Assembly (NCBI GenBank): GCA_950295325.1
Contig: OX485806.1
Coordinates: forward strand, 44,697,169-44,761,168
DNA length: 64,000 nucleotides
Direction: 5' to 3'
From: Polytrichum commune
Lineage: Eukaryota; Streptophyta; Polytrichopsida; Polytrichales; Polytrichaceae
In this document: positions 1 through 64,000 of the stretch, piece by piece
Position numbering within the stretch: position 1 is the first letter of the stretch
Layout: the number at the start of each line of letters is the position of its first letter
Program-made: the position numbers and the translations under genes
Notes under the pieces: generated by a model
Seen by the model: only the letters and a program-made list of their open reading frames with translations
Told to the model about the DNA's origin: nothing
Databases searched by the model: none

Positions 1-1962
1 AGCCTTTTGGAACTCAAAACACCTCAAGGTTAGTTTTCAATGGATGGATCTCTCAAGTCAGCACCTTCCCAATCCAAAACTAAGCCAAATAACTACATAA
101 CCATCAAAAAGCCAAAACTAAGCCTTTTGGAACTCAAAACACCTCAAAGTTAGTTTTGAATGGATGGATCTCTCAAGTCAGCACCTTTCCACTCCAAAAC
201 TAAGCTTAATAACTATATAACCATCAAAAAGCCACACCTAAGCCTTTTGGAACTCAAAACACCTCAAAGTAAGCATAGAATGGATGGATCTCTCAAGTCA
301 GCACCTTTCCACACCAAAACTAAGCTTAATGACTATATAACCATCAACAAACCACACCTAAGCCTTTTGGAACTCAAAACACCTCAAAGTAAGCATAGAA
401 TGGATGGATCTCTCAAGTCAGCACCTTTCCACTCCAAAACTAAGCTTAATAACTATATAACCATCAAAAAGCCACACCTAAGCCTTTTGGAACTCAAAAC
501 ACCTCAAAGTAAGCATAGAATGGATGGATCTCTCAAGTCAGCACCTTTCCACACCAAAACTAAGCCAAATAACTACATAACCATCAAAAAACCACACCTA
601 AGCCTTTTGGAACTCAAAACACCTCAAAGTAAGCATAGAATGGATGGATCTCTCAAGTCAGCACCTTTCCACACCAAAACTAAGCTTAATGACTATATAA
701 CCATCAACAAACCACACCTAAGCCTTTTGGAACTCAAAACACCTCAAAGTAAGCATAGAATGGATGGATCTCTCAAGTCAGCACCTTTCCACTCCAAAAC
801 TAAGCTTAATAACTATATAACCATCAAAAAGCCACACCTAAGCCTTTTGGAACTCAAAACACCTCAAAGTAAGCATAGAATGGATGGATCTCTCAAGTCA
901 GCACCTTTCCACACCAAAACTAAGCTTAATGACTATATAACCATCAACAAACCACACCTAAGCCTTTTGGAACTCAAAACACCTCAAAGTAAGCATAGAA
1001 TGGATGGATCTCTCAAGTCAGCACCTTTCCACTCCAAAACTAAGCTTAATAACTATATAACCATCAAAAAGCCACACCTAAGCCTTTTGGAACTCAAAAC
1101 ACCTCAAAGTAAGCATAGAATGGATGGATCTCTCAAGTCAGCACCTTTCCACACCAAAACTAAGCCAAATAACTACATAACCATCAAAAAACCACACCTA
1201 AGCCTTTTGGAACTCAAAACACCTCAAAGTAAGCATAGAATGGATGGATCTCTCAAGTCAGCACCTTTCCACTCCAAAACTAAGCTTAATAACTACATAA
1301 CCATCAAAAAACCACACCTAAGCCTTTTGGAACTCAAAACACCTCAAAGTAAGCATAGAATGGATGGATCTCTCAAGTCAGCACCTTTCCACACCAAAAC
1401 TAAGCCAAATAACTACATAACCATCAAAAAGCCAAAACTAAGCCTTTTGGAACTCAAAACACCTCAAAGTTAGTTTTGAATGGATGGATCTCTCAAGTCA
1501 GCACCTTTCCACTCCAAAACTAAGCTTAATAACTATATAACCATGAAAAAGCCACAACTAAGCCTTTTGGAACTCAAAACACCTCAAAGTAAGCATAGAA
1601 TGGATGGATCTCTCAAGTCAGCACCTTTCCACACCAAAACTAAGCCAAATGACTACATAACCATAAAAAAAAAACCAAAACTAAGCCTTTTGGAACTCAA
1701 AACACCTCAAAGTAAGCATAGAATGGATGGATCTCTCAAGTCAGCACCTTTCCACTCCAAAACTAAGCTTAATAACTACATAACCATCAAAAAGCCACAA
1801 CTAAGCCTTTTGGAACTCAAAACACCTCAAAGTAAGCATAGAATGGATGGATCTCTCAAGTCAGCACCTTTCCACACCAAAACTAAGCCAAATAACTACA
1901 TAACCATCAAAAAACAACACCTAAGCCTTTTGGAACTCAAAACACCTCAAAGTAAGCATAGA

Positions 1963-4368
1963 ATGGATGGATCTCTCAAGTCAGCACCTTTCCACTCCAA
2001 AACTAAGCTTAATAACTATATAACCATCAAAAAGCCACACCTAAGCCTTTTGGAACTCAAAACACCTCAAAGTAAGCATAGAATGGGTGGATCTCTCAAG
2101 TCAGCACCTTTCCACACCAAAACTAAGCTTAATGACTATATAACCATCAAAAAACCACACCTAAGCCTTTTGGAACTCAAAACACCTCAAAGTAAGCATA
2201 GAATGGATGGATCTCTCAAGTCAGCACCTTTCCACTCCAAAACTAAGCTTAATAACTATATAACCATCAAAAAGCCACACCTAAGCCTTTTGGAACACAG
2301 AACACCTCAAAGTAAGCATAGAATGGATGGATCTCTCAAGTCAGCACCTTTCCACACCAAAACTAAGCCAAATAACTACATAACCATCAAAAAACCACAC
2401 CTAAGCCTTTTGGAACTCAAAACACCTGAAAGTTAGCATAGAATGGATGGATCTCTCAAGTCAGCACCTTTCCACTCCAAAACTAAGCTTAATAACTACA
2501 TAACCATCAAAAAGCCACACCTAAGCCTTTTGGAACTCAAAACACCTCAAAGTTAGTTTTGAATGGATGGATCTCTCAAGTCAGCACCTTTCCACTCCAA
2601 AACTAAGCCAAATAACTACATAACCATCAAAAAACCACACCTAAGCCTTTTGGAACTCAAAACACCTCAAAGTAAGCATAGAATGGATGGATCTCTCAAG
2701 TCAGCACCTTTCCACTCCAAAACTAAGCTTAATAACTACATAACCATCAAAAAGCCACACCTAAGCCTTTTGGAACTCAAAACACCTCAAAGTAAGCATA
2801 GAGTGGATGGATCTCTCAAGTCAGCACCTTTCCACACCAAAACTAAGCCAAATAACTACATAACCATAAAAAAAAAACCAAAATTAAGCCTTTTGGAACT
2901 CAAAACACATCAAAGTAAGCATAGAATGGATGGATCTCTCAAGTCAGCACCTTTCCACACCAAAACTAAGCCAAATAACTACATAACCATCAAAAAACCA
3001 CACCTAAGCCTTTTGGAACTCAAAACACCTCAAAGTAAGTATAGAATGGATGGATCTCTCAAGTCAGCACCTTTCCACACCAAAACTAAGCTTAATAACT
3101 ATATAACCATCAAAACGCCACAAGTAAGCCTTTTGGAACTCAAAACACCTCAAAGTAAGCATAGAATGGATGGATCTCTCAAGTCAGCACCTTTCCACTC
3201 CAAAACTAAGCTTAATAACTATATAACCATCAAAAAGCCACACCTAAGCCTTTTGGAACTCAAAACACCTCAAAGTAAGCATAGAATGGGTGGATCTCTC
3301 AAGTCAGCACCTTTCCACACCAAAACTAAGCTTAATGACTATATAACCATCAAAAAACCACACCTAAGCCTTTTGGAACTCAAAACACCTCAAAGTAAGC
3401 ATAGAATGGATGGATCTCTCAAGTCAGCACCTTTCCACTCCAAAACTAAGCTTAATAACTATATAACCATCAAAAAGCCACACCTAAGCCTTTTGGAACA
3501 CAGAACACCTCAAAGTAAGCATAGAATGGATGGATCTCTCAAGTCAGCACCTTTCCACACCAAAACTAAGCCAAATAACTACATAACCATCAAAAAACCA
3601 CACCTAAGCCTTTTGGAACTCAAAACACCTGAAAGTTAGCATAGAATGGATGGATCTCTCAAGTCAGCACCTTTCCACTCCAAAACTAAGCTTAATAACT
3701 ACATAACCATCAAAAAGCCACACCTAAGCCTTTTGGAACTCAAAACACCTCAAAGTTAGTTTTGAATGGATGGATCTCTCAAGTCAGCACCTTTCCACTC
3801 CAAAACTAAGCCAAATAACTACATAACCATCAAAAAACCACACCTAAGCCTTTTGGAACTCAAAACACCTCAAAGTAAGCATAGAATGGATGGATCTCTC
3901 AAGTCAGCACCTTTCCACTCCAAAACTAAGCTTAATAACTACATAACCATCAAAAAGCCACACCTAAGCCTTTTGGAACTCAAAACACCTCAAAGTAAGC
4001 ATAGAGTGGATGGATCTCTCAAGTCAGCACCTTTCCACACCAAAACTAAGCCAAATAACTACATAACCATAAAAAAAAAACCAAAATTAAGCCTTTTGGA
4101 ACTCAAAACACATCAAAGTAAGCATAGAATGGATGGATCTCTCAAGTCAGCACCTTTCCACACCAAAACTAAGCCAAATAACTACATAACCATCAAAAAA
4201 CCACACCTAAGCCTTTTGGAACTCAAAACACCTCAAAGTAAGTATAGAATGGATGGATCTCTCAAGTCAGCACCTTTCCACACCAAAACTAAGCTTAATA
4301 ACTATATAACCATCAAAACGCCACAAGTAAGCCTTTTGGAACTCAAAACACCTCAAAGTAAGCATAGA
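1963..4368 (+). repeat. Tandem 1203-bp higher-order duplication inside the satellite
   Basis: Positions 1963-3165 and 3166-4368 carry the same series of ten monomers, including the rare variants: the HR-for-LK change in LLEHRTPQ, the PES terminus, the V-for-M start, the KKKPKLS unit and the KTPQVS unit. The 1203-bp period is ten monomers plus 3 bp from a longer poly-A unit. The monomers just before and just after this pair no longer match, which fixes the borders. The near identity implies a recent unequal exchange or slippage of a whole ten-unit block. Confidence 0.85.
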
Positions 4369-7300
4369 ATGGATGGATCTCTCAAGTCAGCACCTTTCCA
4401 CACCAAAACTAAGCCAAATAACTACATAACCATCAAAAAACCACACCTAAGCCTTTTGGAACTCAAAACACCTCAAAGTAAGCATAGAGTGGATGGATCT
4501 CTCAAGTCAGCACCTTTCCACACCAAAACTAAGCTTAATAACTATATAACCTTAAAAAAACCACACCTAAGCCTTTTGGAACTCAAAACACCTCAAAGTA
4601 AGCATAGAATGGATGGATCTCTCAAGTCAGCACCTTTCCACTCCAAAACTAAGCTTAATAACTACATAACCATCAAAAAGCCACACCTAAGCCTTTTGGA
4701 ACTCAAAACACCTCAAAGTTAGTTTTGAATGGATGGATCTCTCAAGTCAGCACCTTTCCACTCCAAAACTAAGCTTAATAACTATATAACCATCAAAAAG
4801 CCACAACTAAGCCTTTTGGAACTCAAAACACCTCAAAGTAAGCATAGAATGGATGGATCTCTCAAGTCAGCACCTTTCCACACCAAAACTAAGCCAAATG
4901 ACTACATAACCATAAAAAAAAACCAAAACTAAGCCTTTTGGAACTCAAAACACCTCAAAGTAAGCATAGAATGGATGGATCTATGAAGTCAGCACCTTTC
5001 CACTCCAAAACTAAGCTTAATAACTATATAACCATCAAAAAGCCACACCTAAGCCTTTTGGAACTCAAAACACCTCAAAGTTAGTTTTGAATGGATGGAT
5101 CTCTCAAGTCAGCACCTTTCCACTCCAAAACTAAGCTTAATAACTATATAACCATCAAAAAACCACACCTAAGCCTTTTGGAACTCAAAACACCTCAAAG
5201 TAAGCATAGAATGGATGGATCTCTCAAGTCAGCACCTTTCCACACCAAAACTAAGCCAAATAACTACATAACCATAAAAAAAAAACCAAAATTAAGCCTT
5301 TTGGAACTCAAAACACATCAAAGTAAGCATAGAATGGATGGATCTCTCAAGTCAGCACCTTTCCACACCAAAACTAAGCCAAATAACTACATAACCATCA
5401 AAAAACCACACCTAAGCCTTTTGGAACTCAAAACACCTCAAAGTAAGTATAGAATGGATGGATCTCTCAAGTCAGCACCTTTCCACACCAAAACTAAGCT
5501 TAATAACTATATAACCATCAAAACGCCACAACTAAGCCTTTTGGAACTCAAAACACCTCAAAGTAAGCATAGAATGGATGGATCTCTCAAGTCAGCACCT
5601 TTCCACACCAAAACTAAGCCAAATAACTACATAACCATCAAAAAACCACACCTAAGCCTTTTGGAACTCAAAACACCTCAAAGTAAGCATAGAATGGATG
5701 GATCTCTCAAGTCAGCACCTTTCCACTCCAAAACTAAGCTTAATGACTACATAACCATCAAAAAGCCACACCTAAGCCTTTTGGAACTCAAAACACGTCA
5801 AAGTAAGCATAGAATGGATGGATCTCTCAAGTCAGCACCTTTCCACTCCAAAACTAAGCTTAATAACTACATAACCATCAAAAAGCCACACCTAAGCCTT
5901 TTGGAACTCAAAACACCTCAAAGTAAGCATAGAGTGGATGGATCTCTCAAGTCAGCACCTTTCCACACCAAAACTAAGCTTAATAACTATATAACCTTAA
6001 AAAAACCACACCTAAGCCTTTTGGAACTCAAAACACCTCAAAGTTAGTTTTGAATGGATGGATCTCTCAAGTCAGCACCTTTCCACTCCAAAACTAAGCT
6101 TAATAACTATATAACCATCAAAAAACCACACCTAAGCCTTTTCGAACTCAAAACACCTCAAAGTAAGCATAGAATGGATGGATCTCTCAAGTCAGCACCT
6201 TTCCACACCAAAACTAAGCTTCATAACTACATAACCATCAAAAAACCACACCTAAGCCTTTTGGAACTCAAAACACCTCAAAGTAAGCATAGAATGGATG
6301 GATCTCTCAAGTCAGCACCTTTCCACTCCAAAACTAAGCTTAATAACTACATAACCATCAAAAAGCCACACCTAAGCCTTTTGGAACTCAAAACACGTCA
6401 AAGTAAGCATAGAATGGATGGATCTCTCAAGTCAGCACCTTTCCACACCAAAACTAAGCTTCATAACTACATAACCATCAAAAAACCACACCTAAGCCTT
6501 TTGGAACTCAAAACACCTCAAAGTATGCATAGAATGGATGGATCTCTCAAATCAGCACCTTTCCACACCAAAGCTAAGCTTAATAACTATATATCCATCA
6601 AAAAACCACACCTAAGCCTTTTGGAACTCAAAACACCTCAAAGTAAGCATAGAATGGATGGATCTCTCAAGTCAGCACCTTTCCACTCCAAAACTAAGCT
6701 TAATAACTACATAACCATCAAAAAGCCACACCTAAGCCTTTTGGAACTCAAAACACCTCAAAGTTAGTTTTGAATGGATGGATCTCTCAAGTCAGCACCT
6801 TTCCACTCCAAAACTAAGCTTAATAACTATATAACCATCAAAAAGCCACAACTAAGCCTTTTGGAACTCAAAACACCTCAAAGTAAGCATAGAATGGATG
6901 GATCTCTCAAGTCAGCACCTTTCCACTCCAAAACTAAGCTTAATAACTACATAACCATCAAAAAGCCACACCTAAGCCTTTTGGAACTCAAAACACCTCA
7001 AAGTTAGTTTTGAATGGATGGATCTCTCAAGTCAGCACCTTTCCACACCAAAACTAAGCCAAATAACTACATAACCATCAAAAAACCACACCTAAGCCTT
7101 TTGGAACTCAAAACACCTCAAAGTAAGCATAGAATGGATGGATCTCTCAAGTCAGCACCTTTCCACTCCAAAACTAAGCTTAATAACTACATAACCATCA
7201 AAAAGCCACACCTAAGCCTTTTGGAACTCAAAACACCTCAAAGTAAGCATAGAATGGATGGATCTCTCAAGTCAGCACCTTTCCACTCCAAAACTAAGCT

Positions 7301-10300
7301 TAATAACTACATAACCATCAAAAAGCCACACCTAAGCCTTTTGGAACTCAAAACACCTCAAAGTAAGCATAGAATGGATGGATCTCTCAAATCAGCACCT
7401 TTCCACACCAAAGCTAAGCTTAATAACTATATATCCATGAAAAAACCACACCTAAGCCTTTTGGAACTCAAAACACCTCAAAGTAAGCATAGAATGGATG
7501 GATCTCTCAAGTCAGCACCTTTCCACTCCAAAACTAAGCTTAATAACTACATAACCATCAAAAAGCCACACCTAAGCCTTTTGGAACTCAAAACACCTCA
7601 AAGTTAGTTTTGAATGGATGGATCTCTCAAGTCAGCACCTTTCCACACCAAAACTAAGCCAAATAACTACATAACCATCAAAAAACCACACCTAAGCCTT
7701 TTGGAACTCAAAACACCTCAAAGTAAGCATAGAATGGATGGATCTCTCAAGTCAGCACCTTTCCACTCCAAAACTAAGCTTAATAACTACATAACCATCA
7801 AAAAGCCACACCTAAGCCTTTTGGAACTCAAAACACCTCAAAGTAAGCATAGAATGGATGGATCTCTCAAGTCAGCACCTTTCCACTCCAAAACTAAGCT
7901 TAATAACTACATAACCATCAAAAAGCCACACCTAAGCCTTTTGGAACTCAAAACACCTCAAAGTTAGTTTTGAATGGATGGATCTCTCAAGTCAGCACCT
8001 TTCCACACCAAAACTAAGCCAAATAACTACATAACCATCAAAAAACCACACCTAAGCCTTTTGGAACTCAAAACACCTCAAAGTAAGCATAGAATGGATG
8101 GATCTCTCAAGTCAGCACCTTTCCACTCCAAAACTAAGCTTAATAACTATATAACCATCAAAAAGCGACAACTAAGCCTTTTGGAACTCAAAACACCTCA
8201 AAGTAAGCATAGAATGGATGGATCTCTCAAGTCAGCACCTTTCCACACCAAAACTAAGCCAAATGACTACATAACCATAAAAAAAAAACCAAAACTAAGC
8301 CTTTTGGAACTCAAAACACCTCAAAGTAAGCATAGAATGGATGGATCTATGAAGTCAGCACCTTTGCACTCCAAAACTAAGCTTAATAACTACATAACCA
8401 TCAAAAAGCCACAACTAAGCCTTTTGGAACTCAAAACACCTCAAAGTAAGTATAGAATGGATGGATCTCTCAAGTCAGCACCTTTCCACACCAAAACTAA
8501 GCCAAATAACTACATAACCATAAAAAAAAAACCAAAATTAAGCCTTTTTGAACTCAAAACACATCAAAGTAAGCATAGAATGGATGGATCTCTCAAGTCA
8601 GCACCTTTCCACACCAAAACTAAGCCAAATAACTACATAACCATCAAAAAACAACACCTAAGCCTTTTGGAACTCAAAACACCTCAAAGTAAGCATAGAG
8701 TGGATGGATCTCTCAAGTCAGCACCTTTCCACACCAAAACTAAGCCAAATAACTACATAACCATCAAAAAACAACACCTAAGCCTTTTGGAACTCAAAAC
8801 ACCTCAAAGTAAGCATAGAATGGATGGATCTCTCAAGTCAGCACCTTTCCACACCAAAACTAAGCCAAATAACTACATAACCATCAAAAAACCACACCTA
8901 AGCCTTTTGGAACTCAAAACACCTCAAAGTAAGCATAGAATGGATGGATCTCTCAAGTCAGCACCTTTCCACACCAAAACTAAGCCAAATAACTACATAA
9001 CCATCAAAAAACCACACCTAAGCCTTTTGGAACTCAAAACACCTCAAAGTAAGCATAGAATGGATGGATCTCTCAAGTCAGCACCTTTCCACTCCAAAAC
9101 TAAGCTTAATAACTACATAACCATCAAAAAGCCACACCTAAGCCTTTTGGAACTCAAAACACCTCAAGGTTAGTTTTCAATGGATGGATCTCTCAAGTCA
9201 GCACCTTTCCACTCCAAAACTAAGCTTAATAACTATATAACCATCAAAAAGCCACACCTAAGCCTTTTGGAACTCAAAACACCTCAAAGTTAGTTTAAAA
9301 TGGGTGGATCTCTCAAGTCAGCACCTTTCCACTCCAAAACTAAGCTTAATAACTATATAACCATCAAAAAGCCACAACTAAGCCTTTTGGAACTCAAAAC
9401 ACCTCAAAGTAAGCATAGAATGGATGGATCTCTCAAGTCAGCACCTTTCCACTCCAAAACTAAGCTTAATAACTATATAACCATCAAAAAGCCACACCTA
9501 AGCCTTTTGGAACTCAAAACACCTCAAAGTAAGCATAGAATGGATGGATCTCTCAAGTCAGCACCTTTCCACACCAAAACTAAGCCAAATAACTACATAA
9601 CCATCAAAAAACCACACCTAAGCCTTTTGGAACTCAAAACACCTCAAAGTAAGCATAGAATGGATGGATCTCTCAAGTCAGCACCTTTCCACTCCAAAAC
9701 TAAGCTTAATAACTACATAACCATCAAAAAACCACACCTAAGCCTTTTGGAACTCAAAACACCTCAAAGTAAGCATAGAATGGATGGATCTCTCAAGTCA
9801 GCACCTTTCCACACCAAAACTAAGCCAAATAACTACATAACCATCAAAAAACCACACCTAAGCCTTTTGGAACTCAAAACACCTCAAAGTTAGTTTTGAA
9901 TGGATGGATCTCTCAAGTCAGCACCTTTCCACTCCAAAACTAAGCTTAATAACTATATAACCATGAAAAAGCCACAACTAAGCCTTTTGGAACTCAAAAC
10001 ACCTCAAAGTAAGCATAGAATGGATGGATCTCTCAAGTCAGCACCTTTCCACTCCAAAACTAAGCTTAATAACTACATAACCATCAAAAAACCACACCTA
10101 AGCCTTTTGGAACTCAAAACACCTCAAAGTAAGCATAGAATGGATGGATCTCTCAAGTCAGCACCTTTCCACACCAAAACTAAGCCAAATAACTACATAA
10201 CCATCAAAAAACCACACCTAAGCCTTTTGGAACTCAAAACACCTCAAAGTTAGTTTTGAATGGATGGATCTCTCAAGTCAGCACCTTTCCACTCCAAAAC

Positions 10301-13300
10301 TAAGCTTAATAACTATATAACCATGAAAAAGCCACAACTAAGCCTTTTGGAACTCAAAACACCTCAAAGTAAGCATAGAATGGATGGATCTCTCAAGTCA
10401 GCACCTTTCCACACCAAAACTAAGCCAAATGACTACATAACCATAAAAAAAAACCAAAACTAAGCCTTTTGGAACTCAAAACACCTCAAAGTAAGCATAG
10501 AATGGATGGATCTCTCAAGTCAGCACCTTTCCACACCAAAACTAAGCCAAATAACTACATAACCATTAAAAAAAAACCAAAATTAAGCCTTTTGGAACTC
10601 AAAACACATCAAAGTAAGCATAGAATGGATGGATCTCTCAAGTCAGCACCTTTCCACACCAAAACTAAGCCAAATAACTACATAACCATCAAAAAACCAC
10701 ACCTAAGCCTTTTGGAACTCAAAACACCTCAAAGTAAGTATAGAATGGATGGATCTCTCAAGTCAGCACCTTTCCACACCAAAACTAAGCTTAATAACTA
10801 TATAACCATCAAAACGCCACAACTAAGCCTTTTGGAACTCAAAACACCTCAAAGTAAGCATAGAATGGATGGATCTCTCAAGTCAGCACCTTTCCACACC
10901 AAAACTAAGCCAAATAACTACATAACCATCAAAAAACCACACCTAAGCCTTTTGGAACTCAAAACACCTCAAAGTAAGCATAGAATGGATGGATCTCTCA
11001 AGTCAGCACCTTTCCACTCCAAAACTAAGCTTAATGACTACATAACCATCAAAAAGCCACACCTAAGCCTTTTGGAACTCAAAACACGTCAAAGTAAGCA
11101 TAGAATGGATGGATCTCTCAAGTCAGCACCTTTCCACTCCAAAACTAAGCTTAATAACTACATAACCATCAAAAAGCCACACCTAAGCCTTTTGGAACTC
11201 AAAACACCTCAAAGTAAGCATAGAGTGGATGGATCTCTCAAGTCAGCACCTTTCCACACCAAAACTAAGCTTAATAACTATATAACCTTAAAAAAACCAC
11301 ACCTAAGCCTTTTGGAACTCAAAACACCTCAAAGTAAGCATAGAATGGATGGATCTCTCAAGTCAGCACCTTTCCACTCCAAAACTAAGCTTAATAACTA
11401 CATAACCATCAAAAAGCCACACCTAAGCCTTTTGGAACTCAAAACACCTCAAAGTTAGTTTTGAATGGATGGATCTCTCAAGTCAGCACCTTTCCACTCC
11501 AAAACTAAGCTTAATAACTATATAACCATCAAAAAGCCACAACTAAGCCTTTTGGAACTCAAAACACCTCAAAGTAAGCATAGAATGGATGGATCTCTCA
11601 AGTCAGCACCTTTCCACACCAAAACTAAGCCAAATAACTACATAACCATCAAAAAACCACACCTAAGCCTTTTGGAACTCAAAACACCTCAAAGTAAGTA
11701 TAGAATGGATGGATCTCTCAAGTCAGCACCTTTCCACACCAAAACTAAGCCAAATAACTACATAACCATCAAAAAACCACACCTAAGCCTTTTGGAACTC
11801 AAAACACCTCAAAGTTAGTTTTGAATGGATGGATCTCTCAAGTCAGCACCTTTCCACTCCAAAACTAAGCTTAATAACTATATAACCATCAAAAAACCAC
11901 ACCTAAGCCTTTTGGAACTCAAAACACCTCAAAGTAAGCATAGAATGGATGGATCTCTCAAGTCAGCACCTTTCCACTCCAAAACTAAGCCAAATAACTA
12001 CATAACCATAAAAAAAAAACCAAAATTAAGCCTTTTGGAACTCAAAACACATCAAAGTAAGCATAGAATGGATGGATCTCTCAAGTCAGCACCTTTCCAC
12101 ACCAAAACTAAGCCAAATAACTACATAACCATCAAAAAACCACACCTAAGCCTTTTGGAACTCAAAACACCTCAAAGTAAGTATAGAATGGATGGATCTC
12201 TCAAGTCAGCACCTTTCCACACCAAAACTAAGCTTAATAACTATATAACCATCAAAACGCCACAACTAAGCCTTTTGGAACTCAAAACACCTCAAAGTAA
12301 GCATAGAATGGATGGATCTCTCAAGTCAGCACCTTTCCACACCAAAACTAAGCCAAATAACTACATAACCATCAAAAAACCACACCTAAGCCTTTTGGAA
12401 CTCAAAACACCTCAAAGTAAGCATAGAATGGATGGATCTCTCAAGTCAGCACCTTTCCACTCCAAAACTAAGCTTAATGACTACATAACCATCAAAAAGC
12501 CACACCTAAGCCTTTTGGAACTCAAAACACGTCAAAGTAAGCATAGAATGGATGGATCTCTCAAGTCAGCACCTTTCCACTCCAAAACTAAGCTTAATAA
12601 CTACATAACCATCAAAAAGCCACACCTAAGCCTTTTGGAACTCAAAACACCTCAAAGTAAGCATAGAGTGGATGGATCTCTCAAGTCAGCACCTTTCCAC
12701 ACCAAAACTAAGCTTAATAACTATATAACCTTAAAAAAACCACACCTAAGCCTTTTGGAACTCAAAACACCTCAAAGTTAGTTTTGAATGGATGGATCTC
12801 TCAAGTCAGCACCTTTCCACTCCAAAACTAAGCTTAATAACTATATAACCATCAAAAAACCACACCTAAGCCTTTTCGAACTCAAAACACCTCAAAGCAA
12901 GCATAGAATGGATGGATCTCTCAAGTCAGCACCTTTCCACACCAAAACTAAGCTTAATAACTATATAACCATCAAAACGCCACAACTAAGCCTTTTGGAA
13001 CTCAAAACACCTCAAAGTAAGCATAGAATGGATGGATCTATGAAGTCAGCACCTTTCCACTCCAAAACTAAGCTTAATAACTACATAACCATCAAAAAGC
13101 CACACCTAAGCCTTTTGGAACTCAAAACACCTCAAAGTAAGCATAGAATGGATGGATCTCTCAAGTCAGCACCTTTCCACTCCAAAACTAAGCTTCATAA
13201 CTACATAACCATCAAAAAACCACACCTAAGCCTTTTGGAACTCAAAACACCTCAAAGTAAGCATAGAATGGATGGATCTCTCAAGTCAGCACCTTTCCAC

Positions 13301-13980
13301 TCCAAAACTAAGCTTAATAACTACATAACCATAAAAAAGCCACACCTAAGCTTTTTGGAACTCAAAACACCTCAAAGTAAGCATAGAATGGATGGATCTC
13401 TCAAGTCAGCACCTTTCCACACCAAAACTAAGCTTCATAACTACATAACCATCAAAAAACTACACCTAAGCTTTTTGGAACTCAAAACACCTCAAAGTAA
13501 GCATAGAATGGATGGATCTCTCAAGTCAGCACCTTTCCACACCAAAACTAAGCTTCATAACTACATAACCATCAAAAAACCACACCTAAGCCTTTTGGAA
13601 CTCAAAACACCTCAAAGTAAGCATAGAATGGATGGATCTCTCAAGTCAGCACCTTTGCACTCCAAAACTAAGCCAAATAACTACATAACCATCAAAAAGC
13701 CACACCTAAGCCTTTTGGAACTCCAAACACCTCAAAGTAAGCATAGAATGGATGGATCTCTCAAGTCAGCACCTTTGCACTCCAAAACTAAGCCAAATAA
13801 CTACATAACCATCAAAAAGCCACACCTAAGCCTTTTGGAACTCAAAACACCTCAAAGTAAGCATAGAATGGATGGATCTCTCAAGTCAGCACCTTTCCAC
13901 TCCAAAACTAAGCTTAATAACTATATAACCATCAAAAAACCACAACTAAGCCTTTTGGAACTCAAAACACCTCAAAGTTA

Positions 13981-14462
13981 GTTTTGAATGGGTGGATCTC
14001 TCAAGTCAGCACCTTTCCACTCCAAAACTAAGCTTAATAACTATATAACCATGAAAACGCCACAACTAAGCCTTTTGGAACTCAAAACACCTCAAAGTTA
14101 GTTTTGAATGGATGGATCTCTCAAGTCAGCACCTTTCCACTCCAAAACTAAGCTTAATAACTATATAACCATCAAAACGCCACAACTAAGCCTTTTGGAA
14201 CTCAAAACACCTCAAAGTTAGTTTTGAATGGATGGATCTCTCAAGTCAGCACCTTTCCACTCCAAAACTAAGCTTAATAACTATATAACCATCAAAAAAC
14301 CACAACTAAGCCTTTTGGAACTCAAAACACCTCAAAGTAAGTATAGAATGGATGGATCTCTCAAGTCAGCACCTTTCCACACCAAAACTAAGCCAAATAA
14401 CTAATTAACCATAAAAAAAAAACCAAAACTAAGCCTTTTGGAACTCAAAACACTTCAAAGTT
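13981..14462 (+). repeat. Four-unit satellite cassette rich in stop-type junctions (four copies)
   Basis: This block starts with gttttgaatgggtgg and has three units ending in agttag. Its last unit has 'ctaattaacc' and a long poly-A run. The same block starts again near 15664, 17591 and 20121. It marks the right half of the array, where the open frame is broken far more often than in the left half. Copies differ by single-base poly-A length changes. Confidence 0.75.
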
Positions 14463-17400
14463 AGTTTTGAATGGGTGGATCTCTCAAGTCAGCACCTTTC
14501 CACTCCAAAACTAAGCTTAATAACTATATAACCATCAAAACGCCACAACTAAGCCTTTTGGAACTCAAAACACTTCAAAGTTAGTTTTGAATGGGTGGAT
14601 CTCTCAAGTCAGCACCTTTCCACTCCAAAACTAAGCTTAATAACTATATAACCATCAAAAAGCCACAACTAAGCCTTTTGGAACTCAAAACACCTCAAAG
14701 TAAGCATAGAATGGATGGATCTCTCAAGTCAGCACCTTTCCACTCCAAAACTAAGCTTAATAACTATATAACCATCAAAAAGCCACACCTAAGCCTTTTG
14801 GAACTCAAAACACCTCAAAGTAAGCATAGAATGGATGGATCTATGAAGTCAGCACCTTTCCACTCCAAAACTAAGCTTCATAACTAAATAACCATCAAAA
14901 AGCCACACCTAAGCCTTTTGGAACTCAAAACACCTCAAAGTTAGTTTAAAATGGGTGGATCTCTCAAGTCAGCACCTTTCCACTCCAAAACTAAGCTTAA
15001 TAACTATATAACCATCAAAAAGCCACAACTAAGCCTTTTGGAACTCAAAACACCTCAAAGTAAGCATAGAATGGATGGATCTCTCAAGTCAGCACCTTTC
15101 CACTCCAAAACTAAGCTTAATAACTATATAACCATCAAAAAGCCACACCTAAGCCTTTTGGAACTCAAAACACCTCAAAGTAAGCATAGAATGGATGGAT
15201 CTATGAAGTCAGCACCTTTCCACTCCAAAACTAAGCTTCATAACTAAATAACCATCAAAAAGCCACACCTAAGCCTTTTGGAACTCAAAACACCTCAAAG
15301 TAAGCATAGAATGGATGGATCTCTCAAGTCAGCACCTTTCCACACCAAAACTAAGCTTCATAACTACATAACCATCAAAAAACCACACCTAAGCCTTTTG
15401 GAACTCAAAACACCTCAAAGTAAGCATAGAATGGATGGATCTCTCAAGTCAGCACCTTTGCACTCCAAAACTAAGCCAAATAACTACATAACCATCAAAA
15501 AGCCACACCTAAGCCTTTTGGAACTCAAAACACCTCAAAGTAAGCATAGAATGGATGGATCTCTCAAGTCAGCACCTTTCCACTCCAAAACTAAGCTTAA
15601 TAACTATATAACCATCAAAAAACCACAACTAAGCCTTTTGGAACTCAAAACACCTCAAAGTTAGTTTTGAATGGGTGGATCTCTCAAGTCAGCACCTTTC
15701 CACTCCAAAACTAAGCTTAATAACTATATAACCATGAAAACGCCACAACTAAGCCTTTTGGAACTCAAAACACCTCAAAGTTAGTTTTGAATGGATGGAT
15801 CTCTCAAGTCAGCACCTTTCCACTCCAAAACTAAGCTTAATAACTATATAACCATCAAAACGCCACAACTAAGCCTTTTGGAACTCAAAACACCTCAAAG
15901 TTAGTTTTGAATGGATGGATCTCTCAAGTCAGCACCTTTCCACTCCAAAACTAAGCTTAATAACTATATAACCATCAAAAAACCACAACTAAGCCTTTTG
16001 GAACTCAAAACACCTCAAAGTAAGTATAGAATGGATGGATCTCTCAAGTCAGCACCTTTCCACACCAAAACTAAGCCAAATAACTAATTAACCATAAAAA
16101 AAAAACCAAAACTAAGCCTTTTGGAACTCAAAACACTTCAAAGTTAGTTTTGAATGGGTGGATCTCTCAAGTCAGCACCTTTCCACTCCAAAACTAAGCT
16201 TAATAACTATATAACCATCAAAACGCCACAACTAAGCCTTTTGGAACTCAAAACACTTCAAAGTTAGTTTTGAATGGGTGGATCTCTCAAGTCAGCACCT
16301 TTCCACTCCAAAACTAAGCTTAATAACTATATAACCATCAAAAAGCCACAACTAAGCCTTTTGGAACTCAAAACACCTCAAAGTAAGCATAGAATGGATG
16401 GATCTATGAAGTCAGCACCTTTCCACTCCAAAACTAAGCTTCATAACTACATAACCATCAAAAAGCCACACCTAAGCCTTTTGGAACTCAAAACACCTCA
16501 AAGTTAGTTTAAAATGGGTGGATCTCTCAAGTCAGCACCTTTCCACTCCAAAACTAAGCTTCATAACTACATAACCATCAAAAAGCCACACCTAAGCCTT
16601 TTGGAACTCAAAACACCTCAAAGTTAGTTTAAAATGGGTGGATCTCTCAAGTCAGCACCTTTCCACACCAAAACTAAGCTTAATAACTACATAATCATCA
16701 AAAAACCACACCTAAGCCTTTTGGAACTCAAAACACCTCAAAGTAAGCATAGAATGGATGGATCTCTCAAGTCAGCACCTTTCCACTCCAAAACTAAGCT
16801 TAATAACTATATAACCATCAAAAAGCCACACCTAAGCCTTTTGGAACTCAAAACACCTCAAAGTAAGCATAGAATGGATGGATCTATGAAGTCAGCACCT
16901 TTCCACTCCAAAACTAAGCTTCATAACTAAATAACCATCAAAAAGCCACACCTAAGCCTTTTGGAACTCAAAACACCTCAAAGTAAGCATAGAATGGATG
17001 GATCTCTCAAGTCAGCACCTTTCCACACCAAAACTAAGCTTCATAACTACATAACCATCAAAAAACCACACCTAAGCCTTTTGGAACTCAAAACACCTCA
17101 AAGTAAGCATAGAATGGATGGATCTCTCAAGTCAGCACCTTTGCACTCCAAAACTAAGCCAAATAACTACATAACCATCAAAAAGCCACACCTAAGCCTT
17201 TTGGAACTCAAAACACCTCAAAGTAAGCATAGAATGGATGGATCTCTCAAGTCAGCACCTTTCCACTCCAAAACTAAGCTTAATAACTATATAACCATCA
17301 AAACGCCACAACTAAGCCTTTTGGAACTCAAAACACCTCAAAGTTAGTTTTGAATGGATGGATCTCTCAAGTCAGCACCTTTCCACTCCAAAACTAAGCT

Positions 17401-18059
17401 TAATAACTATATAACCATCAAAAAACCACAACTAAGCCTTTTGGAACTCAAAACACCTCAAAGTAAGTATAGAATGGATGGATCTCTCAAGTCAGCACCT
17501 TTCCACACCAAAACTAAGCCAAATAACTAATTAACCATAAAAAAAAAACCAAAAACTAAGCCTTTTGGAACTCAAAACACCTCAAAGTTAGTTTTGAATG
17601 GGTGGATCTCTCAAGTCAGCACCTTTCCACTCCAAAACTAAGCTTAATAACTATATAACCATGAAAACGCCACAACTAAGCCTTTTGGAACTCAAAACAC
17701 CTCAAAGTTAGTTTTGAATGGATGGATCTCTCAAGTCAGCACCTTTCCACTCCAAAACTAAGCTTAATAACTATATAACCATCAAAACGCCACAACTAAG
17801 CCTTTTGGAACTCAAAACACCTCAAAGTTAGTTTTGAATGGATGGATCTCTCAAGTCAGCACCTTTCCACTCCAAAACTAAGCTTAATAACTATATAACC
17901 ATCAAAAAACCACAACTAAGCCTTTTGGAACTCAAAACACCTCAAAGTAAGTATAGAATGGATGGATCTCTCAAGTCAGCACCTTTCCACACCAAAACTA
18001 AGCCAAATAACTAATTAACCATAAAAAAAAAACCAAAACTAAGCCTTTTGGAACTCAAA

Positions 18060-21000
18060 ACACTTCAAAGTTAGTTTTGAATGGGTGGATCTCTCAAGTC
18101 AGCACCTTTCCACTCCAAAACTAAGCTTAATAACTATATAACCATCAAAACGCCACAACTAAGCCTTTTGGAACTCAAAACACTTCAAAGTTAGTTTTGA
18201 ATGGGTGGATCTCTCAAGTCAGCACCTTTCCACTCCAAAACTAAGCTTAATAACTATATAACCATCAAAAAGCCACAACTAAGCCTTTTGGAACTCAAAA
18301 CACCTCAAAGTAAGCATAGAATGGATGGATCTCTCAAGTCAGCACCTTTCCACTCCAAAACTAAGCTTAATAACTATATAACCATCAAAAAGCCACACCT
18401 AAGCCTTTTGGAACTCAAAACACCTCAAAGTAAGCATAGAATGGATGGATCTATGAAGTCAGCACCTTTCCACTCCAAAACTAAGCTTCATAACTAAATA
18501 ACCATCAAAAAGCCACACCTAAGCCTTTTGGAACTCAAAACACCTCAAAGTTAGTTTAAAATGGGTGGATCTCTCAAGTCAGCACCTTTCCACTCCAAAA
18601 CTAAGCTTAATAACTATATAACCATCAAAAAGCCACAACTAAGCCTTTTGGAACTCAAAACACCTCAAAGTAAGCATAGAATGGATGGATCTCTCAAGTC
18701 AGCACCTTTCCACTCCAAAACTAAGCTTAATAACTATATAACCATCAAAAAGCCACACCTAAGCCTTTTGGAACTCAAAACACCTCAAAGTAAGCATAGA
18801 ATGGATGGATCTATGAAGTCAGCACCTTTCCACTCCAAAACTAAGCTTCATAACTACATAACCATCAAAAAGCCACACCTAAGCCTTTTGGAACTCAAAA
18901 CACCTCAAAGTTAGTTTAAAATGGGTGGATCTCTCAAGTCAGCACCTTTCCACACCAAAACTAAGCTTAATAACTACATAATCATCAAAAAACCACACCT
19001 AAGCCTTTTGGAACTCAAAACACCTCAAAGTAAGCATAGAATGGATGGATCTCTCAAGTCAGCACCTTTCCACTCCAAAACTAAGCCAAATAACTACATA
19101 ACCATCAAAAAACCACACCTAAGCCTTTTGGAACTCAAAACACCTCAAAGTAAGCATAGAATGGATGGATCTCTCAAGTCAGCACCTTTCCACTCCAAAA
19201 CTAAGCCAAATAACTACATAACCATCAAAAAACCACACCTAAGCCTTTTGGAACTCAAAACACCTCAAAGTTAGTATAGAATGGATGGATCTCTCAAGTC
19301 AGCACCTTTCCACACCAAAACTAAGCCAAATAACTACATAACCATTAAAAAAAAACCAAAATTAAGCCTTTTGGAACTCAAAACACATCAAAGTAAGCAT
19401 AGAATGGATGGATCTCTCAAGTCAGCACCTTTCCACTCCAAAACTAAGCTTAATAACTACATAACCATCAAAAAACAACACCTAAGCCTTTTGGAACTCA
19501 AAACACCTCAAAGTAAGCATAGAATGGATGGATCTATGAAGTCAGCACCTTTCCACTCCAAAACTAAGCTTCATAACTAAATAACCATCAAAAAGCCACA
19601 CCTAAGCCTTTTGGAACTCAAAACACCTCAAAGTAAGCATAGAATGGATGGATCTCTCAAGTCAGCACCTTTCCACACCAAAACTAAGCTTCATAACTAC
19701 ATAACCATCAAAAAACCACACCTAAGCCTTTTGGAACTCAAAACACCTCAAAGTAAGCATAGAATGGATGGATCTCTCAAGTCAGCACCTTTGCACTCCA
19801 AAACTAAGCCAAATAACTACATAACCATCAAAAAGCCACACCTAAGCCTTTTGGAACTCAAAACACCTCAAAGTAAGCATAGAATGGATGGATCTCTCAA
19901 GTCAGCACCTTTCCACTCCAAAACTAAGCTTAATAACTATATAACCATCAAAAAACCACAACTAAGCCTTTTGGAACTCAAAACACCTCAAAGTAAGTAT
20001 AGAATGGATGGATCTCTCAAGTCAGCACCTTTCCACACCAAAACTAAGCCAAATAACTAATTAACCATAAAAAAAAAACCAAAAACTAAGCCTTTTGGAA
20101 CTCAAAACACCTCAAAGTTAGTTTTGAATGGGTGGATCTCTCAAGTCAGCACCTTTCCACTCCAAAACTAAGCTTAATAACTATATAACCATGAAAACGC
20201 CACAACTAAGCCTTTTGGAACTCAAAACACCTCAAAGTTAGTTTTGAATGGATGGATCTCTCAAGTCAGCACCTTTCCACTCCAAAACTAAGCTTAATAA
20301 CTATATAACCATCAAAACGCCACAACTAAGCCTTTTGGAACTCAAAACACCTCAAAGTTAGTTTTGAATGGATGGATCTCTCAAGTCAGCACCTTTCCAC
20401 TCCAAAACTAAGCTTAATAACTATATAACCATCAAAAAACCACAACTAAGCCTTTTGGAACTCAAAACACCTCAAAGTAAGTATAGAATGGATGGATCTC
20501 TCAAGTCAGCACCTTTCCACACCAAAACTAAGCCAAATAACTAATTAACCATAAAAAAAAAACCAAAACTAAGCCTTTTGGAACTCAAAACACTTCAAAG
20601 TTAGTTTTGAATGGGTGGATCTCTCAAGTCAGCACCTTTCCACTCCAAAACTAAGCTTAATAACTATATAACCATCAAAACGCCACAACTAAGCCTTTTG
20701 GAACTCAAAACACCTCAAAGTAAGCATAGAATGGATGGATCTCTCAAGTCAGCACCTTTCCACTCCAAAACTAAGCTTAATAACTACATAACCATCAAAA
20801 AGCCACACCTAAGCCTTTTGGAACTCAAAACACCTCAAAGTTAGTTTTGAATGGATGGATCTCTCAAGTCAGCACCTTTCCACTCCAAAACTAAGCTTAA
20901 TAACTATATAACCATCAAAAAACCACAACTAAGCCTTTTGGAACTCAAAACACCTCAAAGTAAGTATAGAATGGATGGATCTCTCAAGTCAGCACCTTTC

Positions 21001-22453
21001 CACACCAAAACTAAGCCAAATAACTAATTAACCATAAAAAAAAAACCAAAACTAAGCCTTTTGGAACTCAAAACACTTCAAAGTTAGTTTTGAATGGGTG
21101 GATCTCTCAAGTCAGCACCTTTCCACTCCAAAACTAAGCTTAATAACTATATAACCATCAAAACGCCACAACTAAGCCTTTTGGAACTCAAAACACTTCA
21201 AAGTTAGTTTTGAATGGGTGGATCTCTCAAGTCAGCACCTTTCCACTCCAAAACTAAGCTTAATAACTATATAACCATCAAAAAGCCACAACTAAGCCTT
21301 TTGGAACTCAAAACACCTCAAAGTAAGCATAGAATGGATGGATCTCTCAAGTCAGCACCTTTCCACTCCAAAACTAAGCTTAATAACTATATAACCATCA
21401 AAAAGCCACACCTAAGCCTTTTGGAACTCAAAACACCTCAAAGTAAGCATAGAATGGATGGATCTATGAAGTCAGCACCTTTCCACTCCAAAACTAAGCT
21501 TCATAACTAAATAACCATCAAAAAGCCACACCTAAGCCTTTTGGAACTCAAAACACCTCAAAGTTAGTTTAAAATGGGTGGATCTCTCAAGTCAGCACCT
21601 TTCCACTCCAAAACTAAGCTTAATAACTATATAACCATCAAAAAGCCACAACTAAGCCTTTTGGAACTCAAAACACCTCAAAGTAAGCATAGAATGGATG
21701 GATCTCTCAAGTCAGCACCTTTCCACTCCAAAACTAAGCTTAATAACTATATAACCATCAAAAAGCCACACCTAAGCCTTTTGGAACTCAAAACACCTCA
21801 AAGTAAGCATAGAATGGATGGATCTATGAAGTCAGCACCTTTCCACTCCAAAACTAAGCTTCATAACTACATAACCATCAAAAAGCCACACCTAAGCCTT
21901 TTGGAACTCAAAACACCTCAAAGTTAGTTTAAAATGGGTGGATCTCTCAAGTCAGCACCTTTCCACACCAAAACTAAGCTTAATAACTACATAATCATCA
22001 AAAAACCACACCTAAGCCTTTTGGAACTCAAAACACCTCAAAGTAAGCATAGAATGGATGGATCTCTCAAGTCAGCACCTTTCCACTCCAAAACTAAGCC
22101 AAATAACTACATAACCATCAAAAAACCACACCTAAGCCTTTTGGAACTCAAAACACCTCAAAGTAAGCATAGAATGGATGGATCTCTCAAGTCAGCACCT
22201 TTCCACTCCAAAACTAAGCCAAATAACTACATAACCATCAAAAAACCACACCTAAGCCTTTTGGAACTCAAAACACCTCAAAGTTAGTATAGAATGGATG
22301 GATCTCTCAAGTCAGCACCTTTCCACACCAAAACTAAGCCAAATAACTACATAACCATTAAAAAAAAACCAAAATTAAGCCTTTTGGAACTCAAAACACA
22401 TCAAAGTAAGCATAGAATGGATGGATCTCTCAAGTCAGCACCTTTCCACTCCA
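18060..22453 (+). repeat. Long-range satellite duplication, shift 3013 bp
   Basis: The unit series from about 18060 to 19440 recurs at about 21073 to 22453 with a constant offset of 3013 bp, seen at the unit starts 18201/21214, 18561/21574, 18921/21934 and 19281/22294. It includes a 360-bp three-unit sub-repeat (18201 and 18561), also found at 14591 and 14951. Past about 19400 and 22400 the unit order differs. Confidence 0.8.
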
Positions 22454-25400
22454 AAACTAAGCCAAATAACTACATAACCATCAAAAAACCACACCTAAGC
22501 CTTTTGGAACTCAAAACACCTCAAAGTAAGCATAGAATGGATGGATCTCTCAAGTCAGCACCTTTCCACTCCAAAACTAAGCTTAATAACTACATAACCA
22601 TCAAAAAACAACACCTAAGCCTTTTGGAACTCAAAACACCTCAAAGTAAGCATAGAATGGATGGATCTCTCAAGTCAGCACCTTTCCACTCCAAAACTAA
22701 GCTTAATAACTATATAACCATCAAAAAGCCACACCTAAGCCTTTTGGAACTCAAAACACCTCAAAGTAAGCATAGAATGGATGGATCTCTCAAGTCAGCA
22801 CCTTTCCACACCAAAACTAAGCCAAATAACTACATAACCATCAAAAAACCACACCTAAGCCTTTTGGAATTCAAAACACCTCAAAGTAAGCATAGAATGG
22901 ATGGATCTCTCAAGTCAGCACCTTTCCACACCAAAACTAAGCCAAATAACTACATAACCATCAAAAAGCCACACCTAAGCCTTTTGGAACTCAAAACACC
23001 TCAAAGTAAGCATAGAATGGATGGATCTCTCAAGTCAGCACCTTTCCACACCAAAACTAAGCCAAATAACTACATAACCATCAAAAAACCACACCTAAGC
23101 CTTTTGGAACTCAAAACACCTCAAAGTAAGTATAGAATGGATGGATCTCTCAAGTCAGCACCTTTCCAGTCCAAAACTAAGCTTAATAGCTACATAACCA
23201 TCAAAAAGCCACACCTAAGCCTTTTGGAACTCAAAACACCTCAAAGTTAGTTTTGAATGGATGGATCTCTCAAGGCAGCACCTTTCCACACCAAAACTAA
23301 GCTTAATAACTATATAACCATCAGAAAGCCACACCTAAGCCTTTTGGAACTCAAAACACCTCAAAGTAAGCATAGAATGGATGGATCTCTCAAGTCAGCA
23401 CCTTTCCACACCAAAACTAAGCCAAATGACTACATAACCATAAAAAAAAACCAAAACTAAGCCTTTTGGAAGTCAAAACACCTCAAAGTAAGCATAGAAT
23501 GGATGGATCTATGAAGTCAGCACCTTTCCACTCCAAAACTAAGCCAAATGACTACATAACCATAAAAAAAAAACCAAAACTAAGCCTTTTGGAACTCAAA
23601 ACACCTCAAAGTAAGCATAGAATGGATGGATCTCTCAAGTCAGCACCTTTCCACACCAAAACTAAGCCAAATAACTACATAACCATCAAAAAACCACACC
23701 TAAGCCTTTTGGAACTCAAAACACCTCAAAGTAAGCATAGAATGGATGGATCTCTCAAGTCAGCACCTTTCCACTCCAAAACTAAGCTTAATAACTACAT
23801 AACCATCAAAAAGCCACACCTAAGCCTTTTGGAACTCAAAACACCTCAAAGTAAGCATAGAATGGATGGATCTCTCAAGTCAGCACCTTTCCACTCCAAA
23901 AATAAGCCAAATAACTACATAACCATCAAAAAACCACACCTAAGCCTTTTGGAACTCAAAACACCTCAAAGTAAGCATAGAATGGATGGATCTATGAAGT
24001 CAGCACCTTTCCACTCCAAAACTAAGCTTAATAACTATATAACCATCAAAACGCCACAACTAAGCCTTTTGGAACTCAAAACACCTCAAAGTTAGTTTTG
24101 AATGGATGGATCTCTCAAGTCAGCACCTTTCCACTCCAAAACTAAGCTTAATAACTATATAACCATCAAAACGCCACAACTAAGCCTTTTGGAATTCAAA
24201 ACACCTCAAAGTTAGTTTTGAATGGATGGATCTCTCAAGTCAGCACCTTTCCACTCCAAAACTAAGCTTAATAACTATATAACCATCAAAAAACCACACC
24301 TAAGCCTTTTGGAACTCAAAACACCTCAAAGTAAGCATAGAATGGATGGATATCTCAAGTCAGCACCTTTCCACTCCAAAACTAAGCTTCATAACTACAT
24401 AACCATCAAAAAACCACACCTAAGCCTTTTGGAACTCAAAACACCTCAAAGTAAGCATAGAATGGATGGATCTCTCAAGTCAGCACCTTTGCACTCCAAA
24501 ACTAAGCTTAATAACTACATAACCATCAAAAAGCCACACCTAAGCCTTTTGGAACTCAAAACACCTCAAAGTAAGCATAGAATGGATGGATCTCTCAAGT
24601 CAGCACCTTTCCACACCAAAACTAAGCTTAATGACTATATAACCATCAGAAAACCACACCTAAGCCTTTTGGAACTCAAAACACCTCAAAGTAAGCATAG
24701 AATGGATGGATCTATGAAGTCAGCACCTTTCCACACCAAAACTAAGCTTAATGACTATATAACCATCAGAAAACCACACCTAAGCCTTTTGGAACTCAAA
24801 ACACCTCAAAGTAAGCATAGAATGGATGGATCTCTCAAGTCAGCACCTTTCCACTCCAAAACTAAGCTTAATAACTATATAACCATCAAAACGCCACAAC
24901 TAAGCCTTTTGGAACTCAAAACACCTCAAAGTAAGCATAGAATGGATGGATCTCTCAAGTCAGCACCTTTCCACTCCAAAACTAAGCTTAATAACTACAT
25001 AACCATCAAAAAGCCACACCTAAGCCTTTTGGAACTCAAAACACCTCAAAGTAAGCATAGAATGGATGGATCTCTCAAGTCAGCACCTTTCCACTCCAAA
25101 ACTAAGCTTAATAACTATATAACCATCAGAAAACCACACCTAAGCCTTTTGGAACTCAAAATACCTCAAAGTAAGCATAGAATGGATGGATCTTTCAAGT
25201 CAGCACCTTTCCACTCCAAAACTAAGCTTCATAACTACATAACCATCAAAAAACCACACCTAAACCTTTTGGAACTCAAAACACCTCAAAGTTAGCATAG
25301 AATGGATGGATCTCTCAAGTCAGCACCTTTCCACTCCAAAACTAAGCCAAATAACTACATAACCATCAAAAAACCACACCTAAGCCTTTTGGAACTCAAA

Positions 25401-26120
25401 ACACCTCAAAGTTAGTTTTGAATGGATGGATCTCTCAAGTCAGCACCTTTCCACTCCAAAACTAAGCCAAATAACTACATAACCATAAAAAAGCCAAAAC
25501 TAAGCCTTTTGGAACTCAAAACACCTCAAAGTTAGTTTTGAATGGATGGATCTCTCAAGTCAGCACCTTCCCACTCCAAAACTAAGCTTAATAACTATAT
25601 AACCATCAAAACGCCACAACTAAGCTTTTTGGAACTCAAAACACCTCAAAGTTAGCATAGAATGGATGGATCTCTCAAGTCAGCACCTTTCCACTCCAAA
25701 ACTAAGCTTAATAACTATATAACCATCAAAAAACCACACCTAAGCCTTTTGGAACTCAAAACACCTCAAAGTAAGCATAGAATGGATGGATCTCTCAAGT
25801 CAGCACCTTTCCACTCCAAAACTAAGCTTAATAACTACATAACCATCAAAAAGCCACACCTAAGCCTTTTGGAACTCAAAACACCTCAAAGTTAGTTTTG
25901 AATGGGTGGATCTCTCAAGTCAGCACCTTTCCACTCCAAAACTAAGCTTAATAACTATATAACCATCAAAAAACCACAACTAAGCCTTTTGGAACTCAAA
26001 ACACCTCAAAGTAAGCATAGAATGGATGGATCTCTCAAGTCAGCACCTTTGCAGACCAAAACTAAGCCAAATAACTACATAATCATAAAAAAGCCACAAC
26101 TAAGCCTTTTGGAACTCTAA

Positions 26121-26356
26121 TCACCTCAAACCCTCAAAATGCGAATCGATCTCACGTAAACACTCAAGATACAATGAACCTCAACCTAAGGTATCCTCCA
26201 CGCTGGTCCAAGTGTCCAAGAATGCTCCAAGGCGCTCCAAAAGTGCTCCAAAACTCCAAAACTCCACCAAAAGCTTGAAACACCTCCAAATGGCCTCCGA
26301 TCAGATCCGGCTCTCTCTTACCTCCTCCTAAGTTGATCTCTAAACTCTAAAGCAAA
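26121..26356 (-). other. Leader-like spacer between primer-binding site and satellite
   Basis: This single-copy stretch joins the last, degenerate satellite unit (its stop is in 'ggaactctaa') to the LTR/PBS module on the minus strand. It is rich in ctccaaa and ctccaag words, and a piece near 26278 (gaaacacctccaaa) resembles part of the satellite monomer. No coding potential is seen. By position it corresponds to the 5' leader of a minus-strand retrotransposon, with the satellite following in the direction of transcription. Confidence 0.5.
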
Positions 26357-26370
26357 GTGGGCCCATAACC
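26357..26370 (-). promoter_or_regulatory. Primer-binding site matching initiator tRNA-Met anticodon arm
   Basis: The plus strand reads gtgggcccataacc, which matches the anticodon stem-loop of plant initiator tRNA-Met, so the minus strand can pair with that tRNA. Priming from an internal fragment of initiator tRNA-Met is known for copia-type retrotransposons. It lies 3 bases from the inner end of the LTR at 26374-26559, the expected place for a PBS on the minus strand. The tRNA comparison is from memory. Confidence 0.7.
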
Positions 26371-26373
26371 TAT

Positions 26374-26559
26374 TGGGAAATGAGAGGAGAAAGCAAAGAG
26401 ATCAGCGTAGAATGGTAGAACACAATACACAAGGATTGCATACAATAGAGAGAGTGATAAGCTCCTCCCCTTATGCCTTTATTTATATGTGTAGGTTAGG
26501 ACCAGCCGTGACAACCCATATGGGACAATGTCACCGATGCAACCTAACACTACCTTCCA
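26374..26559 (-). mobile_element. Short LTR of a copia-like/TRIM-like retrotransposon
   Basis: Read on the minus strand, the segment begins TGGAAGGTAG and ends CATTTCCCA, giving TG...CA termini and a length of 186 bp. It has a TATA box (CATATAAATA) near its middle and a PBS just beyond its 3' end. Such short LTRs are typical of TRIM or small copia elements. The partner LTR would lie beyond the satellite, left of the window, so no target-site duplication can be checked. The outer boundary at 26559 is an estimate. Confidence 0.55.
26480..26489 (-). promoter_or_regulatory. TATA box of the short LTR
   Basis: The minus strand reads catataaata, about 80 bp from the LTR start and about 105 bp from its inner end. 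This fits a U3 promoter whose transcript would run into the PBS, the leader and then the satellite. Confidence 0.5.
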
Positions 26560-27095
26560 ATAGATTGATGGGTTTGAGGTGAGGTGGGAGAATATGTTCA
26601 TAATCTGGTTTGAGGTTAGGGGGCTTGATTGAGTTATGTGATGTGAGGTTGGAAAATGTGTTCATATTCTAGTTTGAGGTTAGGGGGCTTGATTGAGTTG
26701 TGTGATGTGAGGTTGCAAAATGTGTTCATATTCTAGTTTCAGGTTTGGAGCTTGATTGAGTGGTCTGAGGTGAGGTGGGAGAATATGTTCATAATCTGGT
26801 TTGAGGTTAGGGGCTTGATTAAGTTGTGTGATGTGAGGTTGGAAAATGTGTTCATATTCTGGTTTCAGGTTTGGAGCTTGATTGAGTGGTCTGAAGTGAG
26901 GTGGGAGAATATGTTCATAATCTGGTTTGGGGTTAGGGGCTTGATTAAGTTGTGTGATGTGAGGTTGGAAAATGTGTTCATATTCTGGTTTCAGGTTAGG
27001 GGGCTTGATTGAGTTGTGTGATGTGAGGTTGCAAAATGTGTTCATATTCTGGTTTCAGGTTGAGTGGTCTGATTTAAGGTTGAAAAATGAGTTTA

Positions 27096-27187
27096 TGGGC
27101 CCTTTATGGGCCACCTTCGAACCTCTCAATTTGTTTTTTTTTTTTAAACTTTAAACTCTGTGAGCTCACTGTAAGGTAATGATTTAA
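27096..27187 (+). repeat. Palindrome block, 5'-truncated copy
   Basis: It starts at the hairpin gggccctttatgggcc and runs through the poly-T stretch to gtgagctcac and the conserved end 'tgtaaggtaatgattt'. The ggccttaaggcc and tgtcggatccgaca palindromes of the full block are absent. Confidence 0.7.
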
Positions 27188-27390
27188 GGTTGGAAAATGA
27201 GTTTATATTCTGGTTTGAGGTTTAGGGGCTAGGTTGAGTGGTCTGATTTGAGGTTGAGAAATGAGTTTATATTCTGGTTTGAGGTTTAGGGGCTAGGTTG
27301 ATAGTCTGATTTTATGTGGGAAAATGTTTTGATTTTCTGGTTTTGGGTTAAGGGGCTAGGTTGGGGGGGGTGTGAGAGGTGGTAGGGGAG

Positions 27391-27497
27391 GGCCTTAAGG
27401 CCATGTCGGATCCGACAGGCCCTTTATGGGCCACCTTCGAACCTCTCAATTTGTTTTTATTTTAAACTTTGAACTCTGTGAGCTCACTGTAAGGTAA
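27391..27497 (+). repeat. Palindrome block, full copy 1
   Basis: In order: ggccttaaggcc (27391-27402), tgtcggatccgaca (27404-27417), the hairpin ggccctttatgggcc (27418-27432), a poly-T stretch, and gtgagctcac (27478-27487). The first, second and fourth are perfect palindromes. A G-run (ggggggggtgtgagagg) precedes the block, as in the other copies. Confidence 0.85.
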
Positions 27498-27948
27498 TGA
27501 TTTAAGGTTGGAAAATGAGTTTATATTCTGGTATGAGGTTTAGGGGCTTGGTTGATAGTCTGATTTGAGGTAGGGAAATGAGTTTATATTCTGGTTTGAG
27601 GTTAGGACGTTAGGTTGATAGTCTGATGTGAGGTGGGAAAATGTTTTGATTTTCTGGTTTCGGGTCAAGGGTTTAGGGTTTGGGGTTTAGGGGCTAGGTT
27701 GAGTGGTCTGATTTGAGGTTGAGAAATGAATTTATTTTCTGGTTTGAGGTTTAGGGGCTAGGTTGAGTGGTCTGATTTGAGGTTGGAAAATGAGTTTATA
27801 TTATGGTTTGAGGTTTAGGGGCTAGGTTGAGTGGTCTGATTTGAGGTTGGAAAATGAGTTTATATTCTGGTTTGAGGTTTAGGGGCTAGGTTGAATGGTT
27901 TGATTTAAGGTTGGAAAATGACTTCATATTCTGGTATGAGGTTAGGGG

Positions 27949-30786
27949 TGTGAACCCTTTGAGTGGTCCACCACTCTGCGGGATCACTTTTAGTTAGAAT
28001 GTTAGCATTAAAAGTTAGAATTGATAGGGAATTTAGGGAAAATTAGTTCATTTAGCATTTAGCCTAGAAGAAGGAAGGTCAAAATGAAACTAAGTAGTGC
28101 TAGAAGATAGCAAAGTAGAAAAAATGTGCTAGCTAGTAAAAACAACTAGCTAAGCAAATATTAGTAGATGCTAGTTATTAAGCAAATGTTAGTAGATGCT
28201 AGCTAAGCAAGTGTTAGTTTATTAGTTAGTGTGAGGCACACAAGACTATTGGAGGTGTTTTACGTAAGAAGATAAAATCGGCGTGAAGAATTTTGAAGAA
28301 AAAAAGAAAGAGAGCAAGGGGGATACTTGCCCACTTGCCCCCTTGCCAACTCGATGGCGGAAAAATTAGAAAGATTTCTAAAGGTTTTTTGTCGGAGCCA
28401 CCTCGGCGAGAGGGTGGCAACCTCAACCGGGAAAACCCCCGAGCCAAAATTTCGGGAAAGGGTTTGAAAAATGGATCCGGTGGAAGAGGGGTCCAACCCT
28501 TTTGTGAGAGGGTTTAAAAACCCCTCCTTCCACCTCGTAGCTCTCTCTCTTTCTCTAGTTTTTGGGCGAAGCCCTGCTTCAATGTAGTTAGGAAAAAATC
28601 CTTTAGCATGTATTCTCAATGGTCTAAAAGAAAGGCTTGACAACCTCCTCTACTCTCTCTCTCCTAGTTAGGTTGTGTGTTTATTAACACACCAACAAAA
28701 TTATTCCTTCTTTTGTAGAGGTAGGTTGGATGGTAGAGTTTTGAGTAGAGGCATTATAGACCTCATCTGCCAATGCCCTGAAGGCTTAGTTCAAAAGCTA
28801 GAACAAGATACTTATCATTTTTCTCTTAGAGAGATTTCATATAGCTATCCATAGCCGTTTCCCATTTGTGATTTGGTTGAGATGACAATTAGTTATGGAT
28901 TTTCAAAGATGGAGTAGAAAAACTGGGTGGTCTTGTGGGTAGCGGCTGCTGGATCAGACCTGCGAGCCCAATAGGAATTTTAATTCCAAGAAATTATATT
29001 TTTCCCAAGTATAACTTTTGTGTAGCTTTCCAAAATGGCTTAGAACATTTGATTTGAGCATGATTTGAATGAGATATGAATTGTGCAAGATGGGACACAT
29101 AGTTTGAGAACTTTTGGTTGACTGCTGCATTACAGAGGACCTGCTGGGTTCACTTCGGCTTACCTTTCTAATCACATATTTTTATCAAATACACCTTTTT
29201 AATATCTCTCCAGGGTCATATAGAACGTTTGATTTGACTAAGATTTGAATTAGATATGAATTGTTGAAGGCGAGATACATAGTTTAAGCCTTCTTGATTG
29301 ACTGCTGTGTTACAAGGAGTCCGCTGAATTTCTATTAGCTTAACCTGCTGATGTCATAATTTTTCTAGTTAGAGCTTGTTCATAGCTTTCCAATGGTATA
29401 AGGAAAGCCTAGATCCAAGTAGTAAGGAATGTGCTATGAATTCTTAAAGTTAGAAGGTAGATAGGTGGGTTGGAAGGGTCGGTTGAATCGACCTCACACT
29501 TCCAACCCTCATAACTTTTGCATTTCTTATCCGATTAGAGTGATTTTTAGATCATTGGAAAGATAATTTGGTGCACTAAGTATAAATATTATGCTTAGGA
29601 TTAAATTACAGGGCAGAATAACACTTTATATTTTAATTGTAAACTAAGGTACGCTTACTACCAAACTAGTTACAAAGAAGGAGGCAAGGTCGACGCTCGG
29701 AAAGTGGAGCAAGGAAGGAGGTAGCGGCTCGGCCTACATCAAGCCCAAATCAACCGAGGGAAATTGAGGTAAATTAACTAACCTTAAGCCTTCCATTTAG
29801 GATTGGAGGGAGCACGGCTAAGGTACGCATCTCTAAACCCACTCACCTATCTCGTAAGGTCAAGTGGCTTGACCACTTGACCGCCAAGGGAGTACCCAAT
29901 TCCATTGTTTTCGGGGCCCTTGGTATGTTTTGTGGTAGTAGCTTCATTTATTAGCAAGTTTCGTGTGTGGTAAGTCGGATTAATTACCGACACGACCACT
30001 CTGAATGTTGTTGGTGGAAAGGTGGGGTTAATGACCCGCGAATCCACTATTATGTTGTTGGCCCCATAGATTGGGAGTAATGGCCCCAATTTATGAAGAT
30101 TGCGCAACAGGTTGAACCTACAGGTCGCCCGTCACCCTGGTCCCATTGAGTTGCATTTCGTGGTCTATCCAGTGTAAACACATTTAACAATCAAAACATA
30201 CAAAATAAATCGTAAACCCTTGTTGGCAAGAGACCCGAAGTAAGGGGTGATGCCTAATATGTTAATGTAGTGAGTTAGGACGTGCAAACAAAAGTAAGTA
30301 ATTAAGAAGGAATTTGTGTGAAGGGTGGGACTTAGGCCAAGTTCCCCCGCTTAGAAAACTAAATAGAACTAAATAAAGAAATAGGAAGAATTGAATGGTC
30401 CATCAAATTGTCGTTATTCCGTTCGTTGAGTTAGGGTGGTATGAGTCACACCCGGTTGGGTGTATCAGAACCATCCCAATTCACAAATTAGGATTACCTT
30501 GGTTTCAAGGCTGGTGCGTCTGCGCGTAGAATAGGTTGTAGGTTAAGGTTAGAACTAGATATGAAATTGGTTAGTGGAATTTAAAGCCACACTAGTAAAA
30601 AACTAAGGCCTAACCTCCGGAGGTACTACGACGCATATTTAATCTCCCTTAAAAATCTAACTACTCACGTTATACACCTATCATCCGGGTTCGGCTTGGG
30701 CGCCTGCAAATGCAGGCCACCTTCACCGAAGGGCGTGTGTGATACTTTTAGGCTCCCTCGAAAGGGGGTGGCCCAAAAGTACCACA
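27949..30786. mobile_element. TG...CA insertion with 5-bp target duplication (solo LTR or non-autonomous LTR element)
   Basis: The segment begins TGTGAACCCT and ends AAAGTACCACA and is flanked on both sides by AGGGG (27944-27948 and 30787-30791). The flanks join to restore a minisatellite unit (gaggttAGGGGctagg), which is strong evidence for insertion. No coding region or second internal LTR copy was found in its 2838 bp. A TATA-like gggtttaaaaacccc lies near 28510. The most likely reading is a solo LTR of a large-LTR element. A short non-autonomous element remains possible. Confidence 0.8.
28921..29580 (+). repeat. Four diverged ~180-bp direct repeats inside the insertion
   Basis: Segments starting near 28921, 29118, 29292 and 29467 each combine a '...gctgctg..tacag..gacctgctgg..' part with a '...ctttccaa...gatttgaat.agatatgaattgt...' part. 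They are clearly related but heavily diverged. Repeats of this kind occur in long plant LTRs. No coding sequence is seen. Confidence 0.6.
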
Positions 30787-31490
30787 AGGGGCTAGGTTGA
30801 TAGTCTAATTTGAGGTAGGGAAATGAGTTTATATTCTGGTTTGAGGTTAAGGGGCTAGGTTGAGTGGTCTGCTTTGAGGTGGGAAAATGTGTTTAAATTC
30901 TGGTTTGAGGTTTAGGGGCTAGATTGAAGGGTCTGATTTGAGGTGGGAAAATGAGTTTCTATTCTAGTCTGAGATTAGGGGGCTAGGTTGATAGTTTGAT
31001 GTGAGGTGGGAAAATGTTTTGATTTTCTGGTTTTGGGACAAGGGGCTAGGTTGAGGGGGGGGTGTGTGAGGTGTTAGGGGAGGGCCTTAAGGCCATGTCG
31101 GATCCGACAGGCCCTTTATGGGCCACCTTCGAACCTCTCAAATTGTTTTGTTTCTTAATTTTGAACTCTGTGAGCTCACTGTAAGGTAATGATTTAAGGT
31201 TGGAAACTGAGTTTATATTCTAGTTTGAGGTTTAGGGGCTAGGTTGATAGTCTGATTTGAGTTTGGAAATTGAGTTTATTTTCTGGTTTGATATTAGGGG
31301 GCTAGGTTGAGTGGTCTGATTTGAGGTGGGAAAATGTGTTTAAATTCTGGTTTGAGGTTTAGGGGCTAGATTGAGTGGTCTGATTTGAGGTGGGAAAATG
31401 TGTATATATTCTGGTTTGAGGTTAGGGGGCGAGGTTGAGTGGTCTGATGTGAGGTGGGAAAATGTGTTTATATTATGGTTTCTAGGCTTG
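30787..31490 (+). repeat. ~64-bp minisatellite tract 2
   Basis: The same unit family as tract 1 resumes right after the insertion and continues to about 31490, where it fades into gggtggaattttgaaactctgg. It contains palindrome block copy 2. Together with tract 1 it forms one array split by the insertion. Confidence 0.88.
31083..31190 (+). repeat. Palindrome block, full copy 2
   Basis: It has ggccttaaggcc at 31083-31094, then tgtcggatccgaca, then ggccctttatgggcc, and gtgagctcac at 31170-31179, in the same order and spacing as copy 1. It is preceded by the same G-run and followed by the same 'tgtaaggtaatgattt' end. Confidence 0.85.
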
Positions 31491-31736
31491 AGTGGTGGGG
31501 TGGGAGGTGGAATTTTGAAACTCTGGTTGGATGGGCCCATTAGAACCCAACTTCATTGTGTGCTCACAATAAGGTCGGATGTTAGGTCGCAAAGGGTCTC
31601 AATTTGGCTCTGTCGGTTCTGACAGACCCTCTGGACCCAGCTTCCGAACCTCATAAAGTGTGCATTATGATGCATATTGTATTCATTTGCTTGCTTCTCA
31701 TGTTTCCAAGTAATTGCTTCTCATGAGATTGTTCAG
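31491..31736 (+). other. Non-coding stretch upstream of exon 1, with a diverged palindrome block
   Basis: About 31597-31655 reads tgtcggttctgacagaccc followed by 'ccgaacctca', recognisably a diverged palindrome block. The final 60 bases are T-rich and end in ttgttcag directly before an ATG, so this may be the 3' end of an intron and the true first exon may lie further upstream. No other gene is seen. Confidence 0.5.
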
Positions 31737-32464
31737 ATGGATGCAGATGGAGAGTCATTGGATGTTGGGGTTGGCATTGGCGCTGGATCATCTTTTATTG
31801 CTGAGGAGCATAGGGAGCATAGGTCTCCTTTGACATGTGCTGAAAATATTGGGCTTATCCCAGGTAGTAGCGAACCGTAGACACCCGGGATGCCACTGTG
31901 CGGCTCACCTGAAGAGTCGGATGTGGGTGTTCGTGCAATGGAGTATCGCATTCGCCACAATTTAAAGAAAGATAGTTTTTCAGTTGTTGAGGGCATGAAG
32001 ATACAACCTGTCAAAAAGTCTTCTATGATAATCCCCCTCTGCAGGTTGATTCACATGCCATTGGTTTACCCAACCCTCCGCATCGACGTTACAAAGCTCA
32101 TGGCGGCATTTCAATTTGGATACCGAGCTGGGTCTGCCACTTTGTATGTGTCTACTACAAATGAGACTAGAGATAATCGATTCATTTCTACGAAAGACAG
32201 ACGTGAATGGGGAGAGCTTTGGGGTGCAGAAAATGAGAAGTTTGAATCTTTTTTGCGCGCGGATAAGGACCTGATGAGCCTCAGTGGATGTATGTTTTTC
32301 ATGTATGATGGTAACCACCGTTTGCTTGCGTGGAAGGAGTGTATCAAATCATATCACAAGGACGATGCACTCTAATACGAGAAGCATGGTTGCCCTGATT
32401 GTGTCGTCCTCGACACAACGGGTGGGCGTGGGGACGTCCTTAACGCAATGCATGACATCAACAA
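31737..32464 (+). pseudogene. Exon 1: ParB-like domain
   Basis: The ATG at 31737 follows a splice-acceptor-like ttgttcag. The exon ends before gtaagtatg at 32465. The ParB-like core starts near LVYPTLRIDVTKL and ends after the DGNHRLLAWKE box, which matches the 'G-hydrophobic-HR' box II of ParB N-terminal domains. In-frame TAG (codon 48) and TAA (codon 213) would stop translation, yet the frame reads sensibly on both sides of each. ParB-type domains bind or cleave nucleotides. The ParB assignment rests mainly on the box II match and on the linked methyltransferase. Confidence 0.7.
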
Positions 32465-33421
32465 GTAAGTATGACATTTTTTCAAAACGTTTTTTCAAAT
32501 CATTTTATCCTTCATTTTTTGAGTTGCATCTAATGGGATTTGTCTCAACCATAACAGGGCTAACCAGACCGCCCACGTTAAAACTAGCATCATACACACT
32601 CTACACCGCATCCAAAAATACGGTTCGTATGATCTTAACTACTACCAGCCATTATTGACCAAGGAGCAATTCTAAGCGTGTAAGAGCAGAGGCCCCAAGA
32701 GCCCTTGGTACCCGCTGACCCAGGATCTTATGGTGTCCTTCATTTTCAATGTACGTCACTCCAAATTCCTCAACCTCCTGTTTTGCATTCATTGTTTTTA
32801 GTCATGATCTAACAATTGAGAATATATCCTCAGCAAGAGATAGCCGATGCGGTAGATGAGGTAGCCCAAATCTACAAGGAGGATGTGCCTCCTGAGGAGC
32901 AGTCAGGGAAGGGGTTGAGTGTAGTATTGGACGTTGTGATTAAGAAGACCACTGAGGAACTTGGGCACAAGTTTAACAAGCAACAATCGATCGCAAACCC
33001 GGCCCTTGGAAAAGAGTTCCTGGAGGAGGTTAATTCCTTTTCACCACCTACGGAATTATACCCTCCGTATTGCTTGCATTATTTGTAGCACTTTGTCAGA
33101 ATAAATTCTCAAATTTACTCCGCCTTCTATTTTGATGTCATTTGTTTCAGGTTACTAGGCATTATAGCGCCCACCATTCTCAAAAGATTGAGATGACATT
33201 GGAGAAATTGCAACCCATTGCCACAGCTGCTGTGGAGCCAGAGTATAAAGTCCGTTGGCTAAAGTGGTGGAATAGTGGAAGTTTCAATCGTGAAGCTATC
33301 CGGTTTCCCAAAAGTCCTGCAAGCGAGGACACCTTGAAACCTTGGCTCAATAAAGCAGCGTTTCTGGGCAGGGGTGCGTCTATCCTCCTTATCTTTACTT
33401 ACCTTACAACTCTTAGGGGAG

Positions 33422-33525
33422 GGCCTTAAGGCCATGTCGGATTCGACAGGCCCTTTAGGGGCCACCTCAGAACCTCTCAAATATGTATTTTTTAAACTTT
33501 GAACCCTGTGAGCTCACAGTAAGGA
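33422..33525 (+). repeat. Palindrome block, full copy 3
   Basis: It has ggccttaaggcc at 33422-33433, tgtcggattcgaca (one mismatch from a perfect palindrome), ggccctttaggggcc, and gtgagctcac at 33508-33517. This is the only full copy not preceded by minisatellite: exon 4 lies just upstream. Confidence 0.82.
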
Positions 33526-34248
33526 TATGATTTGAAGTTGGAAAATGAGTTTATATTCTGGTTTGAGGTTTAGGGGCTAGGTTGAGTGGTCTGATGTGAG
33601 GTTGAAAAATGTTTTTATTTTTTGGTTCCGTTTTGGGGCTAGGTTTAGTGGTATGATGGGAGGTTGGAAAATGTTTTTATATTCTCGGTTTCAGGTTAAG
33701 TGGGCTTGATTGAGTGTTCTGATGTGAGGTTGGAAAATGTATATATTTTGTGGTTTCAGGTTAGGGGCTAGGTTGAGTGGTTTGATGTGAGGTTGGAAAA
33801 TATGGTTATTTTCTGGTTTCAGGTTAAGGGGCTTGATTGAGTGGTCTGATGTGAGGTTGGAAAATATGGTTATTTTCTGGTTTCAGGTTAAGGGGCTTGA
33901 TTGAGTGGTCTGATGTGAGGTTGGAAAGTGTATATATTTTCTGGTTTCAGGTTAGGGGCTAGGTTGAGTGGTCCGATGTGAGGTTGGAAAATGTTTTGGT
34001 TTTTTGGTTTCAGTTTTGGGGCTATGTTTAGTGGTATGATGTGAGGTTGGAAAATGAATTTATATTCTGGTATGAGGTTTAGGGGCTAGGTTGATAGTCT
34101 GATTTGAGGTTGGAAAATGAATTTATATTCTGGTTTGAGGTTAGGACGTTAGGTTGATAGTCTGATGTGAGGTGGGAAAATGTTTTGATTTTATGGTTTC
34201 GGGTCAAGGGACTAGGTTGAGGGGGGGGTGTGAGAGGTGTTAGGGGAG

Positions 34249-34356
34249 GGCCTTAAGGCCATGTCGGATCCGACAGGCCCTTTATGGGCCACCAACGAAC
34301 CTCTCAAATTGTTTTTTTTTTTAACTTTGAACTCTGTGAGCTCACTGTAAGGTAAT
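34249..34356 (+). repeat. Palindrome block, full copy 4
   Basis: It has ggccttaaggcc at 34249-34260, tgtcggatccgaca, ggccctttatgggcc, and gtgagctcac at 34336-34345, preceded by gaggggggggtgtgagagg. Confidence 0.85.
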
Positions 34357-35333
34357 GATTTGAGGTAGGGAAATGACTTTATATTCTGGTTTGAGGTCTA
34401 GGGGCTAGGTTGAGTTGTTTGATTTGAGGTTGGGAAATGAGTTTATATTCTGGTTTGAGGTTTAGGGGCTAGGTTGAGTGGTCTGATTTAAGGTTGGAAA
34501 ATGAGTTTATTTTCTAGTTTGAGGTTAGGGGGCTAGGTTGATAGTCTGATGTGAGGTGGGAAACTGTTTTGATTTTCTATTTTGAGGTTTAGGGGCTAGG
34601 TTGAGTGGTTTGATTTAAGGTTGGAAAATGAGTTGATATTCTGGTTTGAGGTTTAGGGGCTAGGTTGAGTGGTCTGATTTGAGGTTGAGAAATGAGTTTA
34701 TTTTCTGGTTTGAGGTTAGGGGGCTAGGTTGAGTGGTCTGATTTGAGGTTGGAAAATATGGTTATTTTCTGGTTTTAGGTTAAGGGGCTTGATTGAGTGG
34801 TCTGATGTGAGATTGGAAAATGTTTAAATTAATGGGTTTCAGGTTATGGGGCTTGATTGAGTGGTCTGATGTGTGGTTGGAAAATATGGTTATTTTCTGG
34901 TTTCAGGTTAGGGGCTAGGTTGAGTGGTCTGATGTGTGGTTGGAAAATATGGTTATTTTCTGATTTGAGGTTAAGGGACTTGATTGAGTGGTCTGATGTG
35001 AGGTTGGAAAATATGGTTATATTCTGGGTTTCAGGTTAAGGGGGCTTGATTGATTGGTCTGATGTGAGGTTGGAACACATGTTTATTTTCTGGTTTCAGG
35101 TTAGGGGCTAGGTTGAGTGGTCTGATTTGAGGTTGGAAAATGTGTTTATATTCTGGTTTCAGGTTAGGGGCTAGGTTGAGTGGTCTGATTTGAGGTAGGG
35201 AAATGAATTTATATTTTGGCTTCGGGTTAAGGGGCTAGGTTGATAGTCTGATTTGAGGTGGGAAAATGTTTTGATTTTCTAGTTTCGAGTTAAAAGGCTA
35301 GGTTGAGGGGGGGTGTGAGAGGTGTTAGGGGAG

Positions 35334-35440
35334 GGCCTTAAGGCCATGTCAGATCCGACAAGCCCTTTATGGGCCACCTTCGAACCTCTCAAATTGTTTT
35401 TTTTTTAACTTTGAACTCTGTGAGCTCACTGTAAGGTAAT
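35334..35440 (+). repeat. Palindrome block, full copy 5
   Basis: It has ggccttaaggcc at 35334-35345, tgtcagatccgaca (one change), agccctttatgggcc, and gtgagctcac at 35420-35429. Block order and spacing match the other copies. Confidence 0.83.
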
Positions 35441-35892
35441 GATTTGAGGTGGAAAAATGTGTTTATATTCTAGTTTGAGGTTAGGGGGCTAGGTTGAGAG
35501 GTCTGATTTGAGGTTGGGAAATGAATTTATATTCTAGTTTGACGTTTAGGGGCTAGGTTGAGTGGTTTGATTTAAGGTTCGAAAATGAGTTTATATTCTA
35601 GTTTGAGGTTTCGGGGCTAGGTTGAGTGGTCTGATTTGAGGTTGAGAAATGAATTTATTTTCTGGTTTGAGGTTAGGGGGCTAGGTTGAGTGGTTTGATT
35701 TGAGGTAGGGAAATGAGTTTATATGTTGGTTTCGGGTTAAGGGGCTAGGTTGAGGGGGGGTGTGAGAGGTGTTAGGGGAGGGCCTCCGAACCTCTCCAAC
35801 TTTTCTTGAGTTTTCCTTTTTAAGCTCAAGTGTTACTTATCTTGGTGGGATGTGGCGATTCTTATCTTGGCGTTGAATTTGTCCACAGCTAG

Positions 35893-38113
35893 AGGATGCC
35901 GCGGTCAAGGAGTTACCCGATATACTTAATGCCTTGGGTGGGCTTGACGGAGACGTGGAAGTTGATTCATTGTCGGAGTACTTGGAGAAGTGGCGAATCT
36001 GTCTCTGGGATAAGGCGTTTATTGGTCACTTTTCAGGGTCAGATATCTACGGAAAGGGGACGTGGTGGAAGGATGTCAAAGGCGCTGACAACATTGTCAA
36101 GCGCTTAATCTGTCGGTACGTAAGTTGGAAAATCTTTTGTTCACCTCATTTATTTCGAACCATTTGTTTTCTAAGTTGTTGATTGGCCTCACTCCTTCGT
36201 TGTCAAGGTACATCAAGCACGAGCTTTTCAAAAAGAAGGCTTTGAAGAAGCTCCCTCCATTTCTAGACGCATGGTCAGATTCTTCTTCACCTACCTTCAT
36301 ATTTTTCCCGACTCAAAAGTGCAACTTTTCCCTCCCGCATCTCCGCAAGTGTTGCTGGTATTTGGAATGTAAGAGGACGTGGCAACTGGATGAGGAGGCG
36401 GAGTTGAAGATTCGGCTCTCCGGTGGAGAGCCTCCCCTGCCTCCTACTCAAAGCGATGAGGTTGTTATCCTTGACAGTCAACTTTCGGAGGCGGACGAGG
36501 TTGTTGCGACTCTCGATGAGGCCAACACACAGAAGTCCAAGAGGAGGAAGCGTGCAACTCAAGACGAGTCATCATTGAAGAAGCGCGTGAGGAAGCTCAA
36601 GACTGTGGAGGATGATCCCCCTCCCCCTGCGTCACCTGAGGCGGCTATTGCATCCCCTGCAACTCTTAGTCAATTACCTACTCTGTCCAGGCCACCTCCA
36701 CCGCCCGTTCTTTCATCTGCCAATCCTCCTCCGGTTGTTTCAGAATGCATCTTGAATGCCTCCATTCTCCATCAACGTCGTCATTTTCAGGAAGTTTCAA
36801 ACTTCATCCTTTCTCTTCCACCCTCCCATCCTAAGAGAGCTCTAGGCTTCACGAGGTCAGATGTGGGCATGGCTGATCTTGTCATTGTTGACATCCCTGA
36901 GAACCTGCCCGTGCGCAATGTCTCCGATCCTGCATATAGTGTACCTCCCTGGAATGCATTAGATCCCGATTTTATTGGTGAACTCTTCGATTTCGCGGAC
37001 AAGATCCTGCATGACGATGGAGCTCTCCTCCTCTTTCATCCAGATGACAATGGTGACTTCAGGGAGAGCATTCAAGACCACTTCGCTGCTTTTGGGTTCA
37101 CCATCTTCAAGGAGTGGCTGGGAGTCAACCGTCTTCGCCTACAGTCAGCTAAGCATGTGGACAAGACCACCAACCTCTTCCCAGTTGTACTACTTGTTCG
37201 TGCCACGAAAACAATCGGATCCAACCTTGATAAGCGGCCCCGACACTCGTCATTTTGCCTTCGCGATGCCAATGAGCTCAAGGCTCTTGGCATTGAGCTC
37301 GACATGGATGATGCCATTATGAATTATACCACAACTCCTCTCATGGACGGCTCCAAAGCTTGGCGTTGTCCCCGGGAGAAAGATATTTCTTTCATGTCCT
37401 CCTTGATCATGGCCACTACGGACATTGGACAGGTCGTGGTGGACGTTAATGCAGGCGTTGGTATGTCCTACTTCACTTGCCATCATATCCTAGTTTTCAC
37501 TTTCTACATTTGCTTTTATTTATCTTTGCTAACATTTCCCTCGCAACAGGGACTTCTGTCCATGCATGCAGGCAGCTTGGGCGCCATATCGTTGCTCTCG
37601 AGGAGGACGAGGACACCTTCAACCGTGTCCTTAAGCCACTTAAGGCTCCATCCATTGTTGTTGCTGCCACGCAGTCTTCACAAGGCACGCAGAAGAGGCT
37701 GCTGGCCTTGAAGCGATCGAGGCGACAACCCTCGCAGTAAGTGAGTATGATAACCATCTTCGCTTCATTTCCTTGTCCGCTCAGCTTTTACACTTTCCAT
37801 CCTCTTTCTTACAATTTTCATGCTTGCTTTCAGACTTGGCCTTGGAGCAGATGTGTTTGGTACTCCCACCATGGGATTCACTTTGCCAATCTATGCCCAT
37901 GATATGGCAATGGTCCTAGCGGCACAACCTTCTCCTACCAAAGCTAGTACCCCGTCTCCACGTTATGACCCCCGTGCCATAGACTTATTCGAGCTTTTTG
38001 CAGAGGTGGATAATGAGTGCCATAGCTTAGATTCCACTTCAGATGATGGCGGCCATGAGGGGAGTATCTTTGGAAGTAAGGAATCTAGTAGTGACAACCT
38101 CATTGTTGATTGA
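35893..38113 (+). CDS. Methyltransferase-like half of the fusion gene (exons 5-8, open)
   Basis: Exons 35893-36115, 36208-37460, 37550-37736 and 37834-38113 join in one open frame ending in TGA. Exon 6 alone gives about 417 codons. It holds a basic patch, a Pro-rich linker, the beta-strand/motif IV site LVIVDIPENLP, and FADKILHDDGALLLFHP, which resembles the 'vLkpgG' helix-strand of amino-methyltransferases. The motif I loop DVNAGVG|TS is split by intron 6 and followed by RHIVALEEDEDTF, with an acidic residue at the end of strand 2 as in AdoMet binders. Motif IV before motif I is beta-class order. The catalytic [DNS]PP[YFW] is changed to DIPE, so methyl transfer may be lost. The C-terminus is acidic and Ser-rich. 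AdoMet binding is inferred from family motifs. Confidence 0.75.
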
Positions 38114-38489
38114 TTTTTGGTTTGATTGATTGGTATTTGGATTTATAAAGTGTGGTGTGGTTTTCAATATTCCAATTATCTCATTGAATGCATCTTTTCG
38201 TTGTTCTCAAATCACACTACACTTGGTGGTCGTCATACTCCAAAGAGAATTTGGTCCACCATCTTCTCAACCATAGTGAATTTTCCCATGGTCATAGGGC
38301 CTCATTGGTATATTTAAGAAACTTTTTGGTTCTAAAAATTGGGCACTTCATAAATATGGGCCTCATAATTTCAAATTAAACTTGAAATATGTGCAAAATC
38401 CACGGTCATAAGGGTCCTAACTTTCGTTAAATGGAGTTTTAAATTTTGATTTTCTGCTCACCGCTCACCGCTCACCGCTCACCGCTCAC
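38114..38489. other. 3' flank of the fusion gene with a short (GCTCACC)n microsatellite
   Basis: This A/T-rich stretch after the TGA may hold the 3' UTR. No clear polyadenylation signal was identified. About five copies of gctcacc end it at 38456-38489, just before the start of retroelement copy A. No gene is seen. Confidence 0.55.
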
Positions 38490-39099
38490 ATCGTAGCATT
38501 CCTGAGAAATTGGTTTTGTGGCACCAAACCAATTCGTCTCGCGGACGGAATGTTTAAAGTTGGGTTTGCGGACAAAGCCAAGCCAAGTTGCCGAGGACGG
38601 AATGTTGGACGATGGCTTTGTGGCCAAGGCTAGTAGCCTTAAGCCGAGGCCAAGTCTCATGGATTGACAAAGAGTCAACATATTCCTTGATGAGCCGAAG
38701 CTCATAAGGTGTTGGGGTTTGCCGACTCGTATAGTGGGCAAGCTCAGTAATGTACGGTCTTTAAGGGTGAACCCCATGAAATAAGGTAATGGCGATGTCT
38801 TTGACGTTATAATGTGGGACATTGGAATTTGTGGACATTCTACACTATGTAAAATGGATGAGGTGCCCTCACTTTGGAGGACACCTTCTTTGAAACTCAC
38901 ATGAAAGATGTGAGTCGCAAGCTGGTGAGCTTACAGTGCATTTGTGATGTGCCATGATGGCAAAGAATTGAACTACAAATTGACAAGGATTCCTATGGAA
39001 GGAGGATCCAAGTTGAATTTGGTCTTAATGGACCAAATGAATGGTTGTGGTTCAATTGGAGCAACTCCAAAGAACTCATGGGGAGGGTAGGAAAGATGG

Positions 39100-39420
39100 G
39101 CCTCCCCCAAACCATACTTGTGGGATGTTGGTGAGATACAAGGATGTATTCACCAATGTGTTGCTCAAAATGTTACCGCCAAAGAGTGAATTGCAACTTT
39201 GTTCAAGAAGAAATTGAGTTCTTGAGGCATATGGTGACAAAGGAAGTTGGTGGACAAACATGAAGAATGTCAAGGCAATCCAAAAGGAGAATTGGCCCTT
39301 GACTCAAAAAAGGCTTAGGTCATTGGTTGGCCTAACCAACTACTACCACCACTTCATTCTAGATTTGTTTTAAGGTTGCTAGGACCTTAGTCAACTTATT
39401 GAGGAAATAGCTATCCCAAG
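39100..39420 (+). pseudogene. Reverse transcriptase remnants (core deleted)
   Basis: The sequence encodes YKDVFTNVLLKMLPP, corresponding to the entry of Ty3/gypsy RT ('DvFp..LPk.LPP'). It passes directly into NCNFVQEEIEFLRHMVTKE and later LRSLVGLTNYYHHFI, the RT thumb/connection. The fingers-palm core with the YxDD motif is missing between them. Frame changes and stops occur. Copy B shows the same junction at about 45290-45480, so the deletion predates the split of A and B. Confidence 0.7.
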
Positions 39421-40310
39421 AGTGGGATGAGCCTTGTCACCAAGCCTTTGGGAAGCTCAAGAGCAAGTTCCCTTCACAAGATGTGGTTAAGTTTCCGGGT
39501 TTTTATAAGCATTTTGAGGTGCACATGGAGACGAAGGACTTTACCATTGGCGGATGTTGATCCAAGATGGATGACCATTGCTTATGAGAGCATTAAGCTC
39601 CATGGTTGTCGAACCTTGTCTGGCTTGTGCAAGAAATGGCTATCCCAAAAGTGGGATGGGTCGTGCTACCAAGCCTTTGGGGAGCTTAAGAGCAAGTTGT
39701 CTTTGCTGCCCATGCTCAAGCTTGCGGAGTTTGCCAAACCTTTTGAGGTGCATACGGGGACGAGTGACTTTACCATTGGCGGATGTTGATCCAAGATGGA
39801 GGACCATTGCATATGAGAGCAATAAGCTCAATGGTTGTAAAACCTTGTCCGGCTTGTGCAAGACATGGCTATCCCAAGAGTGGGATGAGCCGTGCCACCA
39901 AGTCCTTGAGGAGCTTAAGACGAAGTTCTCTTCACCACCCGTGCTCAAGTTCGTGGAGTTTGACATACCTTTTGAGGTGCATACGGGGGCAAGTGACTTT
40001 ACCATTGGCGGATGTTGATGAAAAAAAGATGGGCATTGCATATGGGAGCATGAAGCTCGATGGTTGTCCGACCTTGTCTGACTTGTGAAAGAAATGGCTA
40101 TCCCAAGAGTGGGACTAGCCTTGTCACCAAGTCTTTGGGGAGCTTAAGACAAAGTTCTCTTCGCCGCCCATGCTCAAGTTTGTGGAGTTTGACAAATCTT
40201 TTGAGGTGTATACGGGGGCAAGTAACTTTGCCAATGGTGGATTGTTACTGTAAGATGGATGGCCATTGCATATGGGAGCATCGATGGTTGTCAAAGAAGA
40301 CAACCAACTC
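39395..40310 (+). repeat. Four 229-bp tandem copies of the RT/RNase H connection segment
   Basis: The anchor tggcggatgttgatc occurs with its C at 39551, 39780, 40009 and (as tggtggatt) 40238, an exact 229-bp period. Each copy encodes a fragment like EWDEPCHQ..GELK, FEVHTGASDFTIGG, typical of the RT connection/RNase H start. Since 229 is not a multiple of 3, successive copies fall in different frames, so the amplification does not preserve a protein. Confidence 0.85.
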
Positions 40311-40610
40311 ATGACAAAGAACTTCTTTGCCGTAGTGTATTGCTTGAAGATGTGGCGACACTATTTGGGGTCGCACAAAGCAAAGGTCTACATGGATAAT
40401 GTGTCCTAAAAGTATTTTGACATACAAGCGCAAGTGAGCGCCAAGTCATTGCGGTGACATGATAGTTTGGCGCTTATGAATGTGGATTTGGTCCACAAAC
40501 CGGACCGTGGAAATGTGGTGCCGGATGCGCTAAGTAGACGGGAAGAGTTCCAAGCAATGAGAACCATCCAAACCTTGTGGGTAATGTGTGCCGGCGAAGG
40601 AAACTTGTGA
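40311..40610 (+). pseudogene. RNase H C-terminal remnant
   Basis: Reading across stops, the sequence gives a KVYMDNVS-stop-KYFDIQAQVSAKSLR-like stretch, then LALMNVDLVHKPDRGNVVPDALSRREEF. This matches the Ty3/gypsy RNase H end, where 'YKPGKeNVVADALSRR' is typical. Stops at 40406 and in the following helix show decay. Confidence 0.7.
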
Positions 40611-40636
40611 TGCAAGATACGGGAGGGGTAAATTAA

Positions 40637-41633
40637 CTACCCCGAGGCACAAAAACTTTTAGGTGAGCTTCGCAAGAGCAAGTTGCTCAAAGAGGTTAAG
40701 TTGGTGGACGGATTGTTCAAGTGTAAGCAAAGTCGGGTGTATGTGCCACAAGGCAAGTTGAGGCTATCAGTTTTGAAGGAGGAATATGATAGTCCTATTG
40801 CCGGCCATAAAGGAGAAAGAAAAAACCGCCATAGAATGGCATCAAGGAGGTTCCATTGGCGGTGCATAAAGGAGGATATAACCCACTTTGTCAAGGCTTG
40901 GATGAAGTGCCAAGTGAACCGAGCCTCTTACCAAAACCAAGGCGGTTTCTTGCAACCGTTGCTTATCCCGTCGGGGCCATGGTATAGTATGTGCATGGAC
41001 TTGATCACAAGTTTGCCGGAGTCACATGGGTATGATGCCATTTTGTTGATGGTTGAGCGGTTTGCCAAGTTGGCACACATGGTGCCGATTGTGGGAACCA
41101 TGACCGTGTTGGAGACCGCATAGCCTTTTCTCAAAGGATGGTTGAGGCACCATGGGTTGCCAAGAGTGATTGTGTCGGATCCAAAGTTCACAAGTGCATT
41201 TCCAATGCATTTATCTAAGGAGGTTGTATTGAAACTAAGGCTTAGCACGGCCTTACATTCCCAAATGGATGGGAAAACAAAGCGTGTGAATGGAGTCTTG
41301 AAGCAATACTTGAGGAACTTTTTGGGGGCGGACCAAGGAGATTGGGCGGACCATGTGGATCGAGCGGAGTTTAGTTGTAATGTAGCCACGCACTTGGCGA
41401 CCAAGGGGTTGTCTTTCATGGTGGCTTATGGAGTGGATGCGCTCCAACCTACTAACCTAACTCTCGAGGGGGCACATTCAACACTAGAGTTCAACCAAGA
41501 TGGTGAGGACTTGGCCAAGAAGCGTGAACAAGTCTTGGAGATGACCAAGTTGTTGGTGGAGAAAGCTCGAAGGTGCTACGAAGTGCAAGTCAATGCCAAA
41601 AGACGCGAAGTGGAGTATGAGGTGGGCCAATAA
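40637..41633 (+). pseudogene. Ty3/gypsy integrase (decayed)
   Basis: The frame from 40683 is interrupted by one TAG at 41121 and continues in the same frame to 41633. The zinc-finger region keeps the AGHKGERK part, but the first Cys of the Cys pair is replaced by Trp (KAWMKCQ). The catalytic core shows CMDLITSLPES (first Asp) and VIVSDPKF (second Asp). The family's 'DGQTERVN' reads DGKTKRVN, so the catalytic Glu is Lys. Two independent defects therefore make it inactive. Copy B carries the same Lys. Confidence 0.8.
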
Positions 41634-41639
41634 GGTGTT

Positions 41640-42113
41640 GTTGAATGTGAACAACTTCACCTTGGGGAAAGCCTTACTCCAAAGTTCATGTCCAAAATTG
41701 GAGCTCCGTTTTCCATTGTGGAACAAGTGTTCAAGGATATATATAATTTGGGATTACCGCTCGAGATCAAAGTGCATCCGACATTTCATGTCTCATTCCT
41801 AAAGCCATTTAAGGACAATACCTTGTGGCCCAATCGCAAGCAAGTGATTAGGCCACCTCCTGACCTTGTGGAGGTCATTTGGAACATGAGGTAGGAGGGC
41901 ATCCTCAAGTGTAGGAAGCCCAAGTAAAAAGGAAAGAAAATGTATAAAGGAGTACTTGGTGAAATGGTGAGGATATAAAGAAGCCGTTTGGGTAGCTTCA
42001 TGAGACATGATGAACGCCAAGGAATTGGTAAAGCACTTTGAAGAAACTAAGGCTAGACATTCCAATAAAATGAAGCATAGGCATTGATGAGGACATCAAT
42101 CTCCTTTAGTGGG
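41640..42113 (+). pseudogene. Integrase tail with chromodomain remnant
   Basis: Frameshifted pieces read VLLNVNNFTL, KFMSKIGAPFSIVEQV and HPTFHVSFLKPF, the usual chromovirus GPY/F-like tail. Next comes KEYLVKW-stop-GY and NAKELVKHFEETKARHSNK, which matches a chromodomain C-terminal half. TGA codons replace sense codons in the chromodomain. It would have directed integration to marked chromatin in an active ancestor. Confidence 0.7.
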
Positions 42114-42889
42114 GGAGAGACGCTAGTAGCACACTTAGCTTCGAGGCTAATTACTCCACAACATGTACTTGTTCTTTGGCTTGAGGCAATAAAATCCAAA
42201 CTTTAGTGGTGCAAAGAGAAAAATATGAGATGAGGTCCTAGTCTTGTACTTGTGTTTGGTTAGTGGAAGAGGGGGAATAGACATGCCAAACTAGGTTGGG
42301 TAAGCCGAGTAATTGGGGGCCATGGCTAGGAGGGGCCTTGGATAAAACCAAGAAACTTCTTCATTATGGGCTTGTCCGGGCGGGGGCAACGTGATCGCGC
42401 GTGCTCATAAAAGTGCTACCCGCGAGCTAACGAGAGTTGGCACATGGGAGTCATGAACCCATGTCTCGAAAGAGCAAAGTGGGAACCGAGTCGGGCGGGA
42501 CTTGGCATCACCCCCGTGCGATCGAGGCGTGGCTTAACAATGGAGAGCCATCTTGGAGTTGCAACCAAGACAACTTAGTGGAAGCGTTGAGGTCTCGCCT
42601 AGATGTGTCATGTTAGGCTACTGAAGCCTAACAGGGGATGCCCCAAAGGAGGGGCAACCCAAGTGAGTCCCAAAGTAGGTGGGTCTAGAGTAGGTTAGGT
42701 CCTTGGAGGAGTTCTAAGGTCGCTAATGGACCACCTAGTAACGACACCTTTTGGGACTATGCCAAATTTGAAGATGCATTGTGGGGGTCGTGCCCTAAGG
42801 TAAACACAATGCCGCACCATAGAGGATGGCAACTTGAGAATTGGTGTGCCGACTACGAGTATAGTCGATGAGGGCATCGACTCCGTTTG
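42114..42889 (+). mobile_element. LTR-like 3' region of copy A
   Basis: This non-coding sequence after the PPT-like gtgggggagagac is shared with 50420-51016 up to position 42713. It contains gtccgggcggggg, gtcgggcgggacttggcatc and cccgtgcgatcgaggcg words conserved between copies. It looks interrupted near 42890 by another LTR-type insertion and probably resumes at 43863-44103. The exact LTR start was not found. Confidence 0.5.
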
Positions 42890-43250
42890 GTGGGGCTGAG
42901 TATAGCCCCCCTTGACAATCTTGCCAATTTTCAATTCTAGCAAAGGTTACGAGCGCTAACCATTCGCATTCCGCCATGCTAATGGTTAGCTCCCCCTACC
43001 CCGGACCATATAGTTCATAGGAGGGGAACCAACCCTCCTACTTTACTTTCGGGACTCACCCCTTAATCGGTAACCAATTCCCAAATGTGGACTTCCATCC
43101 ATGGAAGTCCAATCCTATGTTCATCATCGCATTGCCGGAGCAACACTACAACAACCCGAACCATATTAGGCAACTATGGCCTCACATTGGGCCAATGCCC
43201 ATGGAGGCCGTGCCGTTCGGCCTCGGGTGGGTGAGGCCACACCACCTCAC

Positions 43251-43260
43251 CCATATAAGC
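43251..43260 (+). promoter_or_regulatory. TATA box in the LTR-type insertion
   Basis: ccatataagc is a consensus plant TATA context, with ctctaggactctacgcgggg about 30 bases downstream as a plausible start region. It is conserved in the inverted partner (gcttatatggg near 46746). Confidence 0.55.
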
Positions 43261-43564
43261 CTCTAGGACTCTACGCGGGGCCCCTACCCCACTGTCAAGA
43301 AACCTCTTGTCTCTCTACCAAGAGTTGGGGCCAAGTGGACATTTTCCTTTACCTGCTGGGCCTAGAACCCCCCCAGCAGGTTCAGACCATCATAACTTCC
43401 TTGTACGATGTCTGATCATAACAACCAACCACTCCATCTTCATCTACGCTTCACGTAGATGCCCATGGACTCCTCACTTGCCCCATTCGAGCAAGTCTTG
43501 AGGAAGTTATGCCTGTTTGAACTTTGGCAGTCCCGGGAATCACTCCCAGGCACTGCTGTACCAG

Positions 43565-43586
43565 GGCGCTGTCCCGGGACAGCGCC
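43565..43586. repeat. 22-bp perfect palindrome
   Basis: The arm ggcgctgtccc is followed at once by its reverse complement gggacagcgcc, with no loop. The same palindrome is kept at 46420-46441 in the inverted partner. Confidence 0.9.
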
Positions 43587-43862
43587 CCACTCAAATGGCC
43601 ATAACTCCTAGCTCACACCTCCGCCTGAGGTGATCTTGAGCATTCTAGAATCACCACGCCATGAGCTACACATAGCTTATGGCCTTACCCTCATGCCTCC
43701 TAGTCTCCGTGGGTGGGAGGCGTTCCCAACGTCCGGGGCCCTCACCCACACTAGGATGACTTGGGCCCTCTCACCAACGGCGCCACAAGTCCCGGGTGTC
43801 ACTCCGGGGTCCCCCTTGTGCCCATGGTGTTTCGGGCACTCCTCTTGGAGAGCTGCGCGACA

Positions 43863-44103
43863 CCCGTAGTCTTGGGTCTAAGTGTTGTGGGAGGCACCAA
43901 TGAGTAATGTTGTGGCATGAGGAAAAATTTGTGAAAGGCATTTCTACATGCTTGTACCTCTAACAATGAAATAAAACATGTGTGGGTCAATTAACATTGG
44001 GAGTTGGAGCAATCTCAAAAGATCACAAGGCCTTAGGAGAAGAGTGTGAGTCACATACTTCCACCTGGACTATGACGCTTAAGGGTGGGGGTTTGTGGCT
44101 GAC
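43863..44103 (+). mobile_element. 3' end of an LTR related to 47597-49443
   Basis: The stretch 'gtgagtcacatacttccacctggactatgacgc' to 'ggtttgtggctgaca' parallels the terminal part of the 47597-49443 element ('gtgagccatacgctcttacttggactacgacgc' to 'ggtttatggctgaca'). This suggests copy A's 3' LTR ends here. Confidence 0.5.
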
Positions 44104-44499
44104 ACTCCCGCAAGCCTTGAAAAATATTCGGGGGCTAGAATACCGAATGCACCCGAAAGCTTGGAATGTGGTAATGTTGGATTGAAATTCCAATCCAAAA
44201 TACTTAGAATGTGATGATGTTCGAATGAACTTGGTACAAATGAGGCACCCGGGCCTCTTAAGGGCTATGTGCGCTATTCAAACGCACAAATCAAGGATAC
44301 ACCTAAAATGGACGAGCTTTGTAAGAATTGCGTCATTTTAGGTGGGGTTTCAAAAGCAGGTGGTGAATACCATATTCAAATTTCCAAAATTTTCTGGATG
44401 TGGTGGGGATCATTAAAATTGCGATAGCACTGAAGCTGATGGTCTTAAAAAAAAAAAAAAAAAGTTGGGCGGCACCTTATCACATATTGGCTTTAACCG
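44104..44499. other. Unassigned spacer with a poly-A run
   Basis: No reading frame or known repeat was recognised between the LTR end and copy B. An 18-base A run near 44447 may be an old polyadenylate tail or simple slippage. Confidence 0.4.
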
Positions 44500-45589
44500 A
44501 AAGAGGTCCCAAGGAAATGAGCGCAAGTAGTGTGGCCCATTATACCAAAACAAATCATGCTCGTTCTGCGGACGGAATGTGAGAAGGTGGTCTGGTGATG
44601 CCTAGCAAAATCATATTTGTGCCGCGGACGGAATGCTAAAAGTTGGCTTTCCGGACGAAGCCAAATCATATTGTTTCCGCGGACCGATTGTTGAACGATG
44701 GCTTTGTGGCCAAGGCAGGTAGCCTTAAGCCGAGGCCAAGTATTTTGTACCTTGAGGCTCAAAAAAATGGGAAAAATGTCTCATGGGTTGACAAAGAGGC
44801 TAGTACTCTTTCTTGAGCCCAAAACTTACAAAAGGGTTGGGGCTTGCTGATTGATAAAGCGCGCAAGCTGACCAAGGTGCGGTTTGCAAAGGGTGACCGC
44901 ATGAGGCAAAGGAGGCGGCGATGCATGTAACCTTTCAATGTGGGACATTGGATTTTTGTCAAGATTTCACACTATGTGAAATACATGTGGTGCATGTCAT
45001 TGTAAATGTCACCTTCTTTGAAACTCACAAGATAGATGTGAGGTGCAAGCCGGTGTGCTTGCGGTGCATTGGTGATGTGCCATGATGACAAAGAATTGAA
45101 TTACAAATGGACAAGGACTCCTATGGTAGGAGGACCCAAGTTGACTTTGGTCTTAATGGACCAAATAAACGAGAAAAAATAAATAATGATCGTTGTTCAA
45201 TTGGAGCAACTCCAAGGAACTCATGGGGAGGCTAGGAAGATGGGCCTCCCCCAAACCACATTTGTGGGATGTTGGTGATATACAAGGATGTATTCACCAA
45301 TGTGTTTTCAAAATGTTACCGCCAAGGAGTGAATAGCAACTTTGCTCAAAAAGAGATTGAGTTCTTGAGGTATGTGGTGACAAATGAGGTTGGTGGACAA
45401 ACATGAAGAATGTCAAGGCAATCCAAAAGGAAAATTGGCTCTTGACTAAAAAATGACTTAGGTCATTAGTTGGCCTGGCCAACTACTACCACCACTTCAT
45501 TCGAGATTTTCCTAGAGGTTGCTAGCATCATCCTCAACTTGTTAAAGTAAAATGACTATCCGAAGAGTGGAATGAACCTTGTCACCAAG

Positions 45590-45960
45590 CCTTTGGGGAG
45601 CTAAAGACCAAGTTCTTTTCACAAGATGTGTTCAAGTTCCCGGGTTTTCACAAGCATTTTGAGGTGTATACGGGGACGAATTATGTGCCATTGGCGGATG
45701 TTAATATAAGATGGATGGCCATTGCATACGAGAGCATTAAGCTCAATGATTGTCCGACCTTTTGCGACTTGTGAAAAAAATGGCTATCCCAAAAGTGGGA
45801 TGAGCCTTGTCACCAAGTCTTTGGGGAGCTTAAGACCAAGTTCTTTTCGCCGCCCGTGCTCAAGTTCGTGGAGTTTTACAAACCTTTTCAGGTGCATACG
45901 GGGGCGAGTGACTTTACCATTGGCGGATGTTGATGTAAAATGGATGGCCATTGCATATGG
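45590..45960 (+). repeat. Two 229-bp tandem copies in copy B
   Basis: The anchor tggcggatgtt has its C at 45695 and 45924, spacing 229 bp, the same unit as the four-copy zone in copy A. A fragment FQVHTGASDFTIGG is encoded in the second copy. Confidence 0.8.
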
Positions 45961-46143
45961 GAGCATGAAGCTCGATGGTTGTCAAAGAAGACATCCAACT
46001 CATGATAAATAACTTCTTTGCCGTAGTGCATTGCTTGAAGATGTGGCCACATTATTTGGGGTCGCATAAAGCAAAGGTCTACTCGGACAATGTGTCCTAA
46101 AAATATTTTGACATACAAGCGCAAGTGAGCGCCAAGTCATTGC

Positions 46144-47119
46144 TGTCGCGCACCTCTCCATAAGGAGTGCCCGAAACACCATGGGCACAAGGGGGACCCC
46201 GGAGTGACACCCGGGACTTGTGGCGCCGTTGGTGAGAGGGCCCAAGTCATCCTAGTGTGGGTGAGGGCCCCGGGCGTTGGGAACGCCTCCCACCCACAAA
46301 GACTAGGAGGCACAAGGGTAAGGCCATGAGCTATGCGTAGCTCATGGCGTGGTGATTCTAGAAAGCTCAAGAACACCTCAATCGGAGGTGTGAGCTAGGA
46401 GTTATGGCCATTTGAGTGGGGCGCTGTCCCGGGACAGCGCCCTGGTACAGCAGTGCCTGGGAGTGATTCCCGGGACTGCCAAGGTTCAAACAGGCATAAC
46501 GTCCTCAATACTTGCCCAAATGGGGCAATTGAGGAGTCCATCGGCATCTACGTGAAGCGTAGATGAAGATGGAGTGGTTGGTTGTTATGATCAGACATCA
46601 TACAAGGAAGTTATGATGGTCTGAAGCTGCTGGGGGGTTCTAGGTCCAGCAGCTAAAGGAAAATGTCCACTTGGCCCCAACTCTTGGTAGAGAGACAAGA
46701 GGTTGGTTGACGGTGGGGTAGGGGCCCCGCGTGAAGTCCTAGAGGCTTATATGGGTGAGGTGGTGTGGCCTCACCCACCCGAGGCCGAACGGCACGGCCT
46801 CCATGGGCATTGGCCCAATGTGAGGCCATAGTTGCCTAGTATGGTTCGGGTTGTTGTAGTGTTGCTCCGGCAATGCAATGATCAACATAGGATTGGACTT
46901 CCATGGATGGAAGTCCACATTTGGGAATTGGTTACCGATTAAGGGGTGAGTCCCGAATGTAAAGTAGGAGGGTTGGTTCCCCTCCTATGAACTATTAGGT
47001 CCGGGGTGAGAGGAGCTAACCATTAGCATGGCGGTATGCGAAGGGTTAGCCACTCGTAACCTTTGCTAGAATTGAAAATTGGCAAGATGGTCAAGGGGGG
47101 GCTAGCAAGGGTTGCGACA
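46144..47119 (-). mobile_element. Solo LTR-type insertion with ATTGC target duplication
   Basis: The element begins TGTCGCGCACC and ends GGTTGCGACA, so its ends form the short inverted pair TGTCGC/GCGACA. It is 976 bp and flanked by ATTGC at 46139-46143 and 47120-47124. Copy A keeps the empty site (caagtcattgcggtgac near 40442), which proves insertion into copy B. It has no coding region. The strand is set by the TATA box, which points left. An inverted relative is at 42890-43862. Confidence 0.9.
46420..46441. repeat. 22-bp perfect palindrome (partner copy)
   Basis: It consists of ggcgctgtccc followed by its reverse complement, identical to 43565-43586 although the surrounding elements have diverged. 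Confidence 0.9.
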
Positions 47120-47596
47120 ATTGCGGTGGCATGATAGTTTGGCGCTTATGAAGGTGGATTTGATCCACAAACCGGACCGTGGAAATGTGGTGCCGGATGC
47201 GCTAAGTAGAGGGGAAGAGTTCCAAGCAATGAGAACCATCAAAACCTTGTGGCTAATGTGTGCCGGCGAAGGAAACTTGTGATGCAAGATATGAGAGGGG
47301 TAAATTAACTATTCCAAAGCACAAAATCTTTTAGGTGAGCTTCGCAAGAGCAAGATGCTCAAAGAGGTTAAGTTGGTGGACGGATTGTTCAAGTGTAAGC
47401 AAAGTTGGGTGTATGTGTCACAAGGCAAGTTAAGGTTATCCGTTCGAAAGGAAGAATGTGATAGTCCTATTTCCGGCCATAAAGGAGAAAGAAAAAACCG
47501 CCATAGAATGGTGTCATAGAAAGTACCATTGGCGGTGTATAAAGGAGGATATAGCCCACTTTGTGAAGGCTTGTGTTTAAGTGCCAAGTGAACCGA

Positions 47597-49443
47597 TGTG
47601 AGCCCAATATTGAGCCCACATGTGTTCTTAACCCTTAAGGTTCATTAAAACTTAGGCTTTGATTTTGCATCAATTATTCAAAAACATAAAAAGAGTGGGG
47701 TCCTCAAGTTTGGATTGAATTAAAGTTAAAACTTGGATGTTAGTGTTTTAGTTTTGTAGGTCCAAAGGAATTATTTAGAGTTACTCGTAGGGTTCTTAGG
47801 CTTGAAGCTTAGGCTTTGCAAGCAGGGTTCTATTTTAACCATAATGGGACTTGTCACTGTTCGTTATGGGGGGGCACTATCGACCCTAGTGAAATCCGGA
47901 GTCCAAGATCAGCGGCGGTTGGCTGTTCGGTGGCTCTCCTCCCCTGACTCTCCCTTTCTTGAAGGATAGGAAGCAGAGAGCGGCGAAGCCCTACGTAATG
48001 GCAGATCTTCCTTCACCTAGCGGAGAGCGGCGAAGCCCTGCGGAATGGCAAATCTTCCTTCACCTGGCGGAATGCGGCATTGAGCCTCAGCAAAGTGGGC
48101 CTGGGGATGTCACATTGCTAGATATGCACACAATGTGAGAGAAGGCTTCGAAAGCTGCAAGAAGCGGCAGCCTCATGGGCCCTCTCTGCCAAAATGGTTG
48201 GCAGAACTGTCACCGAAGCTATGCGGCAAATTCAAAGAGGGTGAGTTCTAGTTTCGGTGTGTGGTTGTTTGCTGGAGAAAGGGAAGGCATTCAGTGCGGA
48301 AGAGGAATGTGGGAGGAAGCTTGTAGATGTTGTGAAATTCAGTCACGATCCGAGAATGATGGTACTGTGGCCGAGGCAGTTGGTCAATTTGCAATGGGAT
48401 TAAATGAGTAAAAGGGATTGGTTCCTCTCTGAACTTAGCTTGGGAGCCGCAAAGAAGATTCTAAGGAGCGTGGCTGTGACTTGTGAGTATGAATGGCTGA
48501 GCAGTAGCTCTGCCGGGATTAAGATTGTTGTTGAGCTAGGAGTCATGGGGATGGTGCGAGCCTCTTGCGAGGCATTCTTCCTCTGTTTTTGTAGCTACTG
48601 GGTGGTGGCAACTGAGGGGGAATCAAGGTGACACCTCGCTCCCGATTTGGAGCAGATTATTTGGTCTTGTTGCCGCTCCCTTCAGCCTTCACACTGCATA
48701 GACCAACCCGGAGTGCCAATTTTGACTTCCTGCTGGAGGGTAACGGGTTGGAGTGACGGGGGCTGGGAATCACTCGGGATCAGTAGGGGGGAAGCTGTGG
48801 AATTAATTGGTGGGTGCAGCTGCCGGCTGTAGTCTGGGAGAAAGCCACCAAAATTCGAATGTGTAGGGAACTAAGAGACTACATCAACCTCTGAAGTACT
48901 TGAAGGAGTCAGCTTTTGCAATAGAGGCTGTTTAATCCCAGGCCTAGCTGGGTTCAGGAAGGAGTCATGGCTGCGAGACAAGTGAAGTCCATCCGAGATG
49001 GAGCAGGGTTTAATCAAGGTCAAAGATGGATTGGAGGCAAGCAGTAATCAATTTAGATATTAGAGTTAATGGTGGTTGGAGTATCGATAGGCAATTTAGT
49101 GGTGTTGTGATTAGTTGATTAGTGGATTGAAGAAATGGGCGAAGGCAAGCTAACTGCGTAATGTGGCTTTGTCCCAATGCCCACATGGATTAGCTTAGGT
49201 TAGTGAGAGTGATGTGCTAAGATTTGGTGACTAAGGGAGTGAGGCAACATCCACAAGGGAGGAGAGTATTTCTAAATACTTGCGACCTTGTATTTGTTTT
49301 TTTAATAAAAGTTGTGTGTTTGAATTTTACAATGTGGAAGGATTGGAGTCCAATTCTAAGCATAAAGGAGGTGAGAAACTACATGTGAGCCATACGCTCT
49401 TACTTGGACTACGACGCAAAAGGGTGGCGGTTTATGGCTGACA
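47597..49443 (+). mobile_element. Solo LTR-type insertion with ACCGA target duplication
   Basis: The element begins TGTGAGCCCAAT and ends TTTATGGCTGACA, is 1847 bp, and is flanked by ACCGA at 47592-47596 and 49444-49448. Copy A has the empty site (gtgaaccgagcctcttacc near 40915). Inside, a ~54-bp direct duplication (gcggcgaagccct..ggcagatcttccttcacct) lies at 47958-48070. ORFs of 60-78 codons are not recognisable. The same family starts again at 51017. Confidence 0.88.
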
Positions 49444-51016
49444 ACCGAGCCTCTTACCAAAAGCAAGGCGGTTTCTTGCCACCGTTGCCTATCCTGCCGG
49501 CGCCATGACATAGTATGTGCATGGAATGAAACTAAGGTTTAGCACGGCCTTACATTCCCAAATGGATGGGATAACAAAGAGTGTGAATGGAGTCTTGAAG
49601 CAATACTTGAGGAACTTGGTGGGGGTGGACCACGGAGATTGGGCGGACTATGTGGGTCGAGCGGAGTTTAGTTACAATGTAGCCACACACTCGGCGACCA
49701 AGGGGTCGTCTTCCATGGTGGCTTTTGGAGTGCACTCCAACCTACTAACCTAGCTCTCAAGGGGGCACATTCAACACTAGAGTTTAACCAAGATGGTGAG
49801 GACTTGGCCAAGGATCGTAAACAAATCTTGGAGATGACCAAGTTGTTGGTGGAAAAAGCCCGAAAGTGCTACGAAGTGCAAATCAATGCCGGAAGACACC
49901 AAGTGGAGTATGAGGTGGGCCAATAAGGTGTTGTTGAATGTGGACAACTTCACCTTGCCCGAAAGCCTTACTCCAAAGTTCATGTCCAAAATTGGAGCTT
50001 GATTTCCCATTGTGGAACAAGTGTTCAAGGACATGAATAAGTTGGAATTACCGCCCGAGATCAAAGTGCATCTGACATTTCATGTCTCATTACGAAAGCC
50101 ATTTAAGGAGAACACCTTGTGGCCCAATCGCAAGCAAGTGATTAGGCCACCTCCCGACCTTGTGGACATCTTTGGAACATGAGGTAAGAGGGCATTCTCA
50201 AGTGTAGGAAGCCCAAGTGAAAATAAAATAAAAATCTTTTTTTTATAGAGGATTACTTGGTGAAATGGTAAGGATACCATGATAAACAAAATGCTTGAGT
50301 AGCAGCAAAACACATGATCAACGGCAAAGAATTGGTGAAGCGCTTTGAAGTAACTAAGGCTAGACATTCCAATAAAAAGAAGCGTAGGCATTGATGAGGA
50401 CATCAATCTCCTTTAGTGAGGGAGAGACGCTAGTAGCACACTTAGCTTTGAGGCTAATTGCTCCACAACATGTATTTGTTCTTTGGCTTGAGGCTATAAA
50501 GTTCAACTTTAATGGTGCAAAGAGAAAAGTATGAGATGAGGTCCTAGTCTTGTACTTGGGTTTGGTTAGTGGAAGAGGGGGAATAAACATGCCAAACTAG
50601 GTTGGGTAAGCCGAGTAATTGGGGGCCATGGTTTGGAGGGGCCTTGAATAAAACCAAGAAACTTCTTAGCCGTGGGTTCGTCCGGGCGGGGGCAAGGTGA
50701 TGGCGCGTGCTCATAAAAGTGCTACCCGCGAGCTAATGAGAGTTGGCGCATGGGAGTCATGAACCCATGTCTCGAAATAACAAAGTGGGAACCAAGTCGG
50801 GCGGGACTTGGCATCACCCCCGTGCGATCGAGGCGTGGCTTAACAATGGAAAGCCATCTCGGAGTTGCAACCAAGACAACTTAGTGGAAGCGTTGAGGTC
50901 CAACCTAGTTGTGTCATGATACGCTAGTGGAACCTAATGGGGGAGGCCCCAAAGGAGGGGCAACCCAAGTGAGTCCCAAAGTAGGTGGGTCTAATGTAGG
51001 TTAGGTCCTTGGAGGA

Positions 51017-53210
51017 GTGTGAGCCCAAATTATGTGCCCACAAGTGTTTTTAAGCTTAGAAGCTATTAAAGCTTTGAATTGGATTTTTCATTAATTATTT
51101 TTAAACATAAAAAGAGTGGAATCTTGGGTTGGATTGTGATTTAGACCTTAGGCTAGTGTGTTAGTTCTTCTTAGTTAGAAGGGGGAAAGGAATTAATTAA
51201 GAATTAGTTAATGGGGTTGTAGGATTTTTATCCTAAGTTAGGAAGCTAGAATTGATTTAGCCGAATTAGGAATGGTTAGTGTTTGGTTTTGGGAAGGGTC
51301 ACTATTCCCTAGGATTTTCCGGAGTGCGGGACTGGAGGCAGTTGGTTAGCCGCACTCGGGCATCTGGGAGACGGACACATGGAGCAAACTCGGCGAAGCC
51401 TTGCTGCGGGTGAGGAGGAGAGATTCTGATGCAATGGTAGCACCAACATTGAAGGAGGAGGGATCAGTTAGTCACAAGATGGCTGAAGTCGAAATCTGGA
51501 GGTAGGGAGAATAGCGATGAAGGGATGCCTGCTGGGCCAAACCAGGTGGGATCTCAGATTTTGATAATGTGGGAGGAGTAGGCAAATAACTAATGCCACT
51601 ATCAGTATTGAAGAAATGAAGGATTCTCTGCAGGAACTCGAGTTCCTTCTTCCTGGTTTTTGGTTAAGCCTGTTCCAGGGACGGGCACATAGCAACGCGG
51701 CAGCAAGGACAATGGACAGGCAAGTTACAACTAGAAGCAATGGTAGCGGCAGTTGGTATGAGGGAGTGGCGTAGATTAGAGGATGTGGCTAATTGAATGG
51801 GAAGGGTCTAGGCTTAATCTCGTCTTCGGCGAGCGAGTAACTAGGAGAAGCAAAGCCAGGTGAGCCACATGTGGAAAGAATGTAGATGCCAAGCAACTAC
51901 TCTAGCGTGCGGAAGAATTAGAGGTCGGGTGGTGACAGAGAGCCTAGCAGGGGTTGAATTGGCTATGGCAACCGAAGATATGATGCTGGAGCGGCTTCTA
52001 GGAGAAATGCCAAGCCACCCCAATTGCCATTCACCTAGAAGGGCAGCTGACTAGCCTCGCGCTCTGTCGTGGCCTGGGTTTTCTTGATTCTCCAATTATC
52101 CTTGTTTTTAGGTTAAAAGAATAGCGGATCAGGCTGGTTTTGTAGACCCAAAACTTCCTCCACCTTTCCCCCCGTCAAAGGGGGTGGCACGTGTCGAATA
52201 CCTGAGTGGAACACCTTCCCGAGGGAGGGCTGCCCCCATCATAACATCAGTCTAAGGGATTAGTAGTTAGGAGGAGGAAGTGGAGATAGGGAGACAACCC
52301 AAAGAAACCAACCCAAAAAGCGAGATCCTGATGAACAACTACCAAGTCTCTCTGAGCATTCTAGCCTAAAACACTAGAATTATTGTCCTTGTGACACGGT
52401 CAAAAATCTAGCGGATAGTGGAAATACATGTCAGATCCGCTACCTCTATCGCGGAAACCTTATCCCGGAAGTCATGACCCATAATAAGGAATCTTAGAAT
52501 GGAGTGTATATAGTTGTTATACTATGGATTCGGGATGCTTAGTCTATTGTTGTTACTACTCTAGGGTGGGAGCTTGTCCATAGTTTGTGTTGTGTTCCCT
52601 ACCTCGGTCCACTACCGGGAAGGCGGAAATTTCCGTACTATAATTTCCATAATATCCCGGATTTCTTAATCCGATTTGTGTTATCTTAGTTTCTGGTGTT
52701 TCTTGTGTATGTGTTAGTGAAAGATTTCCTCCCTCCGTGTTGTGAACGACCGTAGATTCTTCGTGGGAACAAACTTGGCGCGGCTATGATGTTTTACGCG
52801 TTTATCAGGTTAATTTAATGAATACGTCACCACCGTGCTACGACACGCTCATGGTCTCCATTCGACGTTTAGTGCTGGGTTGCAGCTCGCTCAGTGCTGC
52901 ACCAGCGGCAGCTCAACTGCTGGGCCGGCTTGAGGCAATTAGGCAGCAGGGTCAATCTCGCCCTCAGGGAATGCGGAGAAAGGCTCGAATGTCTCAGGCA
53001 GAGCATTCTCCACCTAAGGGGGGAGGTCAGGGAAGAAATCGGCATAGTTGCTAAATGAGCAGGTTGTTGGAAGGACTGGAAGAAGAGCAGCAAAGGACTG
53101 GGGACGTTGAGGGTGGATTAGTGGCACAGAAAATTAGTGAGTAAGGTAGAGATTACGGGCAGTGGTTTTGAGTATTGATAGGTAGTTTGTGGGTTGAGGG
53201 CTGGGTACTT
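51017..53210 (+). mobile_element. Second member of the TGTGAGCCCA LTR family, probably with nested sequence
   Basis: It starts tgtgagcccaaattatgtgccc right where homology between copies A and B ends, so it inserted into copy B's 3' region. It shares aaacataaaaagagtgg (about 51105) and, near its end, gagtattgataggtagttt with 47597-49443. Between about 52090 and 52810 lies unrelated, possibly nested LTR sequence ending in gaacaaacttggcgcgg, which resembles the 'TTGGCGCC' primer site of plant retrotransposons. The 3' boundary and target duplication were not found. No gene is seen. Confidence 0.5.
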
Positions 53211-53245
53211 AGCACATAAGGGTAATAGGCATAGGCCGCCAATCA

Positions 53246-53330
53246 GGGTTGTCTATTGTGTCGTGACGGAGGGTAATCCCAACATAATGTCGTGCCGTCA
53301 CGACACGTATCCGTCACGACATTATGCCGG
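53246..53330. repeat. Cluster of interlocking inverted repeats at a possible hAT terminus
   Basis: gtgtcgtgacgg (53258-53269) pairs with ccgtcacgacac (53295-53306). cataatgtcgtg (53283-53294) pairs with cacgacattatg (53315-53326). ccgtcacgac is also directly repeated at 53295 and 53311. Two alternative hairpins are thus possible. The stretch begins cagggttg, which resembles a hAT terminal inverted repeat start, upstream of the transposase gene. No matching 3' end was found. Confidence 0.6.
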
Positions 53331-53477
53331 ATGTTGTCTTTATCCTGACGGACTTGAATTTTACCGATTTTTTTGTGTAATTACATTAACCCATTTCTGA
53401 CACGTAGGATTTACAATGTCCACGTGTGATGACATGTCAGCAAAGTAAAGGTAAAGTGGGGAAAAATTTACTAGAGC

Positions 53478-53765
53478 CCGTCCGCCCCCCCATCCGCTCC
53501 CGTTCCCAACCCTGTCCGCTCCCCCCCTCTCCCGTCCGCCCCCCCCTCCCCCGTCCGCCCCCCCCCCCTCCGTCCGCTTCCCCGTCCGCCCCCCCGTCCG
53601 CTCCCCCCCGTCCGTCCGCTCCCCCCCGTCCGTCCCCCCCCTCCGTCCGCCCCCCCATCCGGTCCCCCCCCCCATCCGGTCCCCCCCCCCCATCCGGTCC
53701 CCCCCCCCCCCTCCGTCCGCTCCCCGTCCAGTCCCCCCCCCTTCCGTCCGCTCCCCCGTCCGATT
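53478..53765 (+). repeat. C-rich GTCCGC array upstream of the hAT gene
   Basis: Irregular tandem units of the type ccgtccgctcccccc, about 10-16 bp each, with C-runs up to 11. The opposite strand is G-run rich and could form G-quadruplexes. It ends directly before a TATA box. Related arrays lie at 57062-57295 and 63119-63840. Confidence 0.85.
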
Positions 53766-53772
53766 CGAATAC

Positions 53773-53780
53773 TATAAATT
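53773..53780 (+). promoter_or_regulatory. TATA box of the hAT transposase gene
   Basis: tataaatt follows the C-rich array by a few bases and lies 237 bp upstream of the ATG at 54010. A 5'-UTR intron probably ends at 'gtatttgcag' (about 53995), 15 bases before the ATG. Confidence 0.55.
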
Positions 53781-54009
53781 GAGGGTTCAAGGTGCCATTT
53801 TTGCCTCCACTGACATAATGTGTCTCAAGTCTTTTGATTCTCCTTTGAGGAGTGAGGATTGAATGCGTGAGACCCGAATGCAGAGGATACTTTGTCCAAT
53901 CTAGTGACTGTGAATTAGGGTTGCCCTTGTGGCACTCTTGAACAGGACCTAGTATGCGATCAAAGTTACTTGCTCTAACTTGTTTGTATTTGCAGGTTTT
54001 GTTGAAGTG

Positions 54010-56898
54010 ATGCCACGCCGAAATGATGCATGGGATCATTGGTACGAGGATAAGGGGATGGTTCCCGGTAAATCACAGAGGCAGGTTAAATGTAGGTTTT
54101 GCCCGTTCGTCATATCTTACCGAGGAAATAGAATGTTGGCCCACCTTGGTTATAGACCTCCTGTAGGGGGTGCTTGTGATGTTTCCACATGTAGGATGGT
54201 ACCCCCGCATATTAGGGACTTGTTTGAACATTGCGGAGGGATTGTGCCCTTACATGTAGGCATTGTAAATGAGGACTTTCCGGTGCCAGATATTGTACCT
54301 CTGGAGCCTATTATAGCGGACTCCGTAATTAGTGAAACAGAGCCTTTGCTTATGTCCCAATCCACTTAACATTCTGATGTTGTGATATATGGCACACCTC
54401 CTCGTGAACTACGTCAACTCAACATAACGGAGGGGTTCAATGTGTCAACAAAACAACTCCTTGATAGAGCATGGGCAACGGCTTTTTATGAAGCTAACAT
54501 TCCTTTCAACATTGTGAGACATCCTGCATTTGTTCATGCTGTGCGTGAAACTGCCCGTCATCGAATGCCAGCCTACACACCACCATCGTACAATGCCATC
54601 CGTACGAAGTTGTTAACTGATAAAAAGGTTGACCTAGATAGGCAAATGAAGGAGAAGATGGGGAATTCCGTTGAAAAATACGGTGTTACAATATGTTGTG
54701 ATGGATGGGACAACGTGCAAAACCGACCTCTCCTAAACGTTCTCCAATGCGGCACAAAGGGAGACGTTTTCTTGGGTACCATTGATACCACGGGAAATCA
54801 CAAGGATCATGTATACGTTGCTGCTCAAATTCAACCATTTGTGGAAAAAGTTGGTCGACATAATGTGGTCCAGATTTGCACCGACAATGCCCCAGTTATG
54901 GCCTCCGCTGCTCGCGACTTGATTCAAGCAAATCCCGATCTATATTTTCAAGGATGTGCTGCGCATTGCCTAGATCTCCTCTTAGAAGATTGGGGGAAGG
55001 AGGAATGGGTGAAAAAGTTGGTAAAAAAGGCGCGCCATATTTGTGTTTTTATCAAAAACCATCATGCTTCTCAAGCTATATTCCGGAGGTTGTCACCAAA
55101 TCTCTCACTCCGCCTACCTGTAGAGACCCGTTTTGCAACGAACTTCATCATGATAGATCGTCTTCTTCAAGTACGCAATGCTTTGGAAAGAATGGTGGTT
55201 GATGAGGATTGGCCTACTCTAATGCGTGATATGAGGAGGAGATCTCGCACCTCTTACATGAAGGGCTCTGCTGTGCGAAGCTTTATATGTTCTGATGGAT
55301 TCTGGAACACGTGCGAAAATTTCTTGTATATGGTGATCCCGGTTGTTAAAGCTCTTCGTGTATTTGATGGCAAGGCGCCTGCAATGGGAATGGCTTGGAG
55401 GGTCATGCATGATTTACAAACCCATATTCGTGGATTCAGTAAACCTCCATTTCGCTTAAGCCCTGAGCTTGCTGCAAATGCTATGCTAACGTTTCAAAAT
55501 AGGTGGAGGTTGATGTTGAATGATCTACATTGGGCTGGAGCGATGTTAAATCCGCTTCTACGTGGTTGGGCCCCACTCCATGAGGATGAGAATTTGAGGA
55601 CAATCCTAAATCGAGTTCTTCGCAAGCTTGCTCAAGATGAGGACACTTATGTCCAAATCCTCCACCAGTACCAAGATTTCCTTGAAAATCGAGGGCCTTT
55701 TGCTGATTCTACTGACCCGAGCGTGCATGCCGCACCTCTCCATGAATGGTGGGATACAATGGGAGGTGGAGCTAAAGCCCTCCAAACAATAGCAAGACGT
55801 ATCCTTGCACAAGTATGTTCCGCATCCGCATGTGAACGCAATTGGAGCATGTACTCATATGTTCACAACAAGAGTCGCAATCGCTTGAAGCATAGTCGTG
55901 CCGAGGACCTCGTCTACATATATACCAATAGTAGGCTCATTCGACATCGGAGGGGCCCAAGACATGCGCAATGGTACGAATTGAATGAGGTCCATTCCGA
56001 CAATGACCTTGACGAAGAAGATGACGTGGATCCAAATGATAGGGCCGGAAATGATGACGACAACAATGTTGATGACATTGACTTTGATTTGGATGATCTC
56101 GATTTTGATAATCGTGATTCTGATGATGGTAATGATAGTGATGGAAACCTTGGGGTGTTTGATTTTGATAAAGCGGATGTCCCCCATCATAACGATGTAA
56201 TGCACGATGATCATGAGGGACCTATTGGAAGACCACATTTTGATACCGTCCATACTGGACAAGGTTTTCGCTCTGACCATAATGTTGCTATGGGAGCACC
56301 GGAGAATGTAGGAATTGAAGTAGGTTCCTTGCAACCTCATAGCGATTCTCTTTCTTTTGGTGGAGGTGACAATGTACTACCAACAAACGAGCCAACGCAT
56401 ATTCAACATGATCAACTTCCAGCCATAGTACATTCTAAATCCATGGACGCCCCCCTCATATCCAACCATCGTATAGAAGTTTTAACGTCCAATGTTGCTG
56501 AAAGGCCCACAACTCGATTTCGTGCTCTTCAAAGAAGTGCATCCACCTCTACGGTGCAAGTGCATGCACAACGTCAACATCGTCCTCTCACTCAAAGTAT
56601 TGCCAATACTTCTAGATTGGGTGCTTCACGTGCAACTGCGGTGGGTGCTACTTTGGTTGCTATACACAATGTTTCAAGAAATGTTACTACAGAGGCGCCA
56701 CGTCGTCAATATGTTCGTCGACATGTTGTTGAGAACATACCAATTGCAATTCCATCCGCATCAGTTTCACTTCCACACAGTCAATCCAATGGAACAGGTG
56801 GCCTTGGAGTTGGAGGCGGAAGTACAACGGGGGATGTTTTTATAGATGGAAGTAGAGATGAAGTGCATTCAAGTCGTGGTACGGGTGGAGGGCGTTAG
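54010..56898 (+). CDS. hAT-family transposase (BED finger, DUF659, hAT dimerisation), one internal stop
   Basis: The ATG at 54010 (MPRRNDAWDHW) opens a frame broken only by TAA at 54367 (codon 120) and then open to TAG at 56896. A BED-type zinc finger comes first (CRFC, later H and C). DUF659/RNase H-fold residues follow: CDGWDN with Asp231, CTDNAP with Asp292, CAAHCLDLLLEDWGK, and SACERNW with Glu609, the expected hAT D-D-E. The hAT C-terminal dimerisation region (PLHEWWDTMGG onward) follows, then an Asp-rich tail (about 660-720). The protein would cut and paste the element. The stop separates the DNA-binding finger from the catalytic part, and no ATG lies close behind it, so the gene is probably inactive or needs read-through. 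The frame stays coding-like past the TAG (RTTRGVKRTRKRYQGR) to about 57060. Domesticated DUF659 proteins exist, but the flanking arrays and the stop favour a transposon copy. Confidence 0.88.
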
Positions 56899-57061
56899 AG
56901 AACTACGAGAGGTGTCAAACGTACTAGGAAGAGGTATCAGGGAAGATCGCTTCCGTTTATTGCTGAAGACTACAATGAAAATGAGGGTAGACCACATCTA
57001 GATGAAAATGGCATACAGGATGCAGAGGGCTCCCGGCCGACCAAGAAGATATTTTTCTCAC

Positions 57062-57295
57062 AACGTGTCCGCCCCCTCCTTCCCTACGTCCGCTCCCCTC
57101 AGTCCGCTCCCGCGTTCCCCCCGTCCGCTCCCCCCCGCCCCCCCCCCTTCCGCTCCCCCCCGTCCGCTCCATGTTCCCTTACGTCCGCTCCAACGTTCCT
57201 ATAAGTCCGCCCCATGTTCCCCTACGTCCGCTTTAGAGTTCCCCTGCGTCCGCTCTAGCGTTCCCATACGTCCGCTCCCGAGTTCCTTTGAATCT
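57062..57295 (+). repeat. C-rich GTCCGC array at the 3' side of the hAT gene
   Basis: Units such as cgtccgctcc alternate with gttccc (tacgtccgctccaacgttcc and similar). The orientation matches the upstream array at 53478, so the hAT gene sits between two direct arrays. It could be a subterminal transposase-binding region or the promoter array of a further gene. Confidence 0.8.
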
Positions 57296-57473
57296 GCACT
57301 TTTTAACTTTTTTTGGAAGTTTGGACATAGTCTCGGTTTCTTGGCTCTCAAAAATTCATATGAAGTCCAAAAAATGAGTTCTTAGTATCCATGGATAGGT
57401 AATGAAGTCCTCTACATGAATATGCAATAATATTTCTACTGCACATTCCCGCGTCCCCCCATCCGCACCCCAT
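57296..57473. other. Short spacer, nothing recognised
   Basis: A/T-rich sequence between the array and the small minus-strand ORF. No signal was identified. Confidence 0.3.
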
Positions 57474-57749
57474 CTAACCGCATTGTGTGTTGTCATTCTC
57501 CACCGCATCAATCTCAAAGTTGTCCGCATATCGTCGTTGGTCCTCCTCCGCCCTCATCCTCCAAGCTTGTGTATATTGTGAGAAGGGAGTCATGACATAC
57601 CCATCATGAAATCGATCCCTAGCACATCTCTCATCTCTCTCACGCTCGATTGATGGATTGAATGGAATATCGGGTTCACCTAAATTTTCTATCTCCTCAT
57701 CACATCCTAGACCCTCAAACATGTCTCTCTTCTCTCCCATCCTATCCAT
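57474..57749 (-). CDS. Hypothetical 91-residue charged protein
   Basis: The ATG at 57749 opens a 91-codon frame beginning MDRMGEKRDMFEG, rich in Arg, Asp and Glu (SIERERDERCARDRF, AEEDQRRYADNFEIDAVEND). The composition looks like a real protein, not a shadow ORF, and no competing plus-strand gene is convincing. No family is recognised. It may be an exon or accessory protein of a transposon. No TATA box was identified upstream. Confidence 0.35.
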   Translation of the reverse strand: MDRMGEKRDMFEGLGCDEEIENLGEPDIPFNPSIERERDERCARDRFHDGYVMTPFSQYTQAWRMRAEEDQRRYADNFEIDAVENDNTQCG

Positions 57750-57994
57750 GATACTCTACCCTCGTTACATGTATGAGTCTAAATGCTCTACTTATATATT
57801 GAGCTCAAAGGACTTTATGAAATATACAATATTTGATGTAATCCAAGATGTAGAGGATCCAATTCTCGTTGGTAGGATAAAGACAACACAATAGGAATAA
57901 AAAGAAAGTTGGTGAAGTCAAAAAGTTAGTTGCACTTTTTGAAAAAGTCCACCGACACCCGCATTGGAAACCTCTTTGAAGCTTCTATATTTGA
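57750..57994. other. Intergenic, nothing recognised
   Basis: Short A/T-rich sequence upstream of the small minus-strand ORF. No repeat or gene is identified. Confidence 0.3.
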
Positions 57995-58310
57995 TGGGTT
58001 GTCATTTCATTCAACAATTCACATATTTGAGCTTCAACCTTAGTGGTTCGTATGGTTTTACAACCCACACGCATTCGAATGTCATATTAATTCAACAAAG
58101 TACATATTTGTATTTCAACCTTTGTGGTTCATATGGTCTCACAACGCATATTAGGCATCCGAATGCCATGTTCATTCAACAATTCACATATTTGAGCTTC
58201 AACCTTAGTGGTTCGTATGGTTTCACAACCCACACGCATCCCCTTTCCCTTTCATTCGACAATTCACATATTTGTGCTTCAACCTTTGTGGTTCATAAAC
58301 CCTAAACCCT
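57995..58310 (+). repeat. Four ~82-bp tandem repeats ending in telomere-like sequence
   Basis: The core 'ttcaacaattcacatatttg.gcttcaacctt.gtggttc' recurs with starts near 58011, 58092, 58176 and 58256. Copies 1 and 3 match each other best, and so do 2 and 4, suggesting a two-unit higher-order period of about 165 bp. The array ends in aaaccctaaaccct, two plant-type telomere units. Confidence 0.75.
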
Positions 58311-59060
58311 ACGTCATTCCAAATTGCTACCACATATGTGCCGTTGTTTTGTTCTCACACTCATGTAGAAGTGTTTCCATACATGGTTTGAGGGTTTAGG
58401 TTCCCAGCTTTCTAACGAACCCACCCGTTTTTTTTACGATGCCTACAACGAAAGTTAAACGTTCGCAAATCGCGATGACTACTTCAAGTTGGCACAATCT
58501 CTACTTAGACATATAACTTATGGTATACATTGGGGTTTTTAGAAGGGGTCATGAACGCACGTGATTCTCAAACATAATGTAGAGTGCATCCCCCGAGTTC
58601 CTATAGGCTTCATAAAGATATCTTACCAACACCTTACACAAATTAGAACATTCTAGAAAAACAAATTAATATGGTCCACATTGATATTAAACTAGAGATT
58701 AGGTGTGGGCTTAAATTTAATGTGGCCCACATTAGTGATCATTTGGGGGGGGTGCACTATACTAAATCCGTATGAGTATATGTGAGTGCACAAAAGAGGT
58801 ATTGATTTGAACTTTGTTGTATTATGTATTATTCTTCACAAAATTATAAATTGTAGTTATGTAAATATATAGAATAATTTTAAAAAATATACAACATCTC
58901 TACTAACTTGTATGGTAGTGTCATTAGATTTTATAGAATAAGGTTTATTTTATTTTAGTATTGGCTTAAACTGGTACATAAAAAGAACCAACCACAAGTG
59001 AACATATGATCTTACATATCATTTGATGGTAGACTTCAAAACAATAATTGCATTAGCTTT
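58311..59060. other. A/T-rich intergenic stretch, no gene seen
   Basis: It contains gggtttagg near 58390 and long A/T-rich parts around 58780-58960. No open frame of note, tandem repeat or RNA gene was recognised. Confidence 0.4.
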
Positions 59061-60000
59061 TATGACATGTATTACAAATCAGAGTATGGGACGATTGAAT
59101 GGAAACAGATGCTTAGGGACTTGGAAAAAGCCCCGGACGTGGCCTACCATGACATTCTTAACAAATTTGATTTGATTTGGGGGGTCAAAGGTCTTATTGT
59201 AACCCGTAGCAACTTAGTCCCTACTTGGAAGGATAGGCCTCAAATGAGCATTATTTCTAGATTTCCACTTAGGCTGCGCTGTTTCGGCTGGGTTGGTTGT
59301 ATTTTTAATTTGAATTTTCAATTTGTGCCAAAAAAAGAATAAGACATGTATTGCAAATATAAGGGCCGGTTCACAATATGGCCAAACTTTGAGAGGTTCA
59401 ACATTTGGACCAATGAAAATGCTGAAATGCCCAAAGTCCGTCCTCTCGGCCTTCACACTAGAGGCCGAAGTCCAAAGGACGTGGCCTCCAAAAGAGCCTA
59501 GGTGGCAACATTTTTAGGAAGTTATGGCGCCAAGAGTTCGGCCTCTCGAGCAAAGATTGGGTATAGCAAAATGCTCAACCCAAACTTCCGTCGAGAGGCC
59601 GAAGTTTTTTTTCATTAAAATAATCAATCATTGACAAGATCTTGGCCGTTAGATTGGAGGGGTTATTTTGAGCAAGGAATAAAGTGGCATGCTCCTTTGA
59701 GTTTGGACTTTGGGATTGGCCTTTGGAGGCTTCACACTTTGGCCATCCAAGCCGAGAGGCCGTGGGAGTTCATGGCCGAAGGTTTGGACTTTGCGCTTGG
59801 CCTTTGGAGGCTTCACACTATGCCCAACTAAGGCTACCCTTACTATATTTTCTTGGATATTTTCAGTTCATTTCTTTGGACTATCAACAAAGTTGGGCCA
59901 CTCAATCGCACGGCCTCTCAACTTGGACGGCCAAGAATATGTCCAAACTTCCAAAAAAAGTGATTGTGAATTATATAAATATAAATATAAGCAATTGTGA
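59061..60000. other. Transposon-like debris with repeated gaggccgaag words
   Basis: The words gaggccgaag, cggcctctc and ggccgaagg recur between 59430 and 59925. The phrase 'tttggactttg.g.ttggcctttggaggcttcacact' is duplicated at about 59702 and 59787, about 85 bp apart. gacatgtatta/gcaaat occurs at 59063 and 59342. The 91-codon frame from 59067 is not recognised and has no clear support. Confidence 0.4.
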
Positions 60001-60430
60001 AGATTCCTTGTGAGAGAATACCATTCATAAAATTGCACACCCAATCAAAACTTTATTCAATATCAAGTTTACAAATCACGAGTGAATATGAATCAATGTA
60101 ACTGGATGTGTAGTTTTTATCATCCATATTATGGTTGTATTTCATCCGTTAACGTTTATAGAGTCAGATTTACAAAGAAGGGAGTACCATTTTGTTAACT
60201 GTTAACACGTTTAACATTTATAGTGTGCAATATGTGGGGAGTAGAAGAAAGATAACATTTAGAGATGTTTTGGATCACGTGTACAACCGATATAACTATT
60301 GCAATATTGTGCTCAACTTTAGTTAACTAGATATAACTATAGTTGACTACATTTTGTGGCATACCAAAATTAGAATAAATATAGGTAATTGCATTTTTTC
60401 AAGACATATCACAAACAACTATAGTTAACT
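60001..60430. other. A/T-rich intergenic stretch, nothing recognised
   Basis: It has several 'gttaac' and 'tatagttaac' words (60195-60430) but no ordered repeat, gene or RNA signal. Confidence 0.35.
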
Positions 60431-60540
60431 TGAACTTAGCACATGGATGTGAAAGAAGGATGTGGCCTCACGAGAGGCGAGAACCTTGGTTAGCCTCCCA
60501 TAGACTTCTTCTCGATTATGGAGCAAAGGCCTCATGGAAT

Positions 60541-60765
60541 CACTAGAAGAAATCTTGTCCATTTCAACCGGCCTTGCGACTAGGCCATCACAACTCGCAC
60601 CCAAAAAATGCATAAACAAATCAATTTGGTTGGCAACCGGGGGGGCACCCTCCATGGGTACACCACGGGTACCTTCCGGGTGCCAACAAATTGATTTGTT
60701 TATGCATTTTTTGGGTGCACGAGTCGCGATGGCCTCGGTTGAAATGGACAAGATTTCTTCTAGTG
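60541..60765. mobile_element. Foldback element / MITE-like long hairpin
   Basis: Two arms of about 100 bp face each other. The outer 30 bases (60541-60570 against 60736-60765, starting cactagaagaaatc) and an inner 30 bases (60598-60627 against 60688-60717, starting cacccaaaaaatgc) are perfectly complementary, with small indels between. The loop of about 45 bases holds gtacc/ggtacc-type short repeats. The transcript would form a long hairpin. It lies at the 3' side of the kinase gene. No target duplication is evident. Confidence 0.8.
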
Positions 60766-60780
60766 AGTATGAACATTGCA

Positions 60781-62820
60781 CTAAGATCCATAAACCTCAT
60801 ACAATATACAAGTTTTGTATGAAAAAATGATGGCTTTATTTACATCTCCAACGGTTACAAAATTGGTATGATTCAAAATTGCTGCAAAAAAAACAAAAAA
60901 AAAAAAATTTGCAGTGTCACGGAAGCACATTGTCGGGTTAACCATGTTGTATGGAGGGGACTTCAAAATGTTCACTACGTGTGTGATGGTTGACCTTTCC
61001 GCTGGATTGGTCTTCGTCAATGAATCCAATGCTAACTCAAACCGCATATTCAAGCCATTTGGATCACTGTTTAGCTGAAACAAGGGGGAAGTCGCATCCC
61101 TGGCATAAATCTTCTTTGCCAAAACACCCACTGAGAAGGACTCCGATAGAAACGTGTGCCTATGTTTCTGAGCCATCCTCACCGGAGAGGTGGATGTTCC
61201 ACGCTGCCCTCGTACATGGAATAATTCTGGACCAGCACAGTTGTATTTTGCTTTGTGCTTGTTCATCTCATCCACTGAATCTTTTCCATAGTTGGAGGGT
61301 GCGTCTTCACCTCTCCAGGATGCCATGCCCCAATCACACACACCAATGTAAACCGTGTTCTCACGGTCTTGTGGGAAATGCAGCATGACATTGTTGGGAT
61401 TAAGGTCATTGTGCAACACGTCATGCTTGTGCACTACATCCACAATGCACATTAGAGCCCATGCCAAATAAGCTCGATGCCTTCGATATACAACCAACCG
61501 TTTCCGTGCTTCAAAGTCTGGCCCATGCATGTGAAGGATTGTGCGCTCGTGGGTTTCCGGAACGCTGAAGTCATAAATCCTCATATTTTTCAAGGAGCCT
61601 CCATTCCACCACATCGAATAGGATTCGTATGTTTTCATATTGAGGTATTGTAGCTTGATTACCCCAGGATGATCTACTGGACACGCCAATGCTTCAATTG
61701 AACGTTCCTTTCGATTCTCCAAACTATTCGTGGCCTTCATGGTCTTCCCAGCCCACTCTATCCAGCTAGGGATGAATGATGCTCCATGAATTGCGACTTT
61801 CCGCACCACTCCGAAGGTCCCTTGGAAGATTTCCTTATCCAAGGCTTTGATCTCCGCATTCCTAGGCAACCATATGACACCCTGCCGGCCCTGAGTGGCA
61901 ATGTTGTCTGCCATCTGCCTGTCAATAAAAATGGGAAGGTTGCGGGCGGATGTTTCTTTTGCTGTTATTACGCCTCTTTTCCAATTCTCTAGCTTCATGT
62001 ACAGCTCGGACTTCCTGCCACTACTACTTCCCTCGCTAGGATGCACAGCATCATATGCCATTGTTGGATTGTAGATTGCTTCCACGGCTTGTTGTTCAAT
62101 CCAGGTGCCCCAATTGCTCATGCCCCTAGCATCTTCAAACTCCGCTCCACCCGTGGCTTCCGTGAGAATAAGAATCAAATCGTTCCTCACCAAATCCAAC
62201 CCCTTTGTACCATCATTGAGGTATTTTTTTTCCAAATAAACCATGCTGTTATTTCTAAACCACTCCAACAGCACGACCCTACAATCATTTCGAGCCTCAT
62301 CGATCCGCGGGTCACGTTTGCCTCTATTTTTCCTTTTCCTCGATTGCGAACCTGAAACCCCGGACCCCTCCTCCGTCCCTTCCGAAATTGCTGGGCGTTT
62401 TTGTCCCCGTCTTTCACCATGCTCCGAACCCTGAGGTACATCACGTGCAGGGCTCTCCGGTTTTGATGTCCGCCGTGTCGGAGATCGTGGTGGCATGGAC
62501 TCTCCATGAGTGGCTGCATTTATATCGGTGGAACTGCCTGAGCTTGGTCCCCTTCCTGTTCTCCCTCTATGTCCACTGTTTCCCCGACTCCCACGTGTTC
62601 CACGGCTTCCACGTGTTTGGTTGCCTCCTGAATGGCCAACTGCAAAGAACTCTTCGTCAAACCGAAAAGGATCTGGACGTGGGGGACGTGCTGCAGTGCT
62701 TCCACTTCCGGCCTCGCTTCCCGTACCCTCTCCAGTATGCGCAAGTGCAGTGCTTTGGAGCCAAGCACGGTGCAGCCTCGTATCCTCATCTTGGTAAGGA
62801 GCAATGTCCTCCCCCTCCAT
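60781..62820 (-). CDS. Protein-kinase-like protein with disordered N-terminus
   Basis: I place the start at the ATG at 62820 (MEGEDIAPYQ), the first downstream of the TATA box at 63045-63055; the frame also extends upstream to 62985. Residues 60-170 are Gly/Arg/Ser-rich with a basic NLS-like SRKRKNRGKR. Residues 330-630 form a kinase fold: glycine loop FQGTFGVV (332-339), Lys359 in WAGKTMK, Glu376, HNDLNPNN (catalytic-loop Asp472, Asn477; HRD is HND), DWG in place of DFG (Asp496), and GPE (530-532). The key Lys, Glu, Asp, Asn and Asp residues are present, so activity is possible. The last ~40 residues (FFFFVFF onward) come from a T-run that looks like an intron acceptor or untranslated sequence, so the true end may differ. 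The kinase family is not recognised. No internal stops. Confidence 0.82.
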   Translation of the reverse strand: MEGEDIAPYQDEDTRLHRAWLQSTALAHTGEGTGSEAGSGSTAARPPRPDPFRFDEEFFAVGHSGGNQTRGSRGTRGSRGNSGHRGRTGRGPSSGSSTDINAATHGESMPPRSPTRRTSKPESPARDVPQGSEHGERRGQKRPAISEGTEEGSGVSGSQSRKRKNRGKRDPRIDEARNDCRVVLLEWFRNNSMVYLEKKYLNDGTKGLDLVRNDLILILTEATGGAEFEDARGMSNWGTWIEQQAVEAIYNPTMAYDAVHPSEGSSSGRKSELYMKLENWKRGVITAKETSARNLPIFIDRQMADNIATQGRQGVIWLPRNAEIKALDKEIFQGTFGVVRKVAIHGASFIPSWIEWAGKTMKATNSLENRKERSIEALACPVDHPGVIKLQYLNMKTYESYSMWWNGGSLKNMRIYDFSVPETHERTILHMHGPDFEARKRLVVYRRHRAYLAWALMCIVDVVHKHDVLHNDLNPNNVMLHFPQDRENTVYIGVCDWGMASWRGEDAPSNYGKDSVDEMNKHKAKYNCAGPELFHVRGQRGTSTSPVRMAQKHRHTFLSESFSVGVLAKKIYARDATSPLFQLNSDPNGLNMRFELALDSLTKTNPAERSTITHVVNILKSPPYNMVNPTMCFRDTANFFFFVFFAAILNHTNFVTVGDVNKAIIFSYKTCILYEVYGS

Positions 62821-63044
62821 CGTGAAAAAAACTGCGTGAGTGAGTGAATGTAGAAAGGAGTGAGTGAATGTAGAAATGAGTGCGTGAATCTGGAAAAAAA
62901 ATTGCAAGGGTTCCCCCACAATTTGCCCTGCCCTCCCAAACCCCCTGAGACCCGCGCGGTGCCGCTGTCTTTGGGACGGCAACAAGGTCTCGGGTCCCTT
63001 TGTGGTGGGAGGAGAGGAAAGTGAGGGGAACTAAAACCCCACAG

Positions 63045-63055
63045 CTTTATATAGG
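63045..63055 (-). promoter_or_regulatory. TATA box of the kinase-like gene
   Basis: The minus strand reads cctatataaag, a consensus TATA box about 230 bp upstream of the ATG at 62820 and just downstream of the GTCCGC array. The spacing is almost the same as in the hAT gene. Confidence 0.7.
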
Positions 63056-63118
63056 CAAAGGGGAGCACAATCATTATGGGATCCCGGTCGGATTTGACAT
63101 GGGGCACGAAAAGGACGT

Positions 63119-63530
63119 ATGGGGAACGTGGGAACGCGGGAACGCGGGGGCGGACGTAGGGGAACTTGGGCGGACGGAAGGGAACGGAGCGCGGACGGGA
63201 GGGAACGTACGGGAACATGGGGCGGACGGGAGGGGAACATGGGGCGGACTGGAGGGGAACGTAGCGCGGACGGGAGGGAACATGGGGACGGGAGGGAACG
63301 TGGGGCGGACGGGAGGGAACGTGGGCGGACGGGAAGGGAATGCGGGGCGGACGGGAAGGGAACGCGGGGCGGACGGGAAGGGAACGCAGGGCGGACGAGA
63401 AGGGAACGGGTGCGGACTGGGGGGGAACGGGCGCGGACGGGAGGGAACGGGTGGGAACGGGTGGGAACGTGAACGCACGGCGGGGGAACGTGGGGCGGAC
63501 GTGAGGGAACTTGGGGCGGACGGAGCCCTC
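63119..63530 (-). repeat. GTCCGC array upstream of the kinase-like gene
   Basis: The plus strand shows units such as ggggcggacgggagggaacg. On the coding (minus) strand these are C-rich cgttccc/cgtccgcccc units, the same orientation relative to the gene as the hAT upstream array. Units are 18-22 bp and imperfect. Confidence 0.85.
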
Positions 63531-63840
63531 CGCGTTCCCCCGTCCGCTCCAGCGTTCTCCCCCCCGTTCCCAACCCCCTTCCGCCCCACCCCCGTCCGCT
63601 CCACCCCCTCCACCGTCCGCTCCACCCCGCTCCAGCGTTCTCCCCCCCCGTTCCCAACCCCCTTCCGCCCCACCCCCGTCCGCTCCACCCCCTCCACCGT
63701 CCGTTCCACCCCCCTCCCCCGTCCGCTCCACCCCCTCCCCCGTCCGCACCACCCCCCGTCCGTCCGCTCCACCCCCCTCCGCCGTCCGCACCACCCCCCT
63801 CTCCCGTCCGCCCCACCGTCCGCCCTCGGCCGCCCCACAC
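63531..63840 (+). repeat. GTCCGC array, opposite orientation
   Basis: C-rich on the plus strand (cgtccgctccacccc and similar). It contains an ~87-bp direct duplication (about 63545-63630 and 63633-63717). It meets the previous array head to head near 63530, forming a large imperfect inverted repeat. Confidence 0.85.
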
Positions 63841-63890
63841 CCTCCTTAGTCATATTTTTCTACTTTGATTTTAACAGAACCCTAAACACA

Positions 63891-63975
63891 ATGGCAAAAT
63901 GGTTTACTTGGCAAGGGAAATATGCACATCCACGTCGGCGTTTTCTGCCACATAGGACTCCACCTTGGCAAGAAG
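63891..63975 (+). CDS. Possible first exon of a divergent gene (cut by the window edge)
   Basis: The ATG at 63891 gives MAKWFTWQGKYAHPRRR, basic and Trp-rich. It is open to a consensus donor gaag|gtaagt at 63976, with one base left over for the next exon. Placement downstream of a C-rich GTCCGC array mirrors the hAT and kinase genes. No family can be named from 28 codons, and chance is not excluded. Confidence 0.35.
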
Positions 63976-64000
63976 GTAAGTATTTTACCCACCCTAGTCC

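Follow-up and report, generated by a model that had tools for sequence, protein, structure and literature searches.

The gene at 31737..38113 on the forward strand of the window (the whole 64,000-nucleotide stretch of DNA analysed here) is, with slightly better than even confidence, a degraded copy of the accessory gene found in a large land-plant DNA transposon, whose ParB-like domain putatively reads palindromes and so marks element DNA. Of the two origins offered in an earlier note, a mobile element is borne out by near-identical copies with 10-bp duplications, whereas a transferred host DNA-modification gene is not: the gene is one of many element copies.

Gene structure and decay of the window copy

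The gene comprises eight exons with GT-AG borders, and the identical plan is found in intact copies elsewhere in the genome. Its features are as follows (coordinates, strand, feature, basis):

31737..32464, +, exon 1, coding for the N-terminal region and for the ParB-like domain; interrupted by in-frame stop codons, at 31878-31880 and at 32373-32375; relatives genome-wide
32307..32321, +, DGNHR box; GNHR invariant across 19 aligned relatives
32558..32750, +, exon 2; interrupted by an in-frame stop codon, 32673-32675
32834..33028, +, exon 3; splice borders, matched in intact copies
33151..33373, +, exon 4; one extra base relative to intact copies, a frameshift
33528..35754, +, 64-bp minisatellite in intron 4; repeat analysis
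35889..36115, +, exon 5; splice borders, matched in intact copies
36208..37460, +, exon 6, coding for the linker and the larger part of the methyltransferase domain; borders, intact copies, Pfam match
36890..36901, +, motif IV position, D-I-P-E in place of DPPY; profile alignment with phage enzymes
37550..37736, +, exon 7, remainder of motif I with the acidic residue that follows it; borders, intact copies, Pfam
37834..38113, +, exon 8, TGA at its end; borders, intact copies
38456..38490, +, CCGCTCA repeats like the subterminal repeats at the intact element's ends; possible right-end remnant of the window copy

The exons and borders proposed from the window alone thus recur in intact copies, and the DGNHRLLAW box near the N-terminus and the permuted order, with motif IV before motif I, are both present. 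The description as a spliced plant gene holds for the eight exons, with LEAFY and dirigent domains supporting a plant origin and pointing to a land plant, but not for a single open frame: three in-frame stops and the frameshift in exon 4 break the window copy. Intron 4, which holds the minisatellite here, measures only 83 bp in an intact copy. The CCGCTCA repeats may be what is left of the right end of the window copy; no target duplication was found at them, and tblastn with the transposase-like frames of element c1 gave no match over the 64 kb. A genome-wide search with exon 1 returned 1,073 candidates and at least 151 matches from the 150 scored, numbers that place the gene far beyond chance.

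The gene belongs to a multi-copy DNA transposon

The same 408-Mb genome contains near-identical relatives in which a protein of 1,096 residues is encoded without interruption. Seven of the nine fetched copies have this protein intact, with seven GT-AG introns and 0-5 residue differences; one of the others has an internal stop and one was not scorable with the anchors used. All nine have unique flanks and a 10-bp target duplication. Intact, the element spans some 17 kb and is bounded by short, imperfect terminal inverted repeats of about 23 bp, which agree at 15 of 23 positions by a hand count. Target duplication at sharp ends, together with terminal inverted repeats, identifies a DNA transposon of the cut-and-paste type. 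It carries two head-to-head genes, one transposase-like and one encoding the ParB-like/methyltransferase protein, separated by tandem repeats with a palindromic site.

Exon 1 of the copies has a dN/dS of 0.16-0.24 in four usable pairs and 0.29 between the window copy and an intact one; these five were kept from 11 pairs run, the six with minus-strand loci being left out, and a twelfth, distant pair (c1 and L040) was saturated. Subfamilies with about 40-50% protein identity retain both the splice positions and the head-to-head pairing with the transposase-like gene. The many copies with target duplications and the splice positions common to these subfamilies led us to reject both a host gene and a recent transfer from bacteria.

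The pairing of the two genes is observed throughout the genome. A ParB or methyltransferase exon lies head to head within 40 kb of 45 of 100 transposase-like matches, against 1.4 expected by chance and a maximum of 6 over 200 random placements (input: 148 of 151 ParB, 133 of 156 methyltransferase and 100 of 100 transposase-like matches; random placement set contig C2 at a guessed 68.5 Mb, the true value being 70.3 Mb). Their divergence is not always in step: at least five matches to the transposase-like gene that are 92-95% identical to the one of c1 adjoin methyltransferase exons only 37-45% identical, suggesting that modules have probably been exchanged between elements.

The 10-bp target duplication falls in the Mutator-like range, given as 8-11 bp in the cited text (PMC6446971). 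The transposase-like proteins have conserved D and C-x-x-H positions. Among the members searched, none matches the Pfam MULE transposase, and one of 22 matches PF00872 Transposase_mut weakly (E 0.034). The SWIM profile PF04434 reaches 12.1 bits (E 0.14), under its cut-off of 19.6, with a CxC...CxH pattern visible. Long terminal inverted repeats, which are typical though not universal of Mutator-like elements, are absent, the ends being the imperfect ones of about 23 bp. We treat the transposase-like gene, with its SWIM-like C-terminus, as unclassified at the superfamily level.

A methyltransferase fold with an altered motif IV

The methyltransferase-like character proposed for the C-terminal part is supported by several profiles. 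All five methyltransferase sequences compared, three of them pieced from exons, match Pfam N6_N4_Mtase (PF01555) at E up to 10, the best at 2.2e-8; c1 scores 28.7 bits, above the family cut-off of 26.7. The domain also matches DpnA (8.8e-8) and CcrM (3.4e-5), and profile comparison with nine phage ParB-methylases gives 97% probability (E 1.2e-10). An exon-sized query has at least 43 homologues among 8,000 scored candidates; within the 1096-aa length window no homologue of this part was found at E up to 1, and a Pfam search with the exon ORFs of the window gene yielded nothing useful. A permuted beta-class methyltransferase fold is supported at the level of sequence profiles.

The canonical catalytic site expected at motif IV did not materialize. 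The [DNS]PP[YFW] motif occurs in none of 18 alignable sequences, and 16 of them read D-x-P-[ED] at its place (the alignment holds 18 of the 43 matches plus c1, and one match falls short of motif IV). Five of five sequences share, without change, PREK (motif X-like), the D and second G in motif I, and the acidic residue that follows strand 2; one motif I glycine is not conserved. Replacement of the motif IV aromatic residue by E or D makes base methylation, and with it methyl transfer to DNA by this protein, doubtful. SDPSY/SDPPS was considered as motif IV and rejected, as the profile alignment with phage enzymes puts DLPE there. In one PDB alignment SDPSY was placed on the DPPY of MboIIA, a caveat to this rejection.

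The ParB-like domain

The ParB-type domain read earlier in the N-terminal half stands at motif level by profile comparison, and not with Pfam or PDB profiles. GNHR is unchanged in 19 of 19 aligned relatives, and the best alignment to a ParB profile falls on this box, which scores 18.8 where 60 shuffles reached no more than 17.1 (probability only 1.6%); a first comparison was out of register (0.7%). ParB_N (PF02195) is below detection, with none of four sequences matching any Pfam family. PDB profile searches gave no ParB match for the ParB-like part and nothing useful for exon 1, and a phage search with the ParB-like part returned six records, none convincing. The motif evidence weakly supports a ParB identity for this half of the protein.

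Palindromic sites accompany the gene

A site scan places six palindromes in and around the window gene (coordinates, strand, feature):

27404..27417, no strand, palindrome TGTCGGATCCGACA, exact
31096..31109, no strand, palindrome TGTCGGATCCGACA, exact
31611..31624, no strand, palindrome, two mismatches
33435..33448, no strand, palindrome, one mismatch, intron 4
34262..34275, no strand, palindrome TGTCGGATCCGACA, exact, intron 4
35347..35360, no strand, palindrome, one mismatch, intron 4

TGTCGGATCCGACA occurs 658 times genome-wide, and its reversed control 0 times; because the palindromes sit in tandem repeats, such counts cannot be treated as independent. One 17-kb element holds 19 exact palindromes and the 13 kb flanking it hold none; at least one near-exact copy is present in all 20 of the 3.5-kb loci that surround exon 1. 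Of the 50 TGTCGGATCCGACA sites listed, 45 have a ParB exon match no more than 10 kb away. In a subfamily that has diverged further, TGGTCGGRTCCGACCA takes the place of this palindrome, and 57 of its 66 sites have a subfamily-2 exon match no more than 10 kb away (both proximities counted by hand). The sites of these two subfamilies, which are those covered by the comparison, differ by a symmetrical base change. TGTCGGATCCGACA within two mismatches is absent from 17 gene-proper, mostly coding loci of diverged subfamilies (L040-L042, L063-L076). Palindromes of 14-16 bp are the type of site bound by bacterial ParB proteins. The palindromes could also serve the transposase instead of the ParB-like protein.

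Proposed function and alternative explanations

In the preferred reading, the ParB-like domain would bind the palindromes, probably as a dimer, and recruit the methyltransferase-like domain to the promoter region of its own element, where the protein would mark, clamp or shield the element DNA, and the element genes would thereby stay expressed or be kept in balance. The sequence itself shows the gene, the borders of the element, the pairing of the two genes, the methyltransferase fold, and sites that accompany the gene and are not the same in the two subfamilies. Production of the protein, binding of the sites and any modification of DNA are predictions from sequence patterns. We also put forward, tentatively and at somewhat less than an even chance, a transposon lineage with its own ParB/parS-like pair, in which protein and palindrome arrays would diverge together by subfamily and a protein with a rebuilt catalytic motif would mark or clamp self DNA. 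If true, a selfish element of a land plant has long kept a bacterial-type module for DNA recognition and modification, which bears on whether any plant 6mA or 4mC is element-made. The concrete candidate target, with a natural control in two subfamilies whose sites differ symmetrically, turns speculation into a binding test.

The methyltransferase half may instead have lost its catalysis, leaving a protein that only binds DNA and silences its own element or counteracts such silencing, a possibility that we take seriously while giving it minority weight. The lack of DPP[YFW] in all 18 alignable sequences, the D-x-P-[ED] in 16 of them and the unconserved motif I glycine favor it. The invariant PREK, motif I and acidic residues speak against it, since cofactor binding may be kept, as does conservation of the motif IV E/D itself, which suggests a use. 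That the palindromic repeats are transposase binding sites, for regulation or transposition, and that the ParB-methyltransferase has another place of action, such as host chromatin or the element ends, seems rather unlikely. In c1 the palindromes lie between the two genes and hence close to both, and a subfamily-2 site at C4:33549454 is 8 kb from a transposase-like match, with no ParB exon match among those listed. However, palindromes surround the window copy in 64 kb lacking a transposase-like match (that gene may simply be lost), and their length of 14-16 bp fits bacterial ParB sites. A host gene of bacterial origin passively duplicated by Pack-MULE-like capture is very improbable: transposons can carry pieces of host genes, and the apparent module exchange indicates that parts move, but subfamilies at about 40-50% identity keep splice positions and transposase-like pairing, and exon 1 has low dN/dS among copies.

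Relation to known systems

Although the earlier note suggested an unrecognised mobile element, the kind is already in print. A 2025 paper describes Sola1-1_Ec32, a 21.5-kb giant transposon of Ectocarpus, with a ParB-like and methyltransferase accessory gene encoding a 1104-aa protein, and cites green and red algal precedents; proteins of this kind are noted there as possible binders and modifiers of their own element (PMC12477816). The likeness extends to protein size (1104 against 1096 aa), a ParB-like domain with a 4mC/6mA-type methyltransferase, opposite strands for this gene and the transposase, and a giant DNA transposon in both. Compared by description, Sola1-1_Ec32 has a Sola1 transposase and a brown algal host, whereas the element here has an unclassified transposase with a SWIM-like end, 10-bp duplications and a land-plant host. 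The portions of the paper drawn on here mention neither palindromic sites nor a named target for the Sola1-1_Ec32 protein. New here are the land-plant host, the different transposase-like gene and the palindromic sites.

The VANC proteins of Arabidopsis VANDAL elements are likewise accessory, sequence-specific proteins acting on their own kind of element; they are described as anti-silencing, and the likeness to the protein here is one of description (PMC5735166, PMC10398659). Retrotransposons of dinoflagellates and charophytes also combine a eukaryotic transposable element with a captured DNA methyltransferase, but theirs are C5-cytosine enzymes, in contrast to the N6/N4-type fold in a DNA transposon found here (PMC5890265). 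Phage ParB_N and N6_N4_Mtase fusions, such as that of Streptococcus phage Javan244 (QBX25231.1), share the order of a ParB-like domain followed by a permuted beta-class methyltransferase, and the methyltransferase profiles match. The Javan244 protein has 415 aa encoded in one CDS and reads DPPY, whereas the protein here has 1096 aa, reads D-x-P-[ED] and contains a large middle region as well as insertions within its ParB-like domain.

Gene structure and intact relatives

The eight exons with GT-AG borders proposed in the earlier note are present at window positions 31737–38113. They do not form the single joined frame described there: with three in-frame stops, an exon 4 that has one base more than in intact copies, and a 64-bp minisatellite within intron 4, the window copy is a decayed copy of the gene. 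Its exon 1 dN/dS against an intact copy is 0.29. An exon 1 search of the window's own genome (407.8 Mb in 64 contigs, the window being on contig C4) yielded 1,073 candidates, the best 150 of which were scored and gave 151 matches, falling into a group of 76–100% identity and subfamilies at about 37–51%. We fetched nine near-identical copies for comparison. Seven encode an uninterrupted protein of 1,096 residues with 0–5 residue differences from c1, the intact reference copy on contig C1; of the other two, one is interrupted by an internal stop, and the second, which lacks the anchor strings, was not scored for an open frame. Exon 1 dN/dS is 0.16–0.24 in the four usable pairs. The tblastn pieces of three diverged genes stop at common splice positions, including the intron within motif I, and the two of these genes at about 41% identity show additional breaks that may represent extra introns. 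A protein search found close relatives of exon 6 (matches P0124–P0149, with identities up to 92%) on public contigs from several sources, most of them short; the host or a related plant may often have been sampled.

A mobile element with two genes

The earlier suggestion of a mobile element is borne out: the nine copies have a common right border with unrelated flanks past it, and a 10-bp direct duplication, different in sequence in each copy, is found at both borders in all nine. The c1 element is 17,041 bp long, and its ends are imperfect inverted repeats of one another (15 of 23 bases matching). Head to head with the ParB-like/methyltransferase gene, on the opposite strand, lies a transposase-like gene. 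For its 417-aa core, a large protein collection yields 304 relatives at E≤1, but Pfam no convincing family. The gene's second reading frame contains a SWIM-like CxC...CxH motif scoring under the Pfam cut-off; even the label "transposase" is based on where the gene lies, its repeated occurrence and its motifs. The 10-bp duplication is within the 8–11 bp range of target duplications of Mutator-like elements, as given in PMC6446971. The ends lack long inverted repeats, however, and no transposase domain was recognised, so the Mutator-like assignment is provisional.

The pairing of the two genes recurs throughout the genome. Searching with the transposase-like core yielded 1,993 candidates, of which the best 100 were scored. 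For 45 of these matches a ParB or methyltransferase exon match stands head to head no more than 40 kb away; 200 runs of random placement gave 1.4 such cases on average and 6 at most. Four have such neighbours solely in a different arrangement, and for 51 the matches listed include none, the pairing counts being lower bounds because the lists contain the best candidates only. Of 148 ParB places considered, at least 85 are followed downstream, within 30 kb and on the same strand, by a methyltransferase exon. Transposase-like matches 81–83% identical to c1 adjoin ParB exons at 47–51%, and those of about 65% adjoin ParB or methyltransferase exons of about 37–47%; the pairing reaches into diverged subfamilies. 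The two genes do not always diverge together, however: at least five transposase-like matches 92–95% identical to that of c1 adjoin methyltransferase exons at only 37–45%.

Positions of these five transposase-like matches
C7:23408428
C3:48385765
C3:54811886
C2:10750418
C4:33541423

Such combinations suggest that modules are exchanged between elements, which may swap the accessory gene. The window gene fits this: it is 88–90% identical to the c1 gene, yet BLAST aligns nothing beside it with the intergenic DNA of c1.

Domains of the encoded protein

The methyltransferase fold that had been read from motifs is supported by profile searches. PF01555 matches all five methyltransferase sequences, c1 exceeding the curated cut-off; the PDB profile search finds DpnA (8.8e-8) and CcrM (3.4e-5); and comparison with a profile of nine phage ParB-methylases aligns 176 columns (97% probability, E 1.2e-10). 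Motif IV is altered. In an alignment that took 19 of 44 sequences, its place is occupied by D-x-P-[ED] in 16 of the 18 alignable sequences and by DPP[YFW] in none. Three phage relatives have DLPF, DLPY and DPPY. Cofactor-binding positions are mostly retained.

The earlier assignment of the N-terminal part to ParB finds weak support. Neither Pfam nor the PDB profile search detects a ParB domain, and an initial comparison of profiles aligned in the wrong register (0.7% probability). A hand-cut segment of four sequences aligned in register, scoring 16.95 where 40 column shuffles reached no more than 15.36. With 19 uncut sequences the top ParB alignment falls on the GNHR box (18.8; highest of 60 shuffles 17.1), though its probability is only 1.6%. 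When two inserts are cut out by hand, the register spans the ParB core (18.82; highest shuffle 18.72). We treat the N-terminal part as a likely ParB domain.

Palindromic sites accompany the gene

The c1 element carries 19 exact copies of a 14-bp palindrome, TGTCGGATCCGACA, between its two genes, and its 13 kb of flanks carry none. Allowing one mismatch, the nine copies contain 8–25 sites each, all lying to the left of the right border; roughly 6 kb of right flank has none. Each of 20 loci has 1–5 sites in the 3.5 kb around exon 1. In the window, three exact, two one-mismatch and one two-mismatch site lie around the gene at 27404–35360, with none elsewhere in the 64 kb. Genome-wide there are 658 sites, and none for the reversed control; since the repeats are tandem, numbers of sites do not count independent events. 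For the first 50 distinct sites listed, on C1, a hand count places 45 no more than 10 kb from a ParB exon match; the remaining five form one cluster 36–44 kb from such a match.

Related sites accompany the genes of a more diverged subfamily. In this subfamily, with a 58% identical ParB region, repeats spaced at about 106 bp and 320 bp upstream of the gene contain the core GTCGG[AG]TC[CT]GAC 12 times, with the outer base pair symmetrically altered from T..A to G..C; the centre is mostly GGGTCC, so that the palindrome is perfect in only two of the 12. The palindrome of this more distant group (subfamily 2), TGGTCGGRTCCGACCA, stands at 66 distinct places in the genome; by hand count, 57 are within 10 kb of a ParB or methyltransferase exon match of the group and nine are not. 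TGTCGGATCCGACA is found within two mismatches in none of 17 diverged-gene loci (L040–L042, L063–L076; mostly coding DNA). Seven subfamily-2 sites at G000:C5:29737775-29739493 have no ParB/methyltransferase exon match nearby among the matches listed; they may mark an element that is truncated or non-autonomous.

We propose that an element-encoded protein would recognise the element's own palindromic repeats and, bound there, would mark, clamp or shield the element, a role comparable to that of the VANC proteins of VANDAL elements. The analysis establishes the element, its two paired genes, the methyltransferase fold, the changed motif IV and, in two subfamilies, sites accompanying the gene; the ParB fold, the binding, the modification and the benefit to the element are inferred. 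Part of the site likeness between elements may simply go back to a shared ancestry of the repeats. The co-occurrence of gene and sites would be expected equally if the transposase were their reader. Among the titles and abstract beginnings listed, from a library with few subscription papers, we found no other report of such a transposon-borne ParB-like/methyltransferase gene in land plants.

Host genome and surroundings

The genome contains four LEAFY-domain matches, three of them strong, and 41 dirigent-domain matches above the cut-off, with none of either in 14 control genomes; these domain matches point to a land-plant host. Dirigent genes are not known outside land plants. Other features of the window are as follows.

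1–26130: long satellite array of about 217 copies of a 120-bp unit, stop-free over long stretches in one frame
40632–41633, + strand: integrase zinc-binding domain, then another open frame; resembles a decayed Gypsy-type retrotransposon
42908–43723 and 46283–47121: inverted pair, about 820 bp each, 90–92% identical to positions 9525–10359 of the 17-kb element; possibly long inverted ends belonging to a further, nested element
54370–56898, + strand: hAT-type transposase, an open frame of 842 residues containing DUF659 and hAT dimerisation domains
60781–63030, − strand: open frame whose match to protein kinases is weak and divergent (28.3 bits, under the 31.7 cut-off)
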